In this document: piece after piece, positions 1-64,000 of the stretch | How positions within the stretch are numbered: the first letter of the stretch is position 1 | Layout of the letters: every line of letters begins with the position of its first letter | Source of the DNA: Gibbula magus | Taxonomy: Eukaryota > Mollusca > Gastropoda > Trochida > Trochidae | Reading direction: 5' to 3' | DNA length: 64,000 nt | NCBI GenBank assembly: GCA_936450465.1 | Contig: OW388291.1 | Coordinates: forward strand, 33,766,656 to 33,830,655 | The notes under the pieces: model-generated | The model's input: only the letters and a program-made list of their open reading frames with translations | The model's database searches: none | What the model was told of the DNA's origin: nothing | Position numbers and translations under genes: made by a program

Positions 1-339
1 TTTTCAGTGCTCATCATGATTGTATTATTTCAGTGCTCATCATGATTGTATTTTTCAGTGCTCATCATGATTGTATTATTTCAGTGCCCATCATGATTGT
101 ATTATTTCAGTGCCCATCATGATTGTATTATTTCAGTGCCCATCATGATTGTATTAATCAGTGCTCATCATGATTGTATTAATCAGTGCTCATCATGATT
201 GTATTATTTCAGTGCTCATCATGATTGTATTAATCAGTGCTCATCATGATTGTATTATTTCAGTGCTCATCATGATTGTATTTTTCAGTGCTCATCATGA
301 TTGTATAATTCAGTGCTCATCATGATTGTATTATTTCAG
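1..339 (+). repeat. 26-bp tandem array repeating the 3' splice site of gene D exon 2
   Basis: About 13 copies of a 24-26 bp unit, roughly CAG-TGCTCATCATGATTGTATTATTT, run from the window edge up to the acceptor of gene D exon 2. Each unit contains a pyrimidine-rich acceptor (TTATTTCAG, TTTTTCAG or TTAATCAG) followed by TGCTCATC, and the real exon begins TTATTTCAG|GGCTCATC. The array therefore looks like amplification of the intron 1/exon 2 junction. The left end is cut by the window. Units are not multiples of 3 and contain TGA, so using an upstream acceptor would normally break the reading frame. Confidence 0.9.
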
Positions 340-3300
340 GGCTCATCTCCTCAGAATCATGTACAACGACATCTGATTGTCAAGTCACAAATTGCGATGG
401 TGGTACAGTAAAGGGTTGTCAACATGGAATTTGCTCTTGTTACGAAAACCACCATACCTGTGATAATTCCAGTAAATATCTTCATTGTTTGGTCGACATA
501 ACCATATTAGCTTTAAATTAATCTGACCATTGCACATTACTAATGGATTTTGTAAGAACTATATAAACTATAATGCTAAACTTACTATTTATCATTCTGC
601 TTTCCTTGGTCTCTCTGGACCTAATGCTGAAAATATTATTAATCATGTCACTTTCCTTGATCTCCCAGAACATAATGCTATTTTATTGTATTCATCATCT
701 CGCTTTCCATGATCCACTGGACATAATGCTATAACGATCATTAATAACCCATTATCCTTGGTCTCCCAGGAAATAATGCTAAAACGATCATTTGTAACCC
801 ATTATCCTTGGTCTCCCAGGAAATAATGCTATTTTTGTAATTATCATCCAACTTCCCTCGTTCTCCATGAACCTTATGCTAGAATTATTAAGGATGCAGC
901 AATTTGCTGAATCCTTATTGTTATTGGCGTGTTTATTATTTTTATTCTTTCACGGATTTTGTGAACAAGATTCAGCCAAAACGGCTGAAGTAAATGCAGC
1001 TAAATTTTACATGCTGATAGCCCTTAGTTTGGAATAGACATGCGAAGCTTTTGGGCCTATTCGAATCAACCATTAGAGGTCCAGTTCGAATCCAAGTGTC
1101 CATTTTTAACATGGGAACAAAATTTAAAATGCACTTAGAGACTTGAGACTTTTTTTAGAATATGCGCAATGTCATACGAGTAAAAAAGTAAATCATGGCG
1201 AAACCGTAGGTCACGTGGTTTAGTCGCCATATTGTTTTTTTGCACTTTTGAAAATTTTCCGAACTCATGCACCTTTGACAATCTTCTCCTCTGAAGATAT
1301 AAACACTAGAGAGCTGTTATTTGTACATTGTGTAGCTAAGGAGTTATATGTATTGCTTATTCCATCATGGGTTCTAATTCGCAATACTTTTTGCACAGTG
1401 AGTACTTGAAATCTGGCAATTTTGCAAAAAATGCAAACTTCAAACCTCAATAGCTCAAAAACTAAATAAGATAATTGTATAAAACCTTCACCAAAATGGG
1501 GGCACCACTATTCTCCATCGATCAGGACTAAAGTAATTTTCGGCCGTAACAATAGATTTTCTTCTATTTCAAAAAAACTGAAAATGTACTGAAATTTCGC
1601 GATTTTAAGAGTGTGCGTCTTTAAAAATCTTCTTCTAAATCCTGGTAAAACATACAGCTATGTATAGTAATAGGCTAGTATCAATCTCTTCATGCAAGGC
1701 TAGTATAAATTTTTCATGTAAGGCTAGTATCAATCTCTTCATGTAAGGCTAGTATCAATCTCTTCATGTAAGGTTAGTATCAATCTCTTCATGCAAGGCT
1801 AGCATTAATCCCTCCATGAAAGGCTAGTATCAATCTCTTCATGAAGAGCAAGTATCAATCTCTTCATGCAGAGCTAGTATCAATCTCTTAATACAAGGCT
1901 AGCATCAATCCCTCCATGCAAGGCTAGTATCAATCTCTTCATGCAGAGCTTGTATCAATCTCTTAATACAAGGCTAGTATCAATCGATCCATACAAGGCT
2001 AGTATCAATCACCTCCTGCAAGGCTAGTATCAATCTCTTCATGCAAGGCTAGTATCAATCACCTCCTGCAAGGCTAGTATCAATCTCTTCATGCAAGGCT
2101 AGTATCAATCTCTTCATACAAGGCTAGTATCAATCTCTTCATGCAAGGCTAGTATCAATCTATTATTTCAAGGCTAGTATCGATCTCTTCATGCAAGGCT
2201 AGTATCAATCACCTCCTGCAAGGCTAGTATCAATCTCTTCATGCAAGGCTAGTATTAATCTCTTCATGAAAGGCTAGTATCAACCTCTTCATGCAAGGCT
2301 AGTATCAATCGATCCATACAAGGCTAGTATCAATCTACTCTTTCAAGGCTAGTACTAATCTCTTCAAACAAGGCTAGTATCAATCTCTTCATGCAAGGCT
2401 AGTATCAATCGATCCATACAAGGCTAGTATCAATCTACTCTTTCAAGGCTAGTACTAATCTCTTCATACAAGGCTAGTATCAATCTCTTCATACAAGGCT
2501 AGTATCAATCTCTTCATACAAGGCTAGTATCAATCTATTTATACAAGGCTAGTATAAATGTCTTCATGCAAGGCTAGTATCAATCTCTTCAAGCAAGACA
2601 AGTGTATGTGTATCCGCTACACTACTACAATACCCTGATTTCCCGAGGCCTACAGCTGCAATAGCAAAGCATTGGTTTTATGAGCCAATGAAATCTCATA
2701 ATTTTGAACGTCGACGATAGCTCGTCGGTTCTCTCTCCGGGTTCTACCTCCTGCGCAAATGGAAGTTGTTTCATTGGCTGTTTATTTATAGCCAATACGA
2801 CAGTTTTAGGCCTCGTGGAAATTTGGGCCGTGTTCAAGAGAGATTTCAAAGTAATCGGTCAATTAGCGATTACTTTTAAACCTCTCTTGAACGCGATTGC
2901 TCAATGTAGCAAGCAAGCGATCGAACTTTGAGGTTTTTCACCATGTCGTTCAGAAGAGAATGAGCGCTACTTGAGCGCTCCTCTAGCGCTCCTTGAGCGC
3001 TACATTGAGCAATCAATGAGCGATTATAAGCGTTAAGCGTGTTATGGAACGGGCCCTGGTCTTCTGTAGTAGCGTGGCGATGGAAGTTAAACGGTTTCTC
3101 GACTGTAAATATCAAATAAAAGCTTTCAGACAAGGAAGGGAGCTCAAGTGTATTCATTTTAATATTGTTTGTACCAAATAACCATGCACACAAATTTAAC
3201 TTACTAATTTATTTAAAATAACTAAAACACCTACCTCGGTTGTTTGCATATTTCAAACCTGAACGATACAATGTCTCTAGTTATTTATTATAACCGGATT

Positions 3301-5975
3301 AGGTCTTTTGGAAAATAAAATAAGACAGTTATACATTTGCCATGTTGTGTGTGTATAACGATTATTGGATAGTGAACCTATGTAAATTAATGTTCTATGG
3401 AGAAATACGAAATGAACAAGGTCTTCAGTCCCGTACACCCTTCCAAAATACTGTGAAACTAATAATGTTGACATCAACCTCCCATATCAGGGGTCATTAC
3501 TTTGAACGTATTAATAATGTAAACATTTAAATGTTTAGATACATGCTCCCTACCGGGTGACTGTTCCTCCTGTCAGTGTCCTCAGATGAGAGCTCATCAT
3601 TGTTTGGACGGACACTGTATGTGTTTCTCCCACCGACCGGACAGACCTATGTAAGTATAGGCGTATACTGATACATGAAAAATACATTTGACATTTCTCG
3701 TATAATACCATGTTTATCCCATCGAGTGAAGTAGAAAAGTATATTTTATTTGTAAATATATGATTTCTACTTCTGAAGGTGACAAGAAACGTCAATAATT
3801 CTACTGATTAGATTTGTTTTAAATAGTTTGTAAATGACGTTTATTTTATGGCTTGGGCATTCAAGATGGCCTTGCTTTATCAATGTCATATTATGACGTC
3901 ATTCTATCTTTACGATGACGTCATATGATTGAAAGTATTTGTTCATGGATTTTATTTTAAACAATAAAGGCCTTTTTTCATAACTGAAAATATGATAAAG
4001 GATCATCACATAAATGACTCAAGGAATCTCTACTCCTATCAACTAAATGTTCATTTTACAACCAATGGAAATCGGGTATATGTTTCTAAGAGAATCTAGC
4101 AAATGTTGACGTGAAAAAGTTTCGTATATCTCTCACCCGATTTCGTTGCTCCTCCCATGAATTATTTATTGAAACTGGCAGATACCTAGGTATACCAAGG
4201 GAGCAGAGAATATGTAAATTATGTGACCATAACGCTATAGAAAATGAATTACATTTCCTTCTCATCTGCCCTGTGTATAACACTTAACTAAGTATCTAAA
4301 ACCACACTTTTATAAATACACAAGCGAAAGAAAATTAATATCACAGTTAACAGATACTCACACATTATCACTACAGAATCTTGCAATGTAAATATATTTC
4401 GCAATGGATTCAAGAAAACAAATTGTAATAGATAAGAACTTGTTATGACTTACTACTCATATGAATTGTAAATGTACTACAGGCCTGTGGCCTTTTCAGT
4501 ACTGGAAATAAAGAACAGACTCAAGGATCAGTTTATTCCATCAAGGAAGTTCAAAATCTGTATTCGTATATTTTTGTGTTTATTGTTGTGTTATAGTTTT
4601 TATCAAAACAAATTCTTGCCCTGTCCACTTAAATTTTATACTCTGTTCACACTTTGACAACTACATTTGTACAGCTAACATCAACACAAACAAAAACTAT
4701 ACCCATTCTCTTCCCACAGAGTTTATTCCTTTCAGATTTTCGATCCTAACCTCTCTCCTACTATGAAGACTTTCTCGGCTAGAATTGTAGAGTCCTGATT
4801 GGTTGTATTTAATTTAGTTGCGCAATCACCGACGCTTTTGTAAAAGTTGAATTTGCCAATGAGTCAAAGACACGTCATAATGATATCCTTGAAAACAGAA
4901 ACGTGAGAAAAACTTTTTCTCGTTAAATGTGTTTTCCTCGAAATATGCTTTTGGATTTTGTGAAAACAATTGATCATAAACATGCTGATAAATAAAGAAG
5001 ACCAAATCAGAGATAAAACTCGAAAATAGTTTATTTGTGCTATTTACATCATATTCGAGAGACATATGCTAATTAGCAAGACCCTTTTGGTCATAGGCTA
5101 AGATCTTTGAAATAACTTGGTGCAAACGATTTTGCCGATGTAAAATGTGATTTCATTGGGCCCATAAGAATCACAAATACGTATCCGTCTTTGCAGCTAT
5201 TGGATTTTGTTAGAACAGAGATTGTTCTTTGTAAAACAGAGGTTGGGATCGAAAATCTGAAAATCTCTTTTGAAAGTACAGCTATACCCTTCTTACCGCC
5301 AATAAATGTTTGAATTGGAACTCGTCACAAAATTGTTACTACCTCTGAAATCTCTTGTTTATGATATCCATGAAATTTGAATCTAGCAAGCTTGAACGTT
5401 ATTAAGTAACAATTTGATTACAAATCAATCAATCATTGAAGGCATTGAATTTAAATGGCTTAGGATACCATCCTTTCTTGACATCAGACGATAACTTGTA
5501 TATAACAAAGTTAAAGGGTTATTTATTGCAAATACTGTCAATAATATATATTTGTTGCTTTAAAATGTTCTACCATCTACTTAACACACGCCATACGTAT
5601 TCAATTTCAATATCTATGCACACACACATGCCTCTATAAAAGCGAGGAATTGTTTAAGGATATCTTATACAAAAATAGAAGACTCGTTGTTGTGCTTAAT
5701 CGCTAAGCCCTTCATGCTTTATTCTACGATAAAGCACGCAAATTCGTCTTCTTTTTCTTACATGAAGCAGAAGTAAAGACGATTTCTTAAAAAGCTAATT
5801 GAGTATGTCAAGCTGTATACTTATGATTTTTCTGTAAACCATTGCTGGCGTTTGTGTACGATTTCAATCACATGCATCTGTGAAATGTGTTCATTCTGTG
5901 TTTCAGCGGCAAGTAAATGCTTCATGACGATGACGCCCATTCATTTGTGAATAAAACAAACTGATATTTCAAAAA
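340..5975 (+). CDS. Gene D: secreted 14-Cys peptide, exons 2-4 (5' end outside window)
   Basis: Exon 2 is 340-471 (132 nt), exon 3 is 3539-3650 (112 nt) and exon 4 codes 5907-5916 before a TAA. Donors are GTAAAT (472) and GTAAGT (3651); acceptors are TTTCAG (339), TTTAG (3538) and TTTCAG (5906). Phases 1-1-2 and the 132/112-nt exon sizes match genes B and C exactly, which fixes the model. Exon 2 carries C-x5-C-x4-C-x7-C-x4-C-x-C-x6-C; exon 3 carries C-x5-C-x2-C-x-C-x7-C-x4-C-x-C, ending in the family motif CLDGHCMC. Exon 4 adds only Ile-Gly-Lys. AATAAA lies at 5950-5955. Exon 1, presumably a signal peptide, lies left of the window. It is the most diverged family member seen and lies convergent to gene A. 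The role is probably an extracellular Cys-rich inhibitor or defence peptide, by family resemblance only. Confidence 0.8.
884..1640 (+). repeat. Dispersed repeat family R1, copy 1 (in gene D intron 2)
   Basis: This stretch matches 18533-20735 over many blocks: 'AATCCTTATTGTTATTGGCG' near the start, then 'AGGTCCAGTTCGAATCCAA', 'GTAGGTCACGTGGTT' and 'CAATCTTCTCCTCTGAAGATA'. It has no ORF of note and no recognised coding domain. It may be a non-autonomous transposon; the class was not determined. Confidence 0.6.
1672..2605. repeat. 25-bp minisatellite (about 37 copies) in gene D intron 2
   Basis: The unit is close to CAAGGCTAGTATCAATCTCTT plus CATG, repeated from about 1672 to 2605 with substitutions at the ATGCA/ATACA positions. 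Mixed subtypes ('CACCTCCTG', 'GATCCATA', 'CTACTCTTT') recur, so local blocks have been re-amplified. It does not span a splice site. Confidence 0.9.
2606..3538. other. Gene D intron 2, remainder: foldback and GAGCGCT-rich segment
   Basis: Around 2831-2890 'TTCAAGAGAGATTTCAAAG' is followed by its approximate inverted copy ending 'CCTCTCTTGAA'. From 2950 to 3030 the motif GAGCGCT and its variants recur about seven times. The pair GGGCCGTGTTC (2823) and GGAACGGGCC (3045) could be ends of a small MITE. The rest of the stretch up to exon 3 shows nothing recognisable. Confidence 0.4.
4086..4290 (+). pseudogene. LINE reverse transcriptase C-terminal fragment
   Basis: One forward frame reads through the typical end of a molluscan non-LTR retrotransposon ORF2: FRISLTRFRCSSHELFIETG, then a zinc-knuckle-like C-x2-C...H...C segment (ICKLCDHNAIENELHFLLICP), then a stop. 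The rest of ORF2 is missing. The same domain is seen at 21567-22112 and, on the minus strand, 35021-35911. Confidence 0.75.
4706..5275. mobile_element. MITE family M4, copy 1
   Basis: Terminal inverted repeats: left 'TTCTCTTCCCACAGAGTTT' continuing to 'CGATCCTAACCTC', right 'AGAGGTTGGGATCG' continuing to 'TCTCTTTTGAA'. The interior shares 'AGTCCTGATTGGTTG' and 'GCCAATGA..CACGTCATAATGATA' with copy 2 at 23518-24019. No transposase ORF. Confidence 0.65.
5950..5955 (+). promoter_or_regulatory. Polyadenylation signal AATAAA of gene D
   Basis: AATAAA lies 33 nt after the gene D stop codon, the expected position for a very short 3' UTR. Confidence 0.7.
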
Positions 5976-6959
5976 TTGTTTTTGTTGGTTTTTATATATT
6001 TCATTATTAAAATGGGTTGGGTTGGATTTTGATAGCAGCCTAAATCGTAACATCCAAAATGTGCAAATATTAAAAACCTCCACTTCAGTGTTTTAATAAT
6101 ATAAAAGCATGTCAAACGCATCATGAATTCTCTCTGTTTCTTTTGCTGCGGATGACGGATGGACAGACTGGGCAATAAATTTTCGGATTAATCCTGTGTC
6201 CTTGACGTCACAGGGACGTTTCGTTTATAAATAACGTTATAGAGACATATATGGTAAAATACCCTACCCCATTACTAAAAATAGTAAAAGGGTATGGGGG
6301 TATAGTCTATAGGCATATACATGTATGTCTTCCTTACGTTATTTCTTAGCAATACACGTCCCTGTGCTTGATGAGGACTTCAATATTGTTCTTGAACTAC
6401 AGCTGCGTATCGAAAGTTTGTTCACCTACATCTTTATCTTAGTGCATATATTATATAATGTTCATTGTAACGGCAATAAAATTACATCACACACAATGAC
6501 AAGGAATTAACTATATCGATGAGTAAAACAACCATTCACAAAGGTATCCTGTGGTCGTCATGGAAGTGTTGCATGTTTATGAAAATTGGCATAATGCAAT
6601 GACAGAAGAGATCAAATTTTAAAAAGCAGCAAAGGTGCTCTCGAGGTGAAGGATTTATCAAGAAAATTGCATATACTTTCAGCATCTGTGGCTGTGTTAC
6701 AATATTGAGCCAGTTTGTTAACAGTACAAGAAGTCTGTTTAAACCGGACTATCGTGGAAACAAAATTTAATTTCCATTATTAGAATAACTTTTAAAAAGT
6801 ACCGATAAAGGTCATGTCATCAGTTTATATGGAAAACAACTTAGTGCCAGAACATTTCCTTTATATTTGATATATACATCTTATACCAGTTTAACTTGCA
6901 CTTTTCAAACAGTTTATAAGCCAGTGAACAAACACATTATGAAATATATATCTTAAGCG

Positions 6960-7090
6960 TATTCATGTTTGTCGTCTCTTCATTGTTGTCTTGTCGTCGT
7001 GGTTGTCGAGAGCTTTGAGTCCACCACATGTCACCCGCTTAGGGAATGGAAGTACATGAGCACCCGCTTATCTGCTTTATAAACTGTTTT
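6960..7090 (-). promoter_or_regulatory. Relic of the Cys-peptide family promoter (minus strand)
   Basis: Read on the minus strand, TTTATAAAGC precedes AGATAAGCGGGTGCTCAT (motif 7061-7073) and then ATTCCC. This matches gene A's CTGTTTAT...AGATAAGCAGGTGCTCAT...TTCCC. No signal-peptide ORF like MKSLIVALG follows, so exon 1 is lost or too diverged to recognise. It may be a dead duplicate of the family's 5' end. Confidence 0.4.
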
Positions 7091-8076
7091 GATAAAACAA
7101 AAATATTCCGAGTCATAATGACGAACATTTAATTGAACGAGAATATTTTTCATACATTGTATTTCTTTGATCGTGCCAAAATACCATGTATGTCGATTAA
7201 AATTAAAACCATCCCAAATGCTATATATGACATATTACTTTGTTCAAATGAAAATCGAGCAACGTCCATATTCAACATTACACGTCTATTTAAACGAACG
7301 AATAGTAATGTACTTCTTGATAATATAGCACTAGCTAATATAAGTTAAAACATTCAGTGGAGGGTGACATCGTAATTTATCAGATCCGCGTTAGTGTTTA
7401 TCCAACGAGCCGTAGGTCACGATGTCACCCGAACAAACTGAATGTTATAACGTATTTACCTTACCGCATGTCTCAAAATATCATTAAACAAACAAAGAAA
7501 TTTTTTGACAGAAAACAGCTGATCGATCGACAAACTATGACCTTTAACTTGTGTCACGTGACATGGAATGATTGACATGGATGCATGCTTTATTCATGTT
7601 GCCGGATATAAAACATTTATCACAAAATTATATCACATACATTGACAATGAATCATCATAAATCCATGAGTAAAGCAATCATTCTCAAATGTATCCAGTT
7701 ATCGTCACGACAGGTCAGCATGTTTATCAAATTTGTTATAATAAAAAAAGACAGAAGGGGTAAGATTTTGAACACTCAAATTTCATTTTTGAACAACATT
7801 TTTTTATATTGACTAAATGAGAACAAATTCGTCACAAATACATTGAATAAGTATACGAGTAAATATATGTTGTATATTTGACTTGAATAAGTATATGAGT
7901 AAATATATGTTGTATATTTGACCGAGTTGATTACTTCACATAAGACAATATAAACTGTAGTTTTTAAAAGATTGGCCCCTGATCACTTCGAGAGAAGAGT
8001 AGCGAGACCGAAGGCTCGGGAACCAGGATGACAAAAGGAGGTGAACAAACAAGCTGTAGATCTGTATTACATAATA

Positions 8077-8407
8077 CCGTAAATCCTTGAATAATCGCCC
8101 GGCTATTATTAATTTTAAACACTGTTTTTATATGGCGTTTAATGAAGGCAGGCCATTATTCGAGGCAGGCCATTATTGCTTTCGAAAACATGATTTATGC
8201 GTAAAGTTTTGATAAATTTAAACAAAAACATCATTGCCGTATTTGTTTAAATTCTGAATACAAGGGGATATCCACAAGTTGTTAACATTAATTTGATCCG
8301 GGCGATTATTCAAGGCAGGCGATTATTTATTTCAACTTGGGCTCTGACCAAGCGTTTATTCAAGGCAGGCTATTATACAAAGCAGCCGAATATTCAAGGA
8401 TTCACGG
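8077..8407. mobile_element. MITE with TA target duplication
   Basis: Ends CCGTAAATCCTTGAATAAT and ATATTCAAGGATTCACGG form an inverted repeat flanked by TA on both sides (8075-8076, 8408-8409). The interior holds several direct and inverted copies of 'GGCAGGC.ATTATT'. The TA duplication points to a Tc1/mariner-type transposase supplied in trans. Confidence 0.7.
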
Positions 8408-9194
8408 TACATTGCATTCCAAAAAAACATACGAAGGGGAAAGTAACAACGGTAGATAAACATGTTTACATAACATACAGATACAGGTATCTTCTTTATT
8501 GAAGAAAGCTAAAATGATTTTTCACAAGATTATTTAAAGCTTATTTGTATTGTATAATGTATTCATTTTGTACATATTTGGTTTATTATTATTATTTATT
8601 ATCTTTCTGCTTGTATTATGACAGAAATAAATAAATAATGAACATACTGTGACCAACATCATTTTAATAACAAATAATACATGTTCTATCACTAAGGAAA
8701 GAGCGGGGATCATTCGGACAGTGGAATGGTCTGGATACCTGCTCTAATTCCCAAACCGAAAATCTAAAAGATGCTTTCATTGTCTGAGAAATGTTGTGCA
8801 AAGTCTACAACTGAAAGTTTGACCAGGTTGGACGATTTTCGTTTTTCACAAAATCCTGTGTAAATGTTGACTATCAGAACGTAAGCCCTCGATTTGTATA
8901 AGGACAACGCAGGTGTGGACAGTTTCATTATCGTATAATCATCTCTCCTGTCTGGTTGTCATTTTCTATGTGTCTGAAACAACTAATAATGGGAATAGCT
9001 TCATCAATTTGGTTAAACATGATTTTTTGACGAAACTACTTCATACATGTGCGAACCGTGTTATGGTCGTCCATGTACACCCCACCCACTGTTCACACTA
9101 ACCCTACCTGGGGCTACCTTCGTACATTTTGGACCTCTTTAAAAATGTGATGTTATGTGTGCTGTCGTTCTTTTATCAATTGATAGAATTTTCA

Positions 9195-9196
<2 letters not shown>

Positions 9197-9269
<73 letters not shown>

Positions 9270-9330
9270 GAGAGAGAGACAGAGAGAGAGAGACAGACAA
9301 ACAGAGAGACAGACAGACAGACAGACATCA
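9197..9330. repeat. (TA)n followed by (GA)n/(GACA)n microsatellite
   Basis: About 34 TA dinucleotides to 9264, then AGAG and GACA runs to about 9330. ORFs of IYIYIY type here are artefacts of the repeat. Confidence 0.95.
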
Positions 9331-9737
9331 TTGCCGTATTTCTTAAATTCTGAATACTGTTGTTCTTGCCGTTCTCTCTTAGCTGGTATTATAACTTACC
9401 AAGCTGTTATATATAGTGCTATGTACTATGTGTCACTTACTGCATTAAACGGCCTGAAGAAGTAGGTACATGATGTACCTATTGAAAACGTTAGCCAAAC
9501 TTATTTTCAAATCAGTTTTCTACAGAGTCATGGTGTGTCACTACAACGTTGTTTCATGCTCGTGCAAAATTCAAGTGAGGACTGGTTTTGTTGATTAGGT
9601 GCTTGGGCTTGTTGGTTGACTGGGGGCATGTGGTTGTGTTTTGGCTATGCGTTTTGCTCCGTTTCCCAAATGTTGAGCACTTTCCCATTTTGTAACAAGG
9701 CCAAACTGCACAAAACCACTCTGGTTTTTGTAATTTG

Positions 9738-9739
<2 letters not shown>

Positions 9740-9798
<59 letters not shown>
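9740..9798. repeat. (TA)n microsatellite
   Basis: About 29 TA dinucleotides. Confidence 0.95.
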
Positions 9799-9800
<2 letters not shown>

Positions 9801-11380
9801 CTGTACTTAGTCTTTTGTCTATGGATGTGTGACTATCTTTCTATTCATTATCATCTTCTACTTCAGATTTGAAAGCTCTAGAAACGCAAATACTGTGCAC
9901 ATACCTCCCGGCCACTGCCTATTATAAATAGAAGTTTGTGTGAAACCAGGAAATCTGAAATCGTATATGTACATACTAAAAAGAGGAATACGAAAGGTAG
10001 ATTTGGTTATCCTGTAGTCCAAATAAAACCACAGAAGAAGCAACCCCCTTGCCATACCCTTTTCGTCTTCTCAAGATCTTAAAGCTTCAGAAAGCTGAAT
10101 AATTGTGCACAGGCACCTTTGCCAATGTTGATTATGATATGTTAATATATATTTAAATATATACCATTGCAATGATATCTCCCCTTACATAATGTATTAT
10201 TTAAATCGTCGTGAGCTACAAAACCAATGGCTCTATATTTATGTTCCGTCTAATGTGATCAACATGTTTTGAGCACCGTTAGAATGACCCAAGTATATTA
10301 AGAATTTTAAGGTATCTCGCAGATGGACTCCCTGTAACTCTGCCCATATTGGGTCAGTGTTTGGTCCAGATCTGGGAGAATGTGGCCACAATAGATATCA
10401 ACAGACGGTAGACAGTACACTCTACCGCAAAATAAACGTCACCATAAAAAATACAAGATAATTCAATCCGTGACTGATAAACACCACTGAAACAGAGATA
10501 CACTATGTCTTCAGAGGCCAACTAAACTAAATGTGTAATTTCAAAAATGATCTGAGAAACAGGTTTTTTAGAAATCGTCGTGTTCGCATCTCCTTAAATA
10601 GGCGAGATTGGAGAGTCAAAAACGACTTTATTGGCTTGTTCTATGAAGCCCTAGAGTAAACACGCGTCAACAAATTTAAGTCTAAGAAGGTTAATCATGT
10701 CGATATTATCTTTTGCTTATTAAAATTCTATATTTTATTAATTGTGTATTTAAATGACAAACATTCTTGCCACAAAACACTTTGAAAAAGCGATTTAAAT
10801 AGCCCACGTGTACTTGAGCAGATATAAAAAGAAAGGTATTATACTCTTATGTCTGAAATTGCGAGTACCCCTTTATGAATCCTCTTCCTATATAAAGCAT
10901 TCAAAGTCTACTTTCTCCGACAGCAGTATTGCGCTTTTTACACTGTTGAAGATGTGGTGAACTCTCTTTTGCGGTTGAGTGTATGCCCAGAAAATATCCT
11001 CCCTTCAGCGGGCACACGGTCGCGCCAAGCGATATTGATATGAATAATCACTTGATATAAAAACTAAAAACAGCTTTCTGACAATTACCTTATCTGTTGC
11101 CTCCTGATAATTGAGAATAATGGGCTTGTTAAGCATCTTGTAAATATGCAGATACATTGTACCAGTTTTTTTAATTTAATGTACCTCGTTGGGGAAAATA
11201 CCAAACTATGACACTTTTTTATTTTCCGAACAAACTATTCAAATTCACATATGCGTCAATAAAACAGTGTCGTTATAACTTATGTGATTTATTAATTATG
11301 ACAACCTTTGTGACCAGGAGTATTTAAATCAGTTAAACTAAAACGAAGACATCAACCAAACCAAATACGTTCTATCAGCA
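9799..11380. other. Spacer downstream of gene A
   Basis: AT-rich sequence from the microsatellite to the gene A polyadenylation signal. I see no coding exon, repeat or RNA gene that I can support here. Confidence 0.4.
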
Positions 11381-11382
11381 AC

Positions 11383-11388
11383 TTTATT
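11383..11388 (-). promoter_or_regulatory. Polyadenylation signal AATAAA of gene A
   Basis: TTTATT on the plus strand is AATAAA on the minus strand, 45 nt beyond the gene A stop codon. Confidence 0.7.
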
Positions 11389-11433
11389 GATTTAAGAATA
11401 GTATGATGTCAAATGTTCACGGAAACTCCAAAA

Positions 11434-14400
11434 TCAACCTCGCATGGCAGGGGCAGTGCCGTTGCTGTAATGAAAAATAATATGAATTATTATGCATTAT
11501 CGTGAGCCAAAGAAATATACAAACCGTCATAGTGTGGTAAACAACTTCGATTGTCTGTCGATATTTTCAAACGTCTATAATCTTATTCCGATTTATTTCA
11601 AAATAGCATACAGTGTAAGGCGTGGCTTATAAGTTAGATTACTGCGCATATAGTCGACGCAGTTATATTAGCTCCTGATCATATGGAATATCCCCGGCTA
11701 CAGTGATACTCAATACAGTGTAAATAAGTCTTGATCGTTAGCACCTTCGTAACCACATGCGTAGTGACCGTTAATACAGTGTTATCATTCATTCTCATGA
11801 TTAGTTTTGAAGGGAATACACATGCACAGTGACCACCAATAAAGTATAAATAATTCCTGATTATGATTACTTTCGTAGGGAGTCCACAGGGACAGTGGCC
11901 ACCAATAAAGTATAAATAATTCATGAGCATGATTACTTTCGTAGGGAAAACACAGGGACAGTGGCCACCAATAAAGTATAAATAATTCATGATCACGATT
12001 AGTTTTGAAGGGAATACACAGGGACAGTGACCACCAATAAAGTATAAATAATTCATGATCATGATTACTTGCGTAGGGAATACACAGGGACATAGGCCAC
12101 CAATAAAGTATAAATAATCCTGATCATGATTACTTGCGTAGGGAATACACAGGGACAGTGACCACCAATAAAGTATAAATAATTCATGATCATGATTAGT
12201 TTTGAAGGGAATACACAGGGACAGTGACCACCAATAAAGTATGAATAATTCCTGATCATGATTACTTGCGTAGGGAATACACAGGGACATAGGCCACCAA
12301 TAAAGTATAAATAATTCAAGATCATGATTACTTTCGTAGGGAATCCACAGGCACAGTGACCACCAATAAAGTATAAATAATTCCTGATCATGATTACTTT
12401 CGTAGGGAATCCACAGGGACAGTGGCCACCAATAAAGTATAAATAAATCCAGATCATGATTACTTGCGTAGGGAATACACAGGGATCCGGACGTCGACAT
12501 AGGCCACCAATAAAGTATAAATAATCCTGATCATGATTACTTTCGTAGGGAATCCACAGGGACAGTGGCCACCAATAAAGTATAAATAATTCCAGATCAT
12601 GATTACTTGCGTAGGGAATACACAGGGACATAGGCCATCAATAAAGTATAAATAATCCAGATCATGATTACTTTCGTAGGGAATCCACAGGCACAGTGAC
12701 CACCAATAAAGTATAAATAATTCCTGATCATGATTACTTGCGTAGGGAATACACAGGGGCAGTGGCCACCAATAAAGTATAAATAATTCCTGATCATGAT
12801 TACTTTCGTAGGGAATCCAAAGGCACAGTGACCACCAATAAAGTATAAATAATTCCAGATCATGATTACTTGCGTAGGGAAAACACAGGGACAGTGGCCA
12901 CCAATAAAGTATAAATAATTCATGATCACGATTAGTTTTGAAGGGAATACACAGGGACAGTGACCACCAATAAAGTATAAATAATTCATGATCATGATTA
13001 CTTGCGTAGGGAATACACAGGGACATAGGCCACCAATAAAGTATAAATAATCCTGATCATGATTACTTGCGTAGGGAATACACAGGGACAGTGACCACCA
13101 ATAAAGTATAAATAATTCATGATCATGATTACTTTCGTAGGGAAAACACAGGGACAGTGGCCACCAATAAAGTATAAATAATTCCTGATCACGATTAGTT
13201 TTGAAGGGAATACACAGGGACAGTGACCACCAATAAAATATGAATAATTCATGATCATGATTACTTGCGTAGGGAATACACAGGGACATAAGCCACCAAT
13301 AAAGTATAAATAAGCCTGATCATGATTACTTGCGTAGGGTATACACAGGGACATAGGCCACCAATAAAGTATAAATAATTCCAGATCATGATTACTTTCG
13401 TAGGGAATCCACAGGCACAGTGACCACCAATAAAGTTTAAATAATTCCTAATCATGATTACTTGCGTAGGGAATACACGGGCACAGTGACCACCAATAAA
13501 GTATAAATAATTCCTGATCATGATTACTTTCGTAGGGAATCCACAGGCACGGTGGCCACCAATAAAGTATAAATAATTCCTGATCATGATTACTTGCGTA
13601 GGGAATCAACAGGCACAGTGACCACCAATAAAGTATAAATAATTCCTGATCATGATTACTTGCGTAGGGAATACACAGGGACATAGGCAACCAATAAAAT
13701 ATAAATAATCCAGATCATGATTACTTGCGTAGGGAATCCACAGGGACAGTGGCCACCAATAAAGTATAAATAATTCCTGATCATGATTACTTTCGTAGGG
13801 AATCCACAGGCACAGTGACCACCAATATAGTATAAATAATTCCAGATCATGATTACTTGCGTAGGGAATCAACAGGCACAGTGACCACCAATAAAGTATA
13901 AATAATTCCTATTCATGATTACTTGCGTAGGGAATCCACAGGGACAGTGGCCACCAATAAAGTATAAATAATTCCTGATCATGATTACTTTCGTAGGGAA
14001 TCCACAGGCACAGTGACCACCAATAAAGTATAAATAATTCCTGATCATGATTACTTTCGTAGGGAATACACAGGGACAGTGGCCACCAATAAAGTATAAA
14101 TAAATCCAGATCATGATTACTTGCGTAGGGAATACACAGGGATCCGGACGTCGACATAGGCGACCAATAAAGTATAAATAATCCTGATCATGATTACTTT
14201 CGTAGGGAATCCACAGGGACAGTGGCCACCAATAAAGTATAAATAATTCCAGATCATGATTACTTGCGTAGGGAATACACAGGGACATAGGCCACCAATA
14301 AAGTATAAATAATCCTGATCATGATTACTTGCGTAGGATATCCACAGGCACAGTGACCACCAATAAAGTAAAAATAATTCCAGATCATGATTACTTGCGT

Positions 14401-17400
14401 AGGGAATACACAGGGACATAGGCCACCAATAAAGTATAAATAATCCTGATCATGATTACTTTCGTAGGGAATCCACAGGGACAGTGGCAACCAATAAAGT
14501 ATAAATATTTCCTGATCATGATTACTTGCGTAGGGAACCCACAGGGACAGTGGCCACCAATAAAGTATAAATAATTCCTGATCATGATTACTTTCGTAGG
14601 GAATCCACAGACACAGTGACCACCAATAAAGTATAAATAATTCATGATCATGATTACTTGCGTAGGGAATACACAGGGACATAGACCACCAATAAAGTAT
14701 AAATAATTCCTATTCATGATTACTTGCGTAGGGAATACACAGGGACATAGGCCACCAACAAAGTATAAATAATTCCTGATCATGATTACTTTCGTAGGGA
14801 ATCCACAGACACAGTGACCACCAATAAAGTATAAATAATTCATGATCATGATTACTTGCGTAGGGAATACACAGGGACATAGACCACCAATAAAGTATAA
14901 ATAATTCCTATTCATGATTACTTGCGTAGGGAATACAACGGGACATAGGCCACCAACAAAGTATAAATAATTCCTGATCATGCTTACTTTCGTAGGGAAT
15001 CCACAGGCACAGTGACCACCAATAAAGTATAAATAATTCCTGATAATGATTACTTGCGTAGGGAATACACAGGGACATAGGCCACCAATAAAGTATAAAT
15101 AATTCCTAATCATGATTACTTTCGTAGGGAAAACACAGGGACATAGGCCACCAATAAAGTATAAATAATCCTGATCATGATTACTTGCGTAGGATATCCA
15201 CAGGCACAGTGACCACCAATAAAGTAAAAATAATTCCAGATCATGATTACTTGCGTAGGGAATACACAGGGACATAGGCCACCAATAAAGTATAAATAAT
15301 CCTGATCATGATTACTTTCGTAGGGAATCCACAGGGACAGTGGCAACCAATAAAGTATAAATATTTCCTGATCATGATTACTTGCGTAGGGATTCCACAG
15401 GGACAGTGACCACCAATACAGTATAAATAATTCATGATCATGATTACTTGCGTAGGGAATCCACAGGGACAGTGGCCACCAATAAAGTATAAATAATTCA
15501 TAATCATGATTACTTTCGTAGGGAAAACACAGGGACAGTGGCCACCAATAAAGTATAAATAATTCCTGATCATGATTACTTGCGTAGGGAACCCACAGGG
15601 ACAGTGGCCACCAATAAAGTATAAATAATTCCTGATCATGATTGCTTTCGTAGGGAATCCACAGACACAGTGACCACCAATAAAGTATAAATAATTCATG
15701 ATCATGATTACTTGCGTAGGGAATACACAGGGACATAGACCACCAATAAAGTATAAATAATTCCTATTCATGATTACTTGCGTAGGGAATACACAGGGAC
15801 ATAGGCCACCAACAAAGTATAAATACTTCCTGATCATGATTACTTTCGTAGGGAATCCACAGGCACAGTGACCACCAATAAAGTATAAATAATTCCTGAT
15901 AATGATTACTTGCGTAGGGAATACACAGGGACATAGGCCACCAATAAAGTATAAATAATCCTGATCATGATTACTTTCGTAGGGAATCCACAGGGACAGT
16001 GGCAACCAATAAAGTATAAATATTTCCTGATCATGATTACTTGCGTAGGGATTCCACAGGGACAGTGACCACCAATACAGTATAAATAATTCATGATCAT
16101 GATTACTTGCGTAGGGAATCCACAGGGACAGTGGCCACCAATAAAGTATAAATAATTCATAATCATGATTACTTTCGTAGGGAAAACACAGGGACAGTGG
16201 CCACCAATAAAGTATAAATAATTCCTGATCATGATTACTTGCGTAGGGAACCCACAGGGACAGTGGCCACCAATAAAGTATAAATAATTCCTGATCATGA
16301 TTGCTTTCGTAGGGAATCCACAGACACAGTGACCACCAATAAAGTATAAATAATTCATGATCATGATTACTTGCGTAGGGAATACACAGGGACATAGACC
16401 ACCAATAAAGTATAAATAATTCCTATTCATGATTACTTGCGTAGGGAATACACAGGGACATAGGCCACCAACAAAGTATAAATAATTCCTGATCATGATT
16501 ACTTTCGTAGGGAATCCACAGGCACAGTGACCACCAATAAAGTATAAATAATTCCTGATAATGATTACTTGCGTAGGGAATACACAGGGACATAGGCCAC
16601 CAATAAAGTATAAATAATTCCTAATCATGATTACTTTCGTAGGGAAAACACAGGGACAGTGGCCACCAATAAAGTATAAATAATTCCTGATCATGATTAC
16701 TTTCGTAGGGAATCCACAGGCACAGTGACCACCAATAAAGTATAAATAATTCCTGATCATGATAACTTGCGTAGGGAATACACAGGGACGTAGGCCACCA
16801 ATAAAGTATAAATAATTCCATATCATGATTACTTGCGTAGGGAATACACAGGGACAGTGGCCAGCGATACAGTTTCAATAGTTCCTACTCATGAACACTA
16901 ACTTTAGGAATCAGCATGTCCATGGCAAATCTTTACGACGTAAATAGTTTCCAATTATGATAACTTACGTAGGAAAGCCACATGCACAGTGGCCATCAAC
17001 ACAGTGCCACCTATGATCACATTTGCAGCCACGCTGTTGAGCCACTTGTATACAGTGGCCTGGGCGAACAAAGCAGTCAGCTGGAGACAAGAGGAAACGT
17101 AAGTTAATATATTATCATTTAAGGACAGAAAGGCAAGTTAAGTCACCAGTAGTTTTAAATTCTTTGGTTGTGATCATACAAACAACTGGACCCAAGCTAA
17201 GATAGTCGCAAGCGCCATACATGTCAAATGGTTTCTAATGACTGAAACAGCTAAAGTCCGTGTTACAATTAGAGCAGGTGCTACTTACGGTTGTGGTCCC
17301 CACAAGTGTCTCCTACTACACAAGTACAGATGTTCCTCACACATTTGACGGTATGACCCCCACAGACTTCATGAGTACAGTGGGATACGTCGTCTCCATT

Positions 17401-20400
17401 ACAAGGCTCACTTGCGGTAAGAGCTGAGTAAAACAAGACAAAATGGAAATGGTGGAACCAAGGACATACATGCATGTATACATTATTGTTGTTAACCCCA
17501 GAATACTTCACGATTATTGCTTAGTATGCAGCGGGATTGATTTGAGTTCTCGGCTTTCTGATTGCGGGTTAATCTTTAACTTGGGATGGTTTAAACTTTT
17601 GATATGTCTTTGAAACTTGATATATGTGTGTTTCCTTTTACATAAGACCATTGAATAAGATCTAATCTTTCGTAAATTATCCTTACATGTTAACTGCTTT
17701 TTTAAGGATAAGGAACCCAGGGGTTCTTTTGCTCTCAACGCACTCTTGTTAAATTAGTGTTAGGGGTGTCGGATTATTTTTTTTTGTTGGTTGGCAATGA
17801 TAAAACTTAATGTCATCACATTCAGGTGACAGTAACTCTATAACAAGACTTTTGCAGTAGGACTTGATATACGCTAACATTCCTTGCTGCAGTATACTAA
17901 GTTCTGTGGAAGATTACCTCTACCGATCAGATGTCTTTCTCACAGCCCACCTGTACAGTACATTTACATGGGCTTTCTGGATATAACATTTGTATAAAGT
18001 ACCTCATAATTGGCTAAAGGTTTGATTAACGGTGCATGCTTGGTCCATATAAACTTTTTTTATCTTTAAATTGAGCCTTTCAATCATTGCCAAAATTAAA
18101 GATATGAACTTAAATTTACCGTTTCACCAGTGTAGCAACCTTGGTTTAACAATATGACTTGCCATTCATATGAAGAATATACAAAAACTTTTTCCTTTTC
18201 AATTTCTGATTTAAAACATAAAATTAAATCAGAGATCTTATGTGACCGTAATTAGTGACAAAGTTGTAGATAGCTGACTTCCAATGAACAAGTTTCTGTT
18301 GATTAAGGCATATACATGTAGGTACATTGTGCATACAATAAAATAGAGACCACCGACTCATTCTTCGCATAAGCAAATAGCCGTTTCTTCAGTTGGACAC
18401 ATACAGTACATAACAATCTTGAATCATTCACCTTCTTGCTTGCAAAAGGTTTTTAAATGTCGGTATGTCTACCCCGAGTAATATGGTGTACGGTGAATGG
18501 GTGAATGCGGAATATTCCCTTTGTACATAATTAAGGATTCTGCCCTTTGGGGCAGAATCCTTATTGTTATTGGCGTGTTTTGTTTTTTTATTATTTGCAC
18601 CGATTTTGTCCCCCCTATTCTGCAGAAATGGCTGCAGAGAATTCAACCAAACTTGACAATCTGACAGCCCTTAGTGTGAACTAATTAAATTTAGCTTTTG
18701 GGCCCTATCGTTTCACCCATTAAAGGTCCAGTTCGAATCCAATTTTCGATTTTTAACATAGGAAAAATTTTCAAAATGCACTTAAAGACTTGGAACTTTA
18801 TGCAAAAGATGCGCAATGACCATGCGAGCAAAAAAGTCAATCATGACGAATTCGTAAGTCACGTGGTTTTTCCGCCATTTTGATTTTAGACACATTTTAC
18901 AATTTTCCGACCCCATGCACCTTTGGCAATCTTCTCCTCTGAAGATACTAGCATCTAAGAGCTCAAACTGGCATATATGTGTAGCTAAAGGGTTGGTGAT
19001 TAAACGATAGTCCAAAGCATTAGCGAACCTCTTGTACTTTTTTCACAGTGACCTTTCAAAGTCCGACAATTTTTGAAAATCGCAAAATTCAAAGGGACAT
19101 AACTCAAATACCTACCCATCGAATTTTATGATTTTTTCAGGAGAGTAAGATTGGACTATGGCCTTTATGAATCAATCATAAAATCGCTCGCGAACAGTCA
19201 TTTCCGGTCAAAATAGAGAAAAACTTTAACATGGGGAATTTTTCTAAAATGCCCTTAGAGATTTGTAACTTTTTGCAAAAGATGCGCAAGAACAATACAA
19301 GCAAAAAAGTAAATCATGACCAATTCGTAGGTCACGTGGTTAAGCCGCCATTTCGATTTTCTTAAAATTTGTCTGATTTTGACATGTTAAATTTGGGTCT
19401 AAATAATCCCAGTGACATGCTAGAGACTCGCAACTTATTTTAAAAGACGTTTAATAACTAGACAAGCAAAATATGATACCATTGCGAAGTCGTAGGTCAC
19501 GTGGTTTCGACGCCATATTGAATTTTAACCTTTTTTGATCATGCACTTTTGCGGAAACACCACTTTGAAGACAGTTGCATCTAAGCGCTGAATCTGAGAT
19601 TTATATGCAGCTGAAGCATTCGAGAATAACAAGTTTGTTATATTTTGAGTTAACTCCTAATACTTGTTTCACTATCACCTTTCAAAGTATGGTCATTTTG
19701 AATATATGATAAGTTTGATTTGAACTGACTTGATGAAGATTTTATTGAGGCGTCACTGGACAATAGACCACTCATAATTTGATTTTTGAGTAATTTCTAT
19801 TGTAGAGGCATCGGACATAGCCACGAACTTCTACTTCAACCCGGAAGCAATTCAGAGACAATGCAGTCCATTTCATTTTGATGTGTAAACAGAGGAAATT
19901 CCTTCTTTCGTTTTGACATACATGCTGGGGGGTCGGTCCTGCTAAAGATTATAGATGGTGTTATTGTATCGAGAAATACTGACTGTTGCCGAAAATTACC
20001 AATTTGAAGATAGTCGACTCAGGATAATGACAATATATATGTAAAAGTAGTTCTGATCGAAAACCGGACACTGCACCACGATTAACGCAAATCTATTAGA
20101 CGAATGTGATACAGTACTGCTGTACAGTGTATGTTGACGTAATTGCATCAATGCATCATGATTCTCCCAAGAGCAAAGAAATGATCTTGGACAAAATATC
20201 AACAAGTGCTACATAAATTCCCTTAATTTCGATAAATATTATCGGAACAAAACAGTGTCTTATAGATGTATAAAATATAATCACTAATTTCCCCGAGCAA
20301 AGACAAGAGGACCGGTAGCTGTGTGGTAAGACCGCTGGATTTGTACTCCAGTGGACTGAGTTCAATTCTACCAGTATAAAACTTTTTTGACTTAAATATA

Positions 20401-22344
20401 ATTTCAAATGTTCAAAACTTATTTTCTTTTGTATGTTAAATTGTTTTGACTTGTTTTTGAACTTTTTTCATCTAAAAATTCATATTGGCAACACTGTCAA
20501 GGTTAGTGTACTGGCTACTTTTTGTGGTTGTATTTTTGAATATTTATTTACATGTAACCAATAAGATGAGGTAATGACATATTTTGGTACGTTTGTCGTT
20601 TTGCCGATTTTGGATTTTCGACTTCTTTTATGAGATTTGGGTCCAATAAGTTAAAAATTTAAATCTCATCAACTTTCAAAATCAACTTTCTAAGGTTTTA
20701 GGGTACGTGTCTTCATAAATCTTCCCCTAAATTACAGCCATACATACAAAATCCAACTTCCCAATGCAGGGCATAACTCTTGCCAGTCTTCATTACTGGA
20801 TGATTTAGGCTTTGCAGTATTTACTTAAGAAATCTGTGTTTAGAAATCCAGGCCCGCTATGCATTTCTGGTACAGCGATTCACTATCTGGGCACAACAAA
20901 GCGAGGGGAATAACGCAAGGGTTAAATCAGGCAGTAATGTTTTGTCTGCGTTGTAGATTACACAGTGTCTTCATGTACACGTTGGTCTGTGTCTTCCAAG
21001 TCAGACTTCGTATGCCAAATGGATTTGTCTGTACTGGTTGAGTGAATGGTACATTCTATACGGGTCTCATTGTCTCCTATCCACAAACATTTATTCTGTC
21101 GTTTCTAACACTTTATGAAGCCCTGTTCTACATCTTCATTGTCCTTGCATTTCTAAACTATTTCAATTCTATTCCTTCTCTTTTCTTTTTATTCAAACAT
21201 TATTATCAAATCATATTCTACCTAACCAGTACACCAATTGCTCCCTTTTGAAAATAGGTCTGAAACAACCACTTCCGATCCATTCATTTACGTAAGTACA
21301 TGTACACGCTCACACCATTGTATATTGTCACACAATTGTTCGATTTTAAAATGTAAACTTTGGGTCTCAATAATCATACAGACAAGCTAGAGACAAGCTT
21401 CGCAATTACATCAGAAGGATGGCTTCATTCATTACATTTAATCTGTTTATGCGCAGAATCCGCTTGTCGTCGCTTGCGACTATATTTTCTTATTGCCGTT
21501 GTTTAAGGTTTTGGTGTAAAATAATAAATATGCCTGAACATCGCCTGCCCAAAAAAAGCCTACAATATGACTGTCCATCTTGATAATATGGGTAAAAGTA
21601 CTTGGGCATCAGGTATTCGTAATATGTTGTTTACATATGGCTATGGATTTGTTTGGTTATCCCAAACAGTTGGTGACGTAAAGGCATTTATCAAACATTT
21701 TCGTGCAAGGACAATCGATATATTTAAACAAGACTGGCACTCATCTTTGCATGAAAGTTCACGATGTGATTGTTATCGCAATTTTAAATCTGTTTTAGAA
21801 CCCGAGTCATATCTGTTTAACCTATGTGATAAAACTCTCAGAAATGTCTTCATACGCTTCAGCCTTGGCCTACATGATTTATCCATCAATAAAGGAAGAT
21901 ACTCATGTATAATAAATAAAAAAAAACTGAGGCTCTGTCCATTTTGTAATATCGTAGAAAATGAATTACACTTTTTATTTGTTTGTCCTGTATATAAAGA
22001 TTTAAGGCAACTGTATTTTCCACAATGTCACCATTCCTTTAACAATATTACAAAACTGTATTCAATACTCTCCTGTACATCATCCACAGTACAATATAAT
22101 GTAGCCCTGTAATAATGTACCAAACTATCTTGTATATGGGCCTATGGCCTACATGCAATAATAAACTGATATATTGATTGATTGAATGAGAACTGCTTTT
22201 AGTCCAAATGTTAACAGAATCAAAATGACAGGACGTTGTGATTAGAGGTGTTCAACAACAAACTTGGAGAGGGAGACCATTTTTTAAAAATATTTTCTTA
22301 CCAATACAAGCGCAAATTCCCAAAGCGACGATCAGTGACTTCAT
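11434..22344 (-). CDS. Gene A: secreted 14-Cys peptide, complete 4-exon gene (106 aa)
   Basis: Coding exons in order: 22344-22302 (43 nt), 17423-17289 (135), 17080-16969 (112), 11464-11434 (31, ending TGA). All introns are GT-AG: donors GTAAGA, GTAAGT, GTAAGT; acceptors ACTCAG, CTCCAG, TTACAG; phases 1, 1, 2. Exon 1 is a hydrophobic signal peptide, MKSLIVALGICACI; cleavage near TAS|EP is plausible. Exon 2 has C-x7-C-x4-C-x6-C-x4-C-x-C-x5-C. Exon 3 has C-x6-C-x8-C-x-C-x5-C-x4-C-x-C, ending WHCVDGHCACGFP. Exon 4 adds the tail T-NGTAPAMRG. Fourteen cysteines could form seven disulfides. The layout of two modules each with C-x4-C-x-C recalls molluscan Cvsi protease inhibitors (I84), but I cannot run the comparison. 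Intron 3 carries the 66-bp array; intron 1 carries a LINE end and repeat R1. Confidence 0.85.
11690..16962 (-). repeat. 66-bp satellite array A (about 79 units) in gene A intron 3
   Basis: Each 66-bp unit, read on the minus strand, is the end of exon 3 (GGTCACTGTGCCTGTGGATT then CCCTAC) followed by intron start and about 28 nt of intron. The unit descends from the exon 3/intron 3 junction just to its right (donor 16963-16968). No unit keeps GTAAGT: most have GCAAGT or GAAAGT, and a few between 11800 and 13210 have CAAAACT. 66 is a multiple of 3 and two frames lack stops, so long false ORFs arise, such as 15247-16395. Some units are 65 bp ('AATAATCCTG') and shift the frame, so the array is unlikely to code protein. 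A 12-bp insertion TCCGGACGTCGA recurs at about 12485 and 14142. Both ends are degenerate. Confidence 0.95.
18533..20735 (+). repeat. Dispersed repeat family R1, copy 2
   Basis: Begins with a perfect hairpin (GGATTCTGCC / GGCAGAATCC, 18536-18562) followed by 'TTATTGTTATTGGCG', as in copy 1. 'GTAGGTCACGTGGTT'-type blocks occur three times (near 18855, 19325, 19493), so this copy is internally repeated. It ends near 'AAATCTTCCCCTAAAT', like the end of copy 1. It carries no coding potential. Confidence 0.6.
20311..20375 (+). other. tRNA-like sequence (possible pseudo-tRNA-Thr or SINE head)
   Basis: ACCGGTA and TACCAGT can pair as a 7-bp acceptor stem with one mismatch; CTGGA-TTTGTAC-TCCAG forms a clean anticodon arm with anticodon TGT; box A-like TAGCTGTGTGGTAAGAC and box B-like GAGTTCAATTC are present. 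The T-arm does not pair well and the total is only 65 nt, so this is more likely a decayed tRNA or a SINE head than a functional gene. Confidence 0.4.
21567..22112 (+). pseudogene. LINE ORF2 C-terminus (5'-truncated copy)
   Basis: 181-residue open frame ending with the LINE C-terminal zinc-knuckle segment (LCPFCNIVENELHFLFVCP), preceded by the FIRFSLGLHDLSINKG block. The reverse transcriptase core is absent. The 3' UTR ends in a TTGATTGATTGA tail near 22185, typical of a non-LTR insertion. It lies antisense inside gene A intron 1. Confidence 0.8.
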
Positions 22345-22403
22345 GCTTTCAGAGAGATTTGAATCCAACTGAAATGAAAGGCCTGGGAAGGGTGTTAAAT
22401 GAG

Positions 22404-22416
22404 CACCTGCTTATCT
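22404..22416 (-). promoter_or_regulatory. Conserved promoter element of gene A (GATA + E-box)
   Basis: On the minus strand AGATAAGCAGGTG joins a GATA site (AGATAAG) to an E-box (CAGGTG). It ends 60 nt from the start codon, the same distance as in front of the gene B start. The sequence between motif and ATG is also conserved ('CTTCCCAGGC', 'CAGTTGGATTCAAATCTCTC'). Confidence 0.6.
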
Positions 22417-22935
22417 AGTACATAAACAGATGGAATCTAAATCATAAAGATAAACCAAAAACATCGTGACTTTGTAACACGAATATACACGATATTGAAA
22501 TCCTATGTCCTATGTGTACACTACGTTGTAAGCTCGTGGTTCTGGGTCATACAGAACCTACTCACCTAATATCTTAATCTTACCTACGCGTTCTTTTGTT
22601 TTCACTTGAGGAAACACTCGCTTGGTTAACGATACCTCTAATCAATAAAAAGGCATATTTTTTTAATTATACCAACATTTAAAAGCTGTCCATTAATACA
22701 ATAATTTTAGAATATTAAAACTTCACCCCAACCTCGGCTCCGTCTCTGTCCCTGAGTATGGGAGGTGAGTATTGAATATTTTAAGAAATATATTATATGT
22801 ATTCCTAAATGTGAAATATTGAAGACTTGTTTGCGGGGTTAAGACAAGAGTCATCAGAAGATGACATTACCCTCCCACCAGTCCTACATAAATTGTAAAA
22901 CACGTCTTTGAGAGATAATTGTATATCTAAACTCA

Positions 22936-23449
22936 CCGGCAAAAGAAACTTGTCACCTCAGTTGATTTTATCATATGTATGATTTTCAATTGCAAATATC
23001 TCAAGTTTTCGAAATGATAATCTAAAACTGAAAAGTACAGGTGTTTAGTCAGTCGTCAAAGAATACGTCTACATGTCTTTTTAATTTTAAAAAGAAATGA
23101 AATTTTAAATTTTAAACTTCTTCAAAAGTTATTTTTAATGATACGCAACTGTCCATTGACATATAAGACATATTCTATGTGAAAATTGATAAATGTGCCT
23201 GATTTCTGCACACATTTACAACTTTTTAAACATGGTAGGGATCAGGTTGGTGGGAATTTCATTTATTACCCCTGTCTTCATTAAACAAAGAAATTTTAAC
23301 TAAAATGTAACCACATTCACTAATTAATTCATCCAAACTACTGCAGATAAGTACTGTATTATTGTATCTTGTCACAGTAAAATGCATCTGATTTCTTTTA
23401 AATATTGCATTAATCAAAACCAACTGAGGTGATAACTTTCTTTTGCCGG
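22936..23449. mobile_element. MITE family M1, copy 1
   Basis: Ends CCGGCAAAAGAAACTT...CACCTCAGTT and AACTGAGGTG...CTTTCTTTTGCCGG. The interior matches copy 2 at 38629-39130 almost throughout. Length about 514 bp, no transposase. Confidence 0.8.
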
Positions 23450-23517
23450 ATAGTTTATTACTTCAGCTAGTAGGTAATATACATGCTGAGTTTCAGGTAT
23501 GATGACATTCTCTTCCC

Positions 23518-24019
23518 AAAGAGGTTACTCCCTTCACATTTCCGATCCTAACTTCTGTTCTACATGGCTTGAAATCGAGTGCAAATTGAGTGTCCTGATT
23601 GGTTGCAATTGAATCTAGTTGTGGAATCAGCGATGCCGTTGTAAAAGTGACATTTGCCAATGACACGTCATAATGATAAAATAAACATAAGATGAACGTT
23701 TTCTCTTTTAATATGTTTTCCTCGTGTTTGTAAATAAAGAGTACCAAATCAGAGACAAATACCCAAAATAGTTTATTTGTGTTATTTATCAGACATATTC
23801 GAAGGACATATGCTAATGAGCAAGACCCTTTATTAGAGTCAAGTGCCAAGGTCTTTGAAGGCCGCTGAAAGATGAGTTTTCATTGGTTAAAAACAGGGAT
23901 ATAGTATGAGGTTCCCTTTTGCCCCGCTGGGGAATTTTGCTGGTGTCTAGAAATTCAGGCCATGTAGAACAGAGGTTAGGATAGGACAACTGAAGAGAGT
24001 AACCTCTTTTGGAAGAGAA
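23518..24019. mobile_element. MITE family M4, copy 2
   Basis: Long imperfect terminal inverted repeat of about 50 bp: 'TTCTCTTCCCAAAGAGGTTA' at the left and 'TAACCTCTTTTGGAAGAGAA' at the right. Interior shared with copy 1 at 4706-5275. Confidence 0.75.
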
Positions 24020-24470
24020 TAATTCAGCAGAGGAATTGACAAGTTCGCACTGATTAACCCGTCCATCAGCTGACAAGACTCTGCTTTTCGCGTGCTATAT
24101 CCGGGAGTTCTATGTCGTTTTTTAAGCAACTGAAACTCTCGGCACAGTTTACTTGTTGAAAAGCTCTATCATATTCATGTATGTATAAAGTAGGATATTT
24201 GTTGATAAGAAATATAGAACAAGCTTCATGAGAATATTTTATGTCGTTTAGGTACAGTCAATTTTGAAGTCATTTATATTAGGGAAAAGGTGACATACTG
24301 TGAACTTTCTGGAACAAGATTTGTGGACCCCTGCACTAATGTTGTCAATGTTTTATGCTTAACTGTCCACTTTTTTATGAAAGCATTCAATGTTCTTGAA
24401 CTTTTGCACACGTAGGTGTAAAATTTAAATTGCATATTTTGTTTAGCAGTAATGATCCCTTAAAGGCGCT

Positions 24471-24899
24471 GTAGCACATTATTTAAAGTTTATATAATAT
24501 ATTGGTACGTTAATGGGTAAAACATCTCATTACACGACCCGATAAGCCGTATCAACAGAAAATGGTTATCCGTATTGAAATAAAATGAGGTATAAAGGTA
24601 TAAGGCGACGTGGTGTGGAACTCCTCAGTGTGAGAGGTAGATTTGTAGATCTGATGCGAATTTGAGAGTTCAAACAGCAAGATAATTAACCATTCCATCA
24701 TCGTACCATATTAAAAACTTTACTCTGAATGTTAAGGTATTGCTACATCAATCAGATCACTTGAACTACCTTCGATTGGTGATTTAATGTGAACGTATTG
24801 AAAGGGTCGATCGATGGGAAAAGTACTACTTATTTATATTATTATCAAATTGTGAGATACTTTATGTCAGTCAGAAAAACGCGCTACGGCGCCTTTTTA
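24471..24899. mobile_element. MITE family M2, diverged copy
   Basis: Ends TTAAAGGCGCTGTAGCAC and GCGCTACGGCGCCTTTTTAA form an inverted repeat. The M2 family (AAAGGGGCAGTAGCACG-type ends) recurs at 32958, 50376 and 53948. Confidence 0.6.
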
Positions 24900-25432
24900 A
24901 AGTTTGATGAAAATGGCGAGTTTTGAAAAATGGTCAAACGATCTGGCGAACATAGGCTATGACAGATGCTTGCTTGAAAATTATTGTCCATTATAAAATG
25001 TTATATAATCTTTTAAATGAAATATTTCGAAAGTCATATACTGTATATGAGGTATGTGTTGATGATAACGATACGTCCTAGGTCAAATACTTGTCAAAAT
25101 GTAATTGTCAGCGAACGATTCCTTGACCTAGAACGTATTATTATCAGCAATGCAAGCCCATGTGGCCCATAATGGGAACTCATTTGAAAAGAAATATTTG
25201 TTTGTGTCTTGTAGCTCAAATGTCATAATAATATCTAATTCTGATATTGATATAACTCTCCCTCTGTCTACCTGTCTTGATTAAAAGAAAAAAATAAGAA
25301 CTTCGAATTCGGAACACGTTACTGTAATTAAGAAAATATAGGTATTGTTCAAATGGAGAGGAGTTCTTTAAAGGTCACGTGTAATGCATTTTCCTCAAGA
25401 ATGACATATTATTACCTCTACGTACATTTATA

Positions 25433-25595
25433 AGATAAATAGTTGCGTTTGTAAAATTTCCGGGATTCATTGCTATTCAACACCTGCAAATTTAGTTTAA
25501 AACCGACGGCGTTATCCGGAGGTTTTGAACGCTGAAATATGCGGGTGTTTAATAGCAATGAATCCCGGAAATTTTACAAACGCAACTATTTATCT
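25433..25595. mobile_element. Foldback element with arms of about 53 bp
   Basis: Left arm AGATAAATAGTTGCGTTTGT continuing to 'TTCAACACCTGC'; right arm 'GCGGGTGTTTAATAGC' continuing to 'CAACTATTTATCT'. The arms are nearly perfect inverted copies around a spacer of about 57 bp. It is probably a short MITE; it could form a strong hairpin. Confidence 0.75.
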
Positions 25596-25599
25596 ATAT

Positions 25600-28490
25600 T
25601 GTAACTTGACCGTTAGTTATCAGGCATTTTGAAACGAACTCTCTTTTTGCGTACCTATCTCTGAGTGGAAAGGACTTTGCGACTATTCCATTTTTGTTAG
25701 AGGTGTGGTCAGGTCAAAGCAAATGTAAATACTCGGCGTAATATGTACATTAGCAACAATTTACACATAAGCTCAAACAGTGTCAGTCAACTATGTTCAA
25801 CTCATAATATTCACGTATCCTTTTTAATGGCGATAAACACTTATCTACGCCATCAACACAGTCAAAGACCTAGGAACAAAAATGTTAAACTTGCCCTAAC
25901 CCATTGTGACAATGACGCTAGCATTGTGACGTCAAAACGGTTGATCACTATGACGTCATGCCATGGCAACGGCATTCGGTAAACACAGCCGCATGGAAGA
26001 AGGCGTCAAACTTGGACCAATCTTACTTGTTAAAAACATTTTAGTTACTTGAAACTAATTAATTTTGAGAGTTATTTGTGACCTATACTGCTATACACAA
26101 GTAAGAAAATGACAATGCCACCTGTCAAATTTGAGAAGAAGCAAATATTAAGAGAAATAGAAAAAATAAATTTTGAGTCGGGTCGAATCTTGTGACCACG
26201 ATGTATATGTTAGCGGTGATTCGCCCCAAGTAATTTGCGGGTATTCATTGTAATTCAACATAGGCAAATCAACCAATCAGAATCAAGGATACACCGAAAT
26301 CATGTTACATTATTTACCAAGTTGGATATCTAAACGTTCGATATATGGAAAATTTAAGTTGTTTTGTTGAAAATTTGCTTGTGAAATTAACAATCAAAAT
26401 GTTGCAAAATTACGTTGAGTTATGACTATTGCCGATAATTAGATAACTCCAGTGACGTCACATAGCTTCAAGGACCACACCCCCGCAGATTTTCATTCTG
26501 GCCGCTGGGGCTAAATTAGGCGGTTTTTTTAAAAACCGTATACCGGATTCCGTTATGACGATAGTAAGCTTTGATTGGTCTATAGATATATAGCACCCAA
26601 TCAGATTGTACATCCTTTGAAACAATGGATAGCCAGCGATGCGAGACATGTATGATGTCATTATTGACCCTAGAGCTAAATTACGATTCATATCATTTCA
26701 ATTTTGCTGACTTATTTTATCAACTGTAAGAACACAACAACGCAACTCGAGAATATTATAGTTTTTATTCATGGCACACAATTTTAAACTCAAAGGCCAT
26801 ACGCATTACTCGAGTATCCTGACTTCGCCGATCGTAGCTAGTATCCTAAAAGACAAAAATGTGTTACTGTTAGTGCATTATATAAATAAAATTACCATAA
26901 TAAACATACTTACAAAAATAAATATCATGTTTATGTTTTAAAGACGTAACAAATCAAAACAATATCCTAAACAACATCATGTAGCCTATGATAGTTTCGA
27001 GTCGTCATCTTGGATTGAGTCGATTCGGTTTGAATTTTTATCTCAGTCGGGGTCTCTCCCGGCAAATAACCCACCCCCATATTTTTAAGATATATGTTTG
27101 CCGGGCGGTATAAGTAACTTAGAATACAGTAAAAGTAATTTATGGGCCAATTTCAGATATTTAAAATCGAGCAATTGTCAAATTGAAATCCCTTATTAAA
27201 GAGCCATTGAGGATGTTGATGAACATTTCGAAAATTTTCAAAAAATCTATCTCCGTGAAATAAATACACTTAATTTTTCCAAAAAGCCGAGAAATTGCAT
27301 TAATTAGTAAAGGTGTTTTCCAGTCTAAATATAGATCCAGTCTATTATTTTCAAGCGCAAAGCATTATGGTCTAGCTCACACACAGTAAACAAAGACACG
27401 AAAGAATAAAAAAAATTATGAGCAATGAAAGAAATCGAAATATATAATTTTTTGGCGGTTATTTATTTACCATTTCATTTAATTATGTATTTGCTACAGA
27501 TATTGGAATAATTGTTTTACCCAACTAGGTATTTTTCTTGAATTTTATAATTAATGAGATACATTAATGATTAAAAATTTGTCATAATATGCTGGTCTTA
27601 TCTCAATAAAAAGTACATTAAACAGGCAACAATTTTTATATTCTCAGGACATTTAGAAACATTGTTTGTAAAGCAATCGTCACATTCAGTAATGTGTGAC
27701 AAGGGTAACTTGCAAGAGAGACACGTGCAGCACGTGCAGCACATGGGTTGTTATGGCGACTTGCGCTAGAGACGAGCCTTCACGCTTCGGAAGCGCTAAC
27801 TGTTTGTGTAGTACGTTTTACGCAAAAAAGGAGATTCTGTTTATATGACGTCAGATACCCTTAGCGCGCGCTACTCGAAGTGATACTTTTTGAAACCAAA
27901 TTGCATTACATTGTCGTGATATGAACATTATTTAACATATGCCATGTTGTAGATAAAAGATTTCTCTGGCGATTGACGTTATAAGTATAGTTTCCAAAAA
28001 ATATTTTTTATTTGAAACACTAACATCCTTGATGGCTCTTTAAAGAATCCGAATGTGACCATATGGCATGACATCAACCTTTAAAGTAGTTGCTTTAGGA
28101 GAATTTCAATTGCTTACATGCAAATTTTCTGCAAACATAAACGTTATTAGCAAGAAAGCACTTTTGCAATTTTGAGATTTGCAAATGAAACTTAAGCCAA
28201 GATCGTCGAAAATTATTTCAAGATTGCTTTTATGTACACATTTGCCAACTATAAAAGCGATGATTTATAAATTTATAGATTAAAAGGGCAAAATTTTGTA
28301 TATTTTCTGTTTAAAATGTTGGCTCAAAACGGTACATGTGTATTGTATACCGAATTTGTAATGTAATGGAAGATTTAGTCGTAATGGAAGGATTGCACCA
28401 CCTATCATACTAATAGTTTACTTAATGTGTTCCTTCGAATGCATTTCTGTCTTTAACTTGTCTTGCTTATTTGCTTATTTCAAATGCGAT
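25600..28490. other. AT-rich spacer without recognised genes
   Basis: I see scattered TGACGTCA sites (25925-25960, 26454) and a short 'CACGTGCAG' repeat near 27723, but no coding exon or clear mobile element. Confidence 0.4.
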
Positions 28491-28496
28491 CACATG

Positions 28497-28790
28497 GACG
28501 GGATAGCTCAGTGGTTAGCGAGTTCAGCTTCGGATCAAGAGGTGAATCCAGCCAAGGGCTCGGCAACCATTTGCTGTGAAGAACTGCATTAAGGTTTGAG
28601 TGCAATGCTCCACTGAATTGTATCACAGTGCCACCTATGGTTTACTAGGTCCAGCCGGTGCTCGCAGGTTTCATCGCAATACATAGCTTCCATGGCGTTG
28701 CGGGCTTTCTCGCTGCAGTAACACCAGCAGCCGTGATGTAAGTGAAATAATCATTGGAAGCGGGATCAAACCCCAACTCGCCTCACCTAA
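28497..28790 (+). mobile_element. tRNA-derived SINE
   Basis: The head 'GGGATAGCTCAGTGGTTAGC' is a tRNA-like box A region, followed by a weak box B ('AGGTGAATCC'), then a unique body of about 200 bp ending near 28790. It is typical in layout for a pol III SINE; the family was not identified. Confidence 0.6.
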
Positions 28791-29237
28791 AATGTGATCA
28801 CACTCATTCAATACTAGATACATAATCTGTGGAAATGAAAATTGCTGGATATTTTAAATACATTCCAATGTTTTGAATTCATTCTTGTGAACTCCCCGAA
28901 TATTTTGAACAACGAGGGAGCTAAATCGACTGGTATTTTATTTAATTAAATGCAATATATGCAATGCATTCGAAATATACTAATGACATTCAAACGACAG
29001 TATTATTTCATTTGAGGGATAATCAAAAGTCAAGCCACTTCATGTAAAAATAAATCAACACAAACTGCACACATCTGCAATGGAAGTGCATTTTACTGTT
29101 ACATACCCGACCATGTCGTACTCATTTGAATTGCATTAAAAAAAACTAAGACAACTGAACGTTCAAGACAGATTTCTATTTTAATACGAATTAACATTCC
29201 TGCGGGTTTTTCATTCCTGACAATTCCGACTAAATGT

Positions 29238-29847
29238 ACAGCTACGTACCGAAAGTTTGTTTACCTTCTTGTTTATTTGGTGCAAATATCATATAATTTG
29301 GCATGTCTTTGAAGCATCGTATCAACGCGAAAACTAGATCGATCATCTTGCAGTTTTACATTGTAAGACAACAGTTTAGTGTTTCATATCATAATCTGAT
29401 TTGATATCTCATAGTAAACAGTTATAGTTTTGACAGCTCTTTGAAGTGACCAGGGGTCAATATCTTCAAAACTGCATTTTTTATATTCTTCTGTGAAATA
29501 TACATTAAGTTATCAATTGGGAGTAACATATATCATATATGTCCTCTTTCAATTCATTCAATATATGTGTGTTGAATTTGTTCTCATTTCGTCAATATGA
29601 CAACTTTTATTTCAAGATTAAAGAAATTTGAATTTTCCAAATTTGACCCCTTATTTCTATTTTATCAAATTTCATAAACATCATGATCACAAGATATGTG
29701 TGAGAATGATTGTTTTACACACGGATATATGATGATTTACTGTCATTGTGTGTATATAATTCTAACAATTTTACCATGAAGGTCAATTTACATGATATTT
29801 GCACTAAGATAAACATGTATGTGAACAAACTTTCGGTACGCAGCTGT
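29238..29847. mobile_element. MITE family M3, copy 1
   Basis: Ends ACAGCTACGTACCGAAAG and CTTTCGGTACGCAGCTGT are inverted repeats. The interior shares 'GAAGCATCGTATCAACGCG' with copy 2 at 49715-50288. The right end of this copy is inside the B/C segmental duplication, so a truncated end also appears at 52223-52252. Confidence 0.75.
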
Positions 29848-30055
29848 AGTGAGAAGTCACTTACTGATATGACCCTTTTGTAAGACTTGGTCTTTTCAAA
29901 ACGTCAATCGTGAGAGACTACCAATTGTATCGCAGAACCAAATGCCTAACATAAATCAGTTGAACTAAAACGAAGACACTAACCAAAACAAATCCGTTAT
30001 ATCAACAAATTTATTGTTTTAATTTTATTATGATACTGTCAAACATTCATATAAA

Positions 30056-33000
30056 TCAACGTCGCGTGGCGGTGCTGTTGCTTCTGAAATGAACAAGAAT
30101 TCTGTATTATTATTTCTTATATCATGGAGCAAGGAATTAAGCAATCACGTGAACAGTGTATTTCTTAACCTGTTTAAAGTCATTTAATCAGGAAGCATAA
30201 ATTATGTTATGTATCCACAACGCGGACATTCTTCGTTTAATTAATGTTTAAAATTAGGATTGTAATGGAACGGTCTTTTACCTAATTACTAATTACCTAA
30301 AGACTACTCCGCATATAGTCCATGCAATTATTGTATATTAGTTCCTGATAATCTAGGAAAAAACATTAAGCATCAATACAGTGTGAATAATTCATGATCA
30401 TGATCACTTACGTAGTGACTCAAAAGGAACAGTGACAATCAATACAGTGTAAATAATTCTTGATAATGATTACTTACGTAGTGACTCCAAAGGAACAGTG
30501 ACAATCAATACAGTGTAAATAATTCTTGATAATGATTACTTACGTAGTGACTCCAAAGGAACAGTGCACGTGACCATCAATACAGTGTAAATAATTCGTG
30601 ATAATGATTACTTACGTAGTGACTCCAAAGGAACAGTGACAATTAATACAGTGTAAATAATTCTTGATAATGATTACTTACGTAGTGACTCCAAAGGAAC
30701 AGTGCACGTGACCATCAATACAGTGTAAATAATTCTTGATAATGATTACTTACGTAGTGACTCCAAAGGAACAGTGACAATCAATACAGTGTAAATAATT
30801 CTTGATAATGACCACTTACGTAGTGACTCCGAAGGACCAGTGACCATCAATAGAGTGTAAATAATTCTTGATAATGACAACTAACGTAGTGACTCCAAAG
30901 GAACAGTGACAATCAATACAGTGAAAATAATTCTTGATAATGATTACTTACGTAGTGACTCCAAAGGAACAGTGACAATCAATACAGTGTAAATAATTCT
31001 TGATAATGACCACTTACGTAGTGACTCCAAAGTAACAGTGACCATTAATACAGTGTAAATAATTCTTGATAATGACCACTTACGTAGTGACTCCAAATGA
31101 ACAGTGACCATCAATACAGTGTAAATAATTCTTGATAATGATTACTTACGTAGTGACTCCAAAGGAACAGTGACAATCAATACAGTGTAAATAATTCTTG
31201 ATAATGATTACTTACGTAGTGACTCCAAAGGAACAGTGACCATCAATACAGTGTAAATAATTCTTGATAATGACCACTTACGTAGTGACTCCAAAGGAAC
31301 ATTGACCATCAATACAGTGTAAATAATTCATGATAATGATTACTTACGTAGTGACTCCAAAGGAACAGTGACCATCAATACAGTGTAAATAATTCTTGAT
31401 AATGATTACTTACGTAGTGACTCCAAAGGAACAGTGACCATCAATACAGTGTAAATAATTCTTGATAATGACCACATACGTAGTGACTCCAAAGGAACAG
31501 TGACCATCAATACAGTGTAAATAAGTCTTGATAATGATTACTTACGTAGTGACTCCAAAGGAACAGTGACAATCAATACAGTGTAAATAATTCTTGATAA
31601 TGATTACTTACGTAGTGACTCCAAAGGAACAGTGACCATCAATACTGTGTAAATAAGTCTTGATAATGACCACTTACGTAGTGACTCCAAAGGAACAGTG
31701 ACAATCAATACAGTGTAAATAATTCTTGATAATGATTACTTACGTAGTGACTCCAAAGGAACAGTGACCATCAATACAGTGTAAATAATTCTTGATAATG
31801 ATTACTTACGTAGTGACTCCAAAGGAACAGTGACAATCAATACAGTGTAATTAAGTCCTGTTCATGATTACCTGCGTAGTGACTCCAAAGGAACAGTGAC
31901 AATCAATACAGTGTAAATAATTCATGATAATGATTACTTACGTAATGACTCCAAAGGAACAGTGACCATCAATACAGTGTAAATAAGTCCTGTTCATGAT
32001 TACCTGCGTAGTGACTCCAAGGGAACAGTGACAATCAATACAGTGTAAATAAGTCCTGTTCATGATTACCTGCGTAGTGACTCCAAAGGAACAGTGACAA
32101 TCAATACAGTGTAAATAGTTTCTGGTCGTGATTACTTACGTAGGATATCCACAGGCACAGTGTCCATCAATACAGTGCCAGCCAAAAGCACAGTTGCAGT
32201 TGTGCTGATTTGCCATATGCACGCAGTGATTTTGTATAGTGCGGCAGCGTACTGAAAGCAGAGGACACCAACTTTGAAATTTCATTGTTTCTTCTTCTGG
32301 CAGATACACTGCTATAATATATACAAGAAGAGATACCCTGATGTTGTAACTAGGACCTAGATAACCCACCTCCTTGAGGGAAACTGTTGACATGTTGCTA
32401 GTGGTTTGTGGGTTACACGTGACTTACTGGGGTGGTTAATTCAACTCGTCACGACACAGATGGCGCTGTGGTCGGAGTGCCTGGCGTAACGTCTTCAATT
32501 ATTAATTATTTCATATACATGTGTAATTGTTAAATATATTTATACGACCTGTTTAAAGTTACAAGTATCCTAGGCTAGCAGAGGATGGTTTTTCCTATTC
32601 AAGAAGTGTTGATATATTTGATATCAGAAGGCACGAGGGTGAGATTTAATTTATCATTCAGAATCATTCTTTAACAATTAATAGCAAAATAATGAACATA
32701 TCTGAAAAACAAAACTGCCATTTAGCTTCTTCTGCAGTCATCTCAGTGGGGTAATATCATTTTGACGTCATCAGCATTATGGCATCATAGCATTGTTAGG
32801 TAATCAACTTTGTGGCGTCATAGCAATGTCAGCAGTGTTCTCAGTGATGTAAAAGCAATGCGGTGTCATTAGGTGATCTCTTAAATCAATACCATACATC
32901 TAATAGACAAAGGTATCATATAAACACAGTGGCTTCAGTTGCAGGTCCTCTACCATTTAAAGGGGCTGTAACAACTCTTTTGCGAAAGTTATTTTTCAAA

Positions 33001-36000
33001 TTTCCAGTTTATAATGATCAAAAACGATTCCCGTGGCTTTACTGAGCCATGTACACTATTTTTTAAATTTATTTTTTCCGAAGAGAGAAGGGTGTTTTAC
33101 TATTGGTGAAGTTTACATTTCATTGACTTATTTGAGCGAAAAACGTGCTACTGCCCCTTTAATGCCATTGTCCCGCTATACAATGGGAAAGACTGTTCAA
33201 AAGCAGATGAGGTACTGCTACTTACTGTCATGTTCTCCGCAGAAGTCGACGATACAAGTACATACGCCATTCACACACCCGATGGTATGATCCCCGCATA
33301 CTTCATGAGTGCAGCTAGATATATCACCTCCAGTGCACGGCTCACCCGCAGTCAGAGCTAAGTAAAACACGACAAATGGAAATGACGGAACCAAGGACAT
33401 GTACATGTACATGTACGTAGATGGAATCTCATCACATTCACTACATGACATATGTTCAATAATATACACTTCATTACTCATGGTGAGGTCATCATGTGAA
33501 ATACAAGGACTCGAGACCTGAATCCCGAGGCGGTCTGACCTGACCGAGACCGCAGGTCGGGGTCAGGTCAGGCCGCCGAGGGAGTCAGGTCCGAGAGTCA
33601 CAATATTCAGTTCACAGTGTGTTCAATAGTTCTCCTTTCACATTGATTCACATCAAACAGGTCCATAATGTACATATTAATCTTATGTTGATATTTATCC
33701 CATGATCCTAATTTTCTAAGATTGAATGAAGAGCACATACAATCTCCGAGTAATGCCCCCTGCTCATTACAAAGGTTATTTAGGCACATTGGGGGTCACA
33801 GGCTCACCAAATTTATATGTTATAATCCCCATTGGCCAAGGAGTCTGTACACAACATTTCAGCTTTATAATGCTTTTGGGACTGGAGAAGAAAATGAATT
33901 ACCTTTTTAGGTCATGACCCCTGTAACCCATATTTGGAGTCACCAAATCTACAATTCAAAATCCCCTTAGCCAAGGAATCTTTTCATAGAACATCAGCTC
34001 TTTGGGGTCATTGGTTCTGGAGAAGAAGTCGAAAAGAGATAGTTTACGGACGGACGAACGGACATGCTATGCCATGCTATAAGCCCATCGGATCTTACAG
34101 GTCTTGTGAGCTAAAAATACAGCCATTGGTTCTCTAGCTCACCACACCTTAAACAGTAAACTAAATAAGTTTCAAAATGTTTTCCAAACTTTAAGTAGAG
34201 CGATTTTAAGAAGAAAATAGGTCATGGTCCCTGTGGCCCATATTTGGGGTCACCAAATGTACAATTTAGATTTCCAATTGGCTAAGGCTGGGCGCACACT
34301 ACCGGTATGTCCGATTTGTTTGGGCGATGCGCTGCGTTTTTCTACGCAAACTACACGCGTTAAACAAGTGCGTTACACATTGCGTTTTATAAAATGTTCA
34401 TATACCAAAATAGAATAAACATATTCCCCAAATCATCAAACAAAATGGCATAAAATTTGGAGAGAAACAATACAAATCCCTTCTCAAGTGAGTATACCTT
34501 ATTAATGAATCCTACTTACAAGTGGAAACATTATTCACAAAGACCTGACCAAAATCCAACGAACGTTATACTCTAGCCCTCAACACATTGGCCTAACGAG
34601 CTGTTTCCATCTCTCTACCAGGGAGTGGTCACCCCAAGGTCAACACAATGCAATTAAATAACATGCAGACCCTGGACTCACAGCCAGTGAATTATATCTT
34701 TTTAATCTTTTTTTCCCAAACTTATTTATTGCGGGGTGCCATTAGGCACCGCGCGGATATATAGTGGTGAGTTTGGCTAGCTCACATGGGTAACTTGATA
34801 CGCGCAATGCGAATCTTGGCAGTATACTGCCGTTGTTAGGGATGCTTACTGTGGCAGAACAGAACAGAACAGAACGGTATTTTATTTCTCGTAATTCACA
34901 TTAGTGACATAGAGAACAGTCAAATACATTATATATACACACATATATATATACATATGTTTACAAATTGGAATAATGTGCCGTATACATAATTATGTGT
35001 TGTTTATGGTTTCATATAGATTAAAACTTACACAGACCTTCTTTAACGAATTTTGCGAAGTTTAATAAAAGTGGTTTATATGTGGTTTTCATAAGAGATA
35101 TATACTTTTCAATTGAAGGATACTTACAATAATATGATGGAAAGTATTTACTTCTTAAATCTGATAGAGAGGGGCAGGCCAAAAGGAAATGAAATTCGTC
35201 ACCAGTGGAGGCATTACATAGATTACAAATTCTTCGGTCCTTATCAATTTTACTCCACCGACCAGTTTCAATAGGTAATCTATGGTTTGAAGTTTTGAAG
35301 CGGGTAAGCCAAATTCTTAGATTGGTAGGAAGTTCTAGAATATATGAGTCGATATGGGGTTTAACTTTGTAGATTTTGTAGTATTTAGCTTTTGATAATT
35401 CAATTTGAGAAGCAGTCCACATTTTAAAAAATTGATCAATAAGGACTCGTTTAATAGATGATTTTAAAATGTTTGAACTGTTAAATTTTTTATTTATCCA
35501 TACATAAATGAAACCTGTTTCCCGCAATATTCCTTCAATTGAATTAATTAAATTGAAATTGAATTTAGGATTGGCATTTTGTAAAGTAAAAATAAGAAGG
35601 TACATTTTATATGATAATTTGTTTGGATTTTGTAACATTTTACACCAGAAAGAAATAATTCTTATTTTAATACAAATACTGAGAGGATAACGACCAAGTT
35701 CGCCATAGACCATATAATCTGGAGTAGACATTTTTACTTTAAGAATATATTTACAAAATTTAAGATGAAGCCGTTCAAGACAAATAATATTTTCAAATCC
35801 CCATACTTCAGATGAATATAAGAGTATTGGTTGTACAAGTTGATCAAATAGTTTTAACTGACAATCAAGGGGGATATCTAAAATATTAACTTTACGCAAT
35901 AATGCGAACATTGATATTGAGGCTTGCCCATACAGGCGTTTAATACATTTACAGAAACGACCATTGTTACTAAATAAAATACCAAGATAAACATATTCTT

Positions 36001-39000
36001 AAACAACATCAATATTATCACCATGAAAGGAAAATGTCGGGTGTTTTCTACATGTACCTTTAGAGAATATTATGATTTTCGTTTTTGAAATGTGGCTAAA
36101 TATATATCGCTTTAAAGCTAATAAGCATTGTCAATGCTGTAATCAGAATAGCCTGCTTCCTATCAATTCGTTGACCTCGCCGCATTGTCTTTGCTGACCC
36201 GACCATCGTTGGCAGTACATATTATCACTTGCGAAAACTATTTGCGGAAATCCACAGATTAAATATGAAAATAAATAATTTCTTAATACAAAGAGCGTGA
36301 TATACCAAATCATCAATTATTTTTAAAACTCTTGCTTTCCTACAAATGAAAAACAGCCTTTCACACCAGTTTATAAAACACTAAAAGTTATCACACCTTT
36401 TACAAGTAAACATTGATGCAGTGCATCAAATCCCACGCAAAATATATTGTCATCAGAGTAAGTTTGGGTCAACTGTCGTGGATGGCATAAGTGCAAGTAG
36501 AAAGTTTGCAATGCCTTTATGGATATGCATTGCAGTGTAACTGGTGAGCTAATGATTGGTGGCACTGTTGTGGGAAAGAGACAAGTCATTAATAAGTGCG
36601 AGATTGTATTTATTCATGAAATAATTTTTTTTTAAGAAAGCTATAGCTATCTAGCTATATATATGAACAAATAAAAAAGTTTCTTTTGACATGTGAGAGA
36701 ATAAAACAAAATATTATGACTAGTAAATGTTTCGTTTGGCATATAATAACTATATAGGTAGCTATAGTTATATAGCTGTATATATGAACAAATGAAAAGT
36801 TTCTTTCGACGTGCGAGAAAATAAAACAAAATATTATGACTAGTAAATGTTTCGTTTGGCATATATAATAACTATCTAGGTAGCTATAGTTATATAGCTA
36901 TATATATGAACAAATGAAAATTTTCTTTCAACGTGCGAGAAAATAAAACAAAAATATTATGACTAGTAAATGTTTCTTTTGGCATATAATAACTATCTAG
37001 GTAGCTATAGTTATATAGCTATATATATAAACAAATGAAAAGTTTCTTTCGACGTGCGAGAAAATAAAACAAAAATGTTATGACTAGTAAATGTTTCTTT
37101 TGGCATATAATAACTATCTAGGTAGCTATAGTTATATAGCTATAAATGAAAAAGTAGCTTAATATTCTTTGGCAAGTGAGGTAGCGCGATGAGCTGTCTG
37201 AAGAAATAAAAAGTTTCTTTTGGCATATAAGATAACTATCTTGCTGTCTCCATCTCAATGTTTTGGCAAGTATTTCTACGGATGAAACATTTAAATGAAA
37301 ATGGCAATTTGGCAACTCCAACTTCAATGAGATCCTCTTCTTCATTGAGAGATGTTAAATCGGCTTTAAAAAAACATTGGCAGCGCGTGCTGCAAATAGC
37401 AACGAATCACGTGATTAATTAATTCATGTTAGGGGCCACTTGAAAAAGCATATTAAACCGAAACCAGCTTATCTACTTCCCTGGTCAAAGGTCACGCAGA
37501 CACTTGTTGCTGAGGGCCTGGGCTGGCCTCATTCCCAGATAATGGTGACACCGAAACCGAAACCGAAACCAAATCTATTTTTGTCCGCGCACTGTCGCTG
37601 TATCGGTGCTGACCTAATTCCTGGACACTCGCATCGTTTATCAAGGATACGAAATGTGAACATTCGCTAGTTTCACAATAATTTTCGACTCGCCGGGAGC
37701 ATGCGCAGATAGATGCTGCAGGGAATCCGGTCTGGCCGGAAGTAGTCGTTAGCGTAGAAATACTGTATTATCTTGTTGAATCTATCGAATATAACTGCTG
37801 TAAAGACAATTATTTGAGAACGACAGCAGTCAAAAACGAGTTTTTACGACCCTGTCTATAACAATGATGATCTGTTATAATGATAAAGACCTGTTTTTGT
37901 TGTAGGGACTATAAACACAAAGGGATTGTGTTGACAGGCATGACAAATGGCAGTGGTGCTGACACAAAATAAAGTCGTATTTTCTAACTAATCCCCTCTG
38001 TTGTTTTTGCATCGACACTTAGTAACATACACATACAATTGAAATTATGTTATTCATCTTACCTTTTATTGTAGTGTTTCAAGTTGTTTAGAGATTTAAT
38101 TGACGTAAAATCCAATTGTATTTACCTTAGTCTCGAACTTCACTTGAACCAGGACTCTATTCACTATTGTGGCGATTCTCTATCTTATCTCTTCTAAATT
38201 GATTCAATGCAAGTGCTCATTTTAAAATGAAATTAAAATACATTATACGATATTCTCAGTTCTCCTTTCTAAATTATTTTAGTGACTGTAAACTGTTATT
38301 GCAAGAGATCAAGGTAACTTGTAATCACAACACCATCGATCTGCACAAATATTTTCTGTTATATAGATAAAAATGTTTCAGTGTTTGAAGTTTTGCACTC
38401 AGATGAAGACGGACTTTTAGACTCTTCTAACCTATCGCATGTTGATCCCAAGAAGCGCCTTTAAAAAACCTAGAACCAAAATATGGAATTATAATCAACG
38501 ACAGGAACATTAAAGTCAAATGTAGTGCCATTGTTTTACATAAGTGTTGTCTGCCATCAAGAACATTATGAAAAAGTTTCAATTCACAATTAAGTTGATT
38601 AAGAACATTGAATTTTATACATAAATTACCGGGCAAAAGAAAGGACTCACCTCAGTTTATTTTACCATATGTATGATTTTCAATTGCAAATATCTCAAGT
38701 TTTCGATGTCATAATACAAAACTGATAAGTACAGGTGTTTAATTAGCAGTCAAAGAATACTTCTACATGTTTTAATTATTTAAAAATAAATGAAATTTTA
38801 AATTTAATTTTGTTTTAAAATTATTTTTTGATGATACACAAATGATCATCGACGTATAAGACATATCCTACGTTAAATGTATAGATGTGCCTGATTTTGC
38901 ACACATTTACAAACTTTTAAACAGGGTAGGGGTCATGTTGGTGTAAATTTCATTCTTAACCCTGTCTTCATTACAAAAAGATATTTGAACTAAAATTTAA

Positions 39001-42000
39001 CCACAGTCACCAACAAAGTCATTCAAACTACTGCAGATAATTATTATTGTATCACGCCATAGTCAAATACATCTGATTTAAATATTGAATTAATCGAAAC
39101 AAACTTAGGTGAGTCCTTTCTTTTGCCCGGTAGTTTACATTATTGGAATGTCTTTCGGCTTCTCAAGTTTATATCATTACAAAATTTCAGGATATATAGA
39201 AACAAAAAAACAACTCTAAATATATTCATAATGTCCTTTTGATTGTTATCATTCACTCTTAGCCTAATAAAGATTAGTAATAATATATTCATTTCATGTG
39301 ATTGTCATGTTTGCATGTACATGCATGATTTATTTGATATCATATCATATATTAACTTACAAAAATGACATACAAATACTGTTTGTAAACATCATCGATA
39401 GGCCAGTGTTGTTTGTTGTCTTGGTTCAGACTCAATATTCATTTTATTACCAACAACTATGCACCATTTTTGTGTCGCCTATATTGCTTTCATGTAAAAG
39501 CATGAAAGGAGATGATTTCATTATGTATGAATTATTATACTCTCGGATACAATTTCATTTCAAGTTGAGCTTTTTATACAAAGAGCTCTTCTGAAGAGAG
39601 AAAAAACAAAATACGGCATTCAGTCTAGTTTCTCAACATTTGTATCCAGTGAACTGAACTACATTTCATTTGGCAAAACATTTACTAATAATATGAAATT
39701 ATTAAGACCCATAATACAACAAGTTACGAACAAAATCTCTTTTTTTTCATTATTGTAAACTGATAATAATACGGCTCAATGAGTACATTTAATATGTACA
39801 CTTACGACATTTGCTTATCTTTATTACATTATGTTTTGTGATTCTCAGCTCAACTAGCCTATATATACTTTAGATTTTATATATATATACTTGTTGATTT
39901 ATGAGTCTGAATTTTCTGGGTGTATGTAGAAAATAACATGTCATAAATATTTTCAGTGATTCCTGTTATTAATAGTATGTTTTTGTTTAAACATCATTAT
40001 TTATACTCACCGTTGATAGTTAACAATATGCCCAATTATCCTAATCTGTCTAATCCCGACAATCTTTACACAGCTTAAAGACAGAGTTATCGCTCAAGTG
40101 AACTGCACTCACCACTCACCGGCAGGTGGCCTACCTTATATGGCCATTGCTTCTTCTGATGGACAGACACGAAGCCGAACGCGACCGAGGGGAGGCCGGG
40201 AGGGAACTTACGATTGTTAACTATCAACGGTGAGTATAAATAATGATGTTTAAACAAAAACATACTATTATTTAATATACTCTCCGTGATAGTTAACAAT
40301 ATGCCCGATTGCCACAGAGGTGGAGGGGAGCGAGAGGCCCCTAAGAGGGATAGCTCTGTCTTAACAAGAGTCAAGTTGGTGAGCCAATACAGCGTAACCA
40401 GCCTGAACCCCGATGGGGTTCATCTGTCAACCGGAGGGTTAAGCTTGACCCAACTCGTAACCGGAGGGACTCTCACCCGCGTGGTCACCAACTAAAGAAA
40501 AGACAACAAACGCATCACTAAAATCATCGAGACTATGTTTATTGCATACTCTAGACTGGCCCAAGGAGCAGCCGAATTAACGAGGGGGGGGTAGGCCTCT
40601 TCGGTACGAGGCCGACGGAACTCGTTGCTGGGCGTACACCTGTGCGCCCAACCGATGAATCCCCTCCATGTCCTCGTTGGATACGTCTCTAAGATAGTGA
40701 TTGGCGAACACCAGGCCCGACTTCCAGAAACAGCCGGCCATGATGTCCGCCACTGCCATGTTACTGTGAAGAGCCATCGTAGCCGAGATGGCTCTGATCT
40801 CGTGTGGATTGGCCTTCGCTGGCGGGTCGAGGCCCGCGGCCTTGTAGGCGTCCAACACTGCCGAGCGGAGATAGACGCTGAGTTGACGCTTGTCTAACTC
40901 CCGAACACTAGTCTGGGAGTGCGGAAGAAAAAGTTTCCTTCTCCCTTGACGTAGTGTCTTGGTCTTTTCGGTGTAGATCCGCAGGGCTCTCACCGGACAA
41001 AGGAGCCGATCCTCGTCCGTCGGATCTATGCTACCGGAAAGAGCCGGTAACGAAAAGGTTCTACCCCTTTCGTCTGCGGCTTGGTTCTTGCAGATGAACT
41101 CAGGGGCTAACCCCAGTGACGCCGACCCACCGTCTCTCACCTCAAAACGCAAGAGGTCCGCCTGGAGAGCGTGAAGCTCTGAAATCCTGGCTGCGGACCC
41201 CATCGCAACCAAAAAGGCTGTTTTGATGGTGAGACGGAGAAGAGTCGTCTCTGTCAATGGCTCATAGTGGTCCGACTTGAGATGGTTGAGCACCACTGTC
41301 AGGTCCCACTCCGGAGGCCTGAGCTTCCTCCGCCCGTCCTCATTCCGGTAGGTCTTAATAAGTTCTTTAAGGACCGAGATGTCAACCTGGGGCTCACGCT
41401 TCCTAAGGACTGACATGACCGCCGCCAGGTTGGTGTTAATTGAGGAAGCTTTGAGCTTCCTCACCTCTCGTAGGTACACCAGGTACTCAGCTACCTGCGG
41501 GACCGTTACCGCCTGGATAGCATACCCCTCCTTCGCGCAGAAGGCGGCGAAGGCACCCCACTGGGCGTCATAGAGATTCCTCGTGGAGGATCTCTGCGAA
41601 GATGCGACCGCTTCGGCGACGGACTTGGAAAACCCCGCCCCTGTCAACCCCCTTTGGAGACAAACCAGGCGTGAAGGTGGAGCGCCTGGGGGTTCTCGTG
41701 AACCCGCCCGCTTGGTTTGCTCGTCAATAGGTCCCATCTCAGAGGGAGGGGGACAGGGTCTTGGCGGCACATCCTCCTCAGGGGAACGTACCAGGCCCTG
41801 GCTGGCCACAACGGAGCTATGAGTAGGAGTTGAAGTACTCGTGTCTCCTGTACCTTCGCCACCACGTGACTCAGGATGGCGTGAGGGGGATAGGCGTAGG
41901 CGACCATCCCCTCCCATCCTAACGCGAGCGCATCGAGAGCCCACGCGGCCGGGTCCGGTACGGGGGACACGTACGTCGGCAACTGGTGGTTGAGCCGAGT

Positions 42001-45000
42001 CGCAAAGAGGTCTATGTGAGGTTTGCCGAACCTCAAACACAGACTCTCGAACACCCTCGGGTGCAACATCCACTCCGTCGAAGGAGGTTTGTCCGGCCGA
42101 GACAAGGCGTCCGCCAGGACGTTCTTGGCTCCTGGGATGTGCACCGCCCTGAGAGAGAGTCCGAGACTGTCCACTAGGTGAAACAGCTCCGCCACCAGTT
42201 GAAGTAGAGAGTCTGCCTTGGTTGACCCCTGCTTGTTTATGGCCCAGGCCGCCGCTGAGCTGTCCGTGTGAACACACAGGACCTGCCCCCGCAGGTGACC
42301 TGACCAATGGCTGATCGCCAGCCTTATGGCGTCCAGTTCGAGGACGTTGATATGGCGTCGTGATTGCGCTGGCGACCACACCCCCGCCGTTTGGTCTGAA
42401 TCTAGGTGGGCTCCCCACCCCTGGGTGGAGGCATCCACGTATAGCTGAGACGTCGCTGGGGGCTGCCTGAGGGGCACTCCCCCCAGCACGTTGGACTCCT
42501 GCTGCCACCAGGAGAGGTGGTGTCTCAACTCGGTTGGAATCGGGAAGACATGACGGCAAGTCTTCTCCCTGACGTGCGTGTTTACGAAAATCTGCAGGGG
42601 CCTGAGCTGCAACCGACCCCTTCGAGTGAAGTGTTGGGTTGCGCTCAAGAACCCCAACAGCCTCTGCCACTTGCGGAGTGACAGCGGCTCCCGGAGTGCT
42701 AATTCCAGGAGATCTTTGTAGCGCCCCATCCGTTCTGTAGTGACGAAAGCTCTGTAGGTCACGGTATCCAGGCGAGCTCCCAGAAAGACCAGCGACGTCG
42801 TTGGCTCCAGGTCTGACTTGTCTAGGTTGACTAGCCATCCCAGCCGCCTGAACAACGTTATCACAAAGTCTCGTTGCGCCTCCAGAACAGATGGGGATCT
42901 GTTGTGAGTGAACCCGTCGTCCAGATACATCGCGAACTGCACGTCCACTCGATGAAGGTATTGGACGATGGGCTGGGTCACGCGAGTGAAAAGCCATGGA
43001 GCCGACGATATCCCGAACGGTAGAACGTTCCACTGAAAGTGGCGACCCGCCAGGACAAAACGGAGGTATCTGCGATCGCCATGGTAGATGGGAATGTGCA
43101 GATACGCGTCCTGCAGATCGAGGGATATCATCGAATCCAAGGGCTCCAGCAACCGCATCACTGATGGTACGGTCAAGAGACGAAAATATGGCGGCCGCTC
43201 TAGGAAGGAGAGGTTGAACTCCTTCAAGTCGTGGATCAGCCGCCACTTTTTCGGGTCTCGCTTCGGTCGCACGAAGACCGGAGAATAGTATCCTGGAGTG
43301 AGGTTTTGGGGCAGGAGTTCCTCCACCGCCCGTTTGGAGATGAGTGTCTCCACCTGTTCCAGCGTCAGTGCGAGCCGATCTCGTTCTAGCGGCCTCTCTG
43401 TTGGAAAACAGGTTAGCGGGGGGCGGTGTGTCACGGGAATACGAAACCCCCGCTCCAAAACCTTGCAGACGAAAGGATCGAGCCCCAATTGCGCCCAGTT
43501 GGCCACAAACCGAGAGAGTCGACCTCCCACTGGCCCTTCCCACGCCGGGACAACCTGTGGAGGCAGCTCGGGAGCCGCCCACGAGTCACTGCTTCCTCGG
43601 GGTACCTCCATATGCGCGGCCCCTGCCACGCTGACTTCCCTTCTTGGGGGTGTGCTTGGGAGAGGGGCCGGCATTGAAGTCACGACTTCTGTCCTGCCGA
43701 CCCCCAAACCGAAAGGAAACTCCGCCAGTCTTGGCGTTACCCACGGGAGTGTTCGCGCCTCCCTTCCTCTTCTTGGGCGTATGCGTCTGAGAAGAGGCTC
43801 TACCCCCGCCAGCGGCCAGTCTGTTGGTCAATTCCTGCTGCTGACACTCCTGCCGCTGCCGGAGGACCCCGGCAATCTGCCCATCAAAGAGAGATGAAGA
43901 TGACGCGGGAGCGGCCCGCAAGCGGTTCCGGAGCTCCGCTGGAAGGTTTGTCCGGGCAAGGAAACCATCTCTCCTGAGATTTGTGACCCCCGCCGAAATG
44001 CGGGAGGCGCACAACATCATCTGAGCGATGTTCCCCGCCACGGCGCCGAAACCGCGGTAAAGAGCCTTCGCCCCTCCCTCCATCCCCGCCTCCTTCGCAA
44101 AGGATGCCATACCCTGACAGGCATGCGCCACGTGATTGGCCAACCCCAGGATGCTCCTAGCCTCTTTGTCAAGATGGCTCAAGTGAGCGTCCGACACCTG
44201 GTGAGGTACGGAGGGGACGGCCACCCGGCGAATATCGTCGTCCAGGACAGGGGGACAGAGGGGGAAAGAAGACTGTGCTACTGGGAGGGAAGCGCGCTGC
44301 TTCTCACCCAGAACCAGGGGGGGCAGGAGACGGCCTGGCGCCGCCGCGGCGACATTGGCGTCGTAATCCCTGCCCGCCGCCTGAAGGAGTCTGTGTGGCG
44401 GCAGTGCCACGAGGCGTTGGGTAGGCGCCTCTTCCTCGGCGCAGAATGTCTCCATTCTGGCCAGCTTGGTCGAGGAGGGTTCATCCTCAACCTCAACTAA
44501 GCCCACTTGACACCAGTCGGCGATAGCCGCCAGACGTTCCTTGAGGTCAGGGGCATCCACTTGAGGCGTCTCCACAATGGTCAACTCGGGAGAGGATCTC
44601 CCTGAAGTGGACATCCCACCCTCCTGGGAAGCCACCTCCGGGGCCGACTTGTCTGGATCTGAGGAGGTGCCGGCAGGTGAAACAACCACCACCCTCCTCC
44701 TCTTGGGCGTGGACGGCGGGGAGGTCGAGGGCGAAGTAACCCCTTCCTCAACCCTAGTCTGCGCCGGCAGTCGTCTGTCCAGCATGGAGGAAACCATGTC
44801 CTTGACTGAGGACAGAATATCCTCAGTCAATCTCCTTGTATCAAAGGGAGGAGGAGAAAGAGGCGTCAACCTCCTCTTCTTGGACTTGTGTTTCCTCTTC
44901 CTCCTAGGCGAAAGTCGCCGGTCTGGAAAGGACTCGGCGTCAGGGGAGGATCTCCTGATGGGAGATCTCTCACCCCCACTACCCTGTGAAGAGACATAAG

Positions 45001-48000
45001 TGTCCTTGGCGGCCGCCTCTCGACCCGATCCCGCCCCTGCCTCTGGCAAATCGAATTCCGCCGTGTCCTCCGAGATCACCAGGTCTGAAGCCGGCGACCT
45101 GGGATCGGACATGGCGGTGCCGGCGCTAGCGGTAGCGGTGGCGGTAGCGGACGGAGAGGGCCGCCTGGACGCCCTCAGCTTAGACTGACTCTCACTCTTC
45201 TTAACGGAGTTGCGATACTCGCGATGCTCCGCCACCGAGAGGTCAGCACATTCCTCACACCTGTCCGCGTCCGGACAAAGGTTGCGGCACAGGCGGCAAA
45301 GGCCGTGGGGGTCAAATCGCGCTGACTTCCTATAGCCACACGCCCCACAGAACGCCGAGTATGGCGAAGTCATACTCAGCAATCAAAAAGAGAGAACGCG
45401 CGAGCGGCCGGCGCTATCCCCGCGCAAGCGGCAAGCGCTAAACAAACGCAGGCGGCAGCGCAATCCAACCCAGGCGACAAGCGCTGTCCAACCCAGGCGA
45501 CAACCTACCAAGAGGAGGCGGCAGGCGCTATCCACGCGCAAGCGGCAAGCGCTAAACAAACGCAGGCGGCAGCGCAATCCAACCCCGGCAAACGCCAACC
45601 GCTACAGCAGAAAACAGAAGGGCAAGCGGAATGACCCCCGCGCCAAGCGCAAGGGACAGGCGGCACGCGCAAGCGGCCCCGAGATCACCGACCTGCACGG
45701 ACTGCACGTGCAGAACGAGCACCCCGAAATCAACAACAGTTGACACGTCAACTGCAGTCAACAACCACTAACCCTGTCTAAAGGAGAGAGACTACTTCGC
45801 GAAAGGCAGTCTAACCACCCTCAGACAGAAAGAACAACTGAGAAGGAGAACAAAGTCGAGACAATAATCTTATTACTATCGAATTAGAGAGCTATCAAAA
45901 CACAACATGCTTCGATGGCCGACAGAAAAGCAATGACCATATAAGGTAGGCCACCTGCCGGTGAGTGGTGAGTGCAGTTCACTTGAGCGATAACTCTGTC
46001 TTTAAGCTGTGTAAAGATTGTCGGGATTAGACAGATTAGGATAATTGGGCATATTGTTAACTATCACGGAGAGTATATTAAATAATAGTCTCATAAATAT
46101 ATTTTGAAAAATGTGTTGTCACTTGTTGGATCTAGTGACAGTACTGGGATCTTGATAGATCTCAAGCAGCTTGAGAGAACAAGTTAGAATATATCAATCT
46201 GTTAAAAATAATGTCACCATGAACGCCGTGACAGTCAACAAAAAAATGAAATAATGATTAATTCATACTTTATTCAAAATATATTTTTATTTAACAAATA
46301 TCAATAACTTATCACAATATCTAAACGTAGAAATAGGTAGGTTACTTTTAATCGGTTGACAGCTTCATATGTAGTTCTGTAGGCTGGGAAAACCAGTCGT
46401 AAATGCTGCTTGAAACAAGTAAGTTTTCCTTTCTGTAAGAAGTTTCAACACCTAGGTACACAACAAAAACACCTGGGTTAATTTAATCATTTGTGAAACA
46501 AGTCGAGCGGATATATTGATCTGTCAAACTCGTATGGAATCCAAGGTGACAATCCGACAAAATTCCATGCGTTCGATGTTTATAAATCATCATTGCAAAC
46601 GAATTTGTGTAATATAAAGATTTCAGGGTCGTAAAAACTCGTTTTTGACTGCTGTCGTTCTCAAATAATTGTCTTTACAGCAGTTATATTCGATAGATTC
46701 AACAAGATAATACAGTATTTCTACGCTAACGACTACTTCCGGCCAGACCGGATTCCCTGCAGCATCTATCTGCGCATGCTCCCGGCGAGTCGAAAATTAT
46801 TGTGAAACTAGCGAATTGTCGTTTTTAAAATGAAAATGAGCATCCGCTAATGATTTGTAAATCTTGTTCTGACATTTATATTGTTTATTCTGTTTATGTT
46901 TCATGTATGTAAGTAAAAAAAAATATTATATTAAGAAATCTCATTCCGTTTCCTATTAGACATTACTTTCCGAGGAAACCAAAATGGCGGCCCACACAAA
47001 CGAAGAGAAAAACCATCTCTATACTCCCACGCCTCCAGGGCGTGGGAGTATAAACAGTGTCTCAGAAAACGTACAGTCAGGCATTGCTGAGGCTTGATGT
47101 GGGATATTCCTAAAATTCGGTAGTAAAGCGGCTGTGACATGCAAGCATGAGTTTGTGCGATAACCCTAAGAAGGCCGCAATCATATTTCTGTTTGGAGGA
47201 ACATCGGTTTAGGTACGGCTGTCAGTAACATGGCTTTATTGTTTAGGTTAGAAAATATTGCAGCGTTGTATAATGACTCCAGTTTGCGTATTGCGTATCC
47301 CTAAAAAGGCCTCTTTGGACCAACTTCAGCTTCGTGGAATTTACATTTTCCATGTTGCAATATTATGAACATTAAGGATTGACAAAAACAATACACTTGC
47401 CAATAACTTATATTCTTATCAAAATGTGTCCAAAATGTTCTCACCAATATGTCATAACAACAACAACAAAATTTCATATTTCCTTTTTTGATGAGCATTC
47501 TAGAAATTGAGGTGATGAAGAATGAAGAACAATTTCATGGATTACTGTTCCTCTACACATTTTTGTGAACAAATATACCTTGCAATAAAATATATTAGCC
47601 AACCCCGTATCGGTTACTTTTTAAAAGTAGCCACTTGTTTTTATGTACTGGTGAATAAGATGAAAATAGGTGTGGCGTGTTATCGTTTCACCACCAGACA
47701 GAACAGCAGGGTCAGGGGCTAGGGGCCAGACAGACAGGCACTGGGGAGAGTATTGCAATGCATGACCCCTTAACGAACTGGCTAATCCCACCATGCCTAT
47801 ACCTCCAGCAAGCAAGACTCTGAAGCCCTGTTATATAAAATGATGCAATTGGCTCTCAGCTGGCTTGAATCAAACAGCCTGGTGACTGGAGTAGGTGGGA
47901 AAAAACCCTGAATTTCATAATAGCTCTAAAACTCTTATCTTTTTCATTAGGAGGATGAAACTTAAATGTCTTGGTCTCCATCATACAAAGAAGATATTAT

Positions 48001-48681
48001 TAAATAATGAGCTTCATAGCATTACTAGTTCCTGAAGTGAAATTTAAGGTTTCTGTTTAACACCCTGCCATGCCCATATTCGAGAAGAGATTTTAACCAA
48101 ATGAACATACTTTGGTCTATATGTTATAAAGATGTTTTTTTGAAAATTTTAGGTTTCTGTATTAACTGACTTTGGAGAAGAAGTCGTTTAAGGGCTTTAG
48201 GATTGACCCCCTGCCACGCCCATATTTGACGGGGGATCAAGTCAAAATGAACAAACTTGAGCTTCAAATTAAAAAGATGTTATTCTGAAAATTTCAGCTT
48301 CCTATGACAACTGGTTTTGGAGAAGAAGTCGTTTAAAGGTTTTAGGGAAACTGCCTGCCATACCCATATTTGAGGGGAGGGGTCGGGATAAAATATTCAA
48401 AATAATATCCCCTAGGTGCAAGGTACCTCCCCACGAAATTTCAGCTTTGAGGGTGTAGCGGTTCTGGAGGAGAAATCGAAAATGCGAAAAGTTTACGGAC
48501 GGGAGGATGGAAAGACGGACGAACGGCCGCCGGACGCATGCCATAAGCCCATCGGGCCTTTCAGGCCTGATGAGCTAAAAGGTAGACAGAAATTGACGAG
48601 CTCTTTGAGAAGGGTACTCTTTTTTTTAAATGTCTTACCAATACAAGCGCAAATCCCCCAAGCAACGATCAGTAACTTCAT
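30056..48681 (-). CDS. Gene B: secreted 14-Cys peptide, 4 exons (104 aa)
   Basis: Coding exons: 48681-48639 (43 nt), 33357-33226 (132), 32251-32140 (112), 30083-30056 (28, ending TGA). Phases 1, 1, 2; donors GTAAGA, GTAAGT, GTAAGT; acceptors TTAG, TTTCAG, TTTCAG. Exon 1 is the signal peptide MKLLIVAWGICACI. Exon 2 has C-x7-C-x4-C-x6-C-x4-C-x-C-x4-C. Exon 3 has C-x6-C-x8-C-x-C-x5-C-x4-C-x-C, ending WHCIDGHCACGYP. The tail is T-SNSTATRR. AATAAA candidates lie at 30024-30029 and 30010-30015. Assigning the exon at 48639 to this gene means a 15-kb first intron with a DIRS element in it; the exon could instead belong to a lost copy. Exons 2-4 are firm, the link to exon 1 is inferred. Confidence 0.75.
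30371..32133 (-). repeat. 66-bp satellite array B (26 units) in gene B intron 3
   Basis: On the minus strand each unit runs from GTAAGTAATCATTATCAAG through TATTGATTGTCACTGTTCC to TTTGGAGTCACTAC, then the next GTAAGT. The distance from the exon 3 donor (32134-32139) to the last repeated donor (30406-30411) is 1728 nt = 26 x 66 + 12, the extra 12 being two 6-bp CACGTG insertions (near 30567 and 30703). Almost every unit keeps a consensus GTAAGT donor. A few near the exon read GCAGGT. The consensus is the exon 3 end plus intron 3 start, as in arrays A and C. Confidence 0.95.
32958..33161. mobile_element. MITE family M2 copy in gene B intron 2
   Basis: Ends AAAGGGGCTGTAACAAC and AAAACGTGCTACTGCCCCTTT. 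An orthologous copy sits at 53948-54150 in the duplicate, so insertion predates the duplication. Confidence 0.65.
33512..33600. repeat. GC-rich foldback with repeated AGGTCA in gene B intron 1
   Basis: CCCGAGGCGGTCTGACCTGA and TCAGGTCAGGCCGCCGAGGG are near-perfect inverted arms around a short centre. The AGGTCA hexamer recurs on both strands. The duplicate copy is at 54536-54604. It lies about 155 bp upstream of exon 2. Confidence 0.6.
33880..34130 (+). repeat. Dispersed repeat R2 (GTGAGCTAAAA tail)
   Basis: Contains 'TTCTGGAGAAGAAGTCG', 'GTTTACGGACGGACGAACGG', 'ATAAGCCCATCGG' and the tail 'GTGAGCTAAAA'. Matching copies are at 54890-55135 and 47990-48580. Repeats with this tail are, to my knowledge, common in bivalve genomes. 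Confidence 0.6.
34859..36105 (-). pseudogene. 5'-truncated LINE with partial ORF2
   Basis: The 296-residue open frame 35911-35021 covers the RT thumb and C-terminus: LLYSSEVWGFENIICLERLH, YGELGRYPL, and the terminal zinc knuckle CNLCNASTGDEFHFLLACP. Upstream the frame continues to about 36105 (FSKGTCRKHPTFSFHG...YLGILFSNNGRF) with an in-frame TAA after a 'DVV' stretch. The 3' end has a repeated TTCTG tail on the minus strand (34859-34874). It belongs to the same broad LINE group as 4086 and 21567. It lies in the presumed gene B intron 1. Confidence 0.85.
36640..37150. repeat. Tandem repeat of about 120-124 bp, 4 copies
   Basis: 'GACTAGTAAATGTTTC' recurs at about 36717, 36837, 36961 and 37083, with 'GTAGCTATAGTTATATAGCT' between. 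Copies are highly similar; a diverged half copy continues to about 37230. Confidence 0.85.
37662..37854 (+). repeat. 193-bp inverted repeat, left copy
   Basis: This 193-bp sequence is the exact reverse complement of 46624-46816, with no mismatch that I can find. It contains a GCATGCGCAG (NRF1-like) and a CCGGAAGT (ETS-like) motif. Homology stops abruptly on both sides. Confidence 0.9.
38629..39130. mobile_element. MITE family M1, copy 2
   Basis: Ends CCGGGCAAAAGAAAGGACTC and GAGTCCTTTCTTTTGCCCGG are a perfect 20-bp inverted repeat with TA on both sides (38627-38628, 39131-39132). A second copy is at 22936. The TA duplication suggests Tc1/mariner mobilisation. Confidence 0.85.
40015..40155. 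repeat. DIRS inverted terminal repeat, left (element 3' end)
   Basis: Begins GATAGTTAACAATATGCCC and runs to about 'TATATGGCCATTGCTTC'; inverse complement at 45926-46065 with one clear mismatch (GGCCAT/GGTCAT) before divergence. Confidence 0.9.
40215..40310. repeat. DIRS internal complementary region (ICR)
   Basis: 40215-40270 is the inverse complement of the left terminus (39970-40025), and 40264-40310 of the right terminus (46045-46089), overlapping on ACTATTA. In DIRS-1 models the ICR serves as template for circle formation during replication. Confidence 0.88.
40577..43582 (-). CDS. DIRS ORF3: tyrosine recombinase (YR)
   Basis: 1001-residue open frame; the true recombinase covers roughly residues 640-1001. 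An N-terminal SAM-like DNA-binding part (SSTRNLYDAQWGAFAAFCAK) precedes the catalytic domain. The catalytic set is visible: Arg about 799 (AARISELHAL), His 927 and Arg 930 (PHEIRAISA), Tyr 963 (FANHYLRD). Residues 1 to about 640 overlap the RT/RNase H gene in another frame and are probably open only because of high GC. Translation probably starts later or by frameshift from ORF2. Its role is integration of the circular DNA intermediate. Confidence 0.88.
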   Translation of the reverse strand: MGGSRAASTGCPGVGRASGRSTLSVCGQLGAIGARSFRLQGFGAGVSYSRDTPPPANLFSNREAARTRSARTDAGTGGDTHLQTGGGGTPAPKPHSRILFSGLRATEARPEKVAADPRLEGVQPLLPRAAAIFSSLDRTISDAVAGALGFDDIPRSAGRVSAHSHLPWRSQIPPFCPGGSPLSVERSTVRDIVGSMAFHSRDPAHRPIPSSSGRAVRDVSGRRVHSQQIPICSGGATRLCDNVVQAAGMASQPRQVRPGANDVAGLSGSSPGYRDLQSFRHYRTDGALQRSPGISTPGAAVTPQVAEAVGVLERNPTLHSKGSVAAQAPADFRKHARQGEDLPSCLPDSNRVETPPLLVAAGVQRAGGSAPQAAPSDVSAIRGCLHPGVGSPPRFRPNGGGVVASAITTPYQRPRTGRHKAGDQPLVRSPAGAGPVCSHGQLSGGLGHKQAGVNQGRLSTSTGGGAVSPSGQSRTLSQGGAHPRSQERPGGRLVSAGQTSFDGVDVAPEGVRESVFEVRQTSHRPLCDSAQPPVADVRVPRTGPGRVGSRCARVRMGGDGRLRLSPSRHPESRGGEGTGDTSTSTPTHSSVVASQGLVRSPEEDVPPRPCPPPSEMGPIDEQTKRAGSREPPGAPPSRLVCLQRGLTGAGFSKSVAEAVASSQRSSTRNLYDAQWGAFAAFCAKEGYAIQAVTVPQVAEYLVYLREVRKLKASSINTNLAAVMSVLRKREPQVDISVLKELIKTYRNEDGRRKLRPPEWDLTVVLNHLKSDHYEPLTETTLLRLTIKTAFLVAMGSAARISELHALQADLLRFEVRDGGSASLGLAPEFICKNQAADERGRTFSLPALSGSIDPTDEDRLLCPVRALRIYTEKTKTLRQGRRKLFLPHSQTSVRELDKRQLSVYLRSAVLDAYKAAGLDPPAKANPHEIRAISATMALHSNMAVADIMAGCFWKSGLVFANHYLRDVSNEDMEGIHRLGAQVYAQQRVPSASYRRGLPPPR
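41644..43707 (-). CDS. DIRS ORF2: reverse transcriptase and RNase H
   Basis: 687 residues. The RT domain covers roughly 120-330: SLDLQDAY with the first catalytic Asp at 197, LPFGISSAP at 229-237, and the YLDD box at 261-264. RNase H follows at about 420-560 (LYVDASTQGWGAHLD, VLELDAIRLAI, HTDSSAAAW, VHIPGAKNVLADALSRP). No frameshift or stop is present. The start overlaps the 3' end of gag by about 120 nt, so expression by reinitiation or frameshift is plausible. Confidence 0.92.
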   Translation of the reverse strand: MGVGRTEVVTSMPAPLPSTPPRREVSVAGAAHMEVPRGSSDSWAAPELPPQVVPAWEGPVGGRLSRFVANWAQLGLDPFVCKVLERGFRIPVTHRPPLTCFPTERPLERDRLALTLEQVETLISKRAVEELLPQNLTPGYYSPVFVRPKRDPKKWRLIHDLKEFNLSFLERPPYFRLLTVPSVMRLLEPLDSMISLDLQDAYLHIPIYHGDRRYLRFVLAGRHFQWNVLPFGISSAPWLFTRVTQPIVQYLHRVDVQFAMYLDDGFTHNRSPSVLEAQRDFVITLFRRLGWLVNLDKSDLEPTTSLVFLGARLDTVTYRAFVTTERMGRYKDLLELALREPLSLRKWQRLLGFLSATQHFTRRGRLQLRPLQIFVNTHVREKTCRHVFPIPTELRHHLSWWQQESNVLGGVPLRQPPATSQLYVDASTQGWGAHLDSDQTAGVWSPAQSRRHINVLELDAIRLAISHWSGHLRGQVLCVHTDSSAAAWAINKQGSTKADSLLQLVAELFHLVDSLGLSLRAVHIPGAKNVLADALSRPDKPPSTEWMLHPRVFESLCLRFGKPHIDLFATRLNHQLPTYVSPVPDPAAWALDALALGWEGMVAYAYPPHAILSHVVAKVQETRVLQLLLIAPLWPARAWYVPLRRMCRQDPVPLPLRWDLLTSKPSGRVHENPQALHLHAWFVSKGG
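43586..45382 (-). CDS. DIRS ORF1: gag-like protein
   Basis: 598 residues. The N-terminus has a cysteine cluster (FCGACGYRKS...CRLCRNLC...RCEECADL) that may bind zinc. A long acidic and Ser/Pro-rich, Lys/Arg-rich middle follows, then a conserved-looking helical part (about 380-470: SHLDKEARSILGLANHVAHA) and a basic C-terminus ending in GRGRAYGGTPRKQ. Position and composition fit DIRS gag; sequence-level homology cannot be tested here. Confidence 0.8.
   Translation of the reverse strand: MLSMTSPYSAFCGACGYRKSARFDPHGLCRLCRNLCPDADRCEECADLSVAEHREYRNSVKKSESQSKLRASRRPSPSATATATASAGTAMSDPRSPASDLVISEDTAEFDLPEAGAGSGREAAAKDTYVSSQGSGGERSPIRRSSPDAESFPDRRLSPRRKRKHKSKKRRLTPLSPPPFDTRRLTEDILSSVKDMVSSMLDRRLPAQTRVEEGVTSPSTSPPSTPKRRRVVVVSPAGTSSDPDKSAPEVASQEGGMSTSGRSSPELTIVETPQVDAPDLKERLAAIADWCQVGLVEVEDEPSSTKLARMETFCAEEEAPTQRLVALPPHRLLQAAGRDYDANVAAAAPGRLLPPLVLGEKQRASLPVAQSSFPLCPPVLDDDIRRVAVPSVPHQVSDAHLSHLDKEARSILGLANHVAHACQGMASFAKEAGMEGGAKALYRGFGAVAGNIAQMMLCASRISAGVTNLRRDGFLARTNLPAELRNRLRAAPASSSSLFDGQIAGVLRQRQECQQQELTNRLAAGGGRASSQTHTPKKRKGGANTPVGNAKTGGVSFRFGGRQDRSRDFNAGPSPKHTPKKGSQRGRGRAYGGTPRKQ
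45420..45590. repeat. Direct repeat in DIRS 5' leader
   Basis: A block of about 50 bp (GCGCAAGCGGCAAGCGCTAA to GCGCAATCCAACCC) occurs at about 45421-45471 and again at 45538-45588, with shorter 'CAGGCGACAA' repeats between. It lies in the leader of ORF1. Confidence 0.8.
45926..46065. repeat. DIRS inverted terminal repeat, right (element 5' end)
   Basis: Inverse complement of 40015-40155, ending GTTAACTATC; the outer ends beyond the repeat differ (CGGAGAG... versus ...CTCACCGTT), which the ICR mirrors. Confidence 0.9.
46624..46816 (-). repeat. 193-bp inverted repeat, right copy
   Basis: Exact inverse complement of 37662-37854 (equal lengths), 8.8 kb away. See the left copy for motifs. Confidence 0.9.
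47990..48580 (+). repeat. Dispersed repeat R2 with three diverged tandem units
   Basis: 'CCTGCCA(T/C)(G/A)CCCATATT' recurs at about 48064, 48212 and 48354, and 'GGAGAAGAAGTCG' follows each. The last unit ends in GTTTACGGACGG...ATAAGCCCATCGGGCC...TGAGCTAAAA, like the copies at 33880 and 54890. Confidence 0.65.
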
Positions 48682-48740
48682 GCTTGCAGAGAGATTTGAA
48701 TCCAACTGAAACGAAATGCCTGGGAAGGGTGGCAAATCAA

Positions 48741-48753
48741 CACCTGCTTATCT
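48741..48753 (-). promoter_or_regulatory. Conserved promoter element of gene B (GATA + E-box)
   Basis: AGATAAGCAGGTG on the minus strand, ending 60 nt from the exon 1 ATG, as in gene A. TATATAACATACC just upstream could be a TATA box. Confidence 0.6.
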
Positions 48754-48759
48754 GGTATG

Positions 48760-49714
48760 TTATATAGATAAACTACACAAACATCGTGACTTTGTAACCT
48801 GAAAATAGTTTTTTGGATAAAAATCAACGGGGAATACCAGAGAATTAAAGTTAAATTTATTTACTGTTCTATCATATTTTTGTAACTGATGGTAAACGGT
48901 TCTACTTCCTCGCCAGATTTTATTATGCAAAGAATATATACAAATATTGAAGTTGAACTGTTTAATGATTAAAATGAGATCAATTTCTATGAAGATTACA
49001 TCGTAGCATGCCTAAATTAGGTTAGTTTGCGGATGAAGTGAAGTCTAATGTCAGATATCACGATATTCAAATCAGATGAACACAATTTCCCAGCAACCAA
49101 TCATTGATTTCCATGTATGATTTGTGTTTTCTCTGTTTCCAGAAACTGTTTGTCAGTGACAGATGTTAGTGAGTGTTACTGCCACACAACTATAGTCCAG
49201 TTATTTGGTTCACAACGCAGGGGCGTGTATTGACGATAGTAATACACGCCCTACATATGTAGGTCAAATTCTTGATAAAAAGTAGTTTGTTTGCGAGCGA
49301 TTCCTTGACCTATAACGTATTATTATCAAAAATGCAAGCCCAATTGGTCCAAAAGAGGACACATCTGAAAACAAATAATTGTTTGTGTCTTGGAAAGATC
49401 AATAATGTTAGATTATCATATCAAATGTGTAGAACATGTAATTAGGGGAACAATTTTTTTATTTTGGCCGTTTAAAATAGGTAATACAAGAGGAATCAAT
49501 CTGGCTAAATATGTGTATTTCAATAGCATGGTTTAACATTGACTTTTGTTTAACAAAACCATTTTTGAGGTTGTATATGATTTGTTAGTTTGTGGTCATT
49601 TTACAATTCAAGACAACGGAGTGGGTGTTGTTAACACTAACAGCACGTGAACACACCTCCTTGCACACAAGAAGGTTTATTTAAGATCAAAATTATAACA
49701 AAGCATCCAAACAT
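48760..49714. other. Spacer upstream of gene B exon 1
   Basis: Holds a short foldback at 49208-49330 (GGGCGTGTATTGACG... / ACACGCCC; TAGGTCAA / TTGACCTATAACG) related to 25066-25150. No gene is recognised. Confidence 0.4.
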
Positions 49715-50288
49715 ACAGTTGCGTACCGGTAGTTTGTTCACCTTCTTTTGCACATATCATGTATGTCTTTGAAGCATCGTATCAACGCGAAAACTAGACC
49801 GATCATTTTACATTTTCGCATTATAAAAAGACGGTGTTAGTTTCATAACATAATCTGATTTAATACCTCCAAGTAAACAGTTACAATGTTGGCAGCTCTT
49901 TAAAGTGACCAGGGGTCAATCTTTTCAAAAATAAATTTTTTAGTTCCTTCTGTGAAATATTCAGTAAGTGATCAAGTGGGTCTAACATACATCATACCTT
50001 TTCTCTTGTGCTTAATCAATGTATTTCTGATGAATTTGTTCTCATTTAGTCAACATAAAATCTTCTTTCGAATATTAATAAAATTTGAATTGAAATTTGA
50101 CCCCTTCTGTCTTTATCATTATGCCAAAGTTCAAAAACATCCACAACTAGCACTGGTGTGCTGATCACAGAATAAGTTTGATTGTGTGATGTAATAACAA
50201 TTTAATTGAAGTTACAATAAACGTTAATTTACATGATATTTGCAGTGAGATACACATGTAGGTGAACAAACTTTCGGTACGCGGCTGT
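49715..50288. mobile_element. MITE family M3, copy 2
   Basis: Ends ACAGTTGCGTACCGGTAG and CTTTCGGTACGCGGCTGT; interior matches 29238-29847. Confidence 0.75.
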
Positions 50289-50375
50289 ACCATTCTAAAA
50301 CGTACTTTAAAGATATACAATTATATTTCAATTAGCTGATGACTGATGTTGCAATGAATGATACACTAAAATCTT

Positions 50376-50736
50376 AAAGGGGCAGTAGCACGTTTTTTCG
50401 CTCGAAGAAGTCGATGAAGTGTATTTAAAAGATAATGTCACTAATAGTAAAACACCCATCTCTCTTTGGAAAATCAAGTTAAAAATGAGTGTACACGGTT
50501 CGGTAAAGCCATGAGAAGCGTTTTTGTAACTCAAAATAATAAAATATGTTCACAATAAAATGGCCCCCATGCAATGTTTGCTTTATACGCAACGCCGTTA
50601 TTACCACTACGGATAATTGGTATGTGTAATAAGATGTTTTACTATCTTAAGTAAATTAAATGACATAAAGTATCATTATAAATGGGAAATTTGAAAAAAT
50701 AAATTTTTTGAAAAAAACGTGCTCCTTCCCCTTTTT
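50376..50736. mobile_element. MITE family M2 copy
   Basis: Ends AAAGGGGCAGTAGCACGTTT and AAACGTGCTCCTTCCCCTTT form an imperfect inverted repeat. No ORF. Confidence 0.7.
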
Positions 50737-50929
50737 AATTCAAAACACACAGTATGCATACAATCTAAAAGTAAACAAATTAAAACATTACTAGTTGTGA
50801 CCGTCAATACTTAGGTCTTCAAGACTTCCGCTTTGACCTTCAACTCTATCAAAGGATGTCACCGATATTGTTCTGTCAAAACATACAGTAAAATGAATCT
50901 CATACTGTACTAACGAAAATGCCAAAAAA

Positions 50930-51660
50930 TCAGAAATTCCATCCTAAATAAAAAATACTTTTTTGCTCGTATTATCACTGGGGATCTTTCATAAAAGGTT
51001 TCAAGGCTCTATGTCAATATCGAAACGTTTCCTCATGTTAAAAATCGAACCCCTGACTTTCTGTCATTTTTCAGCCTTAACTGTGACCGCAAATGACTGT
51101 TCACGAGCGGTTTTATTATTGATTCGTAAAGCCACTATATTGATCTAGCAGCCCTGAAAATGTCATGCAATTGTGAGTCCGGGTTTAGGAGTTATGTCCC
51201 CTTGAAATAGGTCCCGCAAAAAGTATTAGGAGTTCGTTCATGAATGACAGCGTATTAATAATAATAATTATAATGAGAATATTTATATCGCGCTGAACTC
51301 CACAACACAAAGGGCCATGCTTCATAGCGCTACACACATTATTACTGGTGTAAGGACCAACATCGTTCCTTTTTCATTCTCAACTCCCTTGGGAGTATTC
51401 ATCAATGCTTCAGCTGCATACATATACAAGTTTCAGCTTCGTGGTGCAAGTATCTTCAGAGAAAAGCGCTTAAGATTGTCAAAGGTACATGTTGTCGGAC
51501 AATTTTTTGGAAGTGACGAAAATACGGTGCCTAAACCACGTGACATACGAATTTGTCATGATTTACCTTCTTGCTCGAACTGTCATTGTGCATCTATTAA
51601 AAAGTTGCAAGTCTATAGGTGCGTTGTTTCCCATGTTAAAAATCTAAATTTAGTTGGGAA
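50930..51660 (-). repeat. Dispersed repeat family R1, inverted copy
   Basis: The reverse complement matches 18740-19260: 'CTTAAGCGCTTTTCTCTGAAG', 'TCACGTGGTT', and 'ACTTGCAACTTTTTAATAGATGC' (shortened: GACTTGCAACTTTT). A short 'TATATCGCGCTGAAC' stretch at 51285 resembles another common aquatic-invertebrate repeat. Confidence 0.5.
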
Positions 51661-52188
51661 ACTGGGAATTTCATGGCTCAATCAATAGAAAATAGAGACA
51701 TGGGCTCTGCAGCTCATCAGGTACTATAGCTGCTATACATATATAAACATTTTTTTTGGATTGGATAAATTCAACCGGTTCAACCAGTTTTGCTTTCAAT
51801 ACAGGTTTCCTTAAAACATCAGTGGAGCAACCGTAAATACATCTGTATTTTCCCTGACCCATCATCAGCCTAATACATCCTCCTATAGAGAGAGGGAAAG
51901 GGGAAGGGTGAGACAGGGAGAAAGAAGGAAGCATTACAATGTTGTGTCAAATGGTCAAACATAATTCTTCATGCATAATTCTTTTTACATATTACAATTG
52001 AAATAGCTCAGAAAAAATATTTTAAAGCCATAAACTATTTTCGCATCAAATGCAAGAAATAATGACCTTAACCATCGTACCAATCCTTCAAATGTCTAAC
52101 GAACATGCAGCTGAATACAGTACCACTGACTCTTATTATGTAACATTACACTTACTCTCTCTGTCACACCTGCTGTAGACTAAAGTGA

Positions 52189-52210
52189 CCCCCCCCCCCC
52201 CCCCCCCCCC
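52189..52210. repeat. 22-nt C homopolymer at duplication breakpoint
   Basis: Uninterrupted run of C immediately before the first base of similarity between copies C and B of the segmental duplication. Confidence 0.9.
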
Positions 52211-52461
52211 TCAGATAAACATGTATGTGAACAAACTTTCGGTACGCAGCTGTAGTGAGAAGTCACTTACTGATATGCCCCTTTTGTAAGACTTGGTCTT
52301 TTCAAAACGTCAATCGTGAGAGACTACCAATTGTATCTCAGAACTAAATGCCTAACATAAATCAATTGAACTAAAACGAAGACACTAACCAAAACAAATC
52401 CGTTATATCAACAAATTTATTGGTTTAATTTGATTATGATACTGTCAAAGATCCATAGAAA

Positions 52462-54371
52462 TCAACGTCGCGTGGCGGTGCTGTTGCTTCTGAAATGAAA
52501 AAGAATTCTGTATCATTATTTCTTATATCATGGAGCAAGGAATTAAGCAATCACGTGAACAGTGTATTTCTTAACCTGTTTAAAGTCATTTAATCATCAA
52601 GCGTAAATTATGTAATGTATCACCATCTCGGACATTCTTTGTTAAATCTATTTTTAAAATTAGGATTGTAACGGAACGGTCTTTTACCTAATAACTAATT
52701 ACCTAAATACTACTCCGCATATAGTCCATGCAATTACATGTATATTAGTTCCTGATAATCTAGGAAAAAACATTAAGCATCAATACAGTGTGAATAATTC
52801 ATGATCATGATCACTTACGTAGTGACTCAAAAGGAACAATGACCATAAATACAATGTAAATAATTCTTGATAATGATTACTTACGTAGTGACTCCAAAGG
52901 AACAGTGACAATCAATACAGTGTAAATAGTTCCTGGTCGTGATTACTTACGTAGGATATCCACAGGTACAGTGTCCATCAATACAGTGCCAGCCATAAGC
53001 ACAGTTGCAGTTGTGATGATTTGCCACATTCACGCAGTGATTTGGTATAGTGTGGCAGCGCACTGAAAGCAGAGGTCACCAACCTTGAAATTCCATTGCT
53101 TCTTCTTCTGGGAGATACACTGCCATAATATATACAAGAAGCGGTACCCTGATGTTGTAACTAGGACCTAGATAACCCATCTCCTTGAGGGAAACCGTTG
53201 ACATGTTGCTGGTGGTTTGTGGGTTACACATGACTTACTGGTGTGGTTATCTCAACTCGTCACGACACAGATGGCGCTGTGGTAGGAGTACCTGGCGTAA
53301 CGTCTTCTATTATTAATTATTTCATATACAGTCAGGCCTCGATAATCCGAACGCTTCCGTTTTTCATCAAAATCGTTCGGATAGTGAAATGTTCGGACTA
53401 CTGAGTACTGAGGACTACTAAAGAGATTAGTTTGGTTACATCTTCCTACCGTTCGGAAACTGCGTGATTCGGATAATCGGTGGCCGGATTATCGCGGTTT
53501 GACTGTACATGTGTATTTGTTAAATATATTTATACGACCTGTTCAAAGTTACAAGTATCCTAGGCTAACGGAGGATAGTTTTTCCTATTCAAGAAGTGTT
53601 GATATATTTGATATCAGAAGACACGAGGGTGAGATTTTATTTATCATTCAGAATCATTCTTTAATAATTAATAGCAAAATAATGAACATATCTGAAACAC
53701 AAAACTGCCATTTAGCTTCTTCTGCAGTCATCTAAGTGAGGTCATACCATTATGACGTCATCAGCATTATGGCATCATAGCATTGTTAGGTAATCAACTT
53801 TGTGGCGTCATAGCAATGTCAGCAGTGTTCTCAGTGATGTAAAAGCAATGTGGTGTCATTAGGTGATCTCTTAAATCAATACCATACATCTAATAGACAA
53901 AGGTATCATATAAACACAGTGGCTTCAGTTGCAGGTCCTTTACCATTTAAAGGGGCTGTAACAAGTCTTTTGCGAAAGTTATTTTTAAAAATTTATAATG
54001 GTAGTTTGTGTCAATTAAATTTACTTTAGAGGGTAAAACATCTTATTACACAAACCAATTATCCGTAGTGGTAATGACGGTGTTGCGTATAAAGCAAAAA
54101 TTGCATGGCGGCCATTTTATTGAGAACGAAAAAACGTGATACTGCCCCTGTAATGCCATTGTCCCGCTATACAATCGGAAAGACTGAAAGCAGGTGAAGA
54201 ACGCCTGTCTTTTCAAAAAGATGAGGTACTGCTACTTACTATCATGTTCTCCGCAGAAGTCGACGATACAAGTACAGATGTCGTTCACACATGCGATGGA
54301 ATGAACCCCGCATGTTACTTGATTGCAGTTAGATATATCACTTCCAGTGCACGGCTCACCCGCAGTCAGAG
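52462..54371 (-). CDS. Gene C: secreted 14-Cys peptide, exons 2-4
   Basis: Exons: 54371-54240 (132 nt), 53062-52951 (112), 52489-52462 (28, ending TGA). Donors GTAAGT; acceptors TTAG, TTTCAG, TTTCAG; phases as in gene B. Exon 2 has C-x7-C-x4-C-x6-C-x4-C-x-C-x4-C with amino acid changes clustered between cysteines relative to B (for example CNQVTC for CTHEVC and CVNDIC for CVNGVC). Exon 3 ends WHCIDGHCTCGYP. The tail is identical to B (T-SNSTATRR). AATAAA at 52416-52421. No signal-peptide exon like 48639 was found between 54371 and 64000, so exon 1 lies beyond the window, is too diverged to see, or was not duplicated. Confidence 0.75.
52779..52944 (-). repeat. 66-bp array C (2 units plus edge) in gene C intron 3
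   Basis: Donors GTAAGT at 52813-52818, 52879-52884 and the exon 3 donor 52945-52950 are spaced exactly 66 and 66 nt. The left edge unit is the same as the left edge of array B. This looks like the short, founder-like state of the array. Confidence 0.9.
53329..53505. mobile_element. 177-bp MITE with TA target duplication (pogo/Tigger-like ends)
   Basis: Starts CAGTCAGGCCTCGATAATCC and ends GGATTATCGCGGTTTGACTG, flanked by TA (53327-53328, 53506-53507). The empty site is intact in copy B ('CATATACATGTG', about 32513). Ends of CAGTC...GATAATCCG type are known for pogo-like elements. Confidence 0.85.
53948..54150. mobile_element. MITE family M2 copy in gene C intron 2
   Basis: Paralogue of 32958-33161 within the duplication, with a different centre. 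Confidence 0.6.
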
Positions 54372-54889
54372 CTAAGTAAAACACAACAAATGGAAATGAG
54401 GGAACCAAGGACATACATGTACATGTACGTCGATGGAATCTCATCACATTCACTACATGACATATGTTCAATAATATACACTTCATTACTCATGGTGAGG
54501 TCATCATCTGAAATAAAAGGACTCGAGACCTAAATCCCGAGGCGGTCTGACCTGACCGAGACCACAGGTCGAGTCAGGTCGAGTCAGGTCAGGCCACCGA
54601 GGGAGTCAGAACCTAGAGTCACACTATTCAGTTCACAGGGTGTTCAATAGTTATTATTATTATTTCACATTGATTCACATCAAACATGTCCATAATGTAG
54701 ATATTAATCTTATGTTGATATCTATTCAGTGATCCTAATTTTCTAAGATTGATTGAAGAGCACATACAATCTCAGAGTAATGCCCACTGCTCATTTATAC
54801 AAAGGTTATTTAGGCACATGGGGGGATACAGGCTCACCAAATTTATATGTTTTAATCCCCATTGATCAAGGAGTCTGTACACAACATTT

Positions 54890-55135
54890 AAACTTTCTAA
54901 AGCTTTTGGGACTGGAGAAGAAGATGAATTACCTTTTAGGTCATGACCCCTTTAACCCATATTTTGAGTCATAGGGTCACCAAATCTACAATTCAAAATC
55001 CCCTTCAGCTAAGGAATCTTTTCATAAAATAACAGTCATTGGTTCTGGAGAAGAAGTTGAAAAAGGGAAAGTTTACGGACGGACGGACGGACATGCTATA
55101 AGCCCATCGGGCCTTACAGTCATTGTGAGCTAAAA
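54890..55135 (+). repeat. Dispersed repeat R2, copy in duplication C
   Basis: Same blocks as 33880-34130, ending ATAAGCCCATCGGGCC...GTGAGCTAAAA. Confidence 0.6.
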
Positions 55136-55413
55136 ATACAGCCATTGGTTCTGTAGCTCATCACACCTTAAACAGTAAACTAAATAAGTTTCAAAATGTT
55201 TTCCAAATTTTAAGTAGAGTGATTTTAAGAAGAAAAAAGGTCATGGTCCCTGTGGCCCTGTTTTGGGTCACCAAACGTACAATTTAGATTTCCAATTGGC
55301 TAAGGCTGGGCGCACACTATTTTTTTGCGATGCGTTGCGTTGCGTTTTTCTGCACATACTACGCGCATTTAAGAAGTGCGTTACACATTGTGTTTTATAA
55401 AATGTTCATATAC

Positions 55414-57180
55414 CCACTTTTTTCCATCCCTGCTAGAAAATTAGGGGTATCCTGATACAGTATACCTCATGAAACCCTAAGGGTTTAATGAGGTATCCTG
55501 CTCAGGATACCCTAAGGGTTTAATGAGGTATCATGATCAGTTTACAGGGAATTTCCTGAGCACAGGATATTTCAGGAAACTCAAGGAAACTCCAGTATAT
55601 GAACGGAAATTATCAGCGCTATAACATAACGAGGACTTTGTATTTATTCACCAAATATACATAGTCATGTTACATTTCATTGTTAAAAATTAAGATAGTG
55701 TGTTAAAAATGTGCATTTTGATCTGTTATTAGAATTTTGACGGGGCTGGGGGGGGGGGGGGGGGGGGGGGGGGGGTGTCATTATTCAAATGAAAAGGGAA
55801 TTATTTATACATGAGAAGCAGTTTTCAAAATGATTAACTCGCATTTCTAAGAAACAAACTGAAAACTTTGTTTTTAACATTATTTTGTCACTGTTTCATA
55901 GAAGTCAGATGCTTGTAAGAGACATCTTGAAAGATTTGATATACGAATGAAGAGGAGGATTTTGCCACATGTCTTGGCAACTTAACAAATAATGATACAT
56001 TCACTGATTTTACCTTCTTTCTATATTCGTTATGAATATTGAACGATAATGTTACAATTAACAGTTCATTTATTTTCTCAATGATAACATCTAATAACAT
56101 TTCAGAGGGTAGCAGGATCACGATAAACAAAAGCATATCACTTATTTACTTTGTCAGTATTTATTATAAGGTTTAACAATATACGGTTCAGAAAAACAAA
56201 ATATATGGACAATCAAATTTATAATAAATATAAATGACGCTCAAATTACAGTCAGCAATTTCATTGATTTCAATATGGTTTGCTGTTACCTAAGAGGTTG
56301 GTTGTTGTTTAACTGTCGTCCATTCAGGATAATAAATGTTTTCATTGAATAATATTTGGTAATCAAATCAAGTATCAAATATTAGGAATTAATGAAAGAA
56401 GCTTACCTTATCACCGAATCCAACAATATGAATATCCAGATACACAAGAACACAAATTGTAAACTTATAAATCCTTCAATGTTAGAACTTTGAACCACAA
56501 GATTGCGAAACTTGTCCTACTTCAACAAAAGTCTTTTCGCAACTGGCAAAGTTTGCAAACAAATTGTTCTCACGATTTCATACTTAATTTAATTTCATTG
56601 GTTCCTTGGTTTACCCATTAATTGTCATTGGACAACTAGATTGAGAAAAAATAGTGTTCATGTTGTTACACTCATGACACTGAGACAGAGAGACAGACAA
56701 TTGTCTCAGTACCACCTGCAATTGTTTATTCAAGTGACACTGACATTATCTGGTCAGGTGGCTTACCGGGAAGCAGACATTTGGTATTACAGTTAAAATC
56801 CTTTGATGCTTGAGAGATGATGGCTTGTGTTGTTATAACGGATAAACTTTTTTGATTATACCAATGCTGAACTACTTAACGAAATCGGCCGGTCACTACA
56901 GTGACTTAATTGCATTGTCTTAAAGACAGAGCAACACAGAGACAAGTAAAAACATGTCATAGAATGAAAATTTCATTTTTTATAGCAGTACAACATATTC
57001 AGATATAATCAATAAAGCATACTCAACCCCTTTTGATAAAATTAGGTATAGGTTTATATTAGATGGACATGAGTGAAATATCTTGTGTACAATATATTAA
57101 GGAAGATATCACTGTATAATATCTACATCTACTTGTTCAATGTATTTATTTGCTTGCACAGGTGTCCAATAAATAAACAT
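55414..57180. other. AT-rich spacer with palindrome cluster and 28-nt G tract
   Basis: 55440-55580 has repeated 'AACCCTAAGGGTTTAATGAG' and 'GGTATCCTG' palindromic pieces; 55748-55775 is an uninterrupted run of 28 G. No gene recognised. Confidence 0.5.
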
Positions 57181-57186
57181 ACCCCG

Positions 57187-57290
57187 TATCTAGAAACTTT
57201 CTAGTGCGTATCTAGAAACTTTCTAGTGCATATCTAGAAACTTTCTAGTGCATATCTAGAAACTTTCTAGTGCATATCTAGAAACTTTCT
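57187..57290. repeat. 22-bp tandem repeat, about 5 copies
   Basis: Unit TATCTAGAAACTTTCTAGTG plus CA, nearly perfect; only the first copy differs (GCGTAT). Confidence 0.9.
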
Positions 57291-57299
57291 ATCAAACAC

Positions 57300-60200
57300 T
57301 TTCTATGTACCATGTACCATGTGCCATCTGGACATATTTTTGCAAATCACTAATCACTAATCACACTTCATCCTTGGAAACATGACACAAATATTTTTCA
57401 TAAACCCCAGAGACAACAGTAGGACCCCCATGTTGCATCAACTGTTTTACTACATTTAATCATCCGTAAAATCATGGTGAGACCTGAACGAAATAAAACA
57501 TTTTGTGTCATTATAACTGTCCATGACCTGTCCATGTGTATGTCACTTTGATTTAACTGTATTTTGTTAGGGAGCAGCATTAACATAAGCATTATTTGCT
57601 TGTTTGCCAATCCCGTTTTGTTTTTGAAATAAAAATATGTTTAAACCATATAAAACTGATATCAATATCACGTATAAAAAGGGCGTACTTACTAAATCCT
57701 GCGTACCAATGTTCTTGGCCTTTCAAATGTAAAACAGTGATTCACTGCGTTGGTTATGCTATCTTTTTAATAATTTGTATTGAACTAAAGAAGTGTCTCT
57801 GGGTTTAAGGTTGTCTGCTTAGCTCAATTCGAGAAATATATTAAGTTTGCCATATTTTGAATCCTTATTTGTAAGTTTATTTTTCAAATGAACAATAAAT
57901 GTGTCATTTGAATGATGATAACAGTATACATGTAAGTACAGGTAGCAGAGTATTTATAGTAAGGCGTCTCAACGAATATGAATGTATTTGTTCCTAAACT
58001 GATTGGAATATCAAATCAAGTGACTGATTTTAATTCATTTGTTGTTACTTACTACATATGAACAGAAACAATATTAATAAATCCGGAGAGACTCACTAAT
58101 GCAAGACGATTTATAGAAGGAATGGTAGCTGAAAGAGGGCATTTTGTCATAAGCCACTTAATGCATTTTGAAAATGAAGTATTACATTTTCAGTAAGATG
58201 TCATCTTGCATATTGGTTAAAATGTGTATGTGTTTATTTCTATAGATTAAGTAATGAAAGGGGTTGAGTGATGCATGTCAGACATAGGGGCAAGAATGAG
58301 CTAAGAAACTTCGTATTGTAAGTGGTTAAGAAACTATAATCCATATCACACGTTGTAAAACCTACCGAATTCTAAATGCCCTATACTCATTTAATAAGAA
58401 CCATTTTACCATTACCTGTTTCCCGGTTTTTCCTAGCCTAACAGTATTGATACAAGTAATGAGCCTACATAAGATGTGTATTTAGATCAAAGGTTAATTG
58501 CTTTTTCAGGTTATTAAACATAAGTTCTGATAATTACACTGAGTCAAACATACATTTTCATACTTAATAGTTTTATCACTTTAATCGGGACATTTTGATG
58601 GTACCATTTTGATTTTTGTCCTGTAAACCAGAGATTATTAGAGCGTAAAATTAACCTCGCGTTACCGACAATTACTAATGAACTGGTTGTCGGCGGTCAG
58701 CTCGTTAAGAGAGATAAAACACTGAGGCCGCCAAAGAGTTTTACGAGACACGCGCATGAACAGCAATGGTGCAATGTATTTCATTTATACGTGTATATCT
58801 CTAACTAAACAGTCATGGCTGGTGTATATGATCAGCCAGTTTCCTGTCATCCCAGGTTTTGAGGACACCTGTTCAGCAACTCAAACGTGGTAAGCTGTGG
58901 ACCCGCCGTTGTGTCATTCATTCAATGGTAAGATTACATAATGAAGTATACAAGATCATTGAAAGAAGAAAATGGTGTATATTTGAAAGATGGTGTTTTG
59001 TCAGCCATTTATTTATGTATTTAGGAAAGAAGTTTTATGTCTTCAATAAGCTGATATCTTGATTATCTCATGTAACGCCGATGGAGAGAATTAACATTTG
59101 AATTTGAACTGAAAATCACATATTCTAAATGTCCATCAATCATCTACCATGCTTGATTAAACTTATGTCTTATTAACACTGCATGTGCTTATTGCGCAAT
59201 CAAGATGAAAATTATTACTGAGGGTGATATATGTATGACTTTATATTTGAGAACTTACTTGAGAGCCTACATAAGTTGAAGTCGTTGAACCAAAGTTATT
59301 AATCATGTGAGGTTAGAAAAGTAAAACTTCTTATCACTGAGTAAGAATTCGTTTGTTCGTCTAAAATACATAACAGTGATATGGTAGTTCACACATTATT
59401 AGTATTTGGCATCTCTCTCAACCACAATTAACTATCAATGAACGTAAATCCCCCACAAAACAATACATCCACAAATTTGTATTTGATTAAAGTTATTTGA
59501 ATGAGTAGACCTTTGGTCATTTGCATTCATTTGCTCATATTACATTGTTCTTTTATGATAAAACACAGTAAGTATTGGATCCGTTTAATGAGTAGAATTC
59601 ATTTGTTTATGGGTATTTAAGAAAGCAGTTTGATATAAATATCCAACCAAGAACCCATACACTTAACCAAGGCAATAATATTGTATTTGTGGCGTTTGTC
59701 AAGAATCATTCACAAATAAAACGTAGGAAATGTACATTTAGTACCCTACCGAAACATGTTTGAAGGGGTATTGAAACACCAAAACAAACTAAAATACCAA
59801 AGTAAAAATAAACATTTTGAAATACATTTCCATACTCAATTATTATCCCTTTAACCTATTTTCAACTCAGTTTTGTAACGCCATCGGAAACTTTGTCTTG
59901 AAACCACTAGATCAGTAGCGCGGAACAATAAGCTTGAGCATGAACTGATAAAATACAATCACAGAGGCCGCACAAGAGCTACATAAGAGACAGACGTGTG
60001 TACATCAGTGTCGCAATATATTGTTTATATACGTAGACGTATATACAACAACTTAAATCACCGGCTGTTGTACATGACTAGACAGTTTTCGTTCATTGGG
60101 AACCACTTGTTATACTCGTGTATCAATGATACCGAAACATGCGTGATTAGCAGGGTATTCAAAGCACTGTCGTGGAGCTTCTCTAACTTCATGATACTGC

Positions 60201-62470
60201 GTAATTAAACACTGGTTTTGATATCGTCAACCTAATCTTATAGTTCTTTAATTGTTACAAACATGACAAATCAAAAGTTACGTATTCATTGCGGTATAGT
60301 ATGAAAATCAGCGTGTATATAGATTACACTATTGACCAATTGTGAGCGCACGAATATGAAATATAAGCAAATTTGAAAACGTGCATACTATTTATTTCAT
60401 TACATTTGTTTCGTATTGATAAGTATCCACACTTATACATGAGTGTAAATACGTCTGTGACAATGCCATTAAAACCCTATTTCCACAAAGGTGAAGATTG
60501 TTGTATGTAAGTGTCACACAAAAACTGACTTATGGGGCCCTATAAAACATAGTATACAAAAGAATAAACACATATTTAAAAAGAAATACCATAGGATAAT
60601 GTCAATAACCAAGGGAGACAGTATGAAATATACATGTCGTATCGTATATCGATGTTTAAGTTGTAATGTATAATATCATTTAAAACCGTTGCCGTCAAAC
60701 AATAAGAATCTAACCGTAAAAACATTGATTAAACATCGTATTCATCATAAAATATATATTGCCGTCACACATCCAACAAAAGCCATTTTAGTTTGTGCAT
60801 ATTTAGATAATTATAATCTACAATGTATATGAGAAATAAATGAATATTCAAAACAAAGTACATGTATTGTAAAATTTAAGAATTGACGGAATACTTAATT
60901 ATCATATTCTATAACATGCAGACACAATTTGGAAATTGCATAGTTACTGGACATTGATTTTGATTTCTCAGTATGGTATAATAAATGTAATTTGTGATGG
61001 GATATTTGAAATGAATCAAGTCAATTCAATTCTTTATTATTTATAAGTTGTATCAGTGTATACAGTACAGTATTTTAGTGTCTAATTGCCATCACTCATC
61101 CTGTGAGGAGCCCAGTCGCGCTATTAACGAGTTAAATAAAATATGCAAGCCTGGATATACTAGGATATGTGTGTATTGCAAGGGGGCAATCTGTGCGGCT
61201 ATTACCATAAACCAATTTACGGATGTGTATTGTCGCCAATACTACTTATTCAATCTGATTAAATTTACACGTGTGTAGTTGACTCAGAGATATATTCAAG
61301 TGGTCACTGGAATGTTCAGGAGATACGGTTCACTGACTTCATGGATAAACCCTAAAGTTTCTGAGATTTTTGAAAAAGTGGTATATATTTATTTTGATTT
61401 CATTTGAATGAAAACCGGAGAGCATATTGGTTGACGGCTTATTCAAATTTGATAATTCTGAGGGAAGGAAAATTGTGTGACAAAAGGCTATTCGTAAAAA
61501 TTGTCCATCAAAATCGTAAGACATCTTGTATAAAACAGAGAGAGACCAGCCGAAATTGTAAACAAATCAAATGATTAAGAACATGTGTAATGTAGATTTT
61601 GCATACGCCTCTTCACTGCTGTCAACAATCTAAATCTAAAAATTGGAGACTTATTTCAAGATTAAATAGATAGTGTTCGGATAATGCAAAATTGGTGACT
61701 CGATGTTAAAATACAATATTTAATCTTATCTTGAATATATAAATAATCAAAAATGTAATATGTTTACTTGCATCCCCGACAGTATTTTTAGTATTTATTG
61801 TAATAGGGGAATTGTTATAACAGTCGCGTAAAACGTAACGCTTTTCAATATCCATCCAGTGGTTCTTGAACATAAATATTGGTTACTAGTAGATGAAGGA
61901 GAATGAGTTCTATGGATATACAACTTCTTTAATGCAGGAGTGCGACGTTTCGTGGTAGCTTGATAACAGTTTTAGAAACTCGTTCTCCTTCATATATATA
62001 TTGAAATTGATTTTAAAATTTTACAAAATTAAGAAAACAATATGTATTGATGACAGCATATAAACATCTTGTTTGCAAATCCTTTTCTATTTACTGAACA
62101 AGATATGTTAAACTCTATCCCATAATATTGACATGGATTTGATTATCCGTGAATCGGTATTATGTTTTAAACATATTTATTCATGTTAATTATACATGAA
62201 TAAGGACATGCAAATAAGCCAAAGGTTTATCTAAATGCCTGTCCTCGTCAAGATACAATACATACAATATAAATACGGATGGCATCATGAATACACACAC
62301 GCACATTTCATACAGTGATTGCAATGTCAGAACAGTAATGAATTATTAGATCGGTATTATATAGTAAAACAGATATCCACTTGTGTAACTACGTTTAATT
62401 TTTCATAGAATACATTATGACAAAGCTAAAGTTGACTTCCCAGATAAACCGTTACCAGATGTTGATTATA
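57300..62470. other. AT-rich region without recognised gene
   Basis: Two diverged related segments (58640-58850 and 59890-60110) and an inverted pair ATGAAGGAGAATGAGTT / AACTCGTTCTCCTTCAT (61892-61993) are the only structures I see. Short ORFs such as 58859-59062 have no domain I recognise. Confidence 0.4.
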
Positions 62471-62479
62471 TGAGTTGAC

Positions 62480-62870
62480 ATAAATAAGGCAAGTGGCCCA
62501 GATACACTTAGTAATAAGTTCACCAAGCTAGCTGCATAATCAATTTCCTTGCCCCTCATATATTTACATTTACATAAATCATTGTGTGGGTATATATTTC
62601 CTCCCTTATGGAAAGACGTTTCTGTATATCATTTGCACAAGAAAGGCAGTGTAAATGAATATCAAAATTATAGACCTGTAGTATTTCCTTCCTGTATTTG
62701 AAAGATGAGTTTTCAAACAGTGTTCAACTTTTTTCGAGACAAAAATGTCAGGGTTTATGCCAGGTGAAAGTAATGCATATCAACTTACATACCTCTATGA
62801 CATCATAGCAAACGCTTTAGACAATTATTATGTTAATGGATTTAATTTGAAAACCGTTCTTTAAGGTAAA
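62480..62870 (+). pseudogene. Degraded LINE reverse transcriptase fragment
   Basis: Frames can be followed through RT N-terminal motifs: SGPDTLSNKFTKLA, then PPLWKDVSVYHLHKKGSVNE followed by YQNYRPVVFPS, then SGFMPGESNAYQLTYLYDII, with stops and frame changes between. The catalytic core is missing. This part of RT is not represented in the other LINE pieces of the window. Confidence 0.7.
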
Positions 62871-64000
62871 AATGACTTATCTGATGAGACTAACTTAACA
62901 ATTGTGGATTCTGTTGACACATTTATTGACTTAAGTTAACGTTTCTAAATTTAGAAAGCACGTGAAGTTTAACCAAATGTTATATTTGTTAGCATGCAAC
63001 ACGTACATTTCTTATTTATTATTATTATTTATTTCCAAAAAGAAATCTGGATTGGCGAACAAGCCATAGTACAATGAAAGCAAAAGCTGGACGCAGAAAC
63101 AATATATATGGAATAATTTTTAAGCAAAAGACAAATCAGTTAATCCTCGAATCTGTCTATAATTTTATTCAAGAGTCACTAACATTTAAATCATACTATT
63201 CAGCATGTGTCCTTTTAGATATTTCCGAATTAGTGTTTTGCTTTTTGCCTTTGTGTAATCATTTGATCACTGAATTTGTACATTGATCTTGAATTATAAA
63301 TTGTACTTTGATATATTTAGTAGAGCGGCACTACATAAGCCAATAAGTCGAAGTATCATCCTTTCAGTGCATTACTGTTTTACCTAAATGGTTATTTTAC
63401 TAATTTCCTTGTGAAAATTAAATGTTGAAAATTAATGTTATTCTATTACATGTATTCACCTTTATTTAATGTTGTGCTTTCTCAGTTTTGATGAATGAAT
63501 ATGTATTATGTACTGGAGAGGTATTTATAAAGGTGTAATGTATGTGGTTTAAACATATTTATTCATGAAGAATGTGGTTTGGTAAAAAGCAAACTGTTGC
63601 TTATATTAACACACGAGAACTGGACATAAAAACAACCAGCTATAACATAATCATATGGTTTAAACTCATTATTATTCAATAAAGAATCTGTGCACATGAT
63701 TGTTGTTTATGAACATTCTCTACATGTGTAATGTATACATTCATTCTGCTTCGAATCACTACCCGCTCATACATTTTATTGCATCAACATGTATAAATTA
63801 CTCTGTATGACACATTAATAAACAATATATCTTTCCTCATTTTGAGTGAGACGCTCAGGGTTCATTCATCCATAACAAGGCTACTGGTCACGCATCACGC
63901 AAGTAACCATCTAATCCCCTCTTAATCCCTGTCAAAACATACAGATGTGTGACAGGGTGAGGTGTCACCATGACACAAGATCAAAGTTAATCTGTTTGTG
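62871..64000. other. AT-rich right end of window
   Basis: No gene, RNA or clear repeat that I can support. Confidence 0.4.

Follow-up and report, generated by a model that had tools for sequence, protein, structure and literature searches.

Introduction

How the spliceosome chooses among near-identical tandem donors or acceptors is usually studied with built minigenes. About 5–8 repeat copies lie in intron 7 of the human factor VII gene (F7), and the number of these repeats has reportedly been studied in relation to the level of factor VII. The accessible sections of PMC6627357 describe these as 37-bp repeats that contain a 5′ splice site, with the most upstream site being the one used. Among invertebrates, minisatellites have been described in intron 1 of earthworm metallothionein genes, which like the arrays reported here are intronic tandem repeats of a cysteine-rich family and differ between duplicates, whereas a splice site inside the repeat, as found here, is not described in the accessible part of that source (PMC12783039). 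MEROPS family I84 comprises molluscan protease inhibitors and is likely confined to molluscs, and its published genes have three exons and two type 1 introns, with exon 1 encoding part of the signal peptide, according to the accessible text of PMC9198434. Inhibition of subtilisin-type serine proteases is counted among the characteristics of the family.

The stretch of DNA analysed here, hereafter the window, is a 64,000-nucleotide segment of the Gibbula magus genome (C3:33766656-33830655 in a 1.47-Gb assembly), which harbors four genes of a single small, cysteine-rich family: A, B and C are read on the minus strand, D on the plus strand. The splice-donor minisatellite is a known kind of sequence, and the present case differs in its size, the paralogue series A/B/C, the loss of GTAAGT in A and a mirror case at an acceptor, of which the series and the mirror case are new. 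A cursory look through the open-licence literature revealed neither a molluscan splice-site array nor an acceptor array of any origin.

Results

Gene models and family membership

The exons of the four genes in the window are as follows (a slash marks the splice junction).

Gene B exon 2, 33226 to 33357, minus strand: 132 nt, phase-1 borders, donor ACA/GTAAGTAG
Gene B exon 3, 32140 to 32251, minus strand: 112 nt, encoding (I)RCRTIQNHCVHMANQHNCNCAFGWHCIDGHCACGYP(T), donor TAC/GTAAGTAA after 32140
Gene B intron 3, 30084 to 32139, minus strand: 2056 nt, array for the most part
Gene B exon 4, coding part, 30056 to 30083, minus strand: TTTCAG/AAGCAACAG...TGA, with AATAAA downstream at 30015-30010
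Gene C exon 2, 54240 to 54371, minus strand: 132 nt
Gene C exon 3, 52951 to 53062, minus strand: 112 nt
Gene C exon 4, coding part, 52462 to 52489, minus strand
Gene A exon 2, 17289 to 17423, minus strand: 135 nt
Gene A exon 3, 16969 to 17080, minus strand: 112 nt, donor TAC/GTAAGTTA
Gene A exon 4, coding part, 11434 to 11464, minus strand
Gene D exon 2, 340 to 471, plus strand: 132 nt
Gene D exon 3, 3539 to 3650, plus strand: 112 nt, donor TAT/GTAAGTAT, without the 66-bp array
Gene D exon 4, coding end, 5907 to 5916, plus strand: IGK, then stop

The family census returned 14 loci (A-D, D2-D4, two on C2 and five on C12), which is a lower bound, as only the best candidates were scored, and weak matches with E values of 0.025-0.97 were also observed on C4, C13, C8 and C17, at C2:80.9 Mb and at C3:33.7177 Mb, with 20 kb around the C4 match searched in addition. 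The five genes on C12 stand in tandem at 29.38-29.46 Mb without splice-site arrays of at least 3 copies, and near 29.467 Mb on C12 a 187-bp satellite with 99% matches begins. Exon 3 is 112 nt long in A, B, C and D alike, and it ends at a phase-2 GTRAGT in all 12 family genes of this genome that were read there (A-D, the two on C2, the five on C12, and D2 on C3). Exon 4 was located in A-D only, and between A and B its acceptor, frame, stop and polyA signal align, with the coding length differing by 3 nt, indicating four exons in these genes. A search for exon 1 found none in A, B or C, while a signal-peptide exon 1 was seen in D4, and in D a candidate exon 1 precedes exon 2 by about 10 kb.

Taken together, the phase-2 GTRAGT of the 12 genes and the alignment of exon 4 between A and B give good support to the gene B donor at 32140, where the earlier note had also ended exon 3, and every sequence test bore out this position. 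The 66-bp array described below is missing from nine of the 12 genes with this donor; judged from these comparisons, the exon 3 donor of gene B is independent of the array, and so is the gene model. Coding constraint was detected between A and B (dN 0.315, dS 1.249), but not between B and C, for which few sites were available (dN 0.113, dS 0.087).

A search of a large protein database gave no homologues of the family at E 0.01, and a Pfam search of the family proteins returned 0 families. Compared by eye only, exons 2 and 3 of the window genes match motifs 1-3 of family I84 as printed in PMC9198434, with GWHCIDG being identical in gene B. The tandem gene clusters, the phase-1 introns and the signal-peptide exon (in D4) are likewise shared with the I84 genes of that text, and the last C-X4-C-X-C is spaced as published, while the interval between the third and fourth cysteines of B is 6, against the published 7-9. 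The two groups differ in other respects: A, B and D have 14 cysteines (counted by eye on the translations) against 12, an extra phase-2 intron 3 and an exon 4 depart from the three-exon structure, and splice-site arrays occur in the family of this genome (PMC9198434, accessible part). The family is likely to be protease-inhibitor-like, and its members putative host-defence genes.

A 66-bp array that contains the donor of exon 3

The donor arrays of the window are given below.

Array B as delimited by TRF, 30372 to 32177, minus strand: period 66, 27.2 copies
Array B junction unit, 32112 to 32177, with 26 further copies at 30384 to 32111, minus strand: 21 of 26 with GTAAGT
Array A, 11795 to 16894, minus strand: 66-bp unit with the same junction as in B, present in 78 copies in addition to that of the exon itself, mostly GCAAGT or GAAAGT, none with GTAAGT
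Array C, 52778 to 52988, minus strand: exon 3 junction (52951) and 2 further copies, both with GTAAGT

Each repeat joins the final 38 nt of exon 3 to the initial 28 nt of intron 3. On the minus strand, array B opens with the exon 3/intron 3 junction itself, where the last exon base is 32140, and the 26 units that follow are spaced at 66 bp save for two 72-bp steps. The proposal of the earlier note that the unit spans the exon 3 donor is upheld, as the last 38 nt of the exon agree with the array consensus at 30 positions and none of 100000 unit shuffles agreed as well, whereas the 28 nt further upstream in the exon match it at only 6 positions. That note had also held that almost all 26 repeats keep GTAAGT; most do, 21 of the 26 or 81% (22 of 27 once the donor of the exon itself is counted), while five differ, with GCAGGT in three, GTATGT in one and GTTAGT in one. 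The first three of these carry GCAGGTAATC, which provides a shifted CAG/GTAATC that also pairs with U1 (−7.6), and the other two have a weaker GT. Over the whole window, GTAAGT was observed 64 times on both strands against 32.6 expected from shuffles.

Acceptors are scarce between these donors, as had been suggested. The first AG to follow the donor hexamer of the consensus unit stands at +18/+19, close to the roughly 17 nt proposed, and YAG is rare throughout the array (8 CAG and 1 TAG in 1759 nt). Each donor is preceded by GGAG at a distance of 8 nt. Predicted U1 pairing, computed as duplex energies in kcal/mol with what we take to be the sequence of the U1 5′ end, is −7.3 for the gene B exon 3 donor, and 24 of the 26 array copies reach −6 or better, the three shifted sites included, so that the suggested ladder of repeated U1 sites is borne out at the level of predicted pairing, about as good in these copies as at the exon's donor. 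Outside the arrays, sites at least as strong as the gene B donor occur at 1.4 per kb (81 of 3240 GT sites); in the interval of array B, where the donor of the exon itself is counted too, the density is 10.3 per kb. An RNA structure that might hide the decoys was looked for in exon 3 with about four units, which folds no better than shuffles (z −0.10). The array donors are plausible as competing donors, and in view of the comparisons that follow they are best downgraded to passengers of a tolerated minisatellite with possible side effects on splicing.

Coding consequence of decoy use

The phase-2 donor makes the unspliced sequence read ACG TAA G, so that a stop follows directly after the junction. 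Genes A and C have the same stop after their unspliced exon 3 junction as B, and an immediate TAA or TGA was found in the unspliced frame in 12 of the 12 genes (the last eight read by eye). When exon 3 of gene B is extended by three units, or intron 3 is retained, the predicted product ends in HCACGYPT, against GYPTSNSTATRR after normal splicing. Such a product would be 8 residues shorter in B and C and 9 residues shorter in A, with all cysteines kept. As the first decoy junction would lie 62 nt past the TAA, going by the coordinates, decay of decoy mRNAs by NMD is possible.

Copy-number series and history of the donor arrays

The 66-bp array was observed in only A, B and C of the 12 genes, with 78, 26 and 2 extra junction copies at the exon 3 donor, respectively. 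DNA searches of the assembly gave no 66-bp unit beyond the window among the best candidates listed (43 and 35 matches). B and C, whose introns diverge by 7-14%, are recent duplicates on this measure and nevertheless differ in copy number (26 vs 2), which implies that the number of copies changes fast; the difference may represent growth in B or loss in C. The diversity of units within array B resembles the divergence of the B-C flanks.

Differential retention of the donor was observed among the arrays. Both extra copies of array C reach −6 kcal/mol or better in predicted U1 pairing, while GTAAGT is missing from all 78 copies of array A and none of them reaches −6, the exon donor of gene A itself standing at −5.7; one degenerate copy (16903) retains a GT at the site, and the 5.5-kb intron 3 of gene A contains a single U1 site at −6 or better. 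Preferential conservation of the donor hexamer was looked for in array B across the 61 hexamer positions and not found, with the hexamer ranking 35 of 61, intact in 0.81 of the units where the median hexamer reaches 0.85. Nothing here thus points to selection for the donors, and with GTAAGT no better kept than its neighbors in B and missing throughout in A, the donors look like passengers of the minisatellite. The exon copies of A, B and C agree with the consensus of array B at 46 positions, and 4 of these, including +2, have almost vanished from array A (this count and the tree below took in 64 of the 78 A units). The loss of GTAAGT from array A fits drift with homogenisation; selection against decoys could also account for it, and 4 of 46 is compatible with drift as well.

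In a midpoint-rooted tree without support values, 95 junction copies, 70 of them distinct, fell into three groups, namely the units of array A, the array units of B and C together, and the three exon-attached copies. Over the intron-like 28 nt, 3 positions distinguish array A from array B, 6 distinguish exon A from exon B, and 4-7 distinguish arrays from exon copies, which suggests that a second junction copy existed before A and B split. Over the exon-like 38 nt, 10 differences separate arrays A and B, against 9 and 8 between each array and the exon of its gene, so that a shared array origin rests on the 28 nt; exchange between the arrays would also fit. The array consensus of A and B differs at 13 of 66 positions, against 95 of 237 aligned positions in the flanking intron, where the alignment is poor, and this lower divergence could reflect either constraint or exchange between the arrays.

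An acceptor array in gene D

A second splice-site array is present in the same family, at the other end of an intron.

Gene D acceptor array, 1 to 347, beginning 161 bp before the window, plus strand: 25-26-bp unit around CAG/TGCTCATC, reaching 8 nt into exon 2

This array has 19 full units and presents 19 extra CAG acceptors before the acceptor of exon 2 itself, each unit having CAG followed by TGCTCATC or a near variant, and D2 (C3, about 43.44-43.45 Mb) has 4 extra acceptors before its exon 2. D3 and D4 (C3:33.7397 and 33.7285 Mb) are without an acceptor array, and their exon 2 starts with CAG/TGCTCATC, just as the common unit of the D array reads, so that the acceptor and the initial 8 nt of exon 2 belong to the unit. 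A single extension of 25 or 26 nt at exon 2 of D would shift the reading frame, unlike an extension through the donor array. With arrays of at least 3 copies sought, 7 of the 12 genes read at the exon 3 end had neither a donor nor an acceptor array. Gene D has three further arrays, none of them on a splice site, so that two splice-site arrays in one family may be a coincidence. Intron 2 of gene D contains, off the splice sites, a 25-bp array of 37 copies (1672-2597), whose unit includes a pyrimidine stretch and CAAGG.

Other elements in the window

A GC-rich (55-60%) element with inverted ends and long ORFs occupies 40002-46077 on the minus strand; one of its ORFs matches a reverse transcriptase (PF00078), a match to RNase H falls below the cut-off, and the element has the appearance of what we take to be a DIRS-type retroelement. 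It is flanked by a 193-bp inverted repeat whose arms, at 37662-37854 and 46624-46816, are 100% identical. A 121-bp tandem array of 4.2 copies was also observed at 36639-37144.

Discussion

In the F7 repeats, as in the genes described here, the first repeat encloses the 5′ splice site of the exon itself, and donor-like sites recur in the downstream repeats, in 24 of 26 copies of array B and both copies of array C, although not in array A (0 of 78). The two systems differ in scale, the F7 repeat measuring 37 bp and the present one 66 bp, with as many as 78 extra copies, and their sequences are unrelated; aberrant F7 transcripts are described as yielding no functional protein, whereas the decoy products predicted here would differ in a short tail only, and a paralogue series such as the present one is not described for F7 in the accessible part of the source (PMC6627357).

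We consider it probable that the exon 3/intron 3 junction was duplicated in tandem and became a minisatellite with passenger donors, in which the donor attached to the exon is mainly used and the array is tolerated. A 66-bp stretch across the exon 3/intron 3 border would have undergone duplication, probably in an ancestor shared by A, B and C, before its amplification into a minisatellite, with copy number shifting (78, 26 and 2 extra) presumably by unequal exchange; both this age and this mechanism we infer from the comparison of the arrays. The donors would have come along with each copy of the unit and shared its fate. In the pre-mRNA the exon-attached donor would probably be the most used, as reported for the factor VII repeats, while decoy donors would lengthen exon 3 in 66-nt steps in a minority of transcripts, some of which might be degraded by NMD. 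Such an array would be cheap to carry, since a decoy or retention product would stop at the in-frame TAA with its cysteines intact, losing only the last 8 (B, C) or 9 (A) residues, which may account for its persistence.

The ladder of donors might instead be a selected splicing rheostat, its copy number setting the diversion of U1 and exon 3 and thereby the amount of inhibitor or its C-terminal tail. The equal position of the array in three paralogues with 78, 26 and 2 copies is in keeping with such a role, as are predicted U1 pairing at −6 kcal/mol or better in 24 of 26 B decoys against none of 78 in A, the second splice-site array in D and D2, and an array consensus in which A and B have diverged less than in the flanking intron; yet the donor hexamer is not preferentially conserved in array B, array A is without any GTAAGT, and 7 of 12 genes carry neither array at the threshold of 3 copies, so that we regard a rheostat as unlikely. 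A broader version, in which splice junctions of this immune-type family are recurrently seeded into satellites (donors in A, B and C, acceptors in D and D2), copy number acts as a heritable and fast-changing splicing dial on inhibitor dosage or tail, and the lengthening of array A was accompanied by a loss of GT that silenced it, seems to us decidedly unlikely. It is very improbable that the array serves as a U1 platform in some other way, blocking premature polyadenylation or promoting retention of intron 3, for the 10.3 strong U1 sites per kb in array B (exon donor included; 1.4 outside the arrays), which would suit this function, stand against an intron 3 of 5.5 kb in gene A with one site at −6 or better.

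The chance is equally slight that exon 3 is terminal, with the TAA in ACGTAAG as its stop codon and the array in the 3′ UTR. The published I84 genes with three exons and two introns (PMC9198434, accessible part) and the in-frame TAA or TGA immediately after exon 3 in all 12 genes read would agree with this, but GTRAGT stands at this place in the same 12 genes, the downstream acceptor, frame, stop and polyA signal are matched between A and B with 3 nt of difference in coding length, and D has a further acceptor and stop. The use of the units as mini-exons or translated repeats is extremely improbable, even though the unit equals 22 codons and array A is poor in stops, with stop-to-stop stretches of up to 391 aa: acceptors of the YAG type are few in array B, the longest stretch there is 95 aa with exon 3 included, and the stop of exon 3 lies upstream of the array. 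Array A in particular was rejected as a coding repeat, its frame shifting within the stretches and none of them spanning the 5.1-kb array.

With passenger donors in a tolerated minisatellite as the preferred reading, these related genes constitute a natural series of 0, 2, 26 and 78 extra donor junctions (the 78 without GTAAGT) and of 0, 4 and 19 extra acceptors. If copy number changes the output of these genes, intronic repeats overlapping splice sites would provide a direct route to expression differences in what is likely a host-defence family.
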